A stretch of 52,600 nt of DNA from a virus. Location of the stretch: positions 1 through 52,600 of IMG/VR virus record IMGVR_UViG_3300046003_005111; one strand, written 5' to 3'. The notes under the pieces are model-generated. The model was not told where the DNA came from, searched no databases, and worked only from the letters and a program-made list of their open reading frames with translations. The position numbers were made by a program, and so were the translations under genes. Positions 1 to 52,600 of this stretch are shown here, one piece after another. Each line of letters starts with the position of its first letter. Position 1 is the stretch's first letter.

Positions 1-2379
1 ACCAGTTGAATTTGTATCACTACCCGCCATTGTCCTTGCAAACGCATCGTAATGCGTTCCCGTTCCATTAATTTTTTTTATTTTATTATTTATATTAGCA
101 TAAAAAACACTAAGACTTGTCTTATCAGCTTTTCTAACAGAATCTTCTAACATCGAAAATTCGTGTGTGGTCAACATATCGATTAATTTCGGGTTTATTT
201 TATCTGTTGTGGTATTTGCAAAACCAGAAAATAACATTAATTTATCAACAAACTCATAAACAGTTTCAATCGGGGTTTGTTTTATATCGTAAGAGTTTAT
301 ATTATTTATAACCAATAACGATGATATTAACCCACGAATTTGATTACTAACAATTTGATTGTTTTCATTTATTAAATTTACATTCACCACCTCTTCTGAT
401 ATATCATCATTGGTATCGGTTGAATTTTTAGGGAGTTTCTGCATGGCTTTTAAAGCACGAAAAATTTCCTCGGTAAACTGAACTTCAAACCATTGGTTTG
501 TATTTATATTTCCTGGATATGTTTTTTTAAAAACATATGTATCACTAGCAATATCTAGTTCTTTTTTAAAATAGTTGGGGAAGGGGTAGAATTTTTTTAT
601 ATCGGGATTATCAATATCAATTTCATATTCACCAAAAAGAGATTGTATTTCTCCCCTGTGTTCATCATCAGCAATTTGTCTAAAAGAATTTAACGCTGAT
701 AAATTTAATAATGTTAAGAACACTTGCATGTTATTCATTAAAATACGGATAACATTATCAATATTAGGCACAAAACCTATTTTTTCTTTTAAATTAAAAA
801 ATAACTGATCTTCAGTATTAGAATCCACTTTTTCAAAGAAACCAATAAGATTTTTTATTATGATTTTATGAACTTTTATGAAAAATACATCACTAAAATA
901 TACATTCTTAAGGGTGTTAATATCTTTCGAAGAGGTGTTATTAAACAGTATTAAATCATCATTAAAAATTGTTTTTAAATCACGATCACTTAATTGAGCT
1001 ATATATGATTTTTCGTTATCGAAATCTTTACTATTACTCAATTCTGATATAATATTCTTAATAATATTACTTTTTAAAGCATCTCTATTATTAATATTAG
1101 AATTAGTGGTAGATGAAAACGATAAACCATCTATTTGTTCCACAACCTTTTCAGAGTACTCTCCTATTAAAAGATATGGGTTAATTTTATTACCACCAGT
1201 CTCTTTAGCCATTGCACCAGAAGATAAACCAGCTATTGACCCATTTTTTAATCTATTCAAAAGATTATCATTAAGGTAATATTTACTAAAACTTCTGTTA
1301 TCTTCTACTAACTTTTTCCGCCATTCTGGTATTTGTGTTTTTATAGACCTTTCAAATATTCCCTCTAATGCAGAATATGCGTTTAAAGCTTCTGATCTAT
1401 CATTATTAATCGCAGTAAGTGTATCTTTAAAAGATAAATCATCACGACCTAGAGCAGTATCTGTTCTAATCATATCCATTATTGATGGATATTTTTTAAA
1501 TTCGTGTTTTTTGTATTCGTCTGTATTTTCACCGTATTTTTTTGCGTATTTTCTGTTTTGTTTCTGATATAACGCTTTTAATAATCTTTTACCAAGATAA
1601 TCTTTACTATTCTCACCACCAATTTTATACATATAAGGTGCTAAGTAAGCATATACCATTAAAAAGTTATTATATATTGAAAATGTTCTTGATAAGAATT
1701 CAGCCCTAATAATGTAATTACCTGTTGATGAATCAAATGTTGTTGACGTTTTTGTCATTGACAAAGGGTATTCAATACCTTTACCATAGTAACCCTTTAT
1801 TGTTAAACTAAACAAAGGATATGGAAATCTATAAAAAATATTATATGGGTTTGTTGGGTCATTACCTCTCTCAAGCAACGTTCTACCCTGTACATCAACA
1901 AATTCTATCTTTATGATGGGTGTCATCGCCGCATTATGAGAAACGTCAATACTTGTTATACCAAATGTTTCTGGGTCAAAAAAACCATCTTGTTCATTAT
2001 TTGTTGTAAAAAAATCACTCCAGTCTGTTGTAAAAACACCCTTATTTCTTTTTTTAGCAAAATTTATGGTACCATCATTATTTTTATCCGCTTTTTCTAA
2101 AGGGTTCATAAAATTAACCCCTATTTGGCCAATAGTAAAAACTTTAGATCCATTCCTATCACCACTATCTACAATAGCACTATCAGGATTTAAACGAGCG
2201 GTAAGATTTGCGTACATCACAAGATCTTCCTGTTTAATATATCTAGGAATAATATTGTTATCGCTGTTAATTACTTTATTCGGATCAACAACAAAAATCC
2301 CTTTTTTTTCAGGTTTACCTACCTCTGTTGGTAGTTTACCAAAACTGGATAATATCTTTTCATCATATGTGTTACCCAT
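1..2379 (-). CDS. Large baseplate/tail structural protein (C-terminus outside window)
   Basis: This reading frame is open for 793 codons from an ATG at 2379 to the left edge of the window, so the C-terminus is missing. Its start lies inside the stop of the gp53-like gene (8-base overlap, ATGGGTAA), which suggests translational coupling. The N-terminal 300 residues are soluble, beta-rich and full of Asn, Asp and Thr. A stretch near residues 180-240 (FYRFPYPLFSLTIKGYYGKG, then YPLSMTKTSTTFDSSTGNYI) has the look of a tail or baseplate protein. Later parts are helical and charged, with a hydrophobic helix-like segment around FVPNIDNVIRILMNNMQVFL. I cannot assign a T4 gene number. Its place at the end of the tape-measure and baseplate operon makes a baseplate role the best inference. 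Whether it continues far to the left cannot be seen. Confidence 0.75.
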   Translation of the reverse strand, partial: MGNTYDEKILSSFGKLPTEVGKPEKKGIFVVDPNKVINSDNNIIPRYIKQEDLVMYANLTARLNPDSAIVDSGDRNGSKVFTIGQIGVNFMNPLEKADKNNDGTINFAKKRNKGVFTTDWSDFFTTNNEQDGFFDPETFGITSIDVSHNAAMTPIIKIEFVDVQGRTLLERGNDPTNPYNIFYRFPYPLFSLTIKGYYGKGIEYPLSMTKTSTTFDSSTGNYIIRAEFLSRTFSIYNNFLMVYAYLAPYMYKIGGENSKDYLGKRLLKALYQKQNRKYAKKYGENTDEYKKHEFKKYPSIMDMIRTDTALGRDDLSFKDTLTAINNDRSEALNAYSALEGIFERSIKTQIPEWRKKLVEDNRSFSKYYLNDNLLNRLKNGSIAGLSSGAMAKETGGNKINPYLLIGEYSEKVVEQIDGLSFSSTTNSNINNRDALKSNIIKNIISELSNSKDFDNEKSYIAQLSDRDLKTIFNDDLILFNNTSSKDINTLKNVYFSDVFFIKVHKIIIKNLIGFFEKVDSNTEDQLFFNLKEKIGFVPNIDNVIRILMNNMQVFLTLLNLSALNSFRQIADDEHRGEIQSLFGEYEIDIDNPDIKKFYPFPNYFKKELDIASDTYVFKKTYPGNINTNQWFEVQFTEEIFRALKAMQKLPKNSTDTNDDISEEVVNVNLINENNQIVSNQIRGLISSLLVINNINSYDIKQTPIETVYEFVDKLMLFSGFANTTTDKINPKLIDMLTTHEFSMLEDSVRKADKTSLSVFYANINNKIKKINGTGTHYDAFARTMAGSDTNSTG

Positions 2380-2689
2380 AATACGCTACCCTGTTTTTTA
2401 ATTTTATATCATATTCGTTTAAAGTATCTTGTAAAGGATATGGTATCCTAAGCGTTGTGTTATCAGGTATTTCCCATTCACTGGGTGCCACCTCTGGATT
2501 CGCCATTAAAATTAACCAACCGTAATATGGTACCGAATAATATTGTTGACTAATCTTATCCAACCTACTTTTACCTGTGTTATAAACAGTAAATAAATCG
2601 GTTGTTTTTTCGATTAATTTAATAAACGGTGGGGATATGTGTTTTGAGTCACTATCTAATGTTTTATATCTATTAAAGTATCTAGCCAT
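2372..2689 (-). CDS. Baseplate wedge protein, gp53-like (LysM-like)
   Basis: The 105-residue protein carries a LysM-like fold signature: DKISQQYYSVPYYGWLILMA followed by NPE and, about 15 residues on, IPDNTTLRIPYPL. This pattern, a helix that begins DxIxxxYY and a final strand reading LRIP, is typical of T4 gp53 and other LysM-like tail proteins that join the baseplate inner ring to the tube. Residues 1-45 (MARYFNRYKTLDSDSK and on) form a variable N-terminal arm. The gene starts 8 bases after the giant tail gene ends and overlaps the next gene by 8 bases, so it is almost certainly part of the same transcript. The family call comes from the motif; the wedge role follows from T4 knowledge and the gene's neighbours. 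Confidence 0.65.
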   Translation of the reverse strand: MARYFNRYKTLDSDSKHISPPFIKLIEKTTDLFTVYNTGKSRLDKISQQYYSVPYYGWLILMANPEVAPSEWEIPDNTTLRIPYPLQDTLNEYDIKLKNRVAYYG

Positions 2690-2697
2690 ATCAATAA

Positions 2698-5600
2698 TTA
2701 ATTATAAAGCTCTGGGTAAAGTTTAGCCAATTGTGTTTCGGTGTTTATTTTAAACGACTCAGCTTCGTTTACTGAACATATATTAATAATAGACTCATTT
2801 TTATATTTTGTAAAGAGTTTTAAGTTTTTAATGATCGTACTATCTGGTTTACTTGTCTCCCTGAATGTAACTTTATAATCATCATAACTACCCTTAATTA
2901 ATTTATTTTGTGTCTCTATTCTATCTAACACTTTACTTGAATCGTCAATACCAAAAATGTTTTTATTTATTTTTTTTATGGTATTATCATTTATATTTGA
3001 CGCATAATTAAAAACATCAGTTAAATCAGAGTCATATTTTTTAACAAAAGTTTCGATAAGTTTGAATGTGTCCTCAATCGATTTTTTAATTTTGGATATT
3101 TGTTTTTTCTTATACCCAATAAGCCTTATCGGGTTATTTCTGATACTCGCTGGGGGGTTAATACCAGTATTTTCTATTTTAGCCATAATAGCTTCAATAT
3201 GAACTGATTTGTTCACATAAAGATTATATAAAAATTCTATGAATAAAACATCTTGCATAGCTGACATTTTTACCGTTTCACCATATACGTCACTATTATA
3301 ACTTAATTTAAGTTTTTGTTGGTCTGGTAATGAATTAATATACTCTTCTGTTATGGTATAATCATAAGCCATTAAAGTATTAAGGTTTTTTAATTGCGTT
3401 TTTAAATCAGTATCAGTTAAATTTGGGTTATTATCATTAAATAAATAATAATTTATCTCTTTTATAAAACTATTACCAGAATTAGTTTTCTTATTTAAAC
3501 CATAGTAAAATAAAACATCTGAAATCGTTAATTTGCTTGTTGGAACACCAGAAGTTCCAGAAGTTCCTGAAGTTCCTGAAATACCAGATGTCCCAGAGGT
3601 ACCAGATGTCCCAGAGGTACCAGATGTCCCAGAGGTACCAGAGGTTCCAGATGCCCCTGGGTTTAATAAAATACCACTCAAATTATTAATCTGTAAATCA
3701 AATTCATAGGCTGGTGTATAAACTAAATCAATGTCATTGTTTTTAGTTTCAGAATCATCTGATAACATAAAATCTAACGTTTTATTACTAAAATCTAACA
3801 ACTCATAATTAATTTTTTCAAATGTATATTGCATTTGGTACTTACCTTGATTATATATGTTATTAGCCGTATTAGTTACGTTAGTGCTATCATCCCTACT
3901 AACCAATGCATATGACGTGGTTTCTAAAGACCTAGCGCTGGTACCGTACTCATAAGGGTTAAATGAGAAGTTCTGATCTGTTGGGCTAGTATTCGATGGT
4001 AAAGTTAATTGACCAAACTTAAAAGTGTTCGTAGCTGCCGTACCATTGATTTTTAATACATTATTTGATGGTAAAAAATTATTAAAATCATACTGATTTG
4101 GTAAGTCTGTAAGTGTTGGATAACCTAACACTTCACTAATGTAAGTCATATTCCTTATATACTCTTTAATAACACTATCAGATATTGTATTATCCAGTTC
4201 GTTTTTAAGTTGTTTAAAGAAATACAATCCGTTACCAAGTGACGCGTATTTTTTTATTAAACTAGGTGTTGGTGCACCAGTACCAGTACCAGTAGTAAGA
4301 ATATTATAAACACCACTTAAATTAATTAATTCACCACCGTCTATTGATAATTTTTTATATTCTTCATACGGATTGTAACCAAACATTGTACTATCATTGA
4401 TTGGGGTACTTAATTTTTTAGCGTTAGGTATTACTTCATATAATGTGGCTCTACCCTCTGAATATGTTGCATCATAACCGTATAATGGTAGTGATAAACC
4501 AGCTAAGATAACTGACATTTTTGCGATTGAATCATTTAACGCTGTTATCGTTAAGTCGGTATCTGAATCTCTCTTAGAATAAAAGTTTGTAAATTCCGTA
4601 TCAATATAACTCGTAAAATCTTTTATGTGCCCAGTTTCCAGATTTTTATAAAAGTTTTTAAACCCTTTTAAATCATCTGTTGTATCAAACCAAAAACCTA
4701 AAGTGTTTGTCGCAATTTTTGTTCTAAACTCATCAACAAAGTTAGATTCAATATCTTTATATATTTTTATACCATTCGTATCTTTAAAGAAAATACCACC
4801 AGTTTCAGATTTACCATCTACATTGTTTGTATAACCATTCGTAAAATTACCTTGGAAATATTTACCACTTCTACCGTTATTTTGTGCGCTTGTTAAAGCT
4901 GTGAAATTATAAGGTAAACCTTTACCATCACCAATTTTAAACATGTACTCTTGTGGGTGTAAATTTAATTTTAAAGCTTCAAAAGGTTCTGGTTTATTAC
5001 CATTTTTACTTAAAAAAAATGGGTGTTGTTTAAACACATCACCAAGTTCTAAATATCTTCTTTCTTCAGCGACCGTGTTAAAGATTTGATAGTATGTTAA
5101 ACCATTAAGGACTACCTCTCCGTTAACCTCTGTTGGTATAGTTGTATCAGATATGTTACTAATTATCTCACTTATAGTAGTATCAGTACCAGATAAAGGT
5201 TTTTTATAATTTTTATTTCTTAATACATTATTAAGTACTTTGTATTTACCAACTGTTTTATCTTCTGTTTTACCGATGTAATTAGCAAAATTATTTACGT
5301 AATCACCAAAACCATAATACAACTCACTAAATAAATCATAATATTGTATATCATATCTTTGCATGTAGTTTCTACCGTATTCTTGTCTAAAAGCGTATTC
5401 ACCAAAATTAGAATGGTCTATTGCGGTCCAAACTTTCTTCGCGTCTTGTGGTAATGGGTCGGTTGGTTTTAATTTTGTGTAAACACCATTAACAATTGGG
5501 TATTGGTTAGCTGTTCTAACATAATATTGACCAAGATAAGTAACACACGCTTCCGTTTGATATTCTTTTGTTGCATCAAATTCCACCGCACTAGTTAATT

Positions 5601-8600
5601 GATTATAATACGTGCCACCAGCCAATTTTGGTAATAACCTTTCGCTAATAACACCAATCGTACCATAAGGTATTGGTAAACCTTCTGTTGAAGGTATTAT
5701 TAACTCAGCTGCTTTAACAATTGGGATTAAATCCAATGAATTTTCAACAAAAAAATCTTGTTCAAGATTTATTAAATCTCTTTCTCTTCTATCTGTATTA
5801 GCAAACGTTCTTTCATCATATACATCTGTATTTGCGTAATAGTTAAATGTTAACGCGTTTTGTAATTGATCAACATATCTTCTTAAACCTTGTCCACCAA
5901 TATATTTAAATGACATAGTGACTTTTGCAAGCATCGGTTGTACACCAATACCTTCAGGGTTTAAATCCCATAATAACGGATCATAATTAATATTTAAACT
6001 ATTAATAATAATTTTTGTGTGATAAAAATCACCAATTCTTAAAACAGATACAGGTGGTCTACCAAACGCTGTATTCTTAGCATCGCAACCAGAAATACCA
6101 ATGTCCTTGGTGATTGTATCACCAGGTCTCATACATTGCTGTAAAAAGGTTAATCTAGCGTTTAACCCTTCAGGTGTCATCGCATGGAATGCTGGGCTAA
6201 AATATTTTAATTTTTCTTTTAAACTATCAAAAATAATCGGTGATTCTTTTGACAAATATTCGAAGTAATCACATTCTGTTAATAATTTATTAAGTATTCT
6301 TTGCGCAATCTCTCTTTTTGTAACATTGGTTGTTGGGGCTTTTTCTTCAACATACAATGGTGATGTTTCAGCTGGTGGTTCTTCTCTTTTCAAAGGAATT
6401 TCTTTTGGGGTTAAAGTTGATTTAACCTCAACCCTTCTAGCGAATGAAGCTATTCCTGATAAGTTACCGCAAACAACATCCGCTTCTGTTTTTGTTACTT
6501 GTTGAAATGATGGCTTTTGACGTATAGATACACACGTACCGATAAATTCCTTACCTTTTGTTTCCGTGTTTCCTTCTGGTAATGAAGGTATAAACGGATT
6601 TTTAATTATTTCATCGAACTCATCATATGTTCTAACCATATAATATGTTTTGTTTTCACCATAAGGAATAGCGAAATACTCTATACCTTCATCTGTTTTT
6701 AATGGTTTACCAAATAGTTTAGTATATTCATTTTCTATTTTTATATTAGGATCATCAATAGAGTCTTGATATAAATCAGCCACTGTTTGACCGCCACCTT
6801 GTTGGATGCTAAACGTAATCAATTGTCTTTCTTCTGTACCAACCTCACCTCTATAAATTATGATATTTTTAGTTGTTTCTAAATCACCATGTAATTTATC
6901 AACAACGGTTCCATCACTTATCTCTTCGTTTTCTAATGTGAAGCATTTAATATTATTACTAGTCATTACATTGAGTATTAACCATTTTGTAACCGAAACA
7001 AATCTTCTTGACGCTAATTTATCGTTATATTTCTGTAAAGCATCTTGATTTTGACCAGGAGCTGATGGTGATGCGTAAGCAAGCATAGCAATACTTATAT
7101 TATAATCTTTAACAGACGTATAATTATCCGCTGAATAAGTTGTGGCAACGCTTTCTTTTTGTTTTTTATAGTTATATGCTGGTGATTGGTTAGGGTCTAA
7201 AGGGTCCCCAAAGAAGTATTCATTACCTGCGGGCGCAGATTCACCTAAAGTATAGGCATATTGAATCCATTTCTTTTCCCCACTTTCTGAAAGAGGTTTA
7301 CCGCTTACAGTCTGTTCTTGATATTCAGAGTTTTTTTCAAGATCTATATTATTAGCTAGATTTGAATATATATTGTAATATACATCATACCCATCCACCT
7401 TGAAATCTTTAGGTTCTTTATAAATATTTTTAGATAGAGGTATATCGTTTTCAAAAAATAAATTAAATGTACCATTAATTATTGTCTGAAGCGATGGTGT
7501 TTCAATTTTAATACTTTCTTGTTGGAAACTACCTGATGATTCAACTTTAGATCTAATTTTATCATTTGGTAATCTAACATCTAAATCAGCTATAACTTTT
7601 TTAAAATATTCGATATCACTATCACTGAATACACCCCAAATTCTCGCCAACTCAAAAATGTCATAATCCAAACAACCAGCCCAGAAAGCCGCCAATAATT
7701 CATCAACCTCACCATCTGTTAAAGCCGCAAATTCTTTATCCACCAATAAGTTCATTATTGTCGGGTGATCAACAACAATATCCCATGATAATGTTCCAGC
7801 TCTTTCGGTGTTGTTATATGTGTATATTGCCTCTGGTCTACCTAAGAATTGATGTGTTGTCCAGTTTGTTGTCGTATCATCTGTAAATCTTATGTTATAT
7901 GGTGGGAACCACATAATTCTACCACCATTAGAACCTTTTTCACAAGGTGGTAAGTCTCTGAACTGAGCTGAATCTCTCCAAGCTAAGTTCTCAAGTGAGA
8001 ACATGTATTTTCTAGCTCTTTTTTCACCAAAAGCTTCAACAACAGCATCACCCAATCCATCACCCAATCTACCGTAACCTTCGTTAACATTAAGCGCTGA
8101 TGGGTGTATATTTAAATTTCCGTATCTATCCAATACAGAGTTTCTTTCTTTTCTATTTAACTCTTTCCATCTAATAAGGTCAGTTACTTTTGAGAATGGT
8201 TTTGCTTTTGTCCAAGACCTACAAAGAGAAACCTCATTGTACATTTTTTTACCATCTCTATTACCACCTCTATCTAAACCTGGTATCAGATAGTTATAAC
8301 CAGTAACCTCACCTTTTTTGTTTTTTCTTTCAACCTTAAAAGGTGATATTACATTAGAACCTTTTGATGAAAAAGTATATCCATCAAAAAATTTAGTTTT
8401 TGTTTGGTCAATAGAATTGATCGCATCATTTCTTCCACCAGCTTCCAATAATTTTTGTGTAACAGCTAATATTGAACAATCTCTAAATCTACTAGCAGAA
8501 TTTACTGATAAGCTACCGATATCCTTAATTTTACCATCCCAACTATCTGGATATGATGTCATTGCGACTGGATCCATAAAAGTTTCTTTACTCTCACCTC

Positions 8601-11559
8601 TCCAAATAAATGAAGTTTGAATTGACCCATATTTTGAAACATCTTCAACACCTGGTTCAATATAATAATTTTCAATACCACCCTCTCTCTTTATTCTAAT
8701 AGCTCTGGTTAACTCACTATTAGCTCTAACTTGTAAACCGTTATCATCTTGTAATAAATGAAATATACTAACATTTTTACCAGCTGTAATGTATGGGGTA
8801 AAAACAACATCTTCAGTACCTTTTTGAGCTTTTGCAGCTCTTTTAAATAACCTAGTATCAGCACCTCTTAATTTACTCTGATAGTCTGGGGAGTACTTGT
8901 TATTACCAAGATTTGAAAATAAGAAAAATCTTTGCGCTCTACCAGTTTCATCTAGTCTATCAATAACTCTATTTTCTAATTTATCTTCTATTCTTGAGTT
9001 ACCACTATCATTTGCACCAAAACATGTTGGTCTTAAAACAATAGAATCGTCTTCAAAGAATTCAGATGTTAATCCACCTAAATTAGTGATATCTGAAATA
9101 AAACTAGCTAATTTACCTAAACCACCTTTAAATGTTGTGATATCAGCGTTACCTCTTTCAATTATTGATGATGGGTCTTTAATAAATTCAATAACTTTAA
9201 GTGGGTTTTTTAACATATCATCAATAGTTGTTAAACCAGCCACCTCTTGAGCTGTTTTAGTTAATAGTCTTGTTTTTAAATGAAATTTTAATTCCAAGGC
9301 ACCTATTTGTGCTAATAACGTATCATTTTTTAAACCAGGTTCCGTTAATAAATTAGTGATATCTAAATTAGGACCTAATAGAACGCTCAACGGAGTTGAT
9401 GCTGTAGGTACGTTTAAGAAATCACCCATCTTTATATTAACTGGGTCGGAATTGTTTAATTTATCTTCTGTAAGATATGGATTTTGTGGTGTATTTGGTG
9501 TATTATTTAATAATAAATTCTCTAAAATTTCATAAACAATAGTATTTTCAGCACCATATTTATTGGTTACTACGTTTTTTGTATAGTCAGTTGTAAGCGA
9601 TGATAATTGTGCTTGATTAGGTACAATAAAATCATTTATCAATGTTGCTGTACCAACTGGGATAGCACCTGGGTTAGACAAAGCAAAAGCGTCTGTTGGA
9701 TCTGTTGGATCCTTTGCCATATTTTTATTAAACAAACTGATCATTATTGGACCAGATAATGTACCAATATCACCAGGGTTAACATTTGAAAATGTACTTA
9801 TTTGTGATAATGTACCTCTACCAGCTAAATATTGAGCAGCAACTGACGCACTTGGTGATAATGTTGTAATACCAGCAGCAACATCAATTGGTGTGTTTAA
9901 TGTCATTGAGATGTTTAAAGCTCTTGGTGTTACAGAGTCTGTAAGAACATCACCAGGATTAACAACATTAAAGTTATTAATTGTTGTATCTAAACCTCTA
10001 CCAGCTAAGTATTGTGATGCGATTAAACCTGAAGGTGTTAAATTAACAATACCAGCGGCGATATCAGCTGGTGTGTTCAAATTCATCGCAAGATCCAATG
10101 TTCTTGGTGCAAATGAATCGGTAACAATATTACCAGGGTTTATGTTAATATAATCATTAATAACACTATTTAAACCTCTACCAGCTAAATATTGTGCAGC
10201 CAAAGAACCGCTTAATGATGTAACCCCAGCAGTGATGTCCGCAGGTGTATTTAATGTTCGTGCAAAGTTTGAATTTCTTGGTATTACAGAGTCTGTAACA
10301 ACATTACCAGGATTTACATTAGGTAAAGTTGTAATCGCAATAAATGTACCTTTACCTGAAAGATATTGTGCAGCGTAGGCACCACTTAAATTTGTTAATC
10401 CAGCTGTTATATCAACTGGTGTACTTAATGTTTGTGCAAAGTTTTGTGTTCTTGGTCCTACAGCTTGTGTTATAACATTACCAGGATTTACATTAGGTAA
10501 AGTTGTGATAGCAACAAATGTACCTTTACCTGAAAGATATTGTGCGGCTAAAGAAGCACTAGGGCTTAAGTTATTTACACCAACAGTGATATCCGTAGGT
10601 GTACTTAATGTTTGAGCAAAGTTTTGTGTTCTTGGTGTTATGGCTTGTGATATAACGTCACCAGAGTTAACAACATTAAATGTATTGATAACACTAGGTG
10701 TTCCAAGACCTGATAAATATTGAGCAGCAAACGATGCGTTAGGTGTTAAGTTGTTTACGCCAGCGGTGATGTCTGTTGGTGTACCGATGTTCATTGCAAG
10801 GTCTAATGTCCTTGGTGCAACCGAATCGGTTACTACATCCCCAGAGTTAGTATTTTGGAAATTATTAATTACCGTAAAAGCACCCTTACCAGAAAGGTAT
10901 TGGGCTGCGTATGTTGCGTTAGGCGTTAAATTTTGTACACCAGCAGTAATATCAGCTGGTGTGTTTAATGTCATAGCAAAATCCAAATTTCTTGGTGCAA
11001 CGGCATCTGATAATACATTACCAGGGTTAATATTAATAAAATCATTAACAATTGTTAAAGCGCCTCTACCTGAAAGATACTGAGCCGCAATCGCTGCATT
11101 AGGTGTTAAGTTATTTACACCAGTAGTAATATCTGTAGGTGTATTTAATGTATGTGATAAACCCAAATTTCTTGGCGCAACAGATTCTGTTAGCGCATCA
11201 CTTGGGTTTGTATTTGAAAAATCGTTTATTACTGTTAATTGACCTTTACTATTAACTAAAGAAGCTACATAAGCAGCACTTGTAGTTGTGTTAAGTAAAC
11301 CAGCATTAATGTCAGCTGGTGTATTTAATGTTTTATTAAGGTTTGCTGTTCTTGCTGGGATACCATTAGTATCAACATCACCAGGGTTTTGTACGTTATA
11401 AAAATGTATTGCGGTATCTTGTCCCAATGAACTTAAATACGCATTAACTGTAACCGAATTAGTTAGATTAACTAAACCAGTTACAACATCAGGTGGGGCC
11501 TGTAAATTTAAATTAAGGATCACATTCCTAAACTGTCCCGATATACTATTTAAGCTCAT
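2698..11559 (-). CDS. Giant tail/baseplate protein with N-terminal repeats and GTSG tract
   Basis: At 2953 residues this is by far the largest gene. Residues about 17-602 are ten tandem repeats of 58-61 residues, each opening with a form of [10 protein letters not shown] and containing AAQYLSG and NPGDV. Residues about 840-1275 look like a conserved tail core: a Cys-containing segment ([14 protein letters not shown]), later [17 protein letters not shown], and then [21 protein letters not shown], a form seen in large phage tail or baseplate proteins. Residues about 2636-2671 are a collagen-like Gly-Thr-Ser tract. The C-terminal 250 residues are helical and Lys-rich. It lies directly downstream of the tape measures and upstream of the gp53-like gene, so a hub, wedge or fibre-bearing baseplate protein is inferred. 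A late-type motif lies 6-14 bases before the ATG. I cannot name the exact T4 counterpart. Confidence 0.8.
3546..3660 (-). repeat. Gly-Thr-Ser collagen-like triplet tract
   Basis: About twelve in-frame triplets, almost all Gly-Thr-Ser with one Gly-Ile-Ser, encode residues about 2636-2671 of the giant protein. At the DNA level there are near-identical 9- and 18-base units in part of the tract and synonymous variants elsewhere. Such tracts in phage fibres and baseplate proteins can form collagen-like triple helices or flexible linkers. As the unit is a multiple of three, gain or loss of copies would not break the frame. Confidence 0.9.
9754..11511 (-). repeat. Ten tandem ~180-bp coding repeats (60-residue units)
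   Basis: Ten in-frame units encode residues about 17-602 of the giant tail protein. Units are 60 residues long, except the first (61), the two shortened ones (58, units 7 and 8) and the last, which is cut off after about 49 residues. The consensus opens with [18 protein letters not shown], continues AAQYLSGKG, then a variable hydrophobic stretch, [13 protein letters not shown] and a variable tail ending in AMT or AQT. The outer copies (1, 2 and 10) are the most divergent and the middle ones the most alike, the pattern expected from unequal exchange inside an array. The whole set stays in frame. Confidence 0.9.
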
Positions 11560-11564
11560 ATGTT

Positions 11565-11573
11565 ATAAATATT
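11565..11573 (-). promoter_or_regulatory. Late-type motif before the giant tail gene
   Basis: On the minus strand this reads AATATTTAT followed by AACATATG, so the motif sits only 6 bases from the start codon. It matches the recurring (G/A)ATATTTAT element found before other virion genes here. The closeness to the ATG means any transcript starting from it would have a very short leader, so it may instead act together with read-through from upstream. Confidence 0.35.
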
Positions 11574-11596
11574 ATTTAAACTGTTTTTTTATTAAA

Positions 11597-14356
11597 TTAT
11601 ATCGGAGCAACGCCAAAGTCAACAATATAATTCGCACTACCATTGCTGTTTTGTGACATCGTTCTTTTAATCCACTCACCCATCATAACAGGATCTGAAT
11701 CATAAAATTCTTTTGCATTTATTTTTTGAGTACCGTTTTTAGTTTTTGCTTCAAGCTCTCCACTAACAACAACTGTTATTGTTTGTTGACTATTGTTTGT
11801 ATTAGAATTTGCATATTTATTAGCGTTTAATTCTGATATCAAAGCCATGGCTGATCCAGGTGCTCCAGACATTGCCTGTCCATTTGATAAAGCTAGATAA
11901 TCATTAACTTTACTTGCCTCTGCTATTTCAGACCCATATACACCTGGAATTTCTGGGAGACCCATGAAACTTTTTAAAGTTTTATCATCACGTTTTAATC
12001 CTTCTGTTATTAAATCTTGTTTAGCTTGATTACCACCAGTAAAAAGATCTGAAAACTGAGCACCAGAAACTTTAAAATTATTCACCATTCTATCACTCAT
12101 GTAAGTACCAACACTTTGCATACCTAACGCATCGCTTGCAAACATACCAACAAAATCAACAACACCACTAACCCCAGCCGCTAAACCACCTAATAAATCA
12201 TTACCCCATCCAGCTTCATTTTGTTCCTTTCTAACATTTTTTACTTTTTCAGTTAAAGTTGATTTATTATCAATACCCATTGCAGCCGCCTTACCCCTTG
12301 TGTTTTCGTCATTCGACTGCATAGCAATACCAGCGTTTTCCAACATCCCACCAATACCTGTGATATTTTTCATTGATTTAAGTATTTCACCAAATGCAAT
12401 TTTTACGTAAGGTATGACATTATCAAATACAAATTTTATAATACTAGTAAATATTTCCTTCATCTTATCAAAGAAAGCACCATCACCATTCATTATCTTT
12501 CTTATACCACCAATAAATTCAGTGAAACCTGATAAAAACATATCAACACCAGTTCTAAATTTACCACCTGGACTAAAAACATCTTTTATAAGTGGTATCA
12601 ACGTTGATGCGATATCTTTACCTAATTTTTCAATTTCATTTAACAAACCACTATCAGCTAAAAGCTTATTTAATTCTGTAAATAATGGTGTTAAACCAAT
12701 TGCAAATCTTTCTAATATATTATTAAATCTATCTTGTAGTGTTAATCTTTGTTTTGCGGCCTCATCATTAGCTTTTCTTTGATTTAATATTGTTTGTAAC
12801 TGATCTTTACTTGTAATCGAACTAACTAATTTACTAACACCGTTTGGCATTTTAATCTCATATTGACCACTTTTATTTATGGTCATTAAATTAGCCAGAG
12901 ATTGTTTATCATCATCACTAAAACCTACTAAAGAACCAGCTCTCTTACTAAGAGCATTCATTTTATCAGTTGTTTTAGCTTGTTCAATAGCAGCATTAAC
13001 AATACTATCATAATTTTGACCAAGAGATTCAGCAACTTCTTTTAATATTTGACGTTGTGCTGGTGGTATTATGAAATCACCGTTTTTGTTTTTAATCGCT
13101 AAACCTTTTGCTGCGTTAATTAATTTTTCAGCCATTCCATCCGCATTGTTCATTGAATCATACATCAATTGGAATGGATCCCCAAACATTTGTGCAAACT
13201 CACCACCAAGTACTTGTATCTTAGCAGCAGCTTCTACAGCTTTTTCTGGACTAAAGAAAGCATCTTTAAATGATTTTATTGATTCAGCTAAGTTAAATCT
13301 TAACGATTCAGCTTTAGCGGCTAATTTTGTTAAACCCTCAACACTTCTACCAAAACCAGATCCTGTTAAAGCTTTAACAACTTCTGTAGTTGTTTGTAAT
13401 AATTTTGTTTGATTAATATTAAACCTAGCGGCTTCGTTTCTACCTTTTTGAGCAACTTTGAGTGTTGTACCTAAAGAGTAACCTAAATTATCAAATTCAG
13501 CAACCATTTTAGTTACACCTTCAACAGCTAACCCAGTGCTATTACCAAGATTAACAATATCAGTAATTTCTTTCGTACTAAAAATTCGGTTTTTACCCGT
13601 ATCCTCACTAAATCCTTTTATGATTTTACCAACATCTTCTATTTTACCACCATATTCAAGTATTTCATTATATATTGTTGGCATCGCATCTAATAGTCGA
13701 TAATATTCTTTATTGGTCATACCGATATCCGCTGACAATGCACCGACAACTTTTTGCATTTCAAGGAATAACTTCCAAGCTTTTTCAATAGGGAAAATAA
13801 TTTTAAAAATAGCTTTACCGATATCAAACGCAGCACCTAATATATTACCAAACATACTGAATAAACCACCAAAACTTGATGATAAAAAACCACCAACTTT
13901 ACCAAAGATGTTAAGCGCTTGACCCAATTTACTAACGGAAGATTTTGCCATTTCGTAATTTACTTCCTGTATTTCTTTTTCAAGTTCTAACTGGGCTTTT
14001 TTCTTTTTAACTAAATCAGCGGCCGCTTTATTACCTTTTTTTTCGAGTTGCTCAGCAACCTCAGCCATGGTTTTGATTTCAACTTCGGTTTTCTTAAGAC
14101 CTTTTTTAGCTTTTTTAAGATTTTCAGCGTCTTCAGCCATTTCTTTACCAAACCTTTTTAGGTTTTGGTAAACTGATTGTGTTTTTAAATCCCATTCTCT
14201 ACCAGCTGCTTTTTTTGCGTTTATAGCATCATACATCGACAACATCTTATTGATGTGCTCCTCTTCTTGTTGTGCTGTTATGATATTGGCTTTTTTTGCG
14301 GCATCAAGTTTCTTTAACGCCCCATCTAAATTACCAAAAATATCCCCTTGTGCCAT
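11597..14356 (-). CDS. Tail tape measure protein 2
   Basis: The 919-residue protein has a coiled-coil, Lys- and Glu-rich N-terminus (residues about 15-135), then a Gly- and Phe-rich hydrophobic region (about 140-200, for example VGGFLSSSFGGLFSMFGNIL), then a helical middle, which is the usual build of a tape measure. Residues about 205-410 align by eye with the protein encoded just upstream: both contain NRxFS, a FDNLGYSL or FENLGYSL motif, a TGxG(F/I) turn, KDAF and GDPFxLM. It begins MAQGDI against MQGDI in its paralogue. In contractile tails this protein fills the tube during assembly and sets its length. It follows the tail chaperone and tube genes, as expected. It has its own late-type motif upstream. 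Two tape measures side by side are unusual for a T4-like phage. Confidence 0.85.
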   Translation of the reverse strand: MAQGDIFGNLDGALKKLDAAKKANIITAQQEEEHINKMLSMYDAINAKKAAGREWDLKTQSVYQNLKRFGKEMAEDAENLKKAKKGLKKTEVEIKTMAEVAEQLEKKGNKAAADLVKKKKAQLELEKEIQEVNYEMAKSSVSKLGQALNIFGKVGGFLSSSFGGLFSMFGNILGAAFDIGKAIFKIIFPIEKAWKLFLEMQKVVGALSADIGMTNKEYYRLLDAMPTIYNEILEYGGKIEDVGKIIKGFSEDTGKNRIFSTKEITDIVNLGNSTGLAVEGVTKMVAEFDNLGYSLGTTLKVAQKGRNEAARFNINQTKLLQTTTEVVKALTGSGFGRSVEGLTKLAAKAESLRFNLAESIKSFKDAFFSPEKAVEAAAKIQVLGGEFAQMFGDPFQLMYDSMNNADGMAEKLINAAKGLAIKNKNGDFIIPPAQRQILKEVAESLGQNYDSIVNAAIEQAKTTDKMNALSKRAGSLVGFSDDDKQSLANLMTINKSGQYEIKMPNGVSKLVSSITSKDQLQTILNQRKANDEAAKQRLTLQDRFNNILERFAIGLTPLFTELNKLLADSGLLNEIEKLGKDIASTLIPLIKDVFSPGGKFRTGVDMFLSGFTEFIGGIRKIMNGDGAFFDKMKEIFTSIIKFVFDNVIPYVKIAFGEILKSMKNITGIGGMLENAGIAMQSNDENTRGKAAAMGIDNKSTLTEKVKNVRKEQNEAGWGNDLLGGLAAGVSGVVDFVGMFASDALGMQSVGTYMSDRMVNNFKVSGAQFSDLFTGGNQAKQDLITEGLKRDDKTLKSFMGLPEIPGVYGSEIAEASKVNDYLALSNGQAMSGAPGSAMALISELNANKYANSNTNNSQQTITVVVSGELEAKTKNGTQKINAKEFYDSDPVMMGEWIKRTMSQNSNGSANYIVDFGVAPI

Positions 14357-14385
14357 ATATTAAATTTAATGATTATTGCTTAACT

Positions 14386-14394
14386 ATAAATATT
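14386..14394 (-). promoter_or_regulatory. Late-type motif before tape measure 2
   Basis: The minus strand reads TTTAATATTTATAGTTAAGC, with the AATATTTAT core 30-38 bases before the ATG at 14356. It lies in the 53-base gap between the two tape measure genes, so the second may be transcribed on its own as well as by read-through. Confidence 0.45.
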
Positions 14395-14409
14395 AAACAT
14401 TATATTTTA

Positions 14410-16992
14410 TTATGAATAATAGACCATTTGGTTTATTATTTGTTTGGATACAATGTTCGTTGCCTCTTTAATACCACCACTATCTAAATCATGTTGTGTC
14501 ATATCGATTGTACCCGTTAAATTTATATTAACCACTGGTTTTTTTACGGACGCTATTTGATTAGCTTTTTCATTAAAAAATAATACAGCATCATCTTTTC
14601 TACCTTGTAATATCTTACCGTTTGCAAAAACAACTGGCCCCTTTGTATTTAATGGATTTAAAATTGGGTTATTATCCATCTTAAATGGTACCGAAACATT
14701 TGGTGTATTTTGCTCATAACCCATAAAATTTGGGGTTGGCGTTGTATTAATAGCTTTGGTTGTTTTTTTACCTTCAGCAGCTTTTTTGTTTGCCGCATCA
14801 ATTTTTTGTTTTAAATCAGTAAGTTTACTTAAATCAATTTTATCTTCATCTAAATTTGATGTATTATAAGCTTTTACATCCTCTATTAAACCTGGTAAAG
14901 CTTCTTTTGCTAAAAAACTATCTTCACCACCAGATAAAACAGCTTTAGATTTCATTTGTAAACCATAACCTTTCATTGAATCAAAACCAAATAACTCACC
15001 CAAATTTTCAATTAGAATCCCACCCGTATATTGTAAGTAAGGTATAACATTAACTTTAAATAACGAAAAAATTAAAACACCAGTTTCAGAAATTCTTTGA
15101 CCAAGTTCTTTTTTCGGATCCATCCATATGTCGAATAATTTATGAAAAATATTTTTAATCGTAACAAAACCATCAAATACTAATTTTCTAAAATTACCAT
15201 TTTCAGAAAAAGCTTCGTGTATAAAATCAATCATATTAGTTGATATATCTTTAGCTAAATTTTCTATATCACCTATTGTGTTATGGTTATCAAATAAATT
15301 ATTCAGTTCAATAAAAACTTGTGAAAAACCAATACTAAATCTATCGATTGCAATACCAATTCTTTCAGCTAATGTTTTTCTAAGTAAGGCTGTTTGTTCG
15401 TTTTTTCTTTCTTGATTTAAAATACCGTATATTTCTGCCGTGCCTGGTGTTTCTTCTAGTCTTCGTATAATTCCGTTTGATAACATTATACTATAAGAAC
15501 CATCCTCATTCATTGTCATTAAATTAGTTAGTAAAGTATTTTGTTCATCAGTTAATCCGAATGTTTTAACACCTTTACTTCTTAAAGCTTCTATTTTATC
15601 ATTATATTTAGCGTCCTCAATAGCGGCGTTAAATAATTCATCTGCATCTTGATTTATTGTTTTAGCAAATTCTCTTATTAATTCACGATCTTCTGGTGAT
15701 ATTTGAAAACCATTTCTACCTTTAAACGCTTTACCTTTAACAACTTCCATTAAATCAGCTGTTAATTGTAATGGATCTTCTATACTTTTTGCCATTAACG
15801 TAAAAGGGTCACCGAAGTAAAAAGCGAATTTACCACCAAGTAATTTAGCTGTCGATGCAACTTCTATCGCTGTTTCTGGATCGGTAAAAGCGTCTTTAAA
15901 AGCACCAACACTTTTTTTAACATCAACTCTAGCTTTTTGTGTTTTAATAACTAATTTAACCATACCCTCTAAACCTTTTTGGATACCAAAACCTGTTAAT
16001 TCAGTAACCAATTCACTAGTTTTTTTAAGAACCGTTGTTTGGTTTTGAGAAACTGCCATAGACTTTCCTCTAACATATTTTGTAAAACCTAATGTCTTAT
16101 CTAATGAATATCCTAAATTTTCAAAATTACCGATTAATTCACCAGCCGCATCAACACCAAGTCCAGTCCCTAAACCAAGTTCAATTATTGATTTAAATTG
16201 CTCACCGCTAAAAACCCTATTTCTATTTGTTAATTTGTTATAACCTTCATAAGCTTCACCAACTTGCTCAATAGTACCACCAACATCTAAAACTTCGTTC
16301 ATTATTAATGGCATGTTATTAAAAAAACGCTTAGATTCTGACGCTAATAAACCAGAATCCGCTGAAACTTTACCGACAAGTCTTTGCATTTCTAAAAACT
16401 TCTCGTACACAGCACCAATACCCATATCAACACCAAGTACATTCTGTAAAAATGAAAAACCTATTTTAACAATACTAACAGCAACATTAAATAACATTTT
16501 TGCTGCGCTAATAATAAGACCACCAACCACCATTATGGCGGCTAAATAAGGGTTACCAGATTTTGCCCCAGATTCAACCGAACTTGTGACATCATCCATA
16601 GCTTCTTTAATATCTTTTTCAATTTCTAACTGAACCCTTCTTTTGTGTAAAGCTTTACCTAATTCATTTTTATGGTTAGCTATTGCATCATTTTCTTTTT
16701 CTTTATAAAGATTTATCTGTTCGTCAAGAAATCGTATTCTATCTTTATTTTTTTGGCGTTCTTTATAAATCTTTTCTTTTTCTTTTTGTACTCTTTTAAA
16801 ATACCCCCATAAACTTTCGTTTTTGGCATTCCATCGATACATTTCTTCTTTTTGGGCAATAGCATCGTTATACGTATCAATTACATCTTGTACGTACCTT
16901 TCAATCATTTGTTGTGAATTGGCTGAAGCTGCTGTATTAACTTGCAACTTTTTAACCATCTCATCTATCGCTGATGATATATCCCCTTGCAT
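14410..16992 (-). CDS. Tail tape measure protein 1
   Basis: The 860-residue protein has the same layout as the one downstream: a charged coiled coil (residues about 15-140, rich in Lys, Glu and Arg), a Gly/Ile/Val-rich hydrophobic segment (about 150-195, LAAIMVVGGLIISAAKMLFN), then conserved helical blocks including FENLGYSLDKTLGF, VGAFKDAFTDPETAIEVAS and FYFGDPFTLM. These blocks align with FDNLGYSL, IKSFKDAFFSPEKAVEAAA and MFGDPFQLM in the paralogue. The start ATG lies two bases after the stop of the 244-residue gene. Tape measures act as a ruler for tail length and may enter the host envelope on injection; the hydrophobic segment fits that. The paralogy is seen directly; the role is inferred from family build and gene order. 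Confidence 0.85.
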   Translation of the reverse strand: MQGDISSAIDEMVKKLQVNTAASANSQQMIERYVQDVIDTYNDAIAQKEEMYRWNAKNESLWGYFKRVQKEKEKIYKERQKNKDRIRFLDEQINLYKEKENDAIANHKNELGKALHKRRVQLEIEKDIKEAMDDVTSSVESGAKSGNPYLAAIMVVGGLIISAAKMLFNVAVSIVKIGFSFLQNVLGVDMGIGAVYEKFLEMQRLVGKVSADSGLLASESKRFFNNMPLIMNEVLDVGGTIEQVGEAYEGYNKLTNRNRVFSGEQFKSIIELGLGTGLGVDAAGELIGNFENLGYSLDKTLGFTKYVRGKSMAVSQNQTTVLKKTSELVTELTGFGIQKGLEGMVKLVIKTQKARVDVKKSVGAFKDAFTDPETAIEVASTAKLLGGKFAFYFGDPFTLMAKSIEDPLQLTADLMEVVKGKAFKGRNGFQISPEDRELIREFAKTINQDADELFNAAIEDAKYNDKIEALRSKGVKTFGLTDEQNTLLTNLMTMNEDGSYSIMLSNGIIRRLEETPGTAEIYGILNQERKNEQTALLRKTLAERIGIAIDRFSIGFSQVFIELNNLFDNHNTIGDIENLAKDISTNMIDFIHEAFSENGNFRKLVFDGFVTIKNIFHKLFDIWMDPKKELGQRISETGVLIFSLFKVNVIPYLQYTGGILIENLGELFGFDSMKGYGLQMKSKAVLSGGEDSFLAKEALPGLIEDVKAYNTSNLDEDKIDLSKLTDLKQKIDAANKKAAEGKKTTKAINTTPTPNFMGYEQNTPNVSVPFKMDNNPILNPLNTKGPVVFANGKILQGRKDDAVLFFNEKANQIASVKKPVVNINLTGTIDMTQHDLDSGGIKEATNIVSKQIINQMVYYS

Positions 16993-16994
16993 TA

Positions 16995-17729
16995 TTAAAA
17001 AGTAACAATTATTTGTCTACCACTTTTTTTTATATCCGTAAATTTTTTAGGTAAAACCCTATTTACGTAATCCACATTAGCTTTATTTTTAAAATAATCT
17101 ATGATTTTATCGATTGTTGACCCAGAAATATTATTAAACTCAATTTTTTTTGTTACCTTCTGTTCATTTACATGTACGACCACTGTATCATTATCGGTAT
17201 TTATTTTAATGTCATTAGGGTCATTTGGATTTTTTTGTATAGTAACATCTGTGTTTTTAAAATTATCATTACCTAAAATACCTTGTAAATTTTTTTTATT
17301 TAAAAAATCAAGATTTCGTTCATATTTAATTTTAACATCTGAATATTTTTTGTTATCAATAAAATAAGCTATTGTTAATATAATAAGTGATAAATCTTCC
17401 GCGACACCCAAAACATTATTATCATATTTAAGATTTGAGTATATACCCTTATGATGTTTACCAGCAATCGCTAATAAATTATCTTCAACTTTATCAATGC
17501 TAGCCGAAGCTCTATTAGCGGAAACATTAGCAGCAACGTTAGCTTTAATATCATTATCTTTAGCTAAAAATTCTTGAAATGACAATGGTTCAATTTCTTT
17601 AGTATATTCAGCGTCCGTTTTTTTTGGGTCTGAACTTTTAATATCAGGTAAATCCTCAAATTCAACTCTTTCATCCAACTTATTGAAAAGTTTTTCTAAT
17701 TGGGTTTCTGTTATAATATATTTTTTCAT
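16995..17729 (-). CDS. Unknown virion-region protein
   Basis: I do not recognise this 244-residue protein. It begins MKKYIITETQLEKLF, a short leader like those I recall at the N-terminus of many unrelated marine phage proteins, followed by an acidic, Ala- and Asp-rich region (residues 20-85), a helical segment with a short hydrophobic stretch (LSLIILTIAYFID, about 112-124) and a basic C-terminus with beta strands ending in RQIIVTF. It sits between the tail chaperone and the first tape measure, just after a terminator, and carries its own late-type motif. A tape-measure partner or a packaged virion protein is possible; neither can be shown from the sequence. Confidence 0.7.
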   Translation of the reverse strand: MKKYIITETQLEKLFNKLDERVEFEDLPDIKSSDPKKTDAEYTKEIEPLSFQEFLAKDNDIKANVAANVSANRASASIDKVEDNLLAIAGKHHKGIYSNLKYDNNVLGVAEDLSLIILTIAYFIDNKKYSDVKIKYERNLDFLNKKNLQGILGNDNFKNTDVTIQKNPNDPNDIKINTDNDTVVVHVNEQKVTKKIEFNNISGSTIDKIIDYFKNKANVDYVNRVLPKKFTDIKKSGRQIIVTF

Positions 17730-17743
17730 AAATGTGTTTTAAT

Positions 17744-17752
17744 ATAAATATC
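17744..17752 (-). promoter_or_regulatory. Late-type promoter motif before the 244-residue gene
   Basis: The minus strand reads GATATTTATATTAAAA, starting 23 bases before the ATG at 17729. It is almost the same as the plus-strand elements before the fucosyltransferase and the small terminase candidate (TATTTATATTAAATAA in both). It lies just downstream of a terminator, the expected place for a promoter that restarts transcription. Confidence 0.55.
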
Positions 17753-17763
17753 GAATAAAACAA

Positions 17764-17788
17764 AAAACCCACCTTGATAGTGGGTTTT
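17764..17788 (-). terminator. Rho-independent terminator after the tail chaperone genes
   Basis: A 9-base-pair stem (17764-17772 with 17780-17788) closes a 7-base loop. On the minus strand the 3' side runs GTGGGTTTTTTG, giving a U tract. It begins 3 bases after the last codon of the short chaperone frame and separates it from the next gene, which has its own promoter-like motif. Confidence 0.8.
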
Positions 17789-17790
17789 AT

Positions 17791-17964
17791 TTATCTTCTA
17801 CCAGCTTTCGCCTTGCTCATCTCTCTTTCTCTTGCTTCTTTTATTTTTTCATTCTCTTCCATCAAAATATCAATAAATTTCCTTCTTTCAAAAACTGGCA
17901 TTGCCATTACATCAGCATAGGTAAAATTAGCGTGCTTAACCAGGATATATGATTCATACATCAT
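17791..17964 (-). CDS. Small tail assembly chaperone, second frame (possible frameshift product)
   Basis: The frame ends at 17791 and is open back to an ATG at 18054, overlapping the gp26-like gene by 77 bases in another frame. The conserved-looking part is the last 57 residues, starting at a double ATG (17964, 17961): YESYILVKHANFTYADVMAM, then PVFERRKFIDILMEENEK and a basic tail. A helix reading MPxxERRxFIxxL is familiar from small proteins that follow the T4-like tail chaperone gene. I chose 17964 because a weak Shine-Dalgarno, AGGAA, lies 5 bases upstream. The alternative is fusion to the gp26-like protein by a -2 or +1 shift at a run of nine U (18023-18031) or at the GTT TGA stop, as other tailed phages do for this gene pair. 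The sequence cannot decide between them. Confidence 0.65.
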   Translation of the reverse strand: MMYESYILVKHANFTYADVMAMPVFERRKFIDILMEENEKIKEAREREMSKAKAGRR

Positions 17965-17977
17965 CTGGTTCCTATAA

Positions 17978-18736
17978 TCAAACGTAAGGCCAAAGAAATT
18001 TGGCTGTAATAGGAAGTTCACCAAAAAAAAACTCTCCACTCGGAGCTTGTACATTAATAGTTAAATCAAGACCTGGTTCATTGTCAGATAAATGCTTCCT
18101 AAACTCAGCTGAATCCATTGGTGACATGGTATCAATAAATTGTGCAATAGCAGCCTTTTCTCTAATACCATCAATCTCAGTAATTTGACTTTGTAATCTA
18201 AGCGTCATAACTTGGCTAATCGCATTTGAACCCATTTTTTTGGTTCTTGATTGATCTTCTTTAACCAACTTATCATCTTCATCAGACGTTAAATATTTAA
18301 ATTTAACCGTTTTTTTGCATTTTGGTAACGTAAATGAACACTCACCGTTTTCATCTGGTTTTAACGCATTTTCTTTTATTGGTAATTGACTGATATCAAT
18401 ATCCTCTGTAAATTTTTCATTTGTTTTAGGGTCAGTTAATTCTACTGGGTAGATCTCACCATAACCTGTTGCTCTTAAAAAGAAGATAATAGCGTTTCTA
18501 TCACCTGGTAATAATTGACCAGCTTTGATATCTTTATCTAAAATCTTTTTTTCTAATAAAACATCTAAAACTTTACCACTTTGTAATAAGTTTGGTGATG
18601 TTAAAATGTTCTCATCAGCAGCTGTCATATAAGCAACCTTGATAGTATCTTTTTTGTTTTTGTAAAATTTACCACCTGAAGGTAAGCTAATCACATCATG
18701 TGCTGGTTCAAAGTAAACTTGTTGTTCGTTATCCAT
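17978..18736 (-). CDS. Tail assembly chaperone / baseplate hub protein, gp26-like
   Basis: The 252-residue protein opens with the signature of the T4 gp26-type baseplate family: LPSGGKFY, then VAYMTAADENILTSPNLL, followed by SGKVLDVLL and a segment GDRNAIIFFLRATGYG. These residues (about 18-100) are the best conserved part. The rest is a small beta domain with a CSFTLPKCKK strand pair and a helical C-terminus. T4 gp26 is about 208 residues and acts in hub assembly; in related phages the protein behaves as a chaperone for the tape measure. It lies upstream of the tape measures and overlaps a short second frame, as chaperone genes often do. Its leader is A-rich (AAATAAATAAAAAATATGG), like those of the sheath and tube genes. 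Confidence 0.75.
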   Translation of the reverse strand: MDNEQQVYFEPAHDVISLPSGGKFYKNKKDTIKVAYMTAADENILTSPNLLQSGKVLDVLLEKKILDKDIKAGQLLPGDRNAIIFFLRATGYGEIYPVELTDPKTNEKFTEDIDISQLPIKENALKPDENGECSFTLPKCKKTVKFKYLTSDEDDKLVKEDQSRTKKMGSNAISQVMTLRLQSQITEIDGIREKAAIAQFIDTMSPMDSAEFRKHLSDNEPGLDLTINVQAPSGEFFFGELPITAKFLWPYV

Positions 18737-18852
18737 ATTTTTTATTTATTTAGATTAATTATAGTACATTATTAAATAGTGTAAACAGTATTTTTTTTAA
18801 AATATACAATTTACCCCGTTTTTAATAATACTTATTATAATAATACGCAGAT

Positions 18853-19254
18853 ATGGCCAAAAAGAAAAGAAAAATTGGAAAATTATTTAAAAAAATGGGT
18901 GGTACTTCAAATCTTGAGGTATCTTTCGCTGAAATACTTACGAGTTTAAATATAAAATTTGAACAACATTTTGTTTTTAAAAAAAGAGAATTTGATTTTT
19001 TATTAACTGAACATAATATTTTGGTTGAAACTCATGGTTGTTTTTTCCACTGTTGCAAAAAACACAATCCAGAGGCTAAATACGCCTTTCAAAGACGAAA
19101 CCTAAAGAATGATCAGTACAAAGTTAAACTGGTCAAATTTGACCCCACATACACCTTATTAGTCATTTGGGAACATGAGGTGAATACCCAAACAGTACTA
19201 ACGGAAAAAATTAATACTTTCATCGGAAAATATAGTAAATTACTAAATGAATAA
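18853..19254 (+). CDS. Vsr-like endonuclease, probable free-standing homing enzyme
   Basis: The 133-residue protein has the core of the Vsr/EDxHD nuclease fold: an acidic helix residue (NLEVSFAEIL, Glu22), EFDFLL with Asp about 48, then VETHGCFFHCCKKH (about 56-69), which parallels the VDGCFWHGC block of Vsr, an RNLKNDQYK helix (about 82-90), and LLVIWEHEV near residue 110, as in the RIWEHEV end of Vsr. Vsr proper nicks T:G mismatches; small orphan relatives in phages are usually homing endonucleases. It is the only plus-strand gene in the left-hand tail block, lying between tube and gp26-like genes that are neighbours in related phages. The basic N-terminus (MAKKKRKIGKLFKK) may bind DNA. The fold is seen in the motifs; the homing role is inferred from context. 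Confidence 0.75.
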   Translation: MAKKKRKIGKLFKKMGGTSNLEVSFAEILTSLNIKFEQHFVFKKREFDFLLTEHNILVETHGCFFHCCKKHNPEAKYAFQRRNLKNDQYKVKLVKFDPTYTLLVIWEHEVNTQTVLTEKINTFIGKYSKLLNE

Positions 19255-19258
19255 AAAA

Positions 19259-19282
19259 AAAGGGGTCGCATAGCACCCCTTT
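19259..19282 (-). terminator. Terminator after the tail tube gene, shared with the nuclease gene
   Basis: An 8-base-pair stem (19259-19266 with 19275-19282) encloses an 8-base loop. On the minus strand it is followed by a run of T residues, so it would end the tube transcript 21 bases after its stop. It also lies just past the stop of the convergent nuclease gene, but on the plus strand the T tract is poor, so termination there would be weaker. Confidence 0.8.
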
Positions 19283-19302
19283 GTAAAATTAATTGAAAAA
19301 TT

Positions 19303-19791
19303 CTAGTAAACCAATATACAACGATCCATTCTCAATGTAACCGTAATATCTGCAATTTCATCATCGCTGTATTCTAACGATCCAAAATCAGCATTGGTTA
19401 TAAATGTACCTTGAAGGATCCATTTTTCTACAACAACACCCGTTGGATCAAGCATTTCTAATTCTATATCTTTTTTATAACCAGCAGCATAACCCATTCT
19501 ACCAGTAACAGACTCAGCATGTAAACGAACCCATTCCATTAACGCTTGTGAAGCAGAAGGACCGATAGGATCTTTAAACGTAACGTCAATAGCATCCCAT
19601 GTAAATCTACCAGCTACATATGTAGAAGTATTTAAAAACGGTATCTCAACTTCGTTTATTGCGATTTTAGGTCTTGATGTAGAGATTACAAACCACTCGT
19701 TAATTCCAAGTGAGCTTGGGAATCTTAAAATAAATCTGTTCTTTCTTTTTGGTTCGTAAGGAACAGGCATTTTCATTAATAAGTTAGCCAT
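19303..19791 (-). CDS. Tail tube protein, gp19-like
   Basis: The 162-residue length matches T4 gp19 (163). The protein has the tail tube order: an N-terminal KRKNRFILRFPSSLGI strand, SRPKIAINEVEIPFLNTSTY (about 40-59), a FTWDAIDVTFKDPIG strand-loop (about 64-78), a helix with ALMEWVRLHAESV, then KDIELEMLDPTGVVVEKWIL and the closing ITVTLRMDRCIL strand. These parts form the beta barrel and the loops by which hexameric rings stack in the tube of T4 and related contractile machines. It lies downstream of the sheath gene, as in T4. It has its own late-type motif and terminator, as expected for a very highly expressed protein. Confidence 0.9.
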   Translation of the reverse strand: MANLLMKMPVPYEPKRKNRFILRFPSSLGINEWFVISTSRPKIAINEVEIPFLNTSTYVAGRFTWDAIDVTFKDPIGPSASQALMEWVRLHAESVTGRMGYAAGYKKDIELEMLDPTGVVVEKWILQGTFITNADFGSLEYSDDEIADITVTLRMDRCILVY

Positions 19792-19828
19792 ATTTTTTCT
19801 TTATTTAGTTTTGTTTTATTGTTTATTA

Positions 19829-19837
19829 ATAAATATC
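19829..19837 (-). promoter_or_regulatory. Late-type motif before the tail tube gene
   Basis: The minus strand reads AAAGATATTTATTAATAAAC, with GATATTTAT lying 38-46 bases before the ATG. The same spacing is found before the sheath gene (also 38-46). Both genes then share an A-rich leader with AACTAAATA ahead of the start. Confidence 0.5.
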
Positions 19838-19885
19838 TTTATTTTTGTATTTGTACACTTTTTTTAAAAAAATATTTAGGAATAC

Positions 19886-19916
19886 TTGACTTTTCGCGTT
19901 TTTTATATTATTTTTG
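19886..19916 (+). promoter_or_regulatory. Bacteroidota-type promoter match, facing into the sheath-tube gap
   Basis: TTG (19886-19888, within CTTGAC) is followed after 20 bases by TATTTTTG (19909-19916), which fits the TAnnTTTG element of Bacteroidota housekeeping promoters. It points along the plus strand, where no protein gene follows, so it would make either a short RNA or an antisense transcript to the sheath gene. In such AT-rich DNA a chance match is possible. Confidence 0.35.
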
Positions 19917-19947
19917 TTAAGGTACTTAACCAAAGTACTCTATTCAT

Positions 19948-19997
19948 ATAGTACTATAATATATTATCTATTATATTCTATTATATATATGTACTAT
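19948..19997. repeat. Imperfect AT-rich palindrome
   Basis: ATAGTAC at 19948-19954 pairs with GTACTAT at 19991-19997, and the AT stretches inside these arms are largely complementary, which allows a hairpin of roughly 16 base pairs with a few mismatches and an AT loop. It lies between the plus-strand promoter match and the GC-rich terminator hairpin. Confidence 0.6.
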
Positions 19998-20063
19998 ATA
20001 TTATTTTTCTTTGTTACTTTCTTTTTAACCACCAGCATAAATTAACCAACGATAAAAAAAATA

Positions 20064-20088
20064 TGGGGGTACTATTAACGCACCCCCA
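20064..20088 (-). terminator. Rho-independent terminator after the sheath gene
   Basis: A 7-base-pair GC-rich stem (20064-20070 with 20082-20088) encloses an 11-base loop; on the minus strand it is followed by TATTTTTTTT. It starts 7 bases after the sheath stop codon. On the plus strand the tail is AATTTTATT, so it may also stop a transcript entering from the other side. Confidence 0.8.
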
Positions 20089-20094
20089 ATTTTA

Positions 20095-23000
20095 TTATAT
20101 GTTATCAAATGATACGTTTTGTGGAGTTACTGTAAATTCAAGTTCAATGAATTCTAAAGTAGGTGTTGGTTTGATAAAGATTCTACCTCTTAATGTGTTT
20201 CTATCGTTATCTTCAACGTCCATTGCAACGCTAACTCTAAAGTCTGTTAAACCTCTTTCTTTTCTGATGTTATCCAAAATTGGGTTAACCAAAGACAAGA
20301 ATTGATTTCTAACTGTAGTATCGTTTGGATCAAATAATAATCTCTTAGATACACTCATGATCAATCTTCTTGCTTGTAATAACAATCTTCTGATGTTAAG
20401 TCTATCAAGAGCACTTGATTTGATTTGCAAGTTTCTGTTACCCCAGATAACAACCCCAACGTCTGAATAAGTCGCTAATGGATTAATTCTACCTGGATAT
20501 AAAACATCTCTAGATTCTTGGTCAAGAACAATACGAGCTCTATTACATTTTACTAAACCTCTATTGTAACCAGCAGTTGCAAACCAAGGGAATGCTACGT
20601 TATCAGTGTAAGCCATGTTTCTTACTACTTCAGCAGTAGGTGGGATAAACAAGTTTGCATTGTTGTCTGTATCTACGATTTGAATCCAAGGATAGTAAAC
20701 CGCAGTGTAGTTAGAATCAATTTCAGTATTTTCTAATTCACTAACGATATCTTCCGCATAGTACCAGTTTTCAGTATCTGAAGGGTTGTTATTGTTTAAC
20801 AACTTGATATCAGGTAATGTTGGTAAATAAATCGCATCCAATCTTTTTTCTTCAACAACCTCAATTGCATCTCTAACCAAGTCAGTATTATTTAAAATAT
20901 CAATACCTGGTGTTGCTAAAATATTGATAGCAGTTTCTTCTGGGTTTTGGAATTTTTTGATACCGTACATTGTAGCGTAGTAATCAGAAGTACCAAATAA
21001 CTCAGCGTATTCAACATTTGTGAATGTATCGAATAATCCAGCTACGAAACCAGTTCTACCGATTTTATAATCATCTGTGTTTGTTCTGTTAACTCTATAC
21101 TCATCCCAACCATCAAAACCACCATAAAATAAAGCTGTGAATTTTCTTGTTCTCATGTTATTGTATGGGTGAGTTGTTGTTCCATCAACAACTATTGGAT
21201 CAATGAATGAAGCGACACCAACAGAAAAAACTTGTTCTCCAGTTACAGAATCAATAAGGCTACTTGCGTTAATATCCATGTGGAAACCTTTTGTTTTAGT
21301 TACGTAATCATCTCCAGTGTTATAAGCGTTGTCACCTAAAGTACTGATTTTACCTTTGAATAATAACAAATCTTTATCAGCACCAAATTGAGTTGAAAAA
21401 CCTAAGTAGTGTTTTCTTATTACATCACCACTAGAAACTGTAGCGTTAGCAAATGGCGGGTTATAAATTGTATCACCAGGTGCATAATATTTAAGTTTGT
21501 ATGGTATTTCTGGAACCTCTGTAGCTGTGTAACCGCTTAAACCATTTGTTCTAAATTCATATCCTTCAAAACCAGCTGGAACACCATCTATAGGGGCGTT
21601 TATAGCCATTTCAAGTACAACATAAGAACTCTTAAGTGGATATTTGTTATCAATTGTACCTATTTTTCTACCAACAAAGTTATCTAACGATTCGTCCATT
21701 GTACAATCAACAAATTTTTCAATTATAGAAGCGTTTGCATCTGTGTCACTAAATGATCTAACGTAGATATCAAATGTTTTCTTAGATAAATCAACATTAG
21801 CGATTGAAGCTTTAATTTCAGTATTAGCGTTAGCACCGTCAGAGATTGAGATTAATCTAAACAATCTTTGTGGTAAACCACCTCTTAATTCAGATACGAA
21901 GAAAGGTGTTACTGGTGATTGATACTGGAATCTGTAGTGATCCCAATCATTAACTGATGTTAATTCACTGTATAAACCTTTAATTTTACCGTTTAATCTA
22001 CCAAATTTTAAAGAAGCATCATAAGTTTCCTCAACGTAGATATAAGAATCTTTATTGTTTGGTGTTGTACCAACCACTTTTTTAATGTAGTTAGATTTTG
22101 TGCTATCTAAAGAAACTGTATATGTGAATGTGCTACCAGTTGGGTTTGCACTTGTACCAGTTAAATCAAAAGCTAAGTATGGATCATTAACAATCCCTAT
22201 TGGGGCAACCATATCCAATGTGTTAACTTTATAACCTAATATATCTGAAGTATAAGTACCTCTACTTCTTATAGTTGCAACATTTTTGTTATGACCTTCC
22301 ATGAATGGATCAGCCATTAAATCAACAGTGAATAATTCTAAAACACCATTAATAATAGTAGCACCAGCAGATGTAAATGTGTGGCAATATAAAGCAAACG
22401 AAGGTCCGTTATATGTTTGAGTACCTGTGTTATATGTTAATTCATTATTTAAGATATAAGCATCTCTATCAGCAGAAGGTATTGTAAAAGGTAACTCATA
22501 TGCATCAACATAATTTGGTGTTAAACTGTGTGTAGCTGCGTCAACTGTTAAATCAGTATCCATATCTTGAGTCAAAAGACCCCAGTATAAAGCATCACCA
22601 ACATAAAAGTCAGCTGTTGTATAAGTACCAATAGTTGTAAAGAATTGATTAAATGATGTATCAAAATCTGTTGTATCAACACCAGTTGCGGTAGCGATAT
22701 AATCAATTAAATCAGTATTACCAGAAACCCCAGTGACATAAAAAGTATTACCGCTAGTATCGAACTGAAAATTAATTGATGTTTGAGTAACACCGCTAGT
22801 TGTTAAAGTTGATTGATCGATCGCACCTAATGTTTTAATAACCCAAGCCATACCAGCATCGTAGCCAGATAAACCTAAAAGTCTTGTTACATACAATTGG
22901 TTTGATTGAGTTAAATACTGTTTTGCAATGTACGGTAATTCGTACTTAACAATCTGCGTATTTTTAAATTTTTCTGGGTTAGTACCACCAAAAGTAGTTT

Positions 23001-23160
23001 TAAATTCATCGAAATTTCTGATGAATATTGGTTGGAATGCTGGACCTTTTAAGGTTTCACCAACTAAACCTAATGTTGTAACACCAACTGTCTCAGTTGT
23101 AAATGATAAGTCCTTTTCGGTTGTGTAGACACCTGGAGATGCATAAACTTTGTTTGCCAT
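20095..23160 (-). CDS. Contractile tail sheath protein, gp18-like
   Basis: The 1021-residue protein opens with YASPGVYTTEKDLSF, the standard start of sheath proteins, and ends with the conserved sheath C-terminus: RRLLLQARRLIMSVSKRLLF, DPNDTTVRNQFLSLVNPIL, then a FRVSVAMDVEDN strand and IEFTVTP-like closing strand (ELEFTVTP). In T4 gp18 (659 residues) these N- and C-terminal parts form the domain that binds the tube and links neighbouring subunits. The extra 360 or so residues here are in the middle, in the surface-exposed region, where sheath proteins differ most. LVKCNRARIVLDQESRDVLY and INPLATYSDVGVVIWGNRNL (about residues 880-920) belong to the conserved core. It lies just upstream of the tube gene and ends at a strong terminator. 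Confidence 0.92.
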   Translation of the reverse strand: MANKVYASPGVYTTEKDLSFTTETVGVTTLGLVGETLKGPAFQPIFIRNFDEFKTTFGGTNPEKFKNTQIVKYELPYIAKQYLTQSNQLYVTRLLGLSGYDAGMAWVIKTLGAIDQSTLTTSGVTQTSINFQFDTSGNTFYVTGVSGNTDLIDYIATATGVDTTDFDTSFNQFFTTIGTYTTADFYVGDALYWGLLTQDMDTDLTVDAATHSLTPNYVDAYELPFTIPSADRDAYILNNELTYNTGTQTYNGPSFALYCHTFTSAGATIINGVLELFTVDLMADPFMEGHNKNVATIRSRGTYTSDILGYKVNTLDMVAPIGIVNDPYLAFDLTGTSANPTGSTFTYTVSLDSTKSNYIKKVVGTTPNNKDSYIYVEETYDASLKFGRLNGKIKGLYSELTSVNDWDHYRFQYQSPVTPFFVSELRGGLPQRLFRLISISDGANANTEIKASIANVDLSKKTFDIYVRSFSDTDANASIIEKFVDCTMDESLDNFVGRKIGTIDNKYPLKSSYVVLEMAINAPIDGVPAGFEGYEFRTNGLSGYTATEVPEIPYKLKYYAPGDTIYNPPFANATVSSGDVIRKHYLGFSTQFGADKDLLLFKGKISTLGDNAYNTGDDYVTKTKGFHMDINASSLIDSVTGEQVFSVGVASFIDPIVVDGTTTHPYNNMRTRKFTALFYGGFDGWDEYRVNRTNTDDYKIGRTGFVAGLFDTFTNVEYAELFGTSDYYATMYGIKKFQNPEETAINILATPGIDILNNTDLVRDAIEVVEEKRLDAIYLPTLPDIKLLNNNNPSDTENWYYAEDIVSELENTEIDSNYTAVYYPWIQIVDTDNNANLFIPPTAEVVRNMAYTDNVAFPWFATAGYNRGLVKCNRARIVLDQESRDVLYPGRINPLATYSDVGVVIWGNRNLQIKSSALDRLNIRRLLLQARRLIMSVSKRLLFDPNDTTVRNQFLSLVNPILDNIRKERGLTDFRVSVAMDVEDNDRNTLRGRIFIKPTPTLEFIELEFTVTPQNVSFDNI

Positions 23161-23197
23161 ATTTAGTTAATTTTGTTTATTTAATTTTATCTTATTG

Positions 23198-23206
23198 ATA
23201 AATATC
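23198..23206 (-). promoter_or_regulatory. Late-type motif before the sheath gene
   Basis: The minus strand reads CTGATATTTATCAATAAG, with GATATTTAT lying 38-46 bases before the sheath ATG. Core and spacing match those before the tube gene. Confidence 0.5.
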
Positions 23207-23263
23207 AGATTTTTTACCAAAAAACCAGAATATTTGTTGATTTTTAAAATTCTTTTTTTATTT

Positions 23264-24031
23264 TTAAATATTTTCTGTTATTGTAAAAGTTCTACTAATC
23301 GCTGGTGTCACAATATAATCATCTGGATCTGATAAAAAACCTTGTAAATTAAAATTGTACATTTGCACATAAAACCTTTTATTATCAAGATCAGTCACTT
23401 GACTTTCATCTGAAGAATCTTCTAAAATAATTGGAATATAATGTCCATTAACCACCGTATAAGCTTGCTTGCTTTGAAAATTTTTTAAAACGGTTGCGTT
23501 AAATTTATTAAGTTCTTGTTGTCTATAAGCGAAAATTCTAACATCGTAAGTTATATCAACAGGAATTGGTTGTGGTATTTGATAAACGTCAACACCCATT
23601 TTATTACCATCCCAAGTTGGAACTTCCGCATACGTATAATGTTTACCTGTCGGTATATTATAAATTAAAGATGGGTTTGTACCGTATTTTGTATCTGGAT
23701 TTCTAACGATATTAATAAACGGAATCTTTAAATTTTTGTACTCATCTGAAAATTTCCATGTTTGTGAAAACTCATTCCATTTCTGGATACCCATCATAAA
23801 AACAGGTACTTTCTCACCGTCAAGAGAAATAGCTAATTCGTTAGTAATAAACTCTTTAAAACCTCTATCTAAATCAACATGCATCACACCCTTTGGTAAA
23901 TACGTATCATTGTTGGTGATCATATCTTTCATATTTTCAGCCGCACCGCTTTGCATTGAGTAAGGATACTCTATGTTTGCACGTTGTTGTGTAAGATTAA
24001 TATTCTTTTTAAATGAACCTGGTAAAGCCAT
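23264..24031 (-). CDS. Tail terminator / sheath stabiliser, gp15-like
   Basis: The 255-residue protein resembles T4 gp15 (272 residues) in length, gene order and pattern. Residues about 78-130 read MMGIQKWNEFSQTW and then IPFINIVRNPDTKYGTNPS. The most telling block is PIPVDITYDVRIFAYRQQEL, then a helix and HYIPIILEDSS, parallel to the gp15 MIYELSIFTRYEDD region, followed by RFYVQMYNFNLQGFLSDPDD, parallel to the WSLTFEVNGWMYPP region. gp15 forms a hexamer that caps tube and sheath and joins tail to neck. The gene starts two bases after the stop of the gp14-like gene and is followed by the sheath gene, as in T4 (14, 15, then 18). The assignment is by pattern, not by a search. Confidence 0.65.
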   Translation of the reverse strand: MALPGSFKKNINLTQQRANIEYPYSMQSGAAENMKDMITNNDTYLPKGVMHVDLDRGFKEFITNELAISLDGEKVPVFMMGIQKWNEFSQTWKFSDEYKNLKIPFINIVRNPDTKYGTNPSLIYNIPTGKHYTYAEVPTWDGNKMGVDVYQIPQPIPVDITYDVRIFAYRQQELNKFNATVLKNFQSKQAYTVVNGHYIPIILEDSSDESQVTDLDNKRFYVQMYNFNLQGFLSDPDDYIVTPAISRTFTITENI

Positions 24032-24033
24032 GT

Positions 24034-24555
24034 TTATAGTCCCTTAAATACGTTAGGATCCACGTTTGTACATTTTATTCTTTTAAAATAACCAGAGTAA
24101 CCAAATTGGGTACTTGGGTTATCAGTATTCACGGTATCATCATCAAAAACCGTAAAATATTTAAAATTGTTTTGTCTATCCGAATAACCAATAATATCAC
24201 CATAACTTATTTCGGTATTCTTCTCATCCAATTGTTTCTGTAAAACCGTAAACTCAAGATTTCCATAGTCTTGATACCTTAAATTACCGTTTGGTGAATA
24301 TGATTTATTCTCACCATTTTCAAGGTTAAGTATAACCTTTAACTCGACTGGTGATAAAAATCTGATATCATTTACGTTACTTTCACCGTAAACATCATCC
24401 ATTTGTGTGTTAACCCTATCAACTCTAAATAAAACAACAGTAAAATTCATATCACCCTCGATTAGCTCTGTTGCCATATCAAGCTCAAGTTGAAAATCTT
24501 CTTCGTCATAAAACCTATTCAACCTTGTATTTGGTATTCTAGTTTTTCTTTCCAT
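24034..24555 (-). CDS. Neck protein, gp14-like
   Basis: The protein has 173 residues from the chosen start (177 from an upstream ATG at 24567). It has DMATELIEGDMNFTVVLFRV near the N-terminus, a VYGES motif (about 57), a strand reading VELKVILNLE, and SYGDIIGYSDRQNNFKYFTV near residue 120, comparable to the EGDLIYFPMDNSLFEINWV block in T4 gp14, a neck protein of 256 residues. I chose 24555 because a late-type motif ends right against the ATG at 24567, so a transcript from it would start past that codon. From 24555 the spacing is about 21 bases, as at other genes here. It begins the minus-strand tail operon and directly precedes the gp15-like gene, which supports the call. Confidence 0.6.
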   Translation of the reverse strand: MERKTRIPNTRLNRFYDEEDFQLELDMATELIEGDMNFTVVLFRVDRVNTQMDDVYGESNVNDIRFLSPVELKVILNLENGENKSYSPNGNLRYQDYGNLEFTVLQKQLDEKNTEISYGDIIGYSDRQNNFKYFTVFDDDTVNTDNPSTQFGYSGYFKRIKCTNVDPNVFKGL

Positions 24556-24567
24556 TGCTGTTTTCAT

Positions 24568-24576
24568 ATAAATACT
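24568..24576 (-). promoter_or_regulatory. Late-type motif at the head of the tail operon
   Basis: The minus strand reads AAAGTATTTATATGAAAAC. The AGTATTTAT form is shared with the plus-strand element before the gp13-like neck gene. It touches the upstream ATG of the gp14-like gene and thereby argues for the internal start at 24555. Confidence 0.45.
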
Positions 24577-24655
24577 TTGATTTATTAATGAATTGACTTT
24601 ATCCTAAAAATTTATTATTATTAAATAACAATAAATTAAGGTAAAACAAACATAA

Positions 24656-26434
24656 ATGCAATTACCAATAGAAAAGAGGGCTCTAGATATATTAAAAACA
24701 TACAAAGGGTCAAATGATTATATATTGGGTATACAGAATACTTACTTTACAAGTAAAAGTTTTATACCCACAAAAAACCAAAGTGATTATATCATTAGAA
24801 ATGGTAATGTTGATCCAGTTGTTGTTAATAAATTATTTGATATTAGTAAATCTTGTAGATCTTTTATTGCTGAACAATTAAAATTAGATTTTATCCCTGA
24901 AAATATATTCATCAATAAATTACTTAGTAGAAAAGAAAATTTTTTACATGTTTATGGTTGTTTTGAGGAAGGTTGTGATGAATATCACACTTTTTACATA
25001 TCAAAAGAATGTGTAAAAGTTAGTCGCCCTGAACCAGAAATTGATCCAACAAAGTATGAAAGGGATCCAAAACCACATCAGATAACAGCTATTAAAAAAT
25101 TATTGACAAACGATAAGTTTATCTTGGCGGATGAAATGGGTTTAGGAAAAACCACGTCTGCTATTATCGCAGCCATGGAAGGTCAATTTAAAAAGATATT
25201 AGTTGTTTGTCCAGCATCTCTTAAACTTAACTGGAAAATTGAAATTTCAAACTACGATTCACCAAATAACATCAGTGTTGTTGATGGAAGTAATCTTACC
25301 GTAAAGAAATGGACAATTGTAAATTACGATATTCTTAAGAACTTTCATCATTTACCTAGACGTGGTGTTAAAACCGCTGATTTACCTGTATCACCAATTG
25401 ATTACCATAAATTTGATTTGGTTATTGCGGACGAGGCTCATTACCTTAAAAATGCTGCATCAAATAGAACAAAAATATTTAATGATTTTGCTATGAAAAT
25501 ACCAGTAAGATGGTTATTGACAGGTACTCCAATCACAAATAAACCGATTGATTTTTATAATCTTTTGTATTTGTGTGAATCTCCTGTGGCATCTAATTGG
25601 GTTGGTTATGTTAAAAGATATTGTGCTGGTAGACAATTTAACCGTAAAGGTACAAAGCAAAAGTATTGGGTTTGTTCTGGGTCCTCAAATCTTGAGGAAT
25701 TAAAAGATTTTTCTGCTGATGTTATTTTGAGAAGAACTAAAAGTGATTCTATTGATTTACCACAAAAGACTATCAAACCTGTTTATTTACCATTAGAGTT
25801 CTCAACCAGTTATAACGCTTATATTGATGAGTACGAAGCTTGGATTGAAGAAATGGAAGCTGCTGGTGAAAAACCAACAATTACTGATCACTTAACAAAA
25901 CTTATCAAAGTTAGACAATTATTATCTTATGATAAAATTGCGCATACAATTGAAATGGCTGAAGAAATTATTGAGAACGGACAAAAGGTTATTATTTTCA
26001 GTTGTTTCTCGAATACTATTAAGGAATTAATGGCTCATTTTAGTAAAAAAGCTGTTATGATTGACGGATCGGTTTCAAAAGAAAAACGCCAACAGGCTGT
26101 CGAGTCATTTCAGAATGATGAAAAAATTACAGTTTTCTGTGGTAATATTGTAGCTGCTGGTGTTGGTTTAACATTAACCGAGGGTAGTGTTGTAATATTT
26201 AATGATCTTGACTGGACCCCAGCTAACCATATGCAAGCTGAAGATAGAGCACATAGAATTGGTCAACAAAATCAGGTTCACATCATTTATCCTTTGTTTG
26301 CGGATACTTTAGATATGATCATGTATAAAGCACTTCAAAGTAAGATGAAGATTATTAGTACGATTATGGGTGATAACCCATCAGAAGAACAAATTTCTGT
26401 CGGTAAAGAAGTTATTATGCACCTTAGACGTTAA
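24656..26434 (+). CDS. SNF2-family DNA helicase/translocase
   Basis: The 592-residue protein has a full SNF2 ATPase. The N-terminal 130 residues are a phage-specific domain with a Cys pair (YGCFEEGCDEYHTF). Then come KPHQITAIKKLL (Q motif region), motif I ILADEMGLGKTTSA (Asp at about 159), motif II VIADEAHYLKNA (about 257-268), motif III LLTGTPITNKPIDF, and in the C-terminal lobe VIIFSCFSNTIK, GVGLTLTEGSVVIFNDLDW and the arginine-finger motif QAEDRAHRIGQ. This matches the SMARCAL1-like branch that moves along or reanneals branched DNA. T4 uses UvsW for fork and recombination branch handling, and this enzyme may fill that role. The gene diverges from the neck operon and its stop overlaps the convergent GP88-like gene by 4 bases. 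Confidence 0.93.
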   Translation: MQLPIEKRALDILKTYKGSNDYILGIQNTYFTSKSFIPTKNQSDYIIRNGNVDPVVVNKLFDISKSCRSFIAEQLKLDFIPENIFINKLLSRKENFLHVYGCFEEGCDEYHTFYISKECVKVSRPEPEIDPTKYERDPKPHQITAIKKLLTNDKFILADEMGLGKTTSAIIAAMEGQFKKILVVCPASLKLNWKIEISNYDSPNNISVVDGSNLTVKKWTIVNYDILKNFHHLPRRGVKTADLPVSPIDYHKFDLVIADEAHYLKNAASNRTKIFNDFAMKIPVRWLLTGTPITNKPIDFYNLLYLCESPVASNWVGYVKRYCAGRQFNRKGTKQKYWVCSGSSNLEELKDFSADVILRRTKSDSIDLPQKTIKPVYLPLEFSTSYNAYIDEYEAWIEEMEAAGEKPTITDHLTKLIKVRQLLSYDKIAHTIEMAEEIIENGQKVIIFSCFSNTIKELMAHFSKKAVMIDGSVSKEKRQQAVESFQNDEKITVFCGNIVAAGVGLTLTEGSVVIFNDLDWTPANHMQAEDRAHRIGQQNQVHIIYPLFADTLDMIMYKALQSKMKIISTIMGDNPSEEQISVGKEVIMHLRR

Positions 26435-27606
26435 TGTTGTAATAAATAACTACCTTTAACATCTTTTCTTTGAGCACCTATGTCACTGTCACCAGCAGGT
26501 AACACAATTACATTATATTTAAATGGTTCGTCTTGTGTTGTTGGTAGCTCGTCTGTATAAACAATCGATTCGTATGGTATATTATACTTAACACTAATAA
26601 GATTTTTTAACGTTTCTTTAGCCGCATCATCAATAAAAGTAGCTTTTTCTTTTTCATCTTTAATGTAACTATTTCGGTCTTTTTTAAATAAACCTTTAAA
26701 TAATTCCTTTGGTACTATTTTAGAAATTTTAGCTGTATCGGTATTAACTTTAGCTGTTTCTTTTTTATTTGCATCATCAGAAAAATTCATAACAAAGTTT
26801 GGGTCAGCGATATTAGCGATGTCACCCATTTTTGTGTAAGCGTAAGATTCAACATTATAACCAGATTTAAGTAATTGGTTTGTAACACTAATCGCTATAT
26901 CATAATATTTTTTAGCAAAAAAATCACCAGCATCATTCCATCTTAAAATCATTTTAATGTCCACACCATCTTTTTTTGATTGTCTTTTTAAACCGTATGC
27001 TAACGGATCTAATTCATCCATTATGATATTTTCATACATTTCAGGATCGTTTAATAATAAATTAAGTCTTTGTGTGTATTTTAGGTTTTTACCGTAATTC
27101 ATGATATAAAAACCTTTTCTAGCATAACAGTCAATCGCACATGAACCAGCCCCAGGACAAGTATTAATCGTATAGAATTTACCTTGTTCTTTATCATAAA
27201 GAATACTTCTTAATGCTGGTATACCTGTATTAACAGTATACTGTAAACCACCCCTATCGCTTTTTTCCATTTTAGGATTTCTATCGAATATTTGTTGTGG
27301 TAATGTAGTGATTTGTCTAATAAAATGATCAATATCAATCTCACCTTCATTATCTGTTGGTATATTTTTACCACTTATAATTGGTTCATCCGCATTTATC
27401 TTACCTCTATCTTTTGATGGCCTGCTTAATCTATCTAATTGTGAGTTTAACATAGCTACAACAGATTCTGGGGATAAGCAACTTTTTTTAACATCACCAA
27501 AATCTTTTTCCCAATCAACCTCAGATATGTTTGTGGACTCATTTAAACGAAAACCAATTAATTCTTTTGTTCTGAGTATCGCGTTATTAAATTTGTTATT
27601 AGTCAT
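26431..27606 (-). CDS. GP88-like phage protein
   Basis: The 391-residue protein (from MTNNKFN) has the Cys motif of the phage gene product 88 family: NTCPGAGSCAIDCYARKGFY (about 147-166), followed by a helix with NLKYTQRLNLLLNDPE and then RWNDAGDFFAKKYYD (about 212-226). The biochemical role of the family is not known to me; the clustered Cys residues could hold a metal or an iron-sulphur centre. The N-terminal 100 residues are an extra arm with LIGFRLNES, and the C-terminus ends in a small alpha/beta part with NVIVLPAGDSDIG. An upstream ATG at 27687 would add a hydrophobic 27-residue leader but would run through the divergent promoter region. The ATG at 27606 has AGGA 5 bases upstream and is preferred. 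It is transcribed against the SNF2 gene. Confidence 0.75.
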   Translation of the reverse strand: MTNNKFNNAILRTKELIGFRLNESTNISEVDWEKDFGDVKKSCLSPESVVAMLNSQLDRLSRPSKDRGKINADEPIISGKNIPTDNEGEIDIDHFIRQITTLPQQIFDRNPKMEKSDRGGLQYTVNTGIPALRSILYDKEQGKFYTINTCPGAGSCAIDCYARKGFYIMNYGKNLKYTQRLNLLLNDPEMYENIIMDELDPLAYGLKRQSKKDGVDIKMILRWNDAGDFFAKKYYDIAISVTNQLLKSGYNVESYAYTKMGDIANIADPNFVMNFSDDANKKETAKVNTDTAKISKIVPKELFKGLFKKDRNSYIKDEKEKATFIDDAAKETLKNLISVKYNIPYESIVYTDELPTTQDEPFKYNVIVLPAGDSDIGAQRKDVKGSYLLQH

Positions 27607-27625
27607 AATATTCCTGTATTTAAAA

Positions 27626-27643
27626 GTATTTATTATAAATATT
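27626..27643. promoter_or_regulatory. Divergent late-type promoter element
   Basis: The stretch GTATTTATTATAAATATT is nearly a palindrome. On the plus strand it gives AGTATTTAT and an exact T4-type TATAAATA (27634-27641), 9 bases before the gp13-like start at 27650. On the minus strand it gives AATATTTATAATAAATAC, 29-37 bases before the GP88-like start at 27606. One element could thus serve both directions. Confidence 0.55.
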
Positions 27644-27649
27644 AAGTAA

Positions 27650-28741
27650 ATGAGAATAAATCCGATTGAAAAAGAAAAAATATACAAACAAGCTAAACAT
27701 AGACTTGGTGCCCCTATTAGAAAAATTCAATTAGAGGATGAACAAATGGACTCACTTCTTGAAATCGCAACAGAAGACTATGTTGAGTTTATCAATAATT
27801 GGTTAATTGAACATCAATGGCCAAGTTTAATTGGTTTAAGTATTAGTGAAGCTGATTTGACAAGAGCTTTTATTTATAGAACTTTTGATTTGGTTACCCA
27901 ATATACTTACTCCTACTCAAAAATCGTTGGGTTAGGTGCTGGTGAAGGTGGTTATGTACTTAAAAAAGATTACGTTGAGTTGTCTAAAGGCCAACAAATG
28001 TATGAGATTCCAGCCAACAGAGAGATAAATGAGGTTTTGTGGTTTACACCAGCTTCTTTGGACCAATCTGTTATCGACCCATTCTTGGGTGTTTGGAATA
28101 ATCAATTTGGTGCTGAATATATGGGGTTAGGTAGTTACTATATCTTACCAGCTTTTGATATTTTAATGAGAACAACGGATAGAAATCTTAAAAATAGAAT
28201 GATTCGTTCTGAATTAATTTATAAAATCACAAATGCACCTGATGGGAAAAAATATCTTCATTTAATGAACACACCTGGTGGTAAGTTTGATTTTAGAGGT
28301 TCAATGCTTGACCAAGGTAAATGCTGGTATTGGTATTATGATATTAACCCATTAATTAAAGATGATTGTTTAGCAAAAAACAAAGATATCATTAAATCAC
28401 CTTCCGATGTTCCTTTGGATGATATTTCATTCGATGATTTAAATGACCCAGCTAAAGTTTGGATAAGAAGATACTTCATCGCTTTATGTAAAGAAACTTT
28501 AGGTAGAGTAAGAGGTACATTTAGTGGTAAAATACCAGTTCCAGATGCAAATATGGAAATTGAATACCAATCTCTTTTATCTGAGGGTAAAGATGAAATG
28601 GTTACACTTAAAAAAGAATTAGAAGATAGAATGCTTAGATTAAACCCATTAGAAATACTTAAAAGAATGTCTTCTGAGGCTGAAGAGGTTAATAAATCCC
28701 TTAAATATAGAGCGTTCCAAAAACCAATTAAAATTATATAA
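27650..28741 (+). CDS. Neck protein, gp13-like
   Basis: The 363-residue protein opens KQAKHRLGAPIRKIQLEDEQ (about 12-31), the helix-turn-strand with which head-tail connector proteins of this type commonly begin, and near its C-terminus has WIRRYFIALCKETLGRVRGTFSGKIPVP, here split: WIRRYFIALCKETLGRVRG and then SGKIPVPDANMEI (about 270-305). That helix, followed by a loop and a long charged helix (MVTLKKELEDRMLRLNP), is typical of gp13-like neck proteins in large myoviruses. T4 gp13 is 309 residues and forms the neck ring with gp14. The gene is the first in the plus-strand operon and shares a one-base stop-start overlap (TAATG) with the next. The assignment is by pattern and by the gp14-like gene nearby on the other strand. 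Confidence 0.6.
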   Translation: MRINPIEKEKIYKQAKHRLGAPIRKIQLEDEQMDSLLEIATEDYVEFINNWLIEHQWPSLIGLSISEADLTRAFIYRTFDLVTQYTYSYSKIVGLGAGEGGYVLKKDYVELSKGQQMYEIPANREINEVLWFTPASLDQSVIDPFLGVWNNQFGAEYMGLGSYYILPAFDILMRTTDRNLKNRMIRSELIYKITNAPDGKKYLHLMNTPGGKFDFRGSMLDQGKCWYWYYDINPLIKDDCLAKNKDIIKSPSDVPLDDISFDDLNDPAKVWIRRYFIALCKETLGRVRGTFSGKIPVPDANMEIEYQSLLSEGKDEMVTLKKELEDRMLRLNPLEILKRMSSEAEEVNKSLKYRAFQKPIKII

Positions 28742-30357
28742 TGTTTTATACAGCCCTAGATAAAAGTGATTATTTTGATTTAGTTGTCACAAAAGATTGT
28801 CGTGATTTTTATCGTGATTATAACGAATGTAAATTAATAAACATTAACGTTACTGAAGACTTATGTTCAATACCTGGGGGTGTTCAAACAGGGGAAGTTG
28901 AGTTAAAAAATATAACCCTTACTGGTTATGATAATTTTTTCATATATAACGGTGTAACGTTTAATACTAATAATTTTACATGGAATACAGCAACTGTTGC
29001 TTGGTTAAACGCTAATTTTAGTTGGTTAAATGATATAGGTGACGGAACAACTGGTTATACCGTAAATAATAACACTATTATTGATATTAATAATGATTTA
29101 ACTTACATTATTGAAAGTGGTGACACATTTTGTTTTCACGAAATATCTGGGTATAGTGGTAACTATTGTTATGAAATTAATCATCTTGAATTAGATAACG
29201 GTGTGTATTATAATAAATTAAACGGTGGGTTTTATCAAGGTTTTTATAAAATATTCGGGCAAAACGTTGAATGGTTTCCAGCTAGAGCTAAAAAGGGTTG
29301 GACTGTTGATATGGTTGTCCATTTTCCAATGGATTTATCTGGAACAACATCTGGAACAACATCTGGAGAAACGTGTGTTATCTTAAATGACATTTACCCA
29401 AATAATAGCGGTTTTATTTTTTATATCGGTACAAGAGCTGAGAATAAATTTGCTGATCAAACAACAATTGAAGTACAAAGATTAGAAACAGAATATAGTG
29501 TTACACCTTTAAATACAAATAATTTATACACATACAATAGTTTAATAACCCTGGATGGTTTAACAAACTACATTGGTTATTTCAATTATTATAACGGTTT
29601 AATGTATACTGGTAGAAATTATACAACAGATTCACAACCATTACAATACCACCAAAAATATGGTGATTTAACATATAATGCGTTTGGTATTAGAGTTACT
29701 AATGATGGTAAAATTGGTTATAGAACCATATACCCAACTGACGTTTGTTATAGTGGTGCCACACAAGAGGTTAGTGGTATAACAAATAATTCATTTATTA
29801 TGGAACCTGACGATCCTTGTGTTAATTACACAAAAGCTCTTATCGTTACAAAATATTTTACTATCGAAGAATGTTACACAAAAAAACCTATTATTAATGT
29901 TAGCGAAAATAAATTTTTAAACATAACTGGTGTTTTTGAAAGAGATTTTGCTTATGGTGATAATTGTCAATTAAAATATGGTGATTACAAAAAAGGTTCT
30001 TTTTCAATTTATTTAAATGGGTTCTTAGTTTTTAGAAATAAAAATTTTATTGAAGTCATGCCGCATGAATTAGACACTGACTCAAAATACCAAGAAGGTG
30101 TACCATTTAATATTTCTTTTGGCGGTGGTACCCAAAATTTAATGGATTTTATTTCACTCGATAACACAAAACATATAAACACTGTACTTGAAAAATTCTT
30201 TGCTGGGACATTTTTAGGTGGAGTTAAATCATTTAAAATGCATTGCGTACCTTTATACACTGTTGAGGTTAAAAAAGAGTTTAGAAGTATTGCGGATATG
30301 TACGATTTACCAATAATAAACGGTGGGAGACAAATATTTATAAAAAATTTATTCTAA
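28741..30357 (+). CDS. Fibre-like virion structural protein
   Basis: The 538-residue protein is rich in Asn, Tyr, Gly and Thr and predicted by eye to be nearly all beta strands. A block at about 170-240 reads GGFYQGFYKIFGQNVEWFPA, KKGWTVDMVVHFP and then YPNNSGFIFYIGTRAENKF, a jelly-roll or lectin-like signature that I recall from virion proteins of large marine phages. A short Ser/Gly/Thr linker (GTTSGTTSGET) splits two strands. The C-terminus (KKEFRSIADMYDLPIINGGR) looks like an attachment module. It is encoded between the neck protein and another virion-like gene with one-base overlaps at both ends. A neck whisker, collar or side fibre is possible. The exact role is not shown. Confidence 0.6.
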   Translation: MFYTALDKSDYFDLVVTKDCRDFYRDYNECKLININVTEDLCSIPGGVQTGEVELKNITLTGYDNFFIYNGVTFNTNNFTWNTATVAWLNANFSWLNDIGDGTTGYTVNNNTIIDINNDLTYIIESGDTFCFHEISGYSGNYCYEINHLELDNGVYYNKLNGGFYQGFYKIFGQNVEWFPARAKKGWTVDMVVHFPMDLSGTTSGTTSGETCVILNDIYPNNSGFIFYIGTRAENKFADQTTIEVQRLETEYSVTPLNTNNLYTYNSLITLDGLTNYIGYFNYYNGLMYTGRNYTTDSQPLQYHQKYGDLTYNAFGIRVTNDGKIGYRTIYPTDVCYSGATQEVSGITNNSFIMEPDDPCVNYTKALIVTKYFTIEECYTKKPIINVSENKFLNITGVFERDFAYGDNCQLKYGDYKKGSFSIYLNGFLVFRNKNFIEVMPHELDTDSKYQEGVPFNISFGGGTQNLMDFISLDNTKHINTVLEKFFAGTFLGGVKSFKMHCVPLYTVEVKKEFRSIADMYDLPIINGGRQIFIKNLF

Positions 30358-30758
30358 TGATATTCAGTATAAGACAAAATGCAACATTACCTATTTTAAA
30401 AATGAAAGTTTTTAGAGATGGTCGTAACGATTTTAGACGTTTTGAAGATTTAATCGAAAATTGTGTGGCAACTTTTGCCATGAAAGATGAAAAAACAGGT
30501 GTTTATAAAGTTGCTAATAAAGCAGCGAATGTTGTCCTTGAAAACCCATGTGATGAAAATGGTTACAAACACTATATCATAACATACCAGTTTACAAAAG
30601 ACGATACTGACAAACCTGGAATATTTCTTGGTGAGTTTAAATTAACTCTTTTTGATCCAGCTGACCCAATGGAAGTTTATGGTGAATTAATAGCACCAAT
30701 CCAAGAGGAGTTATACATACATATCATCGATTCATTTGTAAAAACAGATATTATTTAA
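30357..30758 (+). CDS. Small virion-region protein of unknown function
   Basis: I do not recognise a named family for this 133-residue protein. It looks like one beta-sandwich domain: MIFSIRQNATLPILKMKVFR, an ATFAMKDEKTGVYKVANKAA strand pair, a YIITYQFTKDD strand and FLGEFKLTLFDPADP, ending in EELYIHIIDSF. Phage baseplate and fibre-tip domains with an immunoglobulin-like fold often have this order (a strand stating a material property, then FxGEFxL). It is coupled by TAATG to the fibre-like gene and is the last gene before a new promoter. A partner or adaptor of the upstream fibre-like protein is plausible. Confidence 0.6.
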   Translation: MIFSIRQNATLPILKMKVFRDGRNDFRRFEDLIENCVATFAMKDEKTGVYKVANKAANVVLENPCDENGYKHYIITYQFTKDDTDKPGIFLGEFKLTLFDPADPMEVYGELIAPIQEELYIHIIDSFVKTDII

Positions 30759-30765
30759 CTTTTTT

Positions 30766-30796
30766 TTTGTTTTTTTCAGTTTTATACTTATATTTG
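30766..30796 (+). promoter_or_regulatory. Bacteroidota-type promoter of the DNA polymerase gene
   Basis: TTTG (30766-30769), 19 bases, then TATATTTG (30789-30796) match the -33 (TTTG) and -7 (TAnnTTTG) elements of Bacteroidota housekeeping promoters exactly, including the spacing. The ATG follows 18 bases after the -7 element, giving a leader of about 10 bases. The polymerase gene is an early or middle type of gene, so use of the host polymerase fits. Confidence 0.7.
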
Positions 30797-30813
30797 TCCC
30801 AAAATAAATAATT

Positions 30814-33800
30814 ATGGCTGAATACAAAATATCCCTTGAAGAAATAGAAAGATTTTTAAATGGACACGATGATGAGAAATACATCGTTAATGTTGAGTAT
30901 GACGCTGAAACAAATTTAATTCATAAAATTAAACAAGACCCTGAAAAAGGTAATTTAATTGAGACAGAACCTTTAATGGCTTTTATGTGGATTAAAAATC
31001 TTAACAAGGTTAAGGATTTAACTAATTTTTATGATAACAGTGATTCTAAAATTAAATCAGCTAGACAAAGATTTGGTATTGAAATCAAATCTTTAGGTGG
31101 TGATCACCCAAAATTATTAGAAGGTTATAGATATTTAGTTACCTGTAATCAAGGTAATAAAAGAATGTTAGATTTCTTCAGAGAAGGTGGTATCTACGTA
31201 TATGACACAAGAAACGATATTAAATCACACTTTTTAATGATATCACCTGTTGAGCAATATTTTATACACACTGGTAAACGTTTGTTTAAAGGGTTTGAAG
31301 AATATGATGATATCCATAAATTTATATTTGACTTAGAGACAACAGGTTTAGACCCAAATATTAATAGAATATTCTTGATTGGTATCTACACTAATAAAGG
31401 TGTTAAAGAAATCATACCAGTTGAAAATAATGATGAATCTGAAAGACAAGCAATCACAAAATTCTTCGAAGTTATTAATAATATTAAACCAACAATTATT
31501 GCTGGTTATAATAGCGCTAACTTTGATTGGGATTTCTTTTTTGTCCGTTGCCAAAAACTTGGTTTAGATATTCAAGATATTGCGATAACACTTAAACCAG
31601 GTGAACTTATCCAAAGAAAAGAAAAAAGTATGCTTAAACTTGGTAATGAGGTAGAGGAATATACCCAAACTAATATGTTTGGTTATAGCATCATTGACAT
31701 CATACACTCAGCTAGACGTGCACAAGCGATTGATTCAAGCATGAAATCTGTTGGTTTAAAATACGTTTGTAAGTATAACAAGATCGCCAAAAAGAATCGT
31801 GTTTACATTGTCGGTGATAAAATCGGTAACACATGGTACTCAGAAGATAAATTCTATTTTGATGATAGAACTGGCGCATATTCTAAGACAAAACCAGCTT
31901 TAGAATTTATGGATTATATTCGTAGAGAAGATATCCAAGCTAACCCAGATAAAGTGTTTATTTTTGGTGATAACTTATTAAGAGAAGGTCTTGGTGGTCA
32001 GGCAAAAGAAATGCGTGGTGAACCTAATGTTATTGGTATTGTAACTAAACATTCACCTGATTCAAATCCAGAATCTTATTTCAACGACAAAGATTTTGAT
32101 AACCTTAAAAAATATATTGATTCTGATATTAATCGAATAATTGAAAAGATTAAAGAAGGTAAAACTATCGTATTCCCTAAAATGGGTATTGGTACAGGTT
32201 TGGCCCAGTTAGATATGAGAGCACCAAAAACCTTTAAATATTTAGTAGGTTTATTACGTGCATTACGTGATTATAGTAATTCTTTTCAAGAAGTTGATGG
32301 TAAATACATTGTTGAGCGCTACTTGATTGATGACTTATGGGAAACCATGGAAGTTGATGCTGTTTATAACCAATCATCATTTTTGTTAGCTAAATTAGTA
32401 CCAACAACATATCAAAGGGTTTCAACAATGGGTACTGCTGGTTTATGGAAATTGCTTATGATGGCTTATTCTTTTGAAAATGATCTAGCTATACCATTAT
32501 CTGATACAAAAAGAGATTATACAGGTGGTTTATCAAGGTTATTTAAAGTTGGATATTCAACAACTTTAAGAAAAATGGATTACAACTCACTTTACCCAGC
32601 TATTCAGTTAGCTCATGATGTATTCCCAAGTGTTGATGTTAATGGTGCGATGAAATCGATGTTAAAGTATTTTCACACTGAACGTTTTAATGCTAAAAGA
32701 TTATCTGATAAATATAAAAAAGAGGGTAACTACCAATTAGCTGATAAATATAAACGTAAACAGTTACCGCTTAAGATCTTCATTAACTCGATGTTCGGTG
32801 CACTTGGAGCCCCAATGGCTTTCCAATGGGCTGAAATCGATGTCAGTGAACGTATTACATGTACGGCAAGACAATACCTTAGATTAATGGTTACATACTT
32901 CCTTAAACGAGGTTATACACCTTTGGTTCTTGATACGGATGGTGTAAACTTTATGGCACCTAAAAACGGTGAGCATTATACATATGTTGGTAAAGGGTTA
33001 AATGATGAGGTTGAAGCTGGTAAAGAATACACAGGTGTTAAAGCTGTTGTGGCTGAATTTAACGACACATACATGCGTGGTGAAATGGGTCTTGGTTTAG
33101 ACGGTATTTGGCCAGCAACCATAAATCTATCAAGAAAAAACTATGCTTTATTAGAAGATGATGGGTCGATTAGCTTAACAGGTAATAGTATCAAATCAAA
33201 AGCTATGCCTGTTTATATTGAGGAGTTTTTGGGTAAAGGTATGAAAATATTATTGAATGGTCATGGTTATGACTTTGTTCAATATTACTATGAATATGCT
33301 GAAAAGGTCTATAATAAAGAAATACCGTTGTCTAAGATCGCTACAAAAGCTAGGGTTAAGAAGTCAATAAACGGTTATATAAATCGTGGTGGTGATAAAA
33401 ACGGTAGACAATTAGCTAAACAAGCGCACATGGAATTAGCTATTAAACATAATCTTGATGTTAATCTTGGTGATACAATTTATTATGTTAATAATGGTAA
33501 AACAAAATCACATGGTGATGCTCAGGAAGATAAAAATGGTGAAATGTATGCGACATTGGTATCGAATGAGATCATTGAGAATAAACCAGACTATATTGGT
33601 GAATATAATGTACCAAAATACTTGGAAGCTTTAAATAAAAAAGTTGAACCACTATTGGTTGCTTTTCCCCTTGAAATTAGAGATAAAATTCTTATTAAAA
33701 AACCTGATGAAAGAAAAATGTTCTTAAGATCTGAATTAGATTTGGTAAATGACCAACCAACAGATATCGAAGATCAAGACACATTACAAGAATTTTTTAC

Positions 33801-33915
33801 ACCATCCCCAATGGAAAAAGAATTCTGGGCTAAAATGGAATATGAATCAGATTATTGGTTTTCAGATAAAATAACATTCAAAATACCTGGTTTGGATGAA
33901 GAATTTACGGTTTAG
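30814..33915 (+). CDS. DNA polymerase, family B, with a nested extra domain
   Basis: The 1033-residue replicative polymerase has both activities. Exonuclease: Exo I FDLETTGLDP (Asp173, Glu175), Exo II NSANFDWDFF (Asp238), Exo III YLIDD near residue 502. Polymerase: motif A KMDYNSLYPAIQ (Asp589), motif B KIFINSMFGALGAP (Lys654, Asn658), motif C LDTDGVNF (Asp707, Asp709). Motif C has Gly where most family B enzymes have Ser. Between Exo II and Exo III, residues about 368-488 form a domain not belonging to the polymerase fold: PDKVFIFGDNLLREGLGGQA, VIGIVTKHSPDSNPESYF and MGIGTGLAQLDMRAPKTF. That pattern is found as a stand-alone, macro-domain-like family in bacteria and phages. No intein splice residues are visible. 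The gene has its own Bacteroidota-type promoter. Confidence 0.93.
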   Translation: MAEYKISLEEIERFLNGHDDEKYIVNVEYDAETNLIHKIKQDPEKGNLIETEPLMAFMWIKNLNKVKDLTNFYDNSDSKIKSARQRFGIEIKSLGGDHPKLLEGYRYLVTCNQGNKRMLDFFREGGIYVYDTRNDIKSHFLMISPVEQYFIHTGKRLFKGFEEYDDIHKFIFDLETTGLDPNINRIFLIGIYTNKGVKEIIPVENNDESERQAITKFFEVINNIKPTIIAGYNSANFDWDFFFVRCQKLGLDIQDIAITLKPGELIQRKEKSMLKLGNEVEEYTQTNMFGYSIIDIIHSARRAQAIDSSMKSVGLKYVCKYNKIAKKNRVYIVGDKIGNTWYSEDKFYFDDRTGAYSKTKPALEFMDYIRREDIQANPDKVFIFGDNLLREGLGGQAKEMRGEPNVIGIVTKHSPDSNPESYFNDKDFDNLKKYIDSDINRIIEKIKEGKTIVFPKMGIGTGLAQLDMRAPKTFKYLVGLLRALRDYSNSFQEVDGKYIVERYLIDDLWETMEVDAVYNQSSFLLAKLVPTTYQRVSTMGTAGLWKLLMMAYSFENDLAIPLSDTKRDYTGGLSRLFKVGYSTTLRKMDYNSLYPAIQLAHDVFPSVDVNGAMKSMLKYFHTERFNAKRLSDKYKKEGNYQLADKYKRKQLPLKIFINSMFGALGAPMAFQWAEIDVSERITCTARQYLRLMVTYFLKRGYTPLVLDTDGVNFMAPKNGEHYTYVGKGLNDEVEAGKEYTGVKAVVAEFNDTYMRGEMGLGLDGIWPATINLSRKNYALLEDDGSISLTGNSIKSKAMPVYIEEFLGKGMKILLNGHGYDFVQYYYEYAEKVYNKEIPLSKIATKARVKKSINGYINRGGDKNGRQLAKQAHMELAIKHNLDVNLGDTIYYVNNGKTKSHGDAQEDKNGEMYATLVSNEIIENKPDYIGEYNVPKYLEALNKKVEPLLVAFPLEIRDKILIKKPDERKMFLRSELDLVNDQPTDIEDQDTLQEFFTPSPMEKEFWAKMEYESDYWFSDKITFKIPGLDEEFTV

Positions 33916-33937
33916 TTGAAATATTACCTAAATCACC

Positions 33938-33954
33938 GATATTTATAAATAAAA
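33938..33954 (+). promoter_or_regulatory. Late-type promoter with an exact TATAAATA
   Basis: GATATTTATAAATAAAA contains the T4 late consensus TATAAATA at 33944-33951, 9 bases before the ATG at 33961. It follows the polymerase gene and begins a run of small genes, so it likely separates an early or middle unit from a late one. Confidence 0.6.
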
Positions 33955-33960
33955 TATTGA

Positions 33961-34533
33961 ATGTCACAAAGTAATAACATAAAAGAATTTATTGATCAAG
34001 ATGGTGATATAATTAGTGGTGATAAAAATTACATTAATTACGTTAACACTAGTCATGATACAACCGATGCCGCTATCTTAAAAACTAGACAACCATTTGT
34101 TTTTCAAAACTATAGAAGATATTACGGTGAATCTGTATTACCTTTTAATAATGAAGCAGATTCTTGTAAAAACAACCCTAAAAAGTTCTACGATTTTTTA
34201 GAAAAAAAGGGTATGGAACACACTTTTGAAGATTATTTTACGGAAGTAAAACAAAGAAAAGATGTTAAACCTGTCATTGATCCGAAAGACAAATTAAAAG
34301 AGGTTGCAAAAGAAAAGGCTTTTAAAATGCTTGAAGACCTTCTTTCAAAAAGAAAAGATAATGACTATCTTATATCCAGAGATATGCCAACAACTATCGA
34401 AGAAATTAAAGATAAAGAAAAATTACTTTTTGATAAATTCGATAAAATAGTCGAATTTTTTAAAGAAAACCTAAATGAAGGTGAAAAAAAATTATTATTA
34501 TCTTATTTTGAAAACTCATTAAAAAATGGATAA
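33961..34533 (+). CDS. Unknown late protein
   Basis: I do not recognise this 190-residue protein. The N-terminal half has aromatic-rich short motifs (PFVFQNYRRYYGESVLPF, about 46-63) and a single Cys; the C-terminal half (residues 100-188) is a charged helical region with EVAKEKAFKMLEDLLSKRK, likely a coiled coil. It follows a T4-like late promoter and overlaps the next gene by 8 bases (ATGGATAA). It is therefore likely a virion or assembly factor, with head or scaffold parts being possible; nothing in the sequence proves this. Confidence 0.65.
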   Translation: MSQSNNIKEFIDQDGDIISGDKNYINYVNTSHDTTDAAILKTRQPFVFQNYRRYYGESVLPFNNEADSCKNNPKKFYDFLEKKGMEHTFEDYFTEVKQRKDVKPVIDPKDKLKEVAKEKAFKMLEDLLSKRKDNDYLISRDMPTTIEEIKDKEKLLFDKFDKIVEFFKENLNEGEKKLLLSYFENSLKNG

Positions 34534-35014
34534 CATAAGTGAAGAAAACTCAAAACTTATAGGTAATTTTTATGAAGTACCTGAAGAAGTATTGGTTTAT
34601 GTAAAGCATGCTTTAAATAAACATGGTGAGAATAATAAAACAGCTAAGGGTTATAAAAGAGCAAATCATATTATCAATAACCCAAATCAGCCGTTTGTTA
34701 ATCTAGTTAATATTAAAAACTATTTTGACACGTTAGACACCAACAATATAAATAACATTGAATTTGATTTACATGGCGGTAAGGTTATGAATACTTGGGT
34801 TCAAGATCTTATAAAAAGAGAAAGAGAAAGAGTTGAAGGTAATAAAGTTGCTAGAACAAATGCAGGTATGGATGGTCAATTTAGAAAAGATTCTGAAGGG
34901 GATGATTTTAATACCGATTTACCAAAAAATGTGATGGACACACCAGATATAATGTTTAATAGTGCGTTACTTGAAGATATTACTAGAATAAAAAATTTAA
35001 TAAATAAAATATAA
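34526..35014 (+). CDS. Unknown late protein with conserved IEFDLHGG motif
   Basis: This 162-residue protein has no function I can name, but has a strongly patterned core: HALNKHGENNKTAKGYKRAN (about 28-47), then INNIEFDLHGGKVMNTWVQD and LIKRERERVEG (about 75-105), followed by an acidic linker and a short C-terminal helix, LLEDITRIKNLINKI. I recall similar proteins in other large uncultivated phages. It overlaps the preceding gene by 8 bases and is followed after 2 bases by the next, so it is made with them. Virion or head assembly is likely from context. Confidence 0.65.
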   Translation: MDNISEENSKLIGNFYEVPEEVLVYVKHALNKHGENNKTAKGYKRANHIINNPNQPFVNLVNIKNYFDTLDTNNINNIEFDLHGGKVMNTWVQDLIKRERERVEGNKVARTNAGMDGQFRKDSEGDDFNTDLPKNVMDTPDIMFNSALLEDITRIKNLINKI

Positions 35015-35016
35015 TC

Positions 35017-35280
35017 ATGGCAGATAACATTTTAAGAGTACCAGCGTCTACAAAGTTAAGAGACGTTGCTTATGAAGAATTAAACGGTAAATTAATACCA
35101 GTTAACGAATATAAACCAAATTCTTTTGAATACAGTGCAACAAATCCTAACGCACTTAGTGGTGACGCTAAAGGTAAAGACGAGATTGGTAATACTACCG
35201 ATGTTGAAGAAAGATCAAGATTAGTAGCTGTTAACAATTATAAAGATACTAATACATATCCAGACCCAACTGTGGTTTAA
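35017..35280 (+). CDS. Small unknown protein
   Basis: The 87-residue protein is polar and probably poorly ordered, rich in Asn, Asp and Glu: VPASTKLRDVAYEELNGKLI near the start, EYSATNPNALSGDAKGKDEI in the middle. It starts two bases after the previous stop and is followed after 12 bases by the WYL-like gene. No family is recognised. Its reality is supported by tight packing and codon use like that of its neighbours. Confidence 0.55.
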   Translation: MADNILRVPASTKLRDVAYEELNGKLIPVNEYKPNSFEYSATNPNALSGDAKGKDEIGNTTDVEERSRLVAVNNYKDTNTYPDPTVV

Positions 35281-35292
35281 TTTTTTTTAATT

Positions 35293-35871
35293 ATGCTTAT
35301 TATTGAACAAAACGAAAACGAAAAATTGTCCTTATTACGTCAAGCAATTGAAGATAAGGTAGAAATTTCGTTTTGGTATAGAGGTGTTAAAGTTAGCGAC
35401 CCCAAAAATAAGAGATACACCAAACAAAACTGGAGATTTGCTCAACCGACTGATTTAGGTAAGAGTAAAGGCGAAGGTAATAGATGGATGTTAAGAGCTT
35501 ATCAAAAAAGTGGGGCTAGCAACACTAATAATAAAGCGTGGAAAACATTTTTAGTAGATGAAATGAATAATATAACTCTATTAAATAGCGATAATAAGGC
35601 ATACATATTACAAAAGTATGGTTATTTCGAAAAACCAGACGGATCTGGTTTCAATTTAAGTGGGGATAAAAAAATGGTTAATGATAAACCAGAAATTAAA
35701 ATAGATATAAACAAAAAAAGACCTGAAAATAAACCAGAACAAAAACCAGTGGAACCTCAAGCACAAGGAGAACCTAAAGGACAAAATGTCCCAGAGAACC
35801 CAAATGATAAGGAACCAATAACTGAACATAGTTCTGGATTCTTAAAATGGATATATAACATATATGAGTAA
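35293..35871 (+). CDS. Solitary WYL-like domain protein
   Basis: Residues 10-95 of this 192-residue protein look like a WYL domain: LRQAIEDKVEISFWYRGVKV, then a WRFAQPTDLGKS strand-turn, NRWMLRAYQKSG, and WKTFLVDEMNNITLL. WYL domains bind ligands such as nucleic acids or nucleotides and usually sit in bacterial transcription factors next to a winged helix; here there is none. Residues 120-175 form a Pro-, Glu- and Gln-rich linker, and the C-terminus (SSGFLKWIYNIYE) is a short aromatic helix that may bind a partner. It lies in a run of late genes. A regulator or a virion-bound protein are both possible. The domain call rests on pattern only. Confidence 0.6.
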   Translation: MLIIEQNENEKLSLLRQAIEDKVEISFWYRGVKVSDPKNKRYTKQNWRFAQPTDLGKSKGEGNRWMLRAYQKSGASNTNNKAWKTFLVDEMNNITLLNSDNKAYILQKYGYFEKPDGSGFNLSGDKKMVNDKPEIKIDINKKRPENKPEQKPVEPQAQGEPKGQNVPENPNDKEPITEHSSGFLKWIYNIYE

Positions 35872-36478
35872 TCAAGATAAAGCTGCGTTACTAGCGCAAG
35901 GAATCGCTAAAGCAAGAATGGTAATGGAAAAAGTTGAAGCCAATACTGGTGGTAAAATGGCCCAAGATAGAGGTATGGGTTCTATGCCCGCATCAAGAGA
36001 AATTTATTCCGATAATTATGAGGAGCGTGAGCCAGAGTACTTAACTGAGGAACAAGTTGCTGCCAGAACAAGAAATGCCGCTGGTAATGTACCAAAAAAT
36101 ACTATGAGAAACCTATCAACATCAAAAATGCCTAAAGAAATATTACAATCGTTTATGGAAAACCCAATTGTTGACCCTACAATGCCTGTTGGGATGGATA
36201 ATTTAATGGAACAAATCGCCAAAACGCAACCTAAAACAAAACAAATTGAGGAAATAACTCAACCAAGATCCACTGCACCAAATCAATCAGCACCAATGTT
36301 AACAATGGATAAAGATTTGATTGAATATATTATCAAAAAAACCGTTGAGACTGTTCTTGAAGAACAAGCTAAAAAAACAAGTATCGATGAAAACTTCCAA
36401 ATTAAAATAGGTAACAAAATATTTGGTGGTAAATTAAATGTTTTAAAGGAAAATAATAATAAAACAACTAAAAAGTAA
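35864..36478 (+). CDS. Unknown late protein with coiled-coil C-terminus
   Basis: The 204-residue protein starts inside the WYL-like gene (8-base overlap, ATGAGTAA). Residues 1-110 are Met-, Ala- and Arg-rich and probably flexible, with ARMVMEKVEANTGGKMAQDR and MGSMPASREI. Residues 145-195 contain MDKDLIEYIIKKTVETVLEE and FQIKIGNKIFGGKLNVLKE, a helix followed by a beta hairpin. I recall this C-terminal module from other large phages but know no function. A head-core or scaffold-type protein is a reasonable guess from the flexible Met-rich body; this remains inference. Confidence 0.6.
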   Translation: MSNQDKAALLAQGIAKARMVMEKVEANTGGKMAQDRGMGSMPASREIYSDNYEEREPEYLTEEQVAARTRNAAGNVPKNTMRNLSTSKMPKEILQSFMENPIVDPTMPVGMDNLMEQIAKTQPKTKQIEEITQPRSTAPNQSAPMLTMDKDLIEYIIKKTVETVLEEQAKKTSIDENFQIKIGNKIFGGKLNVLKENNNKTTKK

Positions 36479-36482
36479 AAAC

Positions 36483-36671
36483 ATGCACGTAATTAAATTT
36501 TGTAAAAACAAATGCTGTCCAGTTATTGAGGTTCAAGAAAACGCAATCGTATTGGGTGATAAAGAAGGACCAGAAGGTATAACAACATGGACTAAAAACC
36601 AATTTGCTGACTTTGTTGAAGCAGCTAAAGAAGGTAAATTTGACGAAATAGTTAATATTGAAAACAACTAA
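36483..36671 (+). CDS. Small Cys-containing protein
   Basis: The 62-residue protein reads MHVIKFCKNKCCPVIEVQEN at the start, with three Cys in a CxxxCC arrangement, then a strand-turn-strand with VLGDKEGPEGITTWTKNQF and a C-terminal helix. The CCPV strand followed by a final FADFVEAAKEG helix recalls small single-domain proteins found in phages and bacteria, of unknown function. It begins 4 bases after the previous gene and is followed by a strong terminator, so it closes this transcription unit. Confidence 0.6.
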   Translation: MHVIKFCKNKCCPVIEVQENAIVLGDKEGPEGITTWTKNQFADFVEAAKEGKFDEIVNIENN

Positions 36672-36699
36672 TTGTTAAATTTTTAACAAAAAACTAATG

Positions 36700-36728
36700 A
36701 TGGGAGATTTAATATCTCCCATTTTTTT
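36700..36728 (+). terminator. Rho-independent terminator before the glycosyltransferase block
   Basis: A perfect 9-base-pair stem (36700-36708 with 36714-36722) has a 5-base loop and is followed by a run of seven T from 36722 to 36728. It ends the operon of small late genes and separates it from the sugar gene block. Confidence 0.85.
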
Positions 36729-36880
36729 ATACATTTGTGGTATGAATGTGATAAAAATTGTGCGTGGTGTAAAGCTTATGATAATATGATTAAAATAAAT
36801 GTTATTAAATAAAAATTATTTTATAATATATTTTGATTTTTGATTAATTTTTATTATTATTATGAAAATATAATTAACTT
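36729..36880 (+). other. Leader region of the glycosyltransferase block
   Basis: No standard gene is visible. TACATTTG at 36730-36737 fits the -7 element of a Bacteroidota promoter, but the -33 position has only ATTTA. A short open frame at 36735-36812 begins with TTG and encodes 25 residues, including YECDKNCAWCKAYD with three Cys, then a stop. It has no ATG and may be a gene remnant. The rest is very AT-rich, with TTATTATTATTATG-like sequence just before the next gene. Confidence 0.4.
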
Positions 36881-38101
36881 ATGGGTAAAATTAATATACT
36901 AGTACAACCAAATGACCGAGCTGGTTCAGGTAAATATAGATGTGTGGATCCACATGTAACCTTACAGAACAATAACCCTCAAGATTTTTTTGTTGAAATT
37001 AATGAAAATGTTAATTTTAATGATGATAATTATTTGAAAAAATTTGAGTTATTCTTTTTCCATAGAGCTCCAGGTGGTAATTATTTACAGGGTGTTGAAA
37101 TTATTAAAAAAATTAAATCTTTTGGTGGTAAGGTTATCATCGATTTAGATGACCACTGGAATTTAGACCCATCACATGGTTTATATCAAACATCAAAAAA
37201 GAATGATATACCTCTTCATACTATTAATATCATAAAAGAAGCTGATCTGGTGACAGTATCAACACACTTCTTACAAAAAGAAGTTTTAAAACACAATAAA
37301 AAATGTGTTATTTTGGCTAACGCAATAAACCCAAATGAAACACAATTTAAACCAACACCTAGTGAGTCCGATAAGTTAAGATTCGGTTGGTTAGGTGGTT
37401 CCTCACACGTTAAAGATATTGAATTATTAAAAAGCATACCTCAAAAATCAAATGGATGTGGTGATAAAATGCAAATTGTGTTATGTGGTTACGATACAAG
37501 AGGTGTTGTTAGGGCTTTAAATCCGCAAACAGGTGAAATGATGGAAAGAGATATGCAACCTGTTGAAACAACTTGGTTTATGTATGAAATATTCCTAACT
37601 GACCATTTTAAAACAATTAAAGATCAGGAGTATGTTAAACATTTAATGAAATTCGATTCGACATTAAATTACGATGATAAAAATATGCCATATAAAAGAG
37701 TATGGACCAAACCTATTGATACATATGCAAAAGGTTATAATGAGTTTGATGTTGCTTTAGCCCCATTAAATGATAGTTCTTTTAATAAATACAAATCTCA
37801 ATTAAAGGTAATTGAAGCTGGGTTCCATAAAAAAGCTATAATCGCTCAGAATTATGGACCGTACACCATTGATTTGGTTTCTGCAATTGAAAAGGGTGGT
37901 GGGTTTAACTCAAAAGGTAATTCTTTATTAGTAGATTCAAATAAGAACCACAAACAATGGGTTCAACATATCAAAAGATTAATTGATAACCCAAATCTTG
38001 TTAAAGATCTTGGAGAAAAATTATATGAGACTGTTAAAGACAAATATGATATAAATTACGTAACAAAATTAAGATCTGAAATATATAAAACATTAATATA
38101 A
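36881..38101 (+). CDS. Glycosyltransferase, GT-B fold
   Basis: The 406-residue protein has two Rossmann-like halves. The N-terminal half starts KINILVQPNDRAGSGKYRCV (about 3-22) and contains FFFHRAPGG and KVIIDLDDHWNLDPSHG; a DLDD motif like this, followed by a helix and VTVSTHFLQKEVL, is typical of CgeB- or GT4-like enzymes. The second half begins LRFGWLGGSSHVKDIELL and has FDVALAPLNDSSFNKYKSQL and KVIEAGFHKKAIIAQNYGPY, the nucleotide-sugar binding region of GT4-like enzymes, where Glu of KVIEAG contacts the donor. It is the first gene of the sugar block. Donor and acceptor cannot be read from sequence. Confidence 0.8.
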   Translation: MGKINILVQPNDRAGSGKYRCVDPHVTLQNNNPQDFFVEINENVNFNDDNYLKKFELFFFHRAPGGNYLQGVEIIKKIKSFGGKVIIDLDDHWNLDPSHGLYQTSKKNDIPLHTINIIKEADLVTVSTHFLQKEVLKHNKKCVILANAINPNETQFKPTPSESDKLRFGWLGGSSHVKDIELLKSIPQKSNGCGDKMQIVLCGYDTRGVVRALNPQTGEMMERDMQPVETTWFMYEIFLTDHFKTIKDQEYVKHLMKFDSTLNYDDKNMPYKRVWTKPIDTYAKGYNEFDVALAPLNDSSFNKYKSQLKVIEAGFHKKAIIAQNYGPYTIDLVSAIEKGGGFNSKGNSLLVDSNKNHKQWVQHIKRLIDNPNLVKDLGEKLYETVKDKYDINYVTKLRSEIYKTLI

Positions 38102-38102
38102 C

Positions 38103-38687
38103 ATGAACGACAAATTAGGAAATTTAGATATGGGTGAACTTTTTGATGATGAAATGAAAAGTGAATTGGATAGCATATTAAAACAAACTCAGAACATGAT
38201 GGGTGATTGGGATTATGACCCAGCTTCAATGTCAATTAAGTTAAAAGTGTCTTTTATTAACAAATCAAATAACCCTGACCCAACCTATGAAAAGGAAGGC
38301 GATAGTGGTTTTGATATTAGAGCTTTTATTGATGAACCAATTGAAATTGAACCAGGTTGTAGAACCTTAATAAAAACAGGTTTATATTTTGAAATACCTT
38401 ATGGTTATGAATTACAAGTTAGATCTAGAAGTGGTTTAGCTTTAAATAACGGTGTTGTTGTTTTAAATAGCCCTGGTACTGTTGATTCTGGATACAGAGG
38501 TGAGATTGGTGTTATTCTATACAATACAGATAAATTAAACCCTTTTTATGTAGATAATGGTGATAGAATTGCACAAGGTGTTATCGCTGCTGTACAAACA
38601 ATGGGTAAAACAAAATTTATAAAAACTGATACACTATCAAGTAGTGATAGAGGTTCTGGTGGTTTTGGTTCAACTGGTGTTAGTTAA
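38103..38687 (+). CDS. dut: dUTP diphosphatase (dUTPase)
   Basis: The protein hydrolyses dUTP to dUMP, keeping uracil out of DNA and supplying dTMP synthesis. All five trimeric-dUTPase motifs are present: motif 1 GDSGFDIRA, motif 2 VRSRSGLAL, motif 3 GTVDSGYRGEIGVIL with the catalytic Asp and the uracil-binding Tyr, motif 4 GDRIAQGVIA and motif 5 RGSGGFGSTG. At 194 residues it is longer than the usual 136-155 because of an acidic N-terminal extension of about 50 residues (MNDKLGNLDMGELFDD and on). A later start at Met47 or Met56 is conceivable, but the first ATG follows two bases after the previous stop. It is coupled to the next gene by TAATG. Confidence 0.95.
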   Translation: MNDKLGNLDMGELFDDEMKSELDSILKQTQNMMGDWDYDPASMSIKLKVSFINKSNNPDPTYEKEGDSGFDIRAFIDEPIEIEPGCRTLIKTGLYFEIPYGYELQVRSRSGLALNNGVVVLNSPGTVDSGYRGEIGVILYNTDKLNPFYVDNGDRIAQGVIAAVQTMGKTKFIKTDTLSSSDRGSGGFGSTGVS

Positions 38688-38992
38688 TGATAGTATTTAA
38701 AGACCAAATAAGAGCTTATAAAGCGATCACACCTGATATTTTAAACCAAATAGAATATAAAACTGTTTGGTCTGGTAAAAGAATTGAGGTTGGTGATAAA
38801 GTTTTGTATGCGTTTGTGTACCCTTTAAATTCAGAGGATTATAAATTAGCTACATTTCTTGAGCGTGAACTTGATGAGGTTAATCAAATGTTTACGTTCA
38901 TTCAAACAATAAAAGGTATTATACCAGTGTTAAAATATAAAAATGATAATCTTGTAAGAGATTTAATCATAGAAGAAGAGAATGAGTTATAA
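38687..38992 (+). CDS. Small unknown protein
   Basis: This 101-residue protein has no family that I recognise. It has a mixed composition with a strand-rich centre (YKTVWSGKRIEVGDKVLYAF) and a helical part with FLERELDEVNQMFTFIQTI, ending in an acidic tail. Start and stop are coupled to neighbours: a one-base overlap with dUTPase and an 11-base overlap with the following glycosyltransferase. A real gene by packing. Confidence 0.55.
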   Translation: MIVFKDQIRAYKAITPDILNQIEYKTVWSGKRIEVGDKVLYAFVYPLNSEDYKLATFLERELDEVNQMFTFIQTIKGIIPVLKYKNDNLVRDLIIEEENEL

Positions 38993-40418
38993 AATTAGTG
39001 TTGTTTTCTCAACAAGAAAAATAGATGAAAATTTTATTGAGCATGTTAAGAAAACATGTATACATAAAGGTGTTGAGGTTTTGCCGTATGAAAATAACGG
39101 TGAGTATTCTTTAACAGAAATATATAATAAAGGTTTAAACGATGCGTCAAGTGACATAGTTGTTTTTTGTCACGATGACATATTATTTGAGACAAAAAAT
39201 TGGGGTGAAAAAGTTTTAAAAGCTTTTGAAAAAAACCATGAATATGGTATCCTTGGTGTTGCTGGTACTGATCATATGATTAGTGGTAGGTGGTGGCAAA
39301 TACGTAATGCCATGTATGGTACTGTTAAACATACTGACGGTACTAATGTTTGGGTAAGTAAATATTCTCAAAACTATGGTAACGAGTTAAAAGAAATGGT
39401 TGTTATTGACGGTTTATTTATTGCTGTTAATAGAACTAGGATAAAAACTATTTTTGATGATCGATTTAAAGGTTTTCATTTTTATGATATATCATTTTGT
39501 TTATCGAACCATGTTAACGGTATAAAAATAGGTTTAATCTCAAATATTTTAATATTACATAAATCCGTTGGTCAAGTTAATGAACAATGGGGTGAAAATA
39601 AAACTTTATTTGAAGAAATATATGGTAATCAATTACCAATATGTTTGAATGATAAAACAAAACATATAATCTTTGATAAAGAATTACCAAAGATCGACAT
39701 GCATGTTCTTTGTTGGAATGAAGAAAAGATAATACCTTATTTTTTAAAACACTATGAGAATTTTGTTAGTAATATTTATGTTTATGACAATATATCAAAT
39801 GATAATAGTGTTAAATTATTAAAGTCACACCCAAAAGTTACGGTAATACCATATGATACTAATGGTGAAATTAGAGATGATATTTATTTACAAATAAAAA
39901 ATAACGCGTGGAAAAACTCAACGGATAAAGCTGATATCGTTATTGTGTGTGACATGGATGAATTTTTATATAGTAATGATTTAAAAAAATCAATCAATAA
40001 ATTTTATGAAAGTGATGCGACTGTTATTAAACCAACTGGTTATGATATGGTTGTAAACGATTTCCAATTTAATCATGGTGATAAATTAACTAATCTTGTT
40101 AAAACTGGGTATAAAAATAACCTTTTTGATAAATTAGTTATGTTTAAAACAAAAAATATAACGGAAATAAATTATAATGGTGGTTGCCATGTTGCAGCAC
40201 CTAGGGGTGATAAAATTAAATTATTTGAAGGTGAATTTTTACTTTTACACTACAAAAGACTCGGTTTAAAATATTTTTTAAATAAAATGTCTGATTATAA
40301 AAAAAGGTTAAGTGAATTTAATAAAAAACATAAACTTGGTTATGAATATGAATTTAATAGTGATAAACACACCGAAGATTTTAATAAATCTTTAGGTAAA
40401 ATATCTTATGTCATCTAA
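38982..40418 (+). CDS. Two-domain glycosyltransferase (GT-A + GT2/GT92-like)
   Basis: The 478-residue protein looks like two fused GT-A enzymes. Residues 1-215: YKISVVFSTRKID, DIVVFCHDDILFETKNW (the DD of a nucleotide-sugar and metal site) and GWW-type GRWWQIRNAMY. Residues 225-478: IDMHVLCWNEEKIIPYFLKH, VYDNISNDNSV, and VIVCDMDEFLYSNDL, where DMDE is the metal-binding motif, with a C-terminal HYKRLGLKYF block. The second half resembles the GT2/GT92-like group that adds sugars in surface glycans. Fusion of two transferases suggests it adds two residues in turn. It overlaps the preceding gene by 11 bases. Sugars cannot be deduced. Confidence 0.75.
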   Translation: MSYKISVVFSTRKIDENFIEHVKKTCIHKGVEVLPYENNGEYSLTEIYNKGLNDASSDIVVFCHDDILFETKNWGEKVLKAFEKNHEYGILGVAGTDHMISGRWWQIRNAMYGTVKHTDGTNVWVSKYSQNYGNELKEMVVIDGLFIAVNRTRIKTIFDDRFKGFHFYDISFCLSNHVNGIKIGLISNILILHKSVGQVNEQWGENKTLFEEIYGNQLPICLNDKTKHIIFDKELPKIDMHVLCWNEEKIIPYFLKHYENFVSNIYVYDNISNDNSVKLLKSHPKVTVIPYDTNGEIRDDIYLQIKNNAWKNSTDKADIVIVCDMDEFLYSNDLKKSINKFYESDATVIKPTGYDMVVNDFQFNHGDKLTNLVKTGYKNNLFDKLVMFKTKNITEINYNGGCHVAAPRGDKIKLFEGEFLLLHYKRLGLKYFLNKMSDYKKRLSEFNKKHKLGYEYEFNSDKHTEDFNKSLGKISYVI

Positions 40419-40424
40419 TTCATA

Positions 40425-40444
40425 ACTATTTATATTAAATAAAA
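40425..40444 (+). promoter_or_regulatory. Late-type promoter before the fucosyltransferase gene
   Basis: ACTATTTATATTAAATAAAA, ending 6 bases before the ATG at 40451, shares TATTTATATTAAATAA with the element at 47975-47993, and both lie at the same distance (20 bases from TATATTAAAT to the start codon). It places at least this part of the sugar block under late control. Confidence 0.55.
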
Positions 40445-40450
40445 TACTAT

Positions 40451-41608
40451 ATGGGATTTTTTAGGATTAAAAAAATAATAAAAGATAATGATAATAATCA
40501 GGTTGATTATAATATAACAAAAGGTTTTATAAAAGAGGAAAGGTTAGGATTACCTGAAACACCAAAAAAAACAACAATAAGAAAAAGTTATACAGCTGGA
40601 AATAAAATTGAACCAAATACGGAAAAAATATCAGTGATAATTAAAAAAGGTAGTTATTCTGTTGACGTTAAAAAAATTTTTAAAGAAAAAGATATTTCTG
40701 TTGATACTGTTACTTCTGTTGATACTGTTACTTCTTTTGATACTGTTACTTCTTTTGATACTGTTACAGCTCTCGAACCTACAGAAGAAAAAATAAAAAA
40801 AAGAAAATACGGTATGAATGGTTGTGTTTTTTCAAAAACAATTGGATCCAACGGAAGATTAGGTAATCAATTATTTCAATTTGCTGCGATATATGGCTAT
40901 GCCATGGATAATAATAAAAAATATTCGGTATCAAATTGGGTTTGCGCTCGCTCTGGTAAAGATTTTAAAAAATATTTTAACGGACCGCTTATATCAACAC
41001 CTATTAACGATGAAGCGGTGGAAATAAATTATATTGAAACAGATTTTGATTATAACGAAATACCGTATATTAAAGAAAATCTTAACATATGTGGATATTT
41101 CCAATCTGAATTATACTTTAAAAAATATACTGATGATGTAATTGATATATTACAACCATCTATTGATTTACATTTAGATTTAAGGATAAAATATTCAAAC
41201 ATTAATTTTAAAAAAACAGCTTCATTACATGTTAGAAGAGGGGATTACCTATCTTTAGGTAGTTTTTATAATCAATTAACAATTGATAATTATTATACTA
41301 AAGCTATAGAAGAGTTAACAAAAAATGGGGTTGAGGATATATTAATATTCTCAGATGATATAAAATGGTGTAAAGAAAATTTTAAAGGTGATAACTTTTA
41401 TTTTTCTGAAGGGAACTCAGAAATAGAAGATTTATTTTTAATGAGTTTTTGTTCACACAATATAATAGCGAACTCAAGTTTTTCGTGGTGGGGAGCTTTT
41501 TTAAATAAAAATAAGGATAAAATTGTTATAGCACCAAAAAAATGGTGGGGTGTTATTAATAATATGAATGAAAATACCATAATACCAGAAACATGGGTGA
41601 GATTATAG
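40451..41608 (+). CDS. Alpha-1,2-fucosyltransferase-like, GT11
   Basis: Residues about 120-385 are a GT11 enzyme, with motif I SNGRLGNQLFQFAAIYGYA, the GDP-fucose-binding ASLHVRRGDYLSLG (about 257-270) and NSSFSWWGAFLN (about 339-350). The HxRRGDY and SSFSWWGA motifs are diagnostic of alpha-1,2-fucosyltransferases and their close kin, which move fucose from GDP-fucose to a galactose or similar acceptor. The N-terminal 115 residues are extra: a basic region, then four six-residue repeats around DTVTS. Family members normally start close to motif I. The gene has its own late-type promoter and overlaps the next gene by 16 bases. That the host supplies GDP-fucose is an inference. Confidence 0.88.
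   Translation: MGFFRIKKIIKDNDNNQVDYNITKGFIKEERLGLPETPKKTTIRKSYTAGNKIEPNTEKISVIIKKGSYSVDVKKIFKEKDISVDTVTSVDTVTSFDTVTSFDTVTALEPTEEKIKKRKYGMNGCVFSKTIGSNGRLGNQLFQFAAIYGYAMDNNKKYSVSNWVCARSGKDFKKYFNGPLISTPINDEAVEINYIETDFDYNEIPYIKENLNICGYFQSELYFKKYTDDVIDILQPSIDLHLDLRIKYSNINFKKTASLHVRRGDYLSLGSFYNQLTIDNYYTKAIEELTKNGVEDILIFSDDIKWCKENFKGDNFYFSEGNSEIEDLFLMSFCSHNIIANSSFSWWGAFLNKNKDKIVIAPKKWWGVINNMNENTIIPETWVRL
40700..40771 (+). repeat. Four tandem 18-bp repeats in the fucosyltransferase gene
   Basis: Units at 40700-40717, 40718-40735, 40736-40753 and 40754-40771 differ at a few bases only and encode six residues each, reading VDTVTS twice, FDTVTS and FDTVTA. The first two units are identical, and the third differs at one base. 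The unit is a multiple of three, so slippage would change length without breaking the frame. Each unit has a DTV, which fits the D-(S/T)-(A/I/L/V/M/T) O-glycosylation sequon of Bacteroidota. Confidence 0.9.
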
Positions 41609-42423
41609 ATTTAAAAGACACCACATTCATTATACCGATAATGATAGATAGTCAAGACAGGGTTGATAATTTAACTATTAACTTAAATTTCTTAGCTAAA
41701 AATTTTAACACAAATGTTATTATTTTTGAATTAAAGAAACCAGGTTATAATGTTGTTGACAACATTATAAAAAAATTGGTAAAAAACAAATTAAAAATTA
41801 CGTATCTTTATGAGGTGGTTGAATTAACAAATGAAAGACCAGAAATAATTTTTCATAGAACAAAATACCTTAATATGATGCTTAATATGGTTAAAACAGA
41901 TTTTGTTGTTAACTATGATGTTGACGTTTTATTAAACCCATTAGATTATGTTTTATGTGTTAATAAGTTAAAAGATGATTGTGATGTGGTTTATCCGTAT
42001 TTTTTTGGTTTATCACAAAGAGCTGTATTAAATAGTGGTAAGAATAAATTATTAGAATCCTTTGATCTTAATTTATTAACAGAAAATGATTACAAACTAA
42101 ACCAAAATCGTTTTGGTTTGGCCCAATTCTTTAAAACTAGTGTTTACATTGAAGGTGGTATGGAAAATGAACATTTTATATCATACGGACCAGAAGATTT
42201 TGAAAGAGCTCATAGGTTTAAAGTTTTAGATTATAATGTTGAGTGGGCTGATATTTATATATACCATATTGAACATAGTAGAGGTGATAATAGTAGTAAT
42301 AAAAACCCATATTTTAGTAAAAATAATGAGTTATATAGTAGTCTTAATGGTTTAAATAAAAAAGAGCTAAAAATGTATTACGATACTATTGATTATAAGA
42401 ATTTATATAAAAAAAATGGGTGA
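41593..42423 (+). CDS. Galactosyltransferase-like GT-A enzyme
   Basis: The 276-residue protein begins with a GT2-type strand, TTFIIPIMIDSQDRVDNLTI, has the metal-binding DVDVLLNPLDYV (in VNYDVDV, about 114) and a C-terminal domain with GGMENEHFISYGPEDFERAH and VEWADIYIYHIEHSRG. A Gly-Gly-Met-x-Glu, then GPEDxE layout, is that of the beta-1,4-galactosyltransferase-type acceptor and catalytic domain (Glyco_transf_7C). It overlaps the GT11 gene by 16 bases and the GT25-like gene by 8 bases (ATGGGTGA). The donor may be UDP-galactose or a related sugar. Confidence 0.75.
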   Translation: MGEIIDLKDTTFIIPIMIDSQDRVDNLTINLNFLAKNFNTNVIIFELKKPGYNVVDNIIKKLVKNKLKITYLYEVVELTNERPEIIFHRTKYLNMMLNMVKTDFVVNYDVDVLLNPLDYVLCVNKLKDDCDVVYPYFFGLSQRAVLNSGKNKLLESFDLNLLTENDYKLNQNRFGLAQFFKTSVYIEGGMENEHFISYGPEDFERAHRFKVLDYNVEWADIYIYHIEHSRGDNSSNKNPYFSKNNELYSSLNGLNKKELKMYYDTIDYKNLYKKNG

Positions 42424-43159
42424 TAAGATAAATTTTCAGAAGATTAATTTTAAATATATTAATCTAAAAAGTAGGGTGGATAGAAAAAATCGTGTTGACG
42501 CGTATTTAAAAAATAACGGTATTATTGCTGAAAGATTTGATGCGATAAAAGATTTTAGTAATTGTAATATTAATTTTGGTAAAAATTATAATGATGGAAC
42601 TAAAGGTTGTTTTTTATCACATTATAATATCATAAAAGAATATGACAGTAATAAAGTATTGGGAATACTAGAGGATGATATTGTTTTATGTAGCGATTTC
42701 ACCGAAAGATTTAAATATATTGAGGATAATTTTAACCTTGATTGGGATATGTTTTTCTTATCATCATTTTATCATTTAAACGATGATAAAAATAGACACC
42801 ATGAAACTGGTGATTATGAATTTAGTGGGATTAAATATATCCATAGAACATACGGGTCATTTTGTACGCACTCATATTTAGTTAACCCAAAATCAAAAGA
42901 AAAAATATTAAGATTAATGGAAGAGAACGTTCATAAATCAAACGCTCTCGACCACCTGTATATACTAATACAACACCAATTAAATGTTTTTGCAATAACG
43001 CCTGGTATAACAACACAACTAGGTGATCATAGTGACATAACAAACAGTATGTTAGACCATACAGATTATTTCACAAAGGTACTTGGCCAACATTGTTATG
43101 TTGATAAATTGAGTGAATTTAATTACGATGAATACTTTAAATATAAAATAACAAAATAA
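42416..43159 (+). CDS. Glycosyltransferase family 25 (LPS-type)
   Basis: The protein is 247 residues long from the start at 42416; a start at 42389 would add nine residues but would lie deeper in the upstream gene. It has GT25 marks: KYINLKSRVDRKNRVDAYLK at the N-terminus, KGCFLSHYNIIKEY (about 57-70), LGILEDDIVLCSDF with the catalytic-metal EDD (about 78), then a Tyr-rich region, and a C-terminus with FAITPGITTQLGDHSDI. GT25 enzymes add galactose or glucose to bacterial lipooligosaccharide or to hydroxylysine. The 8-base overlap with the previous gene (ATGGGTGA) indicates coupling. Acceptor unknown. Confidence 0.82.
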   Translation: MGDKINFQKINFKYINLKSRVDRKNRVDAYLKNNGIIAERFDAIKDFSNCNINFGKNYNDGTKGCFLSHYNIIKEYDSNKVLGILEDDIVLCSDFTERFKYIEDNFNLDWDMFFLSSFYHLNDDKNRHHETGDYEFSGIKYIHRTYGSFCTHSYLVNPKSKEKILRLMEENVHKSNALDHLYILIQHQLNVFAITPGITTQLGDHSDITNSMLDHTDYFTKVLGQHCYVDKLSEFNYDEYFKYKITK

Positions 43160-43163
43160 AATT

Positions 43164-43913
43164 ATGAAAGATATAGCTAAAAACATAAAAAAATACTATT
43201 TTAATAACGATGGCTTAAAATATGTGATAAATAATTTTGATTACTTAACAACCGAATACCATATTTCAAGTGATGAATATATAGACGCTTCTGGTGTCTA
43301 CGTTTTAATGAAAAGGGTTATTGATCTTATGGATAAAGATAAGGTTGTTATTGACATAGGTGGTAATTGCGGTTTAACATCAATCCCATTTTGTTTAAAT
43401 GGTTATGAGGTTTATACATTTGAACCGATTAAAATGAATGTCGATTTAATAGAGATGAATAAAATCGAAAATAAATGTGATAACTTAAATATAGTACCAT
43501 ACGCTCTAAGTGATAAAACAAAAGAGGAGATAATATATATACCGTATTGTTCTGATAACACATCTTTTAACAAAGACGTAGCTGTTAGTAATATGAATGA
43601 TAAGAGTATATGTGTTGAAGAAACCGTTAATTGTATAACATTTGATGAATGGTTAGAAAATAACGGGCAAATAAATATCGGGTTTATAAAAATAGATGTG
43701 CAAGGTCACGAAAAGAATGTTCTAGAAGGTATGGTTAATTTTCTATCAAATTGTAATGACGTTTATCTTTTTATTGAATGGGATGGAAACCACACAATGA
43801 TGTCTGGTAATACACTAGAAGAAATGGAATCGCTATTAAATCGTACTGGGTTTAATGAAAAAAACCTATTCAATAGGGATCTATATGATGATAAAATTTT
43901 TTATAAAAAATAA
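43164..43913 (+). CDS. FkbM-family methyltransferase
   Basis: The 249-residue protein has the SAM-binding motif I VVIDIGGNCGLTSIPFCLNG (about 59-78), the acidic end of strand 2 in VYTFEPIKMNVDLI (about 82-95), motif IV FIKIDVQGHEKNVLEGM (about 173-189), and a C-terminal part with VYLFIEWDG. FkbM enzymes are O-methyltransferases that often cap sugars in surface polysaccharides or natural products. Its place straight after three glycosyltransferases suggests that it methylates the same glycan. It starts 4 bases after the previous stop. Confidence 0.85.
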   Translation: MKDIAKNIKKYYFNNDGLKYVINNFDYLTTEYHISSDEYIDASGVYVLMKRVIDLMDKDKVVIDIGGNCGLTSIPFCLNGYEVYTFEPIKMNVDLIEMNKIENKCDNLNIVPYALSDKTKEEIIYIPYCSDNTSFNKDVAVSNMNDKSICVEETVNCITFDEWLENNGQINIGFIKIDVQGHEKNVLEGMVNFLSNCNDVYLFIEWDGNHTMMSGNTLEEMESLLNRTGFNEKNLFNRDLYDDKIFYKK

Positions 43914-43926
43914 AACATAAAAAAAT

Positions 43927-44691
43927 ATGAGTACAAGACAAACAAAACCAACAACAAAAAAAACAAGAAAAAAATTAACATCTGAAGAAGAGTTTGAAGC
44001 TCTTGAAGATATGAACCGTGCACATGCTGGTAATGTATTAGATAAAATGAAGGTTGATATTAAGTGTAAAACCCAAAATCAAAAGAAACTCATTACTGAG
44101 ATAAAAGATAAAGAGATTGTTATTTGTTCGGGACTCCCAGGTACAGGGAAAACTTTTTTATCTTGTGCTGTAGCTTTAGAACTTCTTAAAAGTGATCCTA
44201 GATACCGAAAAATTGTCATTGTTAAATCAGTAACAACTTTAAAAGATGAGGAAATTGGGTTTTTAAAAGGTACCATGAAAGAAAAGATGGAACCGTTTAT
44301 GTACTCTTTTATGCATAATTTTGAAAAAGTAATTGGTAAACATAGTGTTGAGCTTTTAAGAGCCAATAACATGATTGAAGAAATGCCAATTGCGTATATG
44401 AGGGGTATTAATATTGATAACTCAATCACAATTATCGATGAGGCTCAAAACATATCTATTGATAATATTAGAACTATCATGACCAGACTTGGTGAGAATT
44501 CTAAAATGATATTTTTAGGGGATGAAAATCAGATTGATATGAAAAAGAAGGGTGAAAGCTCTTTGAATTTCATCATCCAAAAATTTAGTAATTTTGATGA
44601 GGTTGGTACAGTAACATTAGGTGAAGATGATGTCGTTAGAAACCCATTGATCAAAAAAATAGAAAAAATATTTAACGAAAGTAAAATGTAG
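43927..44691 (+). CDS. phoH: PhoH-like ATPase
   Basis: The 254-residue protein has a Walker A GLPGTGKTFLSCAVA (about 67-81), then VKSVTTLKDEEIGFLKGTM, a sensor region with AYMRGINIDNSITIIDEAQN where IIDEAQN is Walker B (about 167-173), and MIFLGDENQIDMK (about 194-206). These define the PhoH domain, an ATPase/helicase-like group common in T4-like and marine phages. The N-terminus (MSTRQTKPTTKKTRKKL) is a basic tail and ends in a helix with Ala/His/Asn. It is longer and more basic at the N-terminus than minimal PhoH. Its precise role in phages is unknown; RNA processing is suspected. Confidence 0.9.
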   Translation: MSTRQTKPTTKKTRKKLTSEEEFEALEDMNRAHAGNVLDKMKVDIKCKTQNQKKLITEIKDKEIVICSGLPGTGKTFLSCAVALELLKSDPRYRKIVIVKSVTTLKDEEIGFLKGTMKEKMEPFMYSFMHNFEKVIGKHSVELLRANNMIEEMPIAYMRGINIDNSITIIDEAQNISIDNIRTIMTRLGENSKMIFLGDENQIDMKKKGESSLNFIIQKFSNFDEVGTVTLGEDDVVRNPLIKKIEKIFNESKM

Positions 44692-44741
44692 ACTTTATTT
44701 TAAACCAAAATTGTGTTATTTTTATATAAAAAAATGATAAC

Positions 44742-45377
44742 ATGGTAATAGGTATTACAATAAATAACATTTTAAGGGAACACATTAGTAAACTAAAGGA
44801 TTTATATGAATTTGAGTTTGAAAAAGAACCCATTTTACCTATAAATCCTTTTGATTTATCTAAATCATTCCCAGATATTGAAGGTGAGATTGTCGACACT
44901 AATTTTGAGGTTGGTAAAGAATTAGAGTTATCTGAAAATAAAAAAGATAATTCATTTAACCTGAGTAAATTCATGTATGAAGATGCGTGTTTTGAGGTAT
45001 TTGGTCGAGTTGAGGAAAGTCAACCTGGTATCATTAAACAAGTATGTGATTTCTCTAACAAAAATAAAATCAAAATCGTATTATTAAATAATGAAAGCCA
45101 AAGATCTAAATCAGCTACATTATTCTTCCTAAGTAAAAACTATTATAATTTAGAACAGATAATCTTTCCAAGCAAATGGAAAGATTTTTGGTCGTATTGT
45201 GATATCTTGGTTACCGATAACCCTAAGTTATTAAAAAACAAACCAAAAGATAAAATATCTATAAAACATAAAAACGATTTTAATGTTGATATTAAATCGG
45301 ATTATACTATAATTAACATTGAAGAATTATTTAAAATTTTAAAAAAATTAAAGAAAGAACAAAATGGAAAAAACTAA
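44742..45377 (+). CDS. Degenerate HAD-like protein
   Basis: The 211-residue protein has the look of a HAD-fold nucleotidase that lost its active site. It starts MVIGITINNILREHISKLKD; I recall related phage proteins with IGIDxNxVLRD at this position, where the first Asp is the nucleophile, so here the motif reads TxN. The other blocks are present in weak form: IKIVLLNNESQRSKSATLFF (motif II region), then FPSKWKDFWSYCDILVTDNP with a Lys and an Asp at motif III-IV. Residues 25-75 form an acidic insertion. The loss of the nucleophile is a direct reading; the family is by pattern only. It overlaps the next gene by 14 bases. Confidence 0.6.
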   Translation: MVIGITINNILREHISKLKDLYEFEFEKEPILPINPFDLSKSFPDIEGEIVDTNFEVGKELELSENKKDNSFNLSKFMYEDACFEVFGRVEESQPGIIKQVCDFSNKNKIKIVLLNNESQRSKSATLFFLSKNYYNLEQIIFPSKWKDFWSYCDILVTDNPKLLKNKPKDKISIKHKNDFNVDIKSDYTIINIEELFKILKKLKKEQNGKN

Positions 45378-46446
45378 CGAAATAGTTAAAAACATTGAGT
45401 CGGCTATAAGCAAGATTCAAAACAAAGAACAAAAAATTGTTTTTTTGGTGCCAGACACCAAAGGTAACGCTAAATCAAGCGTTATCCACCTCTATAAACA
45501 AGCGTTAACACTTAAAAATTTAGGTTATAGTGTTAGTATGTTACATGAGAAAAATGACTACATTAAAGTTGGTTCATGGTTGACACCAGAATGCGATGAA
45601 TTAGAACATTTATCAATTGAAGATAACAATCTTGTTGTTGGGGCTTCTGATTTTATCATAGTACCAGAAGTGTATGGTAACGTATTTGAACAAATTAATA
45701 AAATGCCTTTAGAAAAGGTTATTTACATACAATCATTTGATTATATGCTTGAAGCTTTCGCACCTGGTAAATCTTGGGTTGATTTAGGTGCTGAAGAATG
45801 TATAACAACGTCAAACTCACTTAAAACATTGATTGAGGATACGGTTCCAGTTGTAGATGTTCAATTTATCGAACCATCGATTTCAGATAAAACGTTTACT
45901 TTAAACGATAAACCACAAAAACCTATTATTGCTATCTATTGTCGTGAGGCTAGAAAAGCGGCAAAAATTATCAAATCATTCTATTTGAAATACCCTATTT
46001 ATAGATTTGTTTCATTTAAAGATATGCATACAATGCCACAAGATACTTTTGCTAATAACTTAAAAGAATGTTGTGTTTCTATATGGATTGATGATGATTC
46101 GTCATTCGGTAGATACCCAGTTGAATCTATTAAGTGTAATGTACCTGTTATTGGTAAAGTACCTAATATTATCCCAGAATGGATGACAGATGAAAATGGT
46201 GTTTGGGTTTATGATGAAAATCAAATACCCGAAATTTTATCTAGTTACATTAAAAATTGGTTAGAAGATACTTTACCAGAGAATTTATTAAATGTCGCAA
46301 AAACAGTTGAAAATAAATACACTGAAGAAGTTTTTGAAAAGAATACTAAAGAGGTTTATGAATACCTTTTCAATAAAAAAATCTCGAAATTAGAAACAAT
46401 AAAAGAAAATTTTAAAAAAGAAGTAGAACAAAATGAGCAAAACTAA
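45364..46446 (+). CDS. Glycosyltransferase, GT-B fold (GT4-like)
   Basis: The 360-residue protein has an N-terminal Rossmann domain, IVFLVPDTKGNAKSSVIHLY (about 25-44), followed by DFIIVPEVYGNVFEQI and VIYIQSFDYMLEAF, and a C-terminal domain with IIAIYCREARKAAKIIKSFY, CCVSIWIDDDSSFGRYPVES and IKCNVPVIGKVPNIIPEWM. The SFGRYPVES motif stands where GT4 enzymes hold the donor-binding EGFGxxxxE loop. The end of the protein is a Lys/Glu-rich coiled coil. It overlaps by 14 bases with both neighbours. Substrates are unknown. Confidence 0.7.
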   Translation: MEKTNEIVKNIESAISKIQNKEQKIVFLVPDTKGNAKSSVIHLYKQALTLKNLGYSVSMLHEKNDYIKVGSWLTPECDELEHLSIEDNNLVVGASDFIIVPEVYGNVFEQINKMPLEKVIYIQSFDYMLEAFAPGKSWVDLGAEECITTSNSLKTLIEDTVPVVDVQFIEPSISDKTFTLNDKPQKPIIAIYCREARKAAKIIKSFYLKYPIYRFVSFKDMHTMPQDTFANNLKECCVSIWIDDDSSFGRYPVESIKCNVPVIGKVPNIIPEWMTDENGVWVYDENQIPEILSSYIKNWLEDTLPENLLNVAKTVENKYTEEVFEKNTKEVYEYLFNKKISKLETIKENFKKEVEQNEQN

Positions 46447-47263
46447 TTTAACAGTTATAATCCCAGTACACTCAGTTGCTGATATTGGGAAACAAAAATT
46501 TGATGATTTATTCGATATCGCATTATCGTCTATTAGTAGAAATGAGGTTAAACCAGAAAAGGTTTTAATTGTAAGATGCAATTGTATTGAAGTTGACGCT
46601 AAATTAGAGTCAATTGATTTAACAAAATATGATTTAAATATTGAAATCATAACAAATGATGGTGATACTGATTACCAGAGCCAAATAAATTACGCGGCTA
46701 AGCATGTTAACACCGAATACATGTCAATTTTGGAGTTTGATGATGAGGTATCAAAAACATGGTACAGTAATGTTAAAACACATGTTGCGGCCTACCCAGA
46801 AGTTGATATGTTTTTACCTATTGTTAATGATGTTTCTGAGGACAACAACTTTATAGGTTTATCAAATGAAGCTATTTGGGCTTATAATTTTAGTGAATCA
46901 CTTGGTAATGTTGATTTAGAGTGTTTATTAGAATACCCGAATATCAACCCTTGTGGTATGGTTATTAAAACAGCTATTTTTAACGAGATTAATGGGTTTA
47001 AACAAATCAAATTAACATTCAACTATGAGTTTTTACTACGTTTTCATAAAAACGGTTACAAGTCAATGGTTATCCCGAAAATCGGTTACAAACACGTTAA
47101 TATGAGGGAAGAATCGTTGTTCTGGTTATATAAAAACAGTGAAGCTGTAGAATACAAAATGGACCCTAAACAAGCATTATTTTGGATGGAAACAGCTAAA
47201 AAAGAATATTTATTTAACGATGATAGACATATAATATATGAGGAAAATGAGGTTATTGAGTAA
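46433..47263 (+). CDS. Family 2 glycosyltransferase
   Basis: The 276-residue protein is a GT-A enzyme of family 2: LTVIIPVHSVADIGKQKFDD (about 6-25) with FDIALSSISRN, IEIITNDGDTDYQSQINYAA, the metal-site region MSILEFDDEVSKTWYSNV with DDE (about 102), then IKTAIFNEINGFKQIKLTFN and LLRFHKNGYKSMVIP near the end. It overlaps the preceding GT-B gene by 14 bases and the sigma-factor gene by one base (TAATG). The pair of GT-B and GT2 enzymes probably acts on a single glycan. Specificity is unknown. Confidence 0.8.
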   Translation: MSKTNLTVIIPVHSVADIGKQKFDDLFDIALSSISRNEVKPEKVLIVRCNCIEVDAKLESIDLTKYDLNIEIITNDGDTDYQSQINYAAKHVNTEYMSILEFDDEVSKTWYSNVKTHVAAYPEVDMFLPIVNDVSEDNNFIGLSNEAIWAYNFSESLGNVDLECLLEYPNINPCGMVIKTAIFNEINGFKQIKLTFNYEFLLRFHKNGYKSMVIPKIGYKHVNMREESLFWLYKNSEAVEYKMDPKQALFWMETAKKEYLFNDDRHIIYEENEVIE

Positions 47264-47976
47264 TGGCAAAACAGAAAAAAGATCGCAACTACTATGGTGT
47301 AGACCAAGAAAAAGCGGTGGTTATGTTTCTGGAATCCGAAACAGTTGCTGAACGAGAAAAAATTTATAGAGAGTTTTTACAAGAACCTATCAACACAATG
47401 ATAGAAAGTATTATCAGAACTTATAAATTATACAGACAATCATACGAATTCCACGATTTACACGCTGACACGCTATCATTCTTGATGACAAAATTTGATA
47501 AATTTAAACCTGAAAAGGGTAAAAGATCATTTTCGTACTTTGGTACAATATGTAAAAATTATCTTTTCGGTGAGATGGTCAAAGAATATAAGAAAAAAAC
47601 AACTGTTGTTGATATCGATGAATCAGAAAATGATTTACAAAAAAGAGATGATTTAATATATCGTATTGATAATGAAGATCTTGATCTAACTTTTTTTATT
47701 GAAACTTTAACCGCGAATATAAAGGACGAATTAAAATCAGATGATTTAAATGACAACGAATTTAAAGTTGGACATTCGTTAGTAAAGATACTTGAAGAGT
47801 GGCGTGAATTATTTTCACAAGTTAATGAGGGTAAAAACTCACCAAAATTCAACAAAAACCTAATATTACTATATATCCGTAATATGACTGGCCTAAATAC
47901 AAAGGAAATTAGGAATAGTATGAAAAGATTTAAGTCATTATATCGTATTTTTAAAGATAATTATTTAGATACTTGA
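47263..47976 (+). CDS. Late-gene sigma factor, gp55-like
   Basis: The 237-residue protein matches the T4 gp55 type of short sigma factor: a charged N-terminus, then IIRTYKLYRQSYEFHDLHAD, TLSFLMTKFDKFKPEKGKRS, FSYFGTICKNYLFGEMVKEY (about 50-107). This covers sigma region 2, which binds core RNA polymerase and melts the -10 DNA. The remaining part is an acidic linker and a helical end (NLILLYIRNMTGLNTKEIRN and SMKRFKSLYRIFKDNYL), an unusual helix-turn-helix-like tail. gp55 recognises TATAAATA in T4; elements of this kind occur throughout this window. The gene is coupled by TAATG to the glycosyltransferase before it. Its stop codon lies inside the next late-type promoter. Confidence 0.82.
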   Translation: MAKQKKDRNYYGVDQEKAVVMFLESETVAEREKIYREFLQEPINTMIESIIRTYKLYRQSYEFHDLHADTLSFLMTKFDKFKPEKGKRSFSYFGTICKNYLFGEMVKEYKKKTTVVDIDESENDLQKRDDLIYRIDNEDLDLTFFIETLTANIKDELKSDDLNDNEFKVGHSLVKILEEWRELFSQVNEGKNSPKFNKNLILLYIRNMTGLNTKEIRNSMKRFKSLYRIFKDNYLDT

Positions 47977-47993
47977 TATTTATATTAAATAAT
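47975..47993 (+). promoter_or_regulatory. Late-type promoter after the sigma factor gene
   Basis: GATATTTATATTAAATAAT overlaps the TGA of the gp55-like gene and ends 7 bases before the ATG at 48001. A second AATATTTAT lies between it and the start. It is one of the two best matched elements of the set. Confidence 0.6.
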
Positions 47994-48000
47994 ATTTATT

Positions 48001-48387
48001 ATGGTACCAAAAAAGAAAAAAGTTGACGTTTCGGAAGATAGCATGAAAGAGCTTATGCAAGAAACTTATAATGAAATTGTTGATGAAAGAAATAGGGCTT
48101 TAAGCGCTTATAAAAAATTTACAAAAGATATTAACGAAAATTCTGATATTGCTTTAGTTGGTAAGATTACAAATGATTTATTGAAAATAATCGATTCATC
48201 TATTGAAAAAAAACTAAGGTTAATTAAAATCCAAGGTGATATTCTATATAAATCTGGTAAGTCATCCGATGCATCTAGCGCTGGTAATATGACGATTACT
48301 GATGAGGATAGAAAATGGGCTGAAGATTTTATTAAAAAACAAGCAACTACAAGCGGATCGGATACAAACGAAAAAGAATATGAATAA
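48001..48387 (+). CDS. Possible small terminase subunit, gp16-like
   Basis: The 128-residue protein is mostly helical: MKELMQETYNEIVDERNRAL, FTKDINENSDIALVGKITND, LLKIIDSSIEKKLRLIKIQG (about 14-80), then a flexible Ser/Gly stretch and an acidic end. The central pattern, two long helices of which the second ends in ExxLxLIKI, resembles the core of T4 gp16 (164 residues), the small subunit that regulates DNA packaging, but similarity is weak. It follows a late-type promoter and precedes tail genes. No large terminase gene is visible in this window. Coiled-coil head or tail assembly proteins remain possible. Confidence 0.5.
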   Translation: MVPKKKKVDVSEDSMKELMQETYNEIVDERNRALSAYKKFTKDINENSDIALVGKITNDLLKIIDSSIEKKLRLIKIQGDILYKSGKSSDASSAGNMTITDEDRKWAEDFIKKQATTSGSDTNEKEYE

Positions 48388-48389
48388 TA

Positions 48390-50288
48390 ATGAGTTCACA
48401 AAGCGAAATATTTTCAAGATATAGGTCACTGGTGGTTTCTAATAAACAGAAACCATATGCTACCGATGCACAAAAAAAATTAGATAAATTAGAATTTGTC
48501 GACTTTTTAGTTGAGTTGGTTAAATCAACCAGAGGTCAAAAAGAGTTTAAAAGTTTAATATTAAAAGGTAGTCTATCCCAATTAAAAAAATTTGATGAAA
48601 TCAACAAAGTTATTGTTGATAATTTTATCGCTTTATTTGGTTGTGATAGTAATTTATTTATACCTCAAAAATATACAACATTAGCGGTTGGTGGTGTAGA
48701 AATGACCAAACAAGAGATTGATTCTTTTGGGTTATTAAATATTGACCCTGATAGTAAGTCGGGTAAGTTAATGTATGAGGGTAATGATATTACCAAACAT
48801 GTAAATTATTTTTTTAGTAAATCACAAAACGCGACAATTGACTCGCCATTAGAATTAAAAAAAGATAATAGAGTATTATTTACTTTACACGCAAAAGACC
48901 CGTCAACATTTGTATTTAAATTCGGTGAATTTTATTCAAAAAAACAATTTTCAATCTTTTTAAATGACTATTTAGCTGTTGTAACACCAGTGTTTAATTT
49001 CCCTAATTTTATGTCCATATTAATGGATATATTGACAGGATCAGTTTCAACTAAAGCAAAACTAAACAAAAAAATCATAGTTAAACAAAGTGCTTTAATT
49101 AAAGGGTTAAAAAAAATGTTTGGGTTTTGTAATGAGGATGATAATGGAATGCCAGATGCGTCAAATAAAAGTTTTTTAGATAAAGAATTTAAACCATCAG
49201 ATGCGCAAAAAAATGGTGATGGTATTTTAAACTCTGACGCTGATTTTGATAATGTTTTTAATTTTAATAATAAAGAGTTAGATGATATTGAAAACACTGG
49301 TAATCTTAGGGCAAACAACTTTTTAAGATTTTCTTCATGTGGTAATCTGGATGTTGGTATAAACCCAGATGATATCATAAATTCTTTAGAAGAATTATTT
49401 AATAATAGTCAGGGTGATAGATTAATTTTCCCTAATGAAAACCCACAAAATGTTGTACCGCAAGAAAATGCTAGTACAATAGATAATTCTAAAAAAATAC
49501 CAAATTTAGACCAAGCGTCTGATATATTAGATAAAGCTTTAAAAAACGGTATTAACGATGTTGTTAATTCAGGTGAAATAGACGCAGCAATTAATTTACC
49601 TAATATAAATGCTGAGATTCAATTAAATATTTTAAAGGCTATACCATATGCTATTATGCAAATGATTATAACACCTAAATTATTGGTGGTACCTAAATTA
49701 TATTTAGTTTTAAAAGATGATAACACAAAAAAATCACCAGAAGAGATGATATCTTTTATGAAACCTTTAATTAAAAAAATAGGTAGTTTTATCACGGATT
49801 TATTAATTAAAAATATTTTTAATCTAGTAAAAAAAGATTTACTTAATTTAGCAAAAAAGATTAGTGCTGATTTCTTAAAACAAAGAGGACTTGATTACAT
49901 CTCATCATTAAAAAGTCTATTATCACTTTTAAGTGCTTTAAAAGGTTTTAAAGTTGGTGGATGTCAATCAATAATTGAACAAATATTACGCTTATTAAAA
50001 CTATTAAACGTAGCACCGATGCCACCTATGCCACCACCATTAGTTTTATTGGGTGGTGCATTAAAACCAGGTTTAAATCAAATCGCTATGGTTAATGATT
50101 TAAAATCAAGCTTAAGCGATAAAGGTATTGAGACGGCTGCAACGTTTCCAGATGGAACACCAAATCATCTTATGATTGCTTTGGAAGAAAGTATGAAAAC
50201 TATGGTTAGCCATATAAAAACAAATTCAAAAATTGAAGTAACCACTGTTGGTGTTGGTTTTACAACAGGCTTCGGACAAATGCAATAA
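48390..50288 (+). CDS. Large baseplate-region structural protein
   Basis: The 632-residue protein has a mixed N-terminus (KKLDKLEFVDFLVELVKSTR, residues about 27-46), an acidic, Asn/Asp-rich centre (about 270-370) and a strikingly hydrophobic, Leu/Lys-rich helical region (about 430-560: AIPYAIMQMIITPKLLVVPK, FITDLLIKNIFNLVKKDLL, LKSLLSLLSALKGF), followed by a Pro run (PMPPMPPPLVLLGG) and a C-terminus with VGVGFTTGFG. It could be a membrane-active or tube-lumen protein, such as a baseplate hub part. It lies 2 bases after the gp16-like gene and 3 bases before the next. No family is recognised. Confidence 0.65.
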   Translation: MSSQSEIFSRYRSLVVSNKQKPYATDAQKKLDKLEFVDFLVELVKSTRGQKEFKSLILKGSLSQLKKFDEINKVIVDNFIALFGCDSNLFIPQKYTTLAVGGVEMTKQEIDSFGLLNIDPDSKSGKLMYEGNDITKHVNYFFSKSQNATIDSPLELKKDNRVLFTLHAKDPSTFVFKFGEFYSKKQFSIFLNDYLAVVTPVFNFPNFMSILMDILTGSVSTKAKLNKKIIVKQSALIKGLKKMFGFCNEDDNGMPDASNKSFLDKEFKPSDAQKNGDGILNSDADFDNVFNFNNKELDDIENTGNLRANNFLRFSSCGNLDVGINPDDIINSLEELFNNSQGDRLIFPNENPQNVVPQENASTIDNSKKIPNLDQASDILDKALKNGINDVVNSGEIDAAINLPNINAEIQLNILKAIPYAIMQMIITPKLLVVPKLYLVLKDDNTKKSPEEMISFMKPLIKKIGSFITDLLIKNIFNLVKKDLLNLAKKISADFLKQRGLDYISSLKSLLSLLSALKGFKVGGCQSIIEQILRLLKLLNVAPMPPMPPPLVLLGGALKPGLNQIAMVNDLKSSLSDKGIETAATFPDGTPNHLMIALEESMKTMVSHIKTNSKIEVTTVGVGFTTGFGQMQ

Positions 50289-50291
50289 AAT

Positions 50292-50510
50292 ATGAATAAT
50301 CCAAAACTAAAAGAAATTTTTGAAAACGTTGATAAAAAATCAAATAAAGATTTGGCAACGCTATTACACGCTTTAAAAAATGATTTTGAAGGTGTTAAAG
50401 AAACTGTTTTAAGATTAACAACGACCATGGAAGAGGTTGAAGTTACATATGAAAAAGTCTATAATGAATTAAAACAAAGACTAAAATTCGAAGATAAAGA
50501 TGAAAGCTGA
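50292..50510 (+). CDS. Small coiled-coil protein
   Basis: The 72-residue protein is one long charged helix: KLKEIFENVDKKSNKDLATL, then LRLTTTMEEVEVTYEKVYNE and a basic-acidic end. No family is recognised. It overlaps the start of the following gene by 11 bases and follows the previous one by 3 bases, so it is co-expressed with the baseplate genes and may act as an assembly partner. Confidence 0.55.
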   Translation: MNNPKLKEIFENVDKKSNKDLATLLHALKNDFEGVKETVLRLTTTMEEVEVTYEKVYNELKQRLKFEDKDES

Positions 50511-52170
50511 TTTTAGTTTAGGTATTTGTTTTAATAATAGTGATCCGTTAAATTTCGGTAGAATACTTGTTGTTTCTTACGAAGAATATAAGGAACATGT
50601 TTCTTATTCATCTATTGAGAATGCAATTGATTTATTGAACATAAATTCAATAAAATATGATAAATGGAGTGATAGTGGTGTTGGTGCTAAAACCAGAGAT
50701 CCGCATGTTGTAACCCCATTTTTACCAAATCAAATATCGGTTATACCTAAACCTGGTCAGGTTGTTAGATTAATTAGATTTGATGACGGAACTGTAAATT
50801 ATATTGGCCCTGTAACACAAAATCCTTTAAAACTAAACACAACATATTTTGAGGAAAATAGTAGGAGAAAATTTTCCGTATCTAACGACATTTCAAATAG
50901 CGTTAACGATGCGGTCTTTTCTGGTTTTAACAATGAGCAAGTTTCTTTAGGTAATGATAGGATTCTACTTAGGTTAGATCATTTAGATAGTCAAGCTAGA
51001 AAAAAAACATATCCAGTGTTTCAATTATCAAAGTTTACAAAAACAATAAATTACACTGTTAAAGATGTTACTGAAACAACTAAACCAGATGTTTTTTTAG
51101 ATTATATGATTGAAATAACATTTGATTATACCAGAAAAGAAGCTCTTGATAGTAAGAATATTATATGTAGTATAAACCTATATAGTACTTTGGAACTTAT
51201 AAGCACCAAACAAAACAATACTTCAAAAATTGTTAAAGGTTTGATGAAAAAAGATTATAATAGGTTTAAAAATTATACATCTGGTGTGAATAATAACCAG
51301 TATGTTGTTAATCACACGCTAGAGTTTAATGATGTTGAATCAATAGATAAAACCATTGAAGATATTATTTCCGCTTATAAGACAAAAAAAATTAAATTTT
51401 ATAACCCACAAACAATTGGTTCACAAATAATCGAATCTGAAAATAATATTATAAACCTGGTTAATAGAATACCTTTCAGATCTAATAGTTCTGGAGCTAA
51501 TCACGATACAACAGACGAGGTTGCTGATTTAAAAAACTTTGTTGTCAGAATAAATCCGAATAATAGAGATACATATACAACCCCGAGTGCTGATTTACAA
51601 AACGAACTTGGTATACCAGCAACACAACCAACGGATTCAACATCACTAAATTATGTTAGGTTTAAAGAATTTAACGGTTTTATACGTAAAATTAGGAAAT
51701 ATGACAATGATAGATTCTTAGGTGATCAGGAATTGCAAGCACCTATTACAACAACAACTAAACAAACACAATCCACGGTAAATGATAAAGAAGTTACCGT
51801 AAACGTTAACTACGCTGATAAATTTTTATTTTTAAGTAGCTTAAACTCAAGAGATTATCTTGAAAGTGCTAATGATGGTATGAGTAAAGAAACAATCTCT
51901 AAATTTTTATCAAATCTTTCTTCGGACGATACTAATAGAAGTTATGAAACTTATGGTTTTGTTAGAGGTGAAAAAATACTAGATTTAGTAGATCAAATAT
52001 TATCACTTTTCTTATCCCACGGGCATTCAATCGGGCAATCTGAAGGTTCTTTAAGTAAAAATGCTGTGGAATCGGTTAAAAATTTAAGAGGACAAATTGC
52101 TCAAGAAATAAATGGAAATACAACAAATTCCACGACAAAGATAATTAATCATAACTTACGTATTAATTAA
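50500..52170 (+). CDS. Baseplate hub-like protein with gp5-type OB-fold start
   Basis: The first 120 residues of this 556-residue protein look like the oligonucleotide-binding domain with which T4 gp5-like hub proteins start: FGRILVVSYEEYKEH (about 19-33), HVVTPFLPNQISVIPKPGQV, VRLIRFDDGTVNYIGPVTQN. The pattern PxPGQxV then a strand ending in GP is seen in phage baseplate hub and spike proteins. The rest is beta-rich and lacks a visible lysozyme core (no ExxxxxxxxT-type segment seen). The C-terminal helix region contains ILDLVDQILSLFLSHGHSIG. It overlaps the preceding gene by 11 bases. Domain assignment is by pattern; the role as hub is inferred. Confidence 0.6.
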   Translation: MKADFSLGICFNNSDPLNFGRILVVSYEEYKEHVSYSSIENAIDLLNINSIKYDKWSDSGVGAKTRDPHVVTPFLPNQISVIPKPGQVVRLIRFDDGTVNYIGPVTQNPLKLNTTYFEENSRRKFSVSNDISNSVNDAVFSGFNNEQVSLGNDRILLRLDHLDSQARKKTYPVFQLSKFTKTINYTVKDVTETTKPDVFLDYMIEITFDYTRKEALDSKNIICSINLYSTLELISTKQNNTSKIVKGLMKKDYNRFKNYTSGVNNNQYVVNHTLEFNDVESIDKTIEDIISAYKTKKIKFYNPQTIGSQIIESENNIINLVNRIPFRSNSSGANHDTTDEVADLKNFVVRINPNNRDTYTTPSADLQNELGIPATQPTDSTSLNYVRFKEFNGFIRKIRKYDNDRFLGDQELQAPITTTTKQTQSTVNDKEVTVNVNYADKFLFLSSLNSRDYLESANDGMSKETISKFLSNLSSDDTNRSYETYGFVRGEKILDLVDQILSLFLSHGHSIGQSEGSLSKNAVESVKNLRGQIAQEINGNTTNSTTKIINHNLRIN

Positions 52171-52179
52171 AATATTTAT
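52171..52179 (+). promoter_or_regulatory. Late-type motif before the last gene
   Basis: AATATTTAT lies 4 bases before the ATG at 52184 and directly after the stop of the previous gene. As with the giant tail gene, it is very close to the start codon. The extended TTAAATA part is missing. Confidence 0.35.
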
Positions 52180-52183
52180 TACT

Positions 52184-52600
52184 ATGGGTATATACAGAAC
52201 ATATTTTGATAAAAACAACACTATTGTTAAAGATAGTAACGTTAATACTGGCAGAAACCAAGTGTCAGAGCTATATTTTGGTGATCTCATCAGTAGGTTT
52301 TTGTTTTATTGCTCATTTGATGAGGTTATAAATCTTGTAAACTCTGGTGTTATAAATCCAAACGGTAACGTGAAACATATTTTAACAATCAAAAATACAA
52401 GTAATTTTGATATTAAAGATATATTGAGTATCGACAATAATTTAATGTTCGGTAGTTATTTTAGACCAACCTCATTTGATCTTGAATTACATGATGTTAA
52501 CGAACTATGGGATGAGGGTAATGGTTATGATTTTGTTACTGGAATTCAATCATTCCCACAAAACATTGAATATATTTTAGGACCATCAAATTGGATACCT
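52184..52600 (+). CDS. Tail/baseplate structural protein (C-terminus outside window)
   Basis: The frame is open from ATG at 52184 to the right edge (139 residues visible). It starts MGIYRTYFDKNNTIVKDSNV, NTGRNQVSELYFGD, then FDEVINLVNSGVINPNGNVK and HILTIKNTSNF. The block FDKNNTIV, followed by NTGRN and ELYFG, resembles the N-terminus of a conserved structural protein that I recall from large uncultivated phages, probably a baseplate or fibre adaptor. The rest of the gene cannot be seen. Coupled to the previous gene by a 13-base gap with a late-type motif. Confidence 0.65.
   Translation, partial: MGIYRTYFDKNNTIVKDSNVNTGRNQVSELYFGDLISRFLFYCSFDEVINLVNSGVINPNGNVKHILTIKNTSNFDIKDILSIDNNLMFGSYFRPTSFDLELHDVNELWDEGNGYDFVTGIQSFPQNIEYILGPSNWIP

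Follow-up and report, generated by a model that had tools for sequence, protein, structure and literature searches.

A DUF7831 domain distantly related to DarG-type macrodomains nested in the exonuclease region of a phage family B DNA polymerase

In a group of aquatic bacterial viruses, the proofreading region of the family B DNA polymerase (PolB) contains a domain of the DUF7831 family. The addition is clean, amounts to about 116 residues, and falls between the exonuclease motifs Exo II and Exo III, in the loop that leads into the latter. The example analyzed here comes from one IMG/VR virus record, of which the window (the whole stretch analyzed) comprises 52,600 bases; it is a piece of the genome of a contractile-tailed phage, with genes for a tail sheath, a T4-type baseplate protein, and PhoH. 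Literature searches found no paper that names DUF7831 and gave no report of a macrodomain inside a DNA polymerase; the DUF7831-in-PolB architecture was likewise not found in the papers searched. DarTG blocks phage replication, and escape mutations are known to arise in PolB, hence the interest of a domain related to DarG at this position.

A COMPLETE DUF7831 DOMAIN WITHIN AN INTACT POLYMERASE

The gene that contains it (positions 30814–33915, + strand, 1,033 aa; defined from the open reading frame, its translation, Pfam/PHROGs matches, and a full-length model) encodes a family B DNA polymerase in which Exo I–III and polymerase motifs A–C are all intact. Pfam matches within it are DNA_pol_B_exo1, RNase_H_2, DNA_pol_B, and PF25176 (DUF7831), with PF03104 and PF00136 backing the family B assignment. 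In a 41-row alignment of relatives, invariant positions include D173 and E175 of Exo I (D173-L-E175; 31330–31338, +), D238 of Exo II (31525–31527, +), and Exo III itself, Y503-x3-D507 (32320–32334, +), which follows directly after the insert. The same holds for the motif A aspartate D589 of DYNSLYP (32578–32580, +), for K654, N658, and G662 of motif B (K654 to G662; 32773–32799, +), and for motif C, D707-T-D709 (32932–32940, +). The full-length model (pLDDT 87.4) finds its best structural match in PolB 6wyb (Z 27.8, 677 residues, rmsd 4.0). T4-like and archaeal polymerases (RB69 gp43, KOD, Pab PolB) share the fold, at Z 22.6–27.8, and Exo I–III and motifs A–C, but have a short loop where the window polymerase has DUF7831.

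Residues 364–478 (31903–32247, +) are a complete DUF7831 domain, supported by PF25176, phrog_2072, and the model of the isolated segment. The Pfam match covers profile positions 2–116 of 118 at E 5.7e-44 and 149.2 bits, where the curated cut-off is 27 bits; in PHROGs the insert also matches phrog_2072 (E 2.8e-14). The window copy belongs to the same family over its full length, and A406V is the only deviation among family-conserved residues. DUF7831 is usually a small stand-alone protein or a part of a giant polyprotein, whereas here it is nested in a DNA polymerase. An earlier note made from the letters alone had described a foreign domain between Exo II and Exo III, and this observation is confirmed, with its motifs VFIFGDNLLREGLGGQA, GIVTKHSPDS, and GIGTGLAQLDMRAP present as written; the borders it proposed, 31918–32277, marked the right site but have to be moved to those given above.

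Comparison with relatives places the borders closely. Two alignment-based scans yielded more than 100 IMG/VR loci with relatives, of which 81 polymerases were long enough to align. The distance between anchor residues 352 and 499 is 148–150 residues in 22 of them (150 in L054, 148 in the other 21) and 25–43 in the remaining 59, which lack the segment; the 81 are the best-scoring part of at least 574 relatives, so that 22 versus 59 is not a population estimate. Insert-free relatives, 49–56% identical over the matching parts, align up to about residue 356–360 and resume from about 479–491; in the insert-free L021, query residues 19–360 and then 481–1024 align at adjoining subject residues. The length of about 116 residues follows from these alignments, which run right up to both borders. 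The same uninterrupted reading frame recurs across different metagenomes, in more than 20 IMG/VR contigs, and is therefore not an assembly artifact.

Profile searches of the Pfam/PHROGs type detected neither intein nor endonuclease families in the reading frame, and the insert matches DUF7831 only; as the earlier note had held, the domain is not an intein and is retained in the polymerase. A recent intein or homing element is ruled out by this result together with purifying selection on the insert (see “History and selection”). A longer fusion, suggested by tblastn alignments to Caulobacter phages (query 270–484), was also rejected; these alignments were judged to reflect a by-chance open frame running into the end of the neighboring rIIB gene.

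PREDICTED FOLD AND DISTANT KINSHIP WITH DarG

Models fold the segment as a unit separate from the normal exonuclease fold. The isolated domain is modeled at pLDDT 94.8 from a 107-row alignment, and its secondary-structure elements return in unchanged order in the full-length model, with the numbering offset by 355. Four strands of at least three residues are predicted; a canonical macrodomain has a six-stranded mixed sheet (PMC5179494; PMC9503650), and with two of six strands missing the domain is therefore best called macrodomain-related and not a canonical macrodomain. A Foldseek search of the isolated domain against the PDB returned nothing below E 0.1, and the domain sequence, alone and as a 107-row profile, had no significant match in the PDB. 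In VIA-align the top five entries are all macrodomains, led by the Mycobacterium tuberculosis DarG macrodomain 5m3i (Z 6.6, rmsd 3.7, 109 residues); a Z of 6.6 lies within the range of unrelated folds, separation from chance beginning at Z 8. In a library of viral models the domain matches phage and giant-virus DUF7831 proteins as well as large proteins of crAss-like phages.

Profile comparison leads to DarG by an indirect route. The 107-row DUF7831 profile compared directly with a DarG-type profile gave a score of 24.1 (probability 14), which is not significant (1 of 40 column-shuffled profiles scored higher, at 26.5), and against MacroD-type macrodomains it gave no signal. The connection runs through A1S_2505-like phage proteins (VFVFGSN..IPTK..IGCGLAG), a sequence subfamily separate from DUF7831 with which it has phrog_2072 in common. 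DUF7831 matches this family with probability 94.7 and score 48 (maximum of 60 column-shuffled profiles, 20.8), and the family in turn matches DarG-type macrodomains with probability 94.2 and score 47 (maximum of 60 shuffled, 21.0). DUF7831 combined with the A1S_2505-like family scored 36.8 against strict DarG (maximum of 40 shuffled, 17.9), and the bridging results were unchanged when all polymerase-borne rows were removed. These profiles suggest that DUF7831 is a distant, transitive relative of DarG/TARG1-type macrodomains, linked via the A1S_2505-like intermediate only; the resemblance to a macrodomain noticed earlier holds in this sense.

The profile registers place FGDN/FGSN against VNTVN, IxTK against FPTK, and GIGTG/IGCGLAG against LGCGLGG. 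In these alignments N387 corresponds to DarG N22, T411-K412 to T79-K80, and G458–G462 to G117–G121, while P-x-x-GIGTG (residues 455–462) aligns with the glycine-rich ADP-ribose loop of DarG. In DarG, K80 is the catalytic lysine and K80A kills the enzyme; N22 is next in importance, and N22A strongly reduces activity; T79 and G117–G121 hold ADP-ribose (PMC5179494). The motif order (strand-N, glycine loop, T-K, strand-P-GxGxG) is common to the window domain, the macrodomain of the DNA ADP-ribosyl glycohydrolase DarG (5m3i, 5m31/5m3e), and TARG1. In contrast to these, the window domain lacks a middle segment of the fold.

POCKET RESIDUES AND THEIR DECAY

Four elements line up as a putative pocket. 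The FGDN motif (residues 384–387; 31963–31974, +) is conserved in 96–100% of 97 non-polymerase DUF7831 copies, and the GLGGQA loop (392–397; 31987–32004, +) is likewise made up of conserved positions. T411-K412 (32044–32049, +), recognized from the profile-alignment registers, is 98% conserved, and the GIGTG loop (458–462; 32185–32199, +) is supported by conservation and profile alignments.

Polymerase-borne copies were scored at the 29 positions where at least 85% of those 97 copies agree. The window copy retains 28 of the 29, and 15 of the 22 polymerase-borne copies retain 25–28. The other seven, from four lineages (L010–L013, L014, L183, and L184), keep only 18–21 and are altered at G385/D386, G395/A397, and T461/G462. 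N387 is present in all 22 and K412 in 21, the exception being K412R in L184. In L010 the change T461N introduces the residue that DarG has at the equivalent place (N120). Judged by sequence, these copies may either have lost activity or have a remodeled pocket; this partial decay in a single subclade is the main objection to a catalytic role for all copies.

HISTORY AND SELECTION

When the insert columns are left out of the PolB tree, 21 carriers group together in a single clade (SH-aLRT 100); L054 stands apart on a long branch, and at least two changes are needed. A tree of 110 DUF7831 domains unites every polymerase-borne copy, L054 included, in one group (SH-aLRT 93, or 96 with L054 removed). 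These trees are better explained by a single capture and later loss, or by movement of the domain between polymerases, than by two captures, on evidence that is only moderate because the DUF7831 tree has few columns. The polymerase-borne copies form one old clade, and the polymerases that carry them are 49–60% identical.

The insert evolves faster than the surrounding polymerase, yet under purifying selection: of 17 pairs, 16 have an insert dN/dS of 0.035–0.30 and the last has 0.50, compared with 0.006–0.13 for the polymerase core, with dS saturated in distant pairs. In all 26 insert-bearing records the insert is the sole DUF7831 copy. A shift of function between a stand-alone gene and the insert was considered and set aside, since only 2 of 50 records with insert-free PolB contain a stand-alone copy; many records are fragments, which makes this a weak test.

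POSSIBLE FUNCTION

DarT attaches ADP-ribose to single-stranded DNA and stops phage replication, and T-even PolB mutations have been reported to give escape from DarTG (PMC11348598; PMC11481870). Against this background we tentatively favor the reading that the DarG-related insert is an on-board module that binds or removes ADP-ribose and helps the polymerase cope with ADP-ribosylated DNA. DUF7831 has been captured into the exonuclease domain just before Exo III, where it folds as its own unit in the models and leaves the catalytic residues of exonuclease and polymerase intact. It would bind ADP-ribose on DNA (or nucleic acid) met by the polymerase, and copies with an intact pocket might also remove it, so that replication would not be blocked by a DNA ADP-ribosyltransferase such as DarT, putative in the host. 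The ligand, catalysis, DNA as the substrate, and a counter-defense role are what we infer from these comparisons. A more specific form, in which PolB acts as a built-in eraser that takes DarT-type adducts off the template at the fork and so provides an undescribed way past NAD-based defense, is somewhat unlikely in our estimate. The phage anti-DarT factors AdfN and AdfB and the PolB escape mutations would serve the same putative end, replication despite DNA ADP-ribosylation (PMC11481870; PMC11348598), but AdfN and AdfB are separate proteins and the escape changes are point mutations, whereas the window has a domain within the polymerase.

Other roles can be envisioned. The earlier note had proposed a metabolite sensor that sets the fidelity or speed of replication, an idea that is unsupported beyond speculation and leaves its interpretation, taken as a whole, partly supported. 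A domain beside Exo III could in principle let ADP-ribose, O-acyl-ADP-ribose, or a related signal shift the balance of polymerase and exonuclease or pause replication; some macrodomains are sensors (PMC9503650), and relatives of the domain are encoded beside SLOG, DUF4326, and sirtuin genes. Sensing alone, however, does not call for the equivalent of the DarG catalytic lysine found in 21 of 22 copies, and one subclade with an otherwise conserved polymerase has lost pocket glycines; we regard this role as quite unlikely. The nearest relatives with known activity are DNA ADP-ribose hydrolases, and an eraser or binder is therefore at least as likely as a sensor, although the decay in that subclade is explained well by neither. 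Alternatively, the domain may today serve chiefly in structure or in contacts with, for example, clamp, helicase, or DNA, its ancestral pocket having become dispensable: four lineages have decayed pockets while insert length stays fixed and selection purifying, and dN/dS of the insert among L014, L183, and L184 is 0.07–0.09 (dS saturated). A scaffold of this kind would have no need of the family motifs that 15 of 22 copies, the window among them, keep almost completely, which makes this reading unlikely as well.

It is likewise quite improbable that the polymerase merely carries a domain that processes soluble ADP-ribose derivatives from host defense. Stand-alone DUF7831 proteins occur in many phages (99 records), the family has other fusion partners, and DNA-virus versions of such domains have been proposed to act on small molecules (PMC9503650); still, that purpose could be served by fusion at a terminus or by a gene of its own, and burial at one fixed site of the exonuclease domain, at constant length in 21 of 22 copies, is left unexplained. 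Phage polymerases are common insertion targets, and related PolBs have LAGLIDADG insertions at motif C and split genes, as might suggest a selfish or neutral insertion (intein-like or a mobile domain) that brings no benefit. That is very improbable for a reading frame devoid of intein or endonuclease families, under purifying selection with dN/dS near 1 not seen, and with polymerase-borne copies that form one old clade. Under the favored reading of an ADP-ribose-binding or -removing module, an eraser-related domain fixed beside the PolB exonuclease site would represent a testable route by which a replicase internalizes counter-defense. Placing DUF7831 and the A1S_2505-like family near DarG would also provide the first functional hypothesis for DUF7831.

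RELATIVES IN OTHER CONTEXTS

Elsewhere DUF7831 is found in phages, bacteria, and giant viruses, either as a protein of its own or fused to other partners, in agreement with the stand-alone family anticipated for bacteria and phages. Co-directional SLOG genes (PF10686) lie within 17–715 bp of stand-alone DUF7831 genes at 12 loci, and DUF4326 within 156–169 bp at five. Viral ADP-ribose networks are described as combining SLOG, Macro, and DUF4326 domains (PMC9503650), and neighbors of these kinds, together with SIR2, support a substrate that may be related to ADP-ribose; neighborhood is not proof. In Acidobacteria, DUF7831 is fused to YpsA-type SLOG and DUF488; the DUF7831-DUF488 reading frames at L127:531–5582 and L123:3908–8338 exceed 1,400 aa, with the YpsA-type SLOG in L127. 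Giant virion proteins that bear N4-type virion RNA polymerase domains also contain DUF7831. Its presence in virion RNA polymerase polyproteins and in small stand-alone proteins points to a general ADP-ribose role and not one specific to DNA.

In the giant phage reading frames of L064, L065, L070, L076, L078, L086, L100–L102, L107–L110, and L117, DUF7831 lies near residue 1330, or at about 1005–1225 in truncated members of the set. N4-type virion RNA polymerase domains were seen in L064 and a weak 2OG-Fe(II) oxygenase match in L100.

One insert-free polymerase, from L022 (IMGVR_UViG_3300043436_004687) and 43–46% identical, has a C-terminal phrog_2072 domain instead (E 7e-13; L022:8280–8792). 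This A1S_2505-like domain has no T-K motif and sits at the other end of the polymerase from that of the window insert, which means that the phrog_2072 superfamily has joined PolB twice, at different places; the C-terminal fusion is a single case on one contig. The same 340-kb contig also has, at L301:509–3250, a phrog_2072 (A1S_2505-like) gene that lies between SIR2 and PRPP synthetase genes; it adjoins the latter, and the former is nearby and co-directional.

Some related polymerases are interrupted elsewhere. L028, L029, and L030 have about 330 extra aa at motif C (DTD), at about residues 631–960 of the PolB reading frame; L029 matches LAGLIDADG, which makes an intein probable. In L031 and L032 the PolB homolog is split into separate reading frames in the motif C region. 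Within the window itself, a glycosyltransferase cluster with an FkbM methyltransferase lies beside PhoH (36881–47263), and a single 2,953-aa reading frame on the minus strand (2698–11559), which weakly matches collagen repeats close to its C-terminus, is probably a tail protein.
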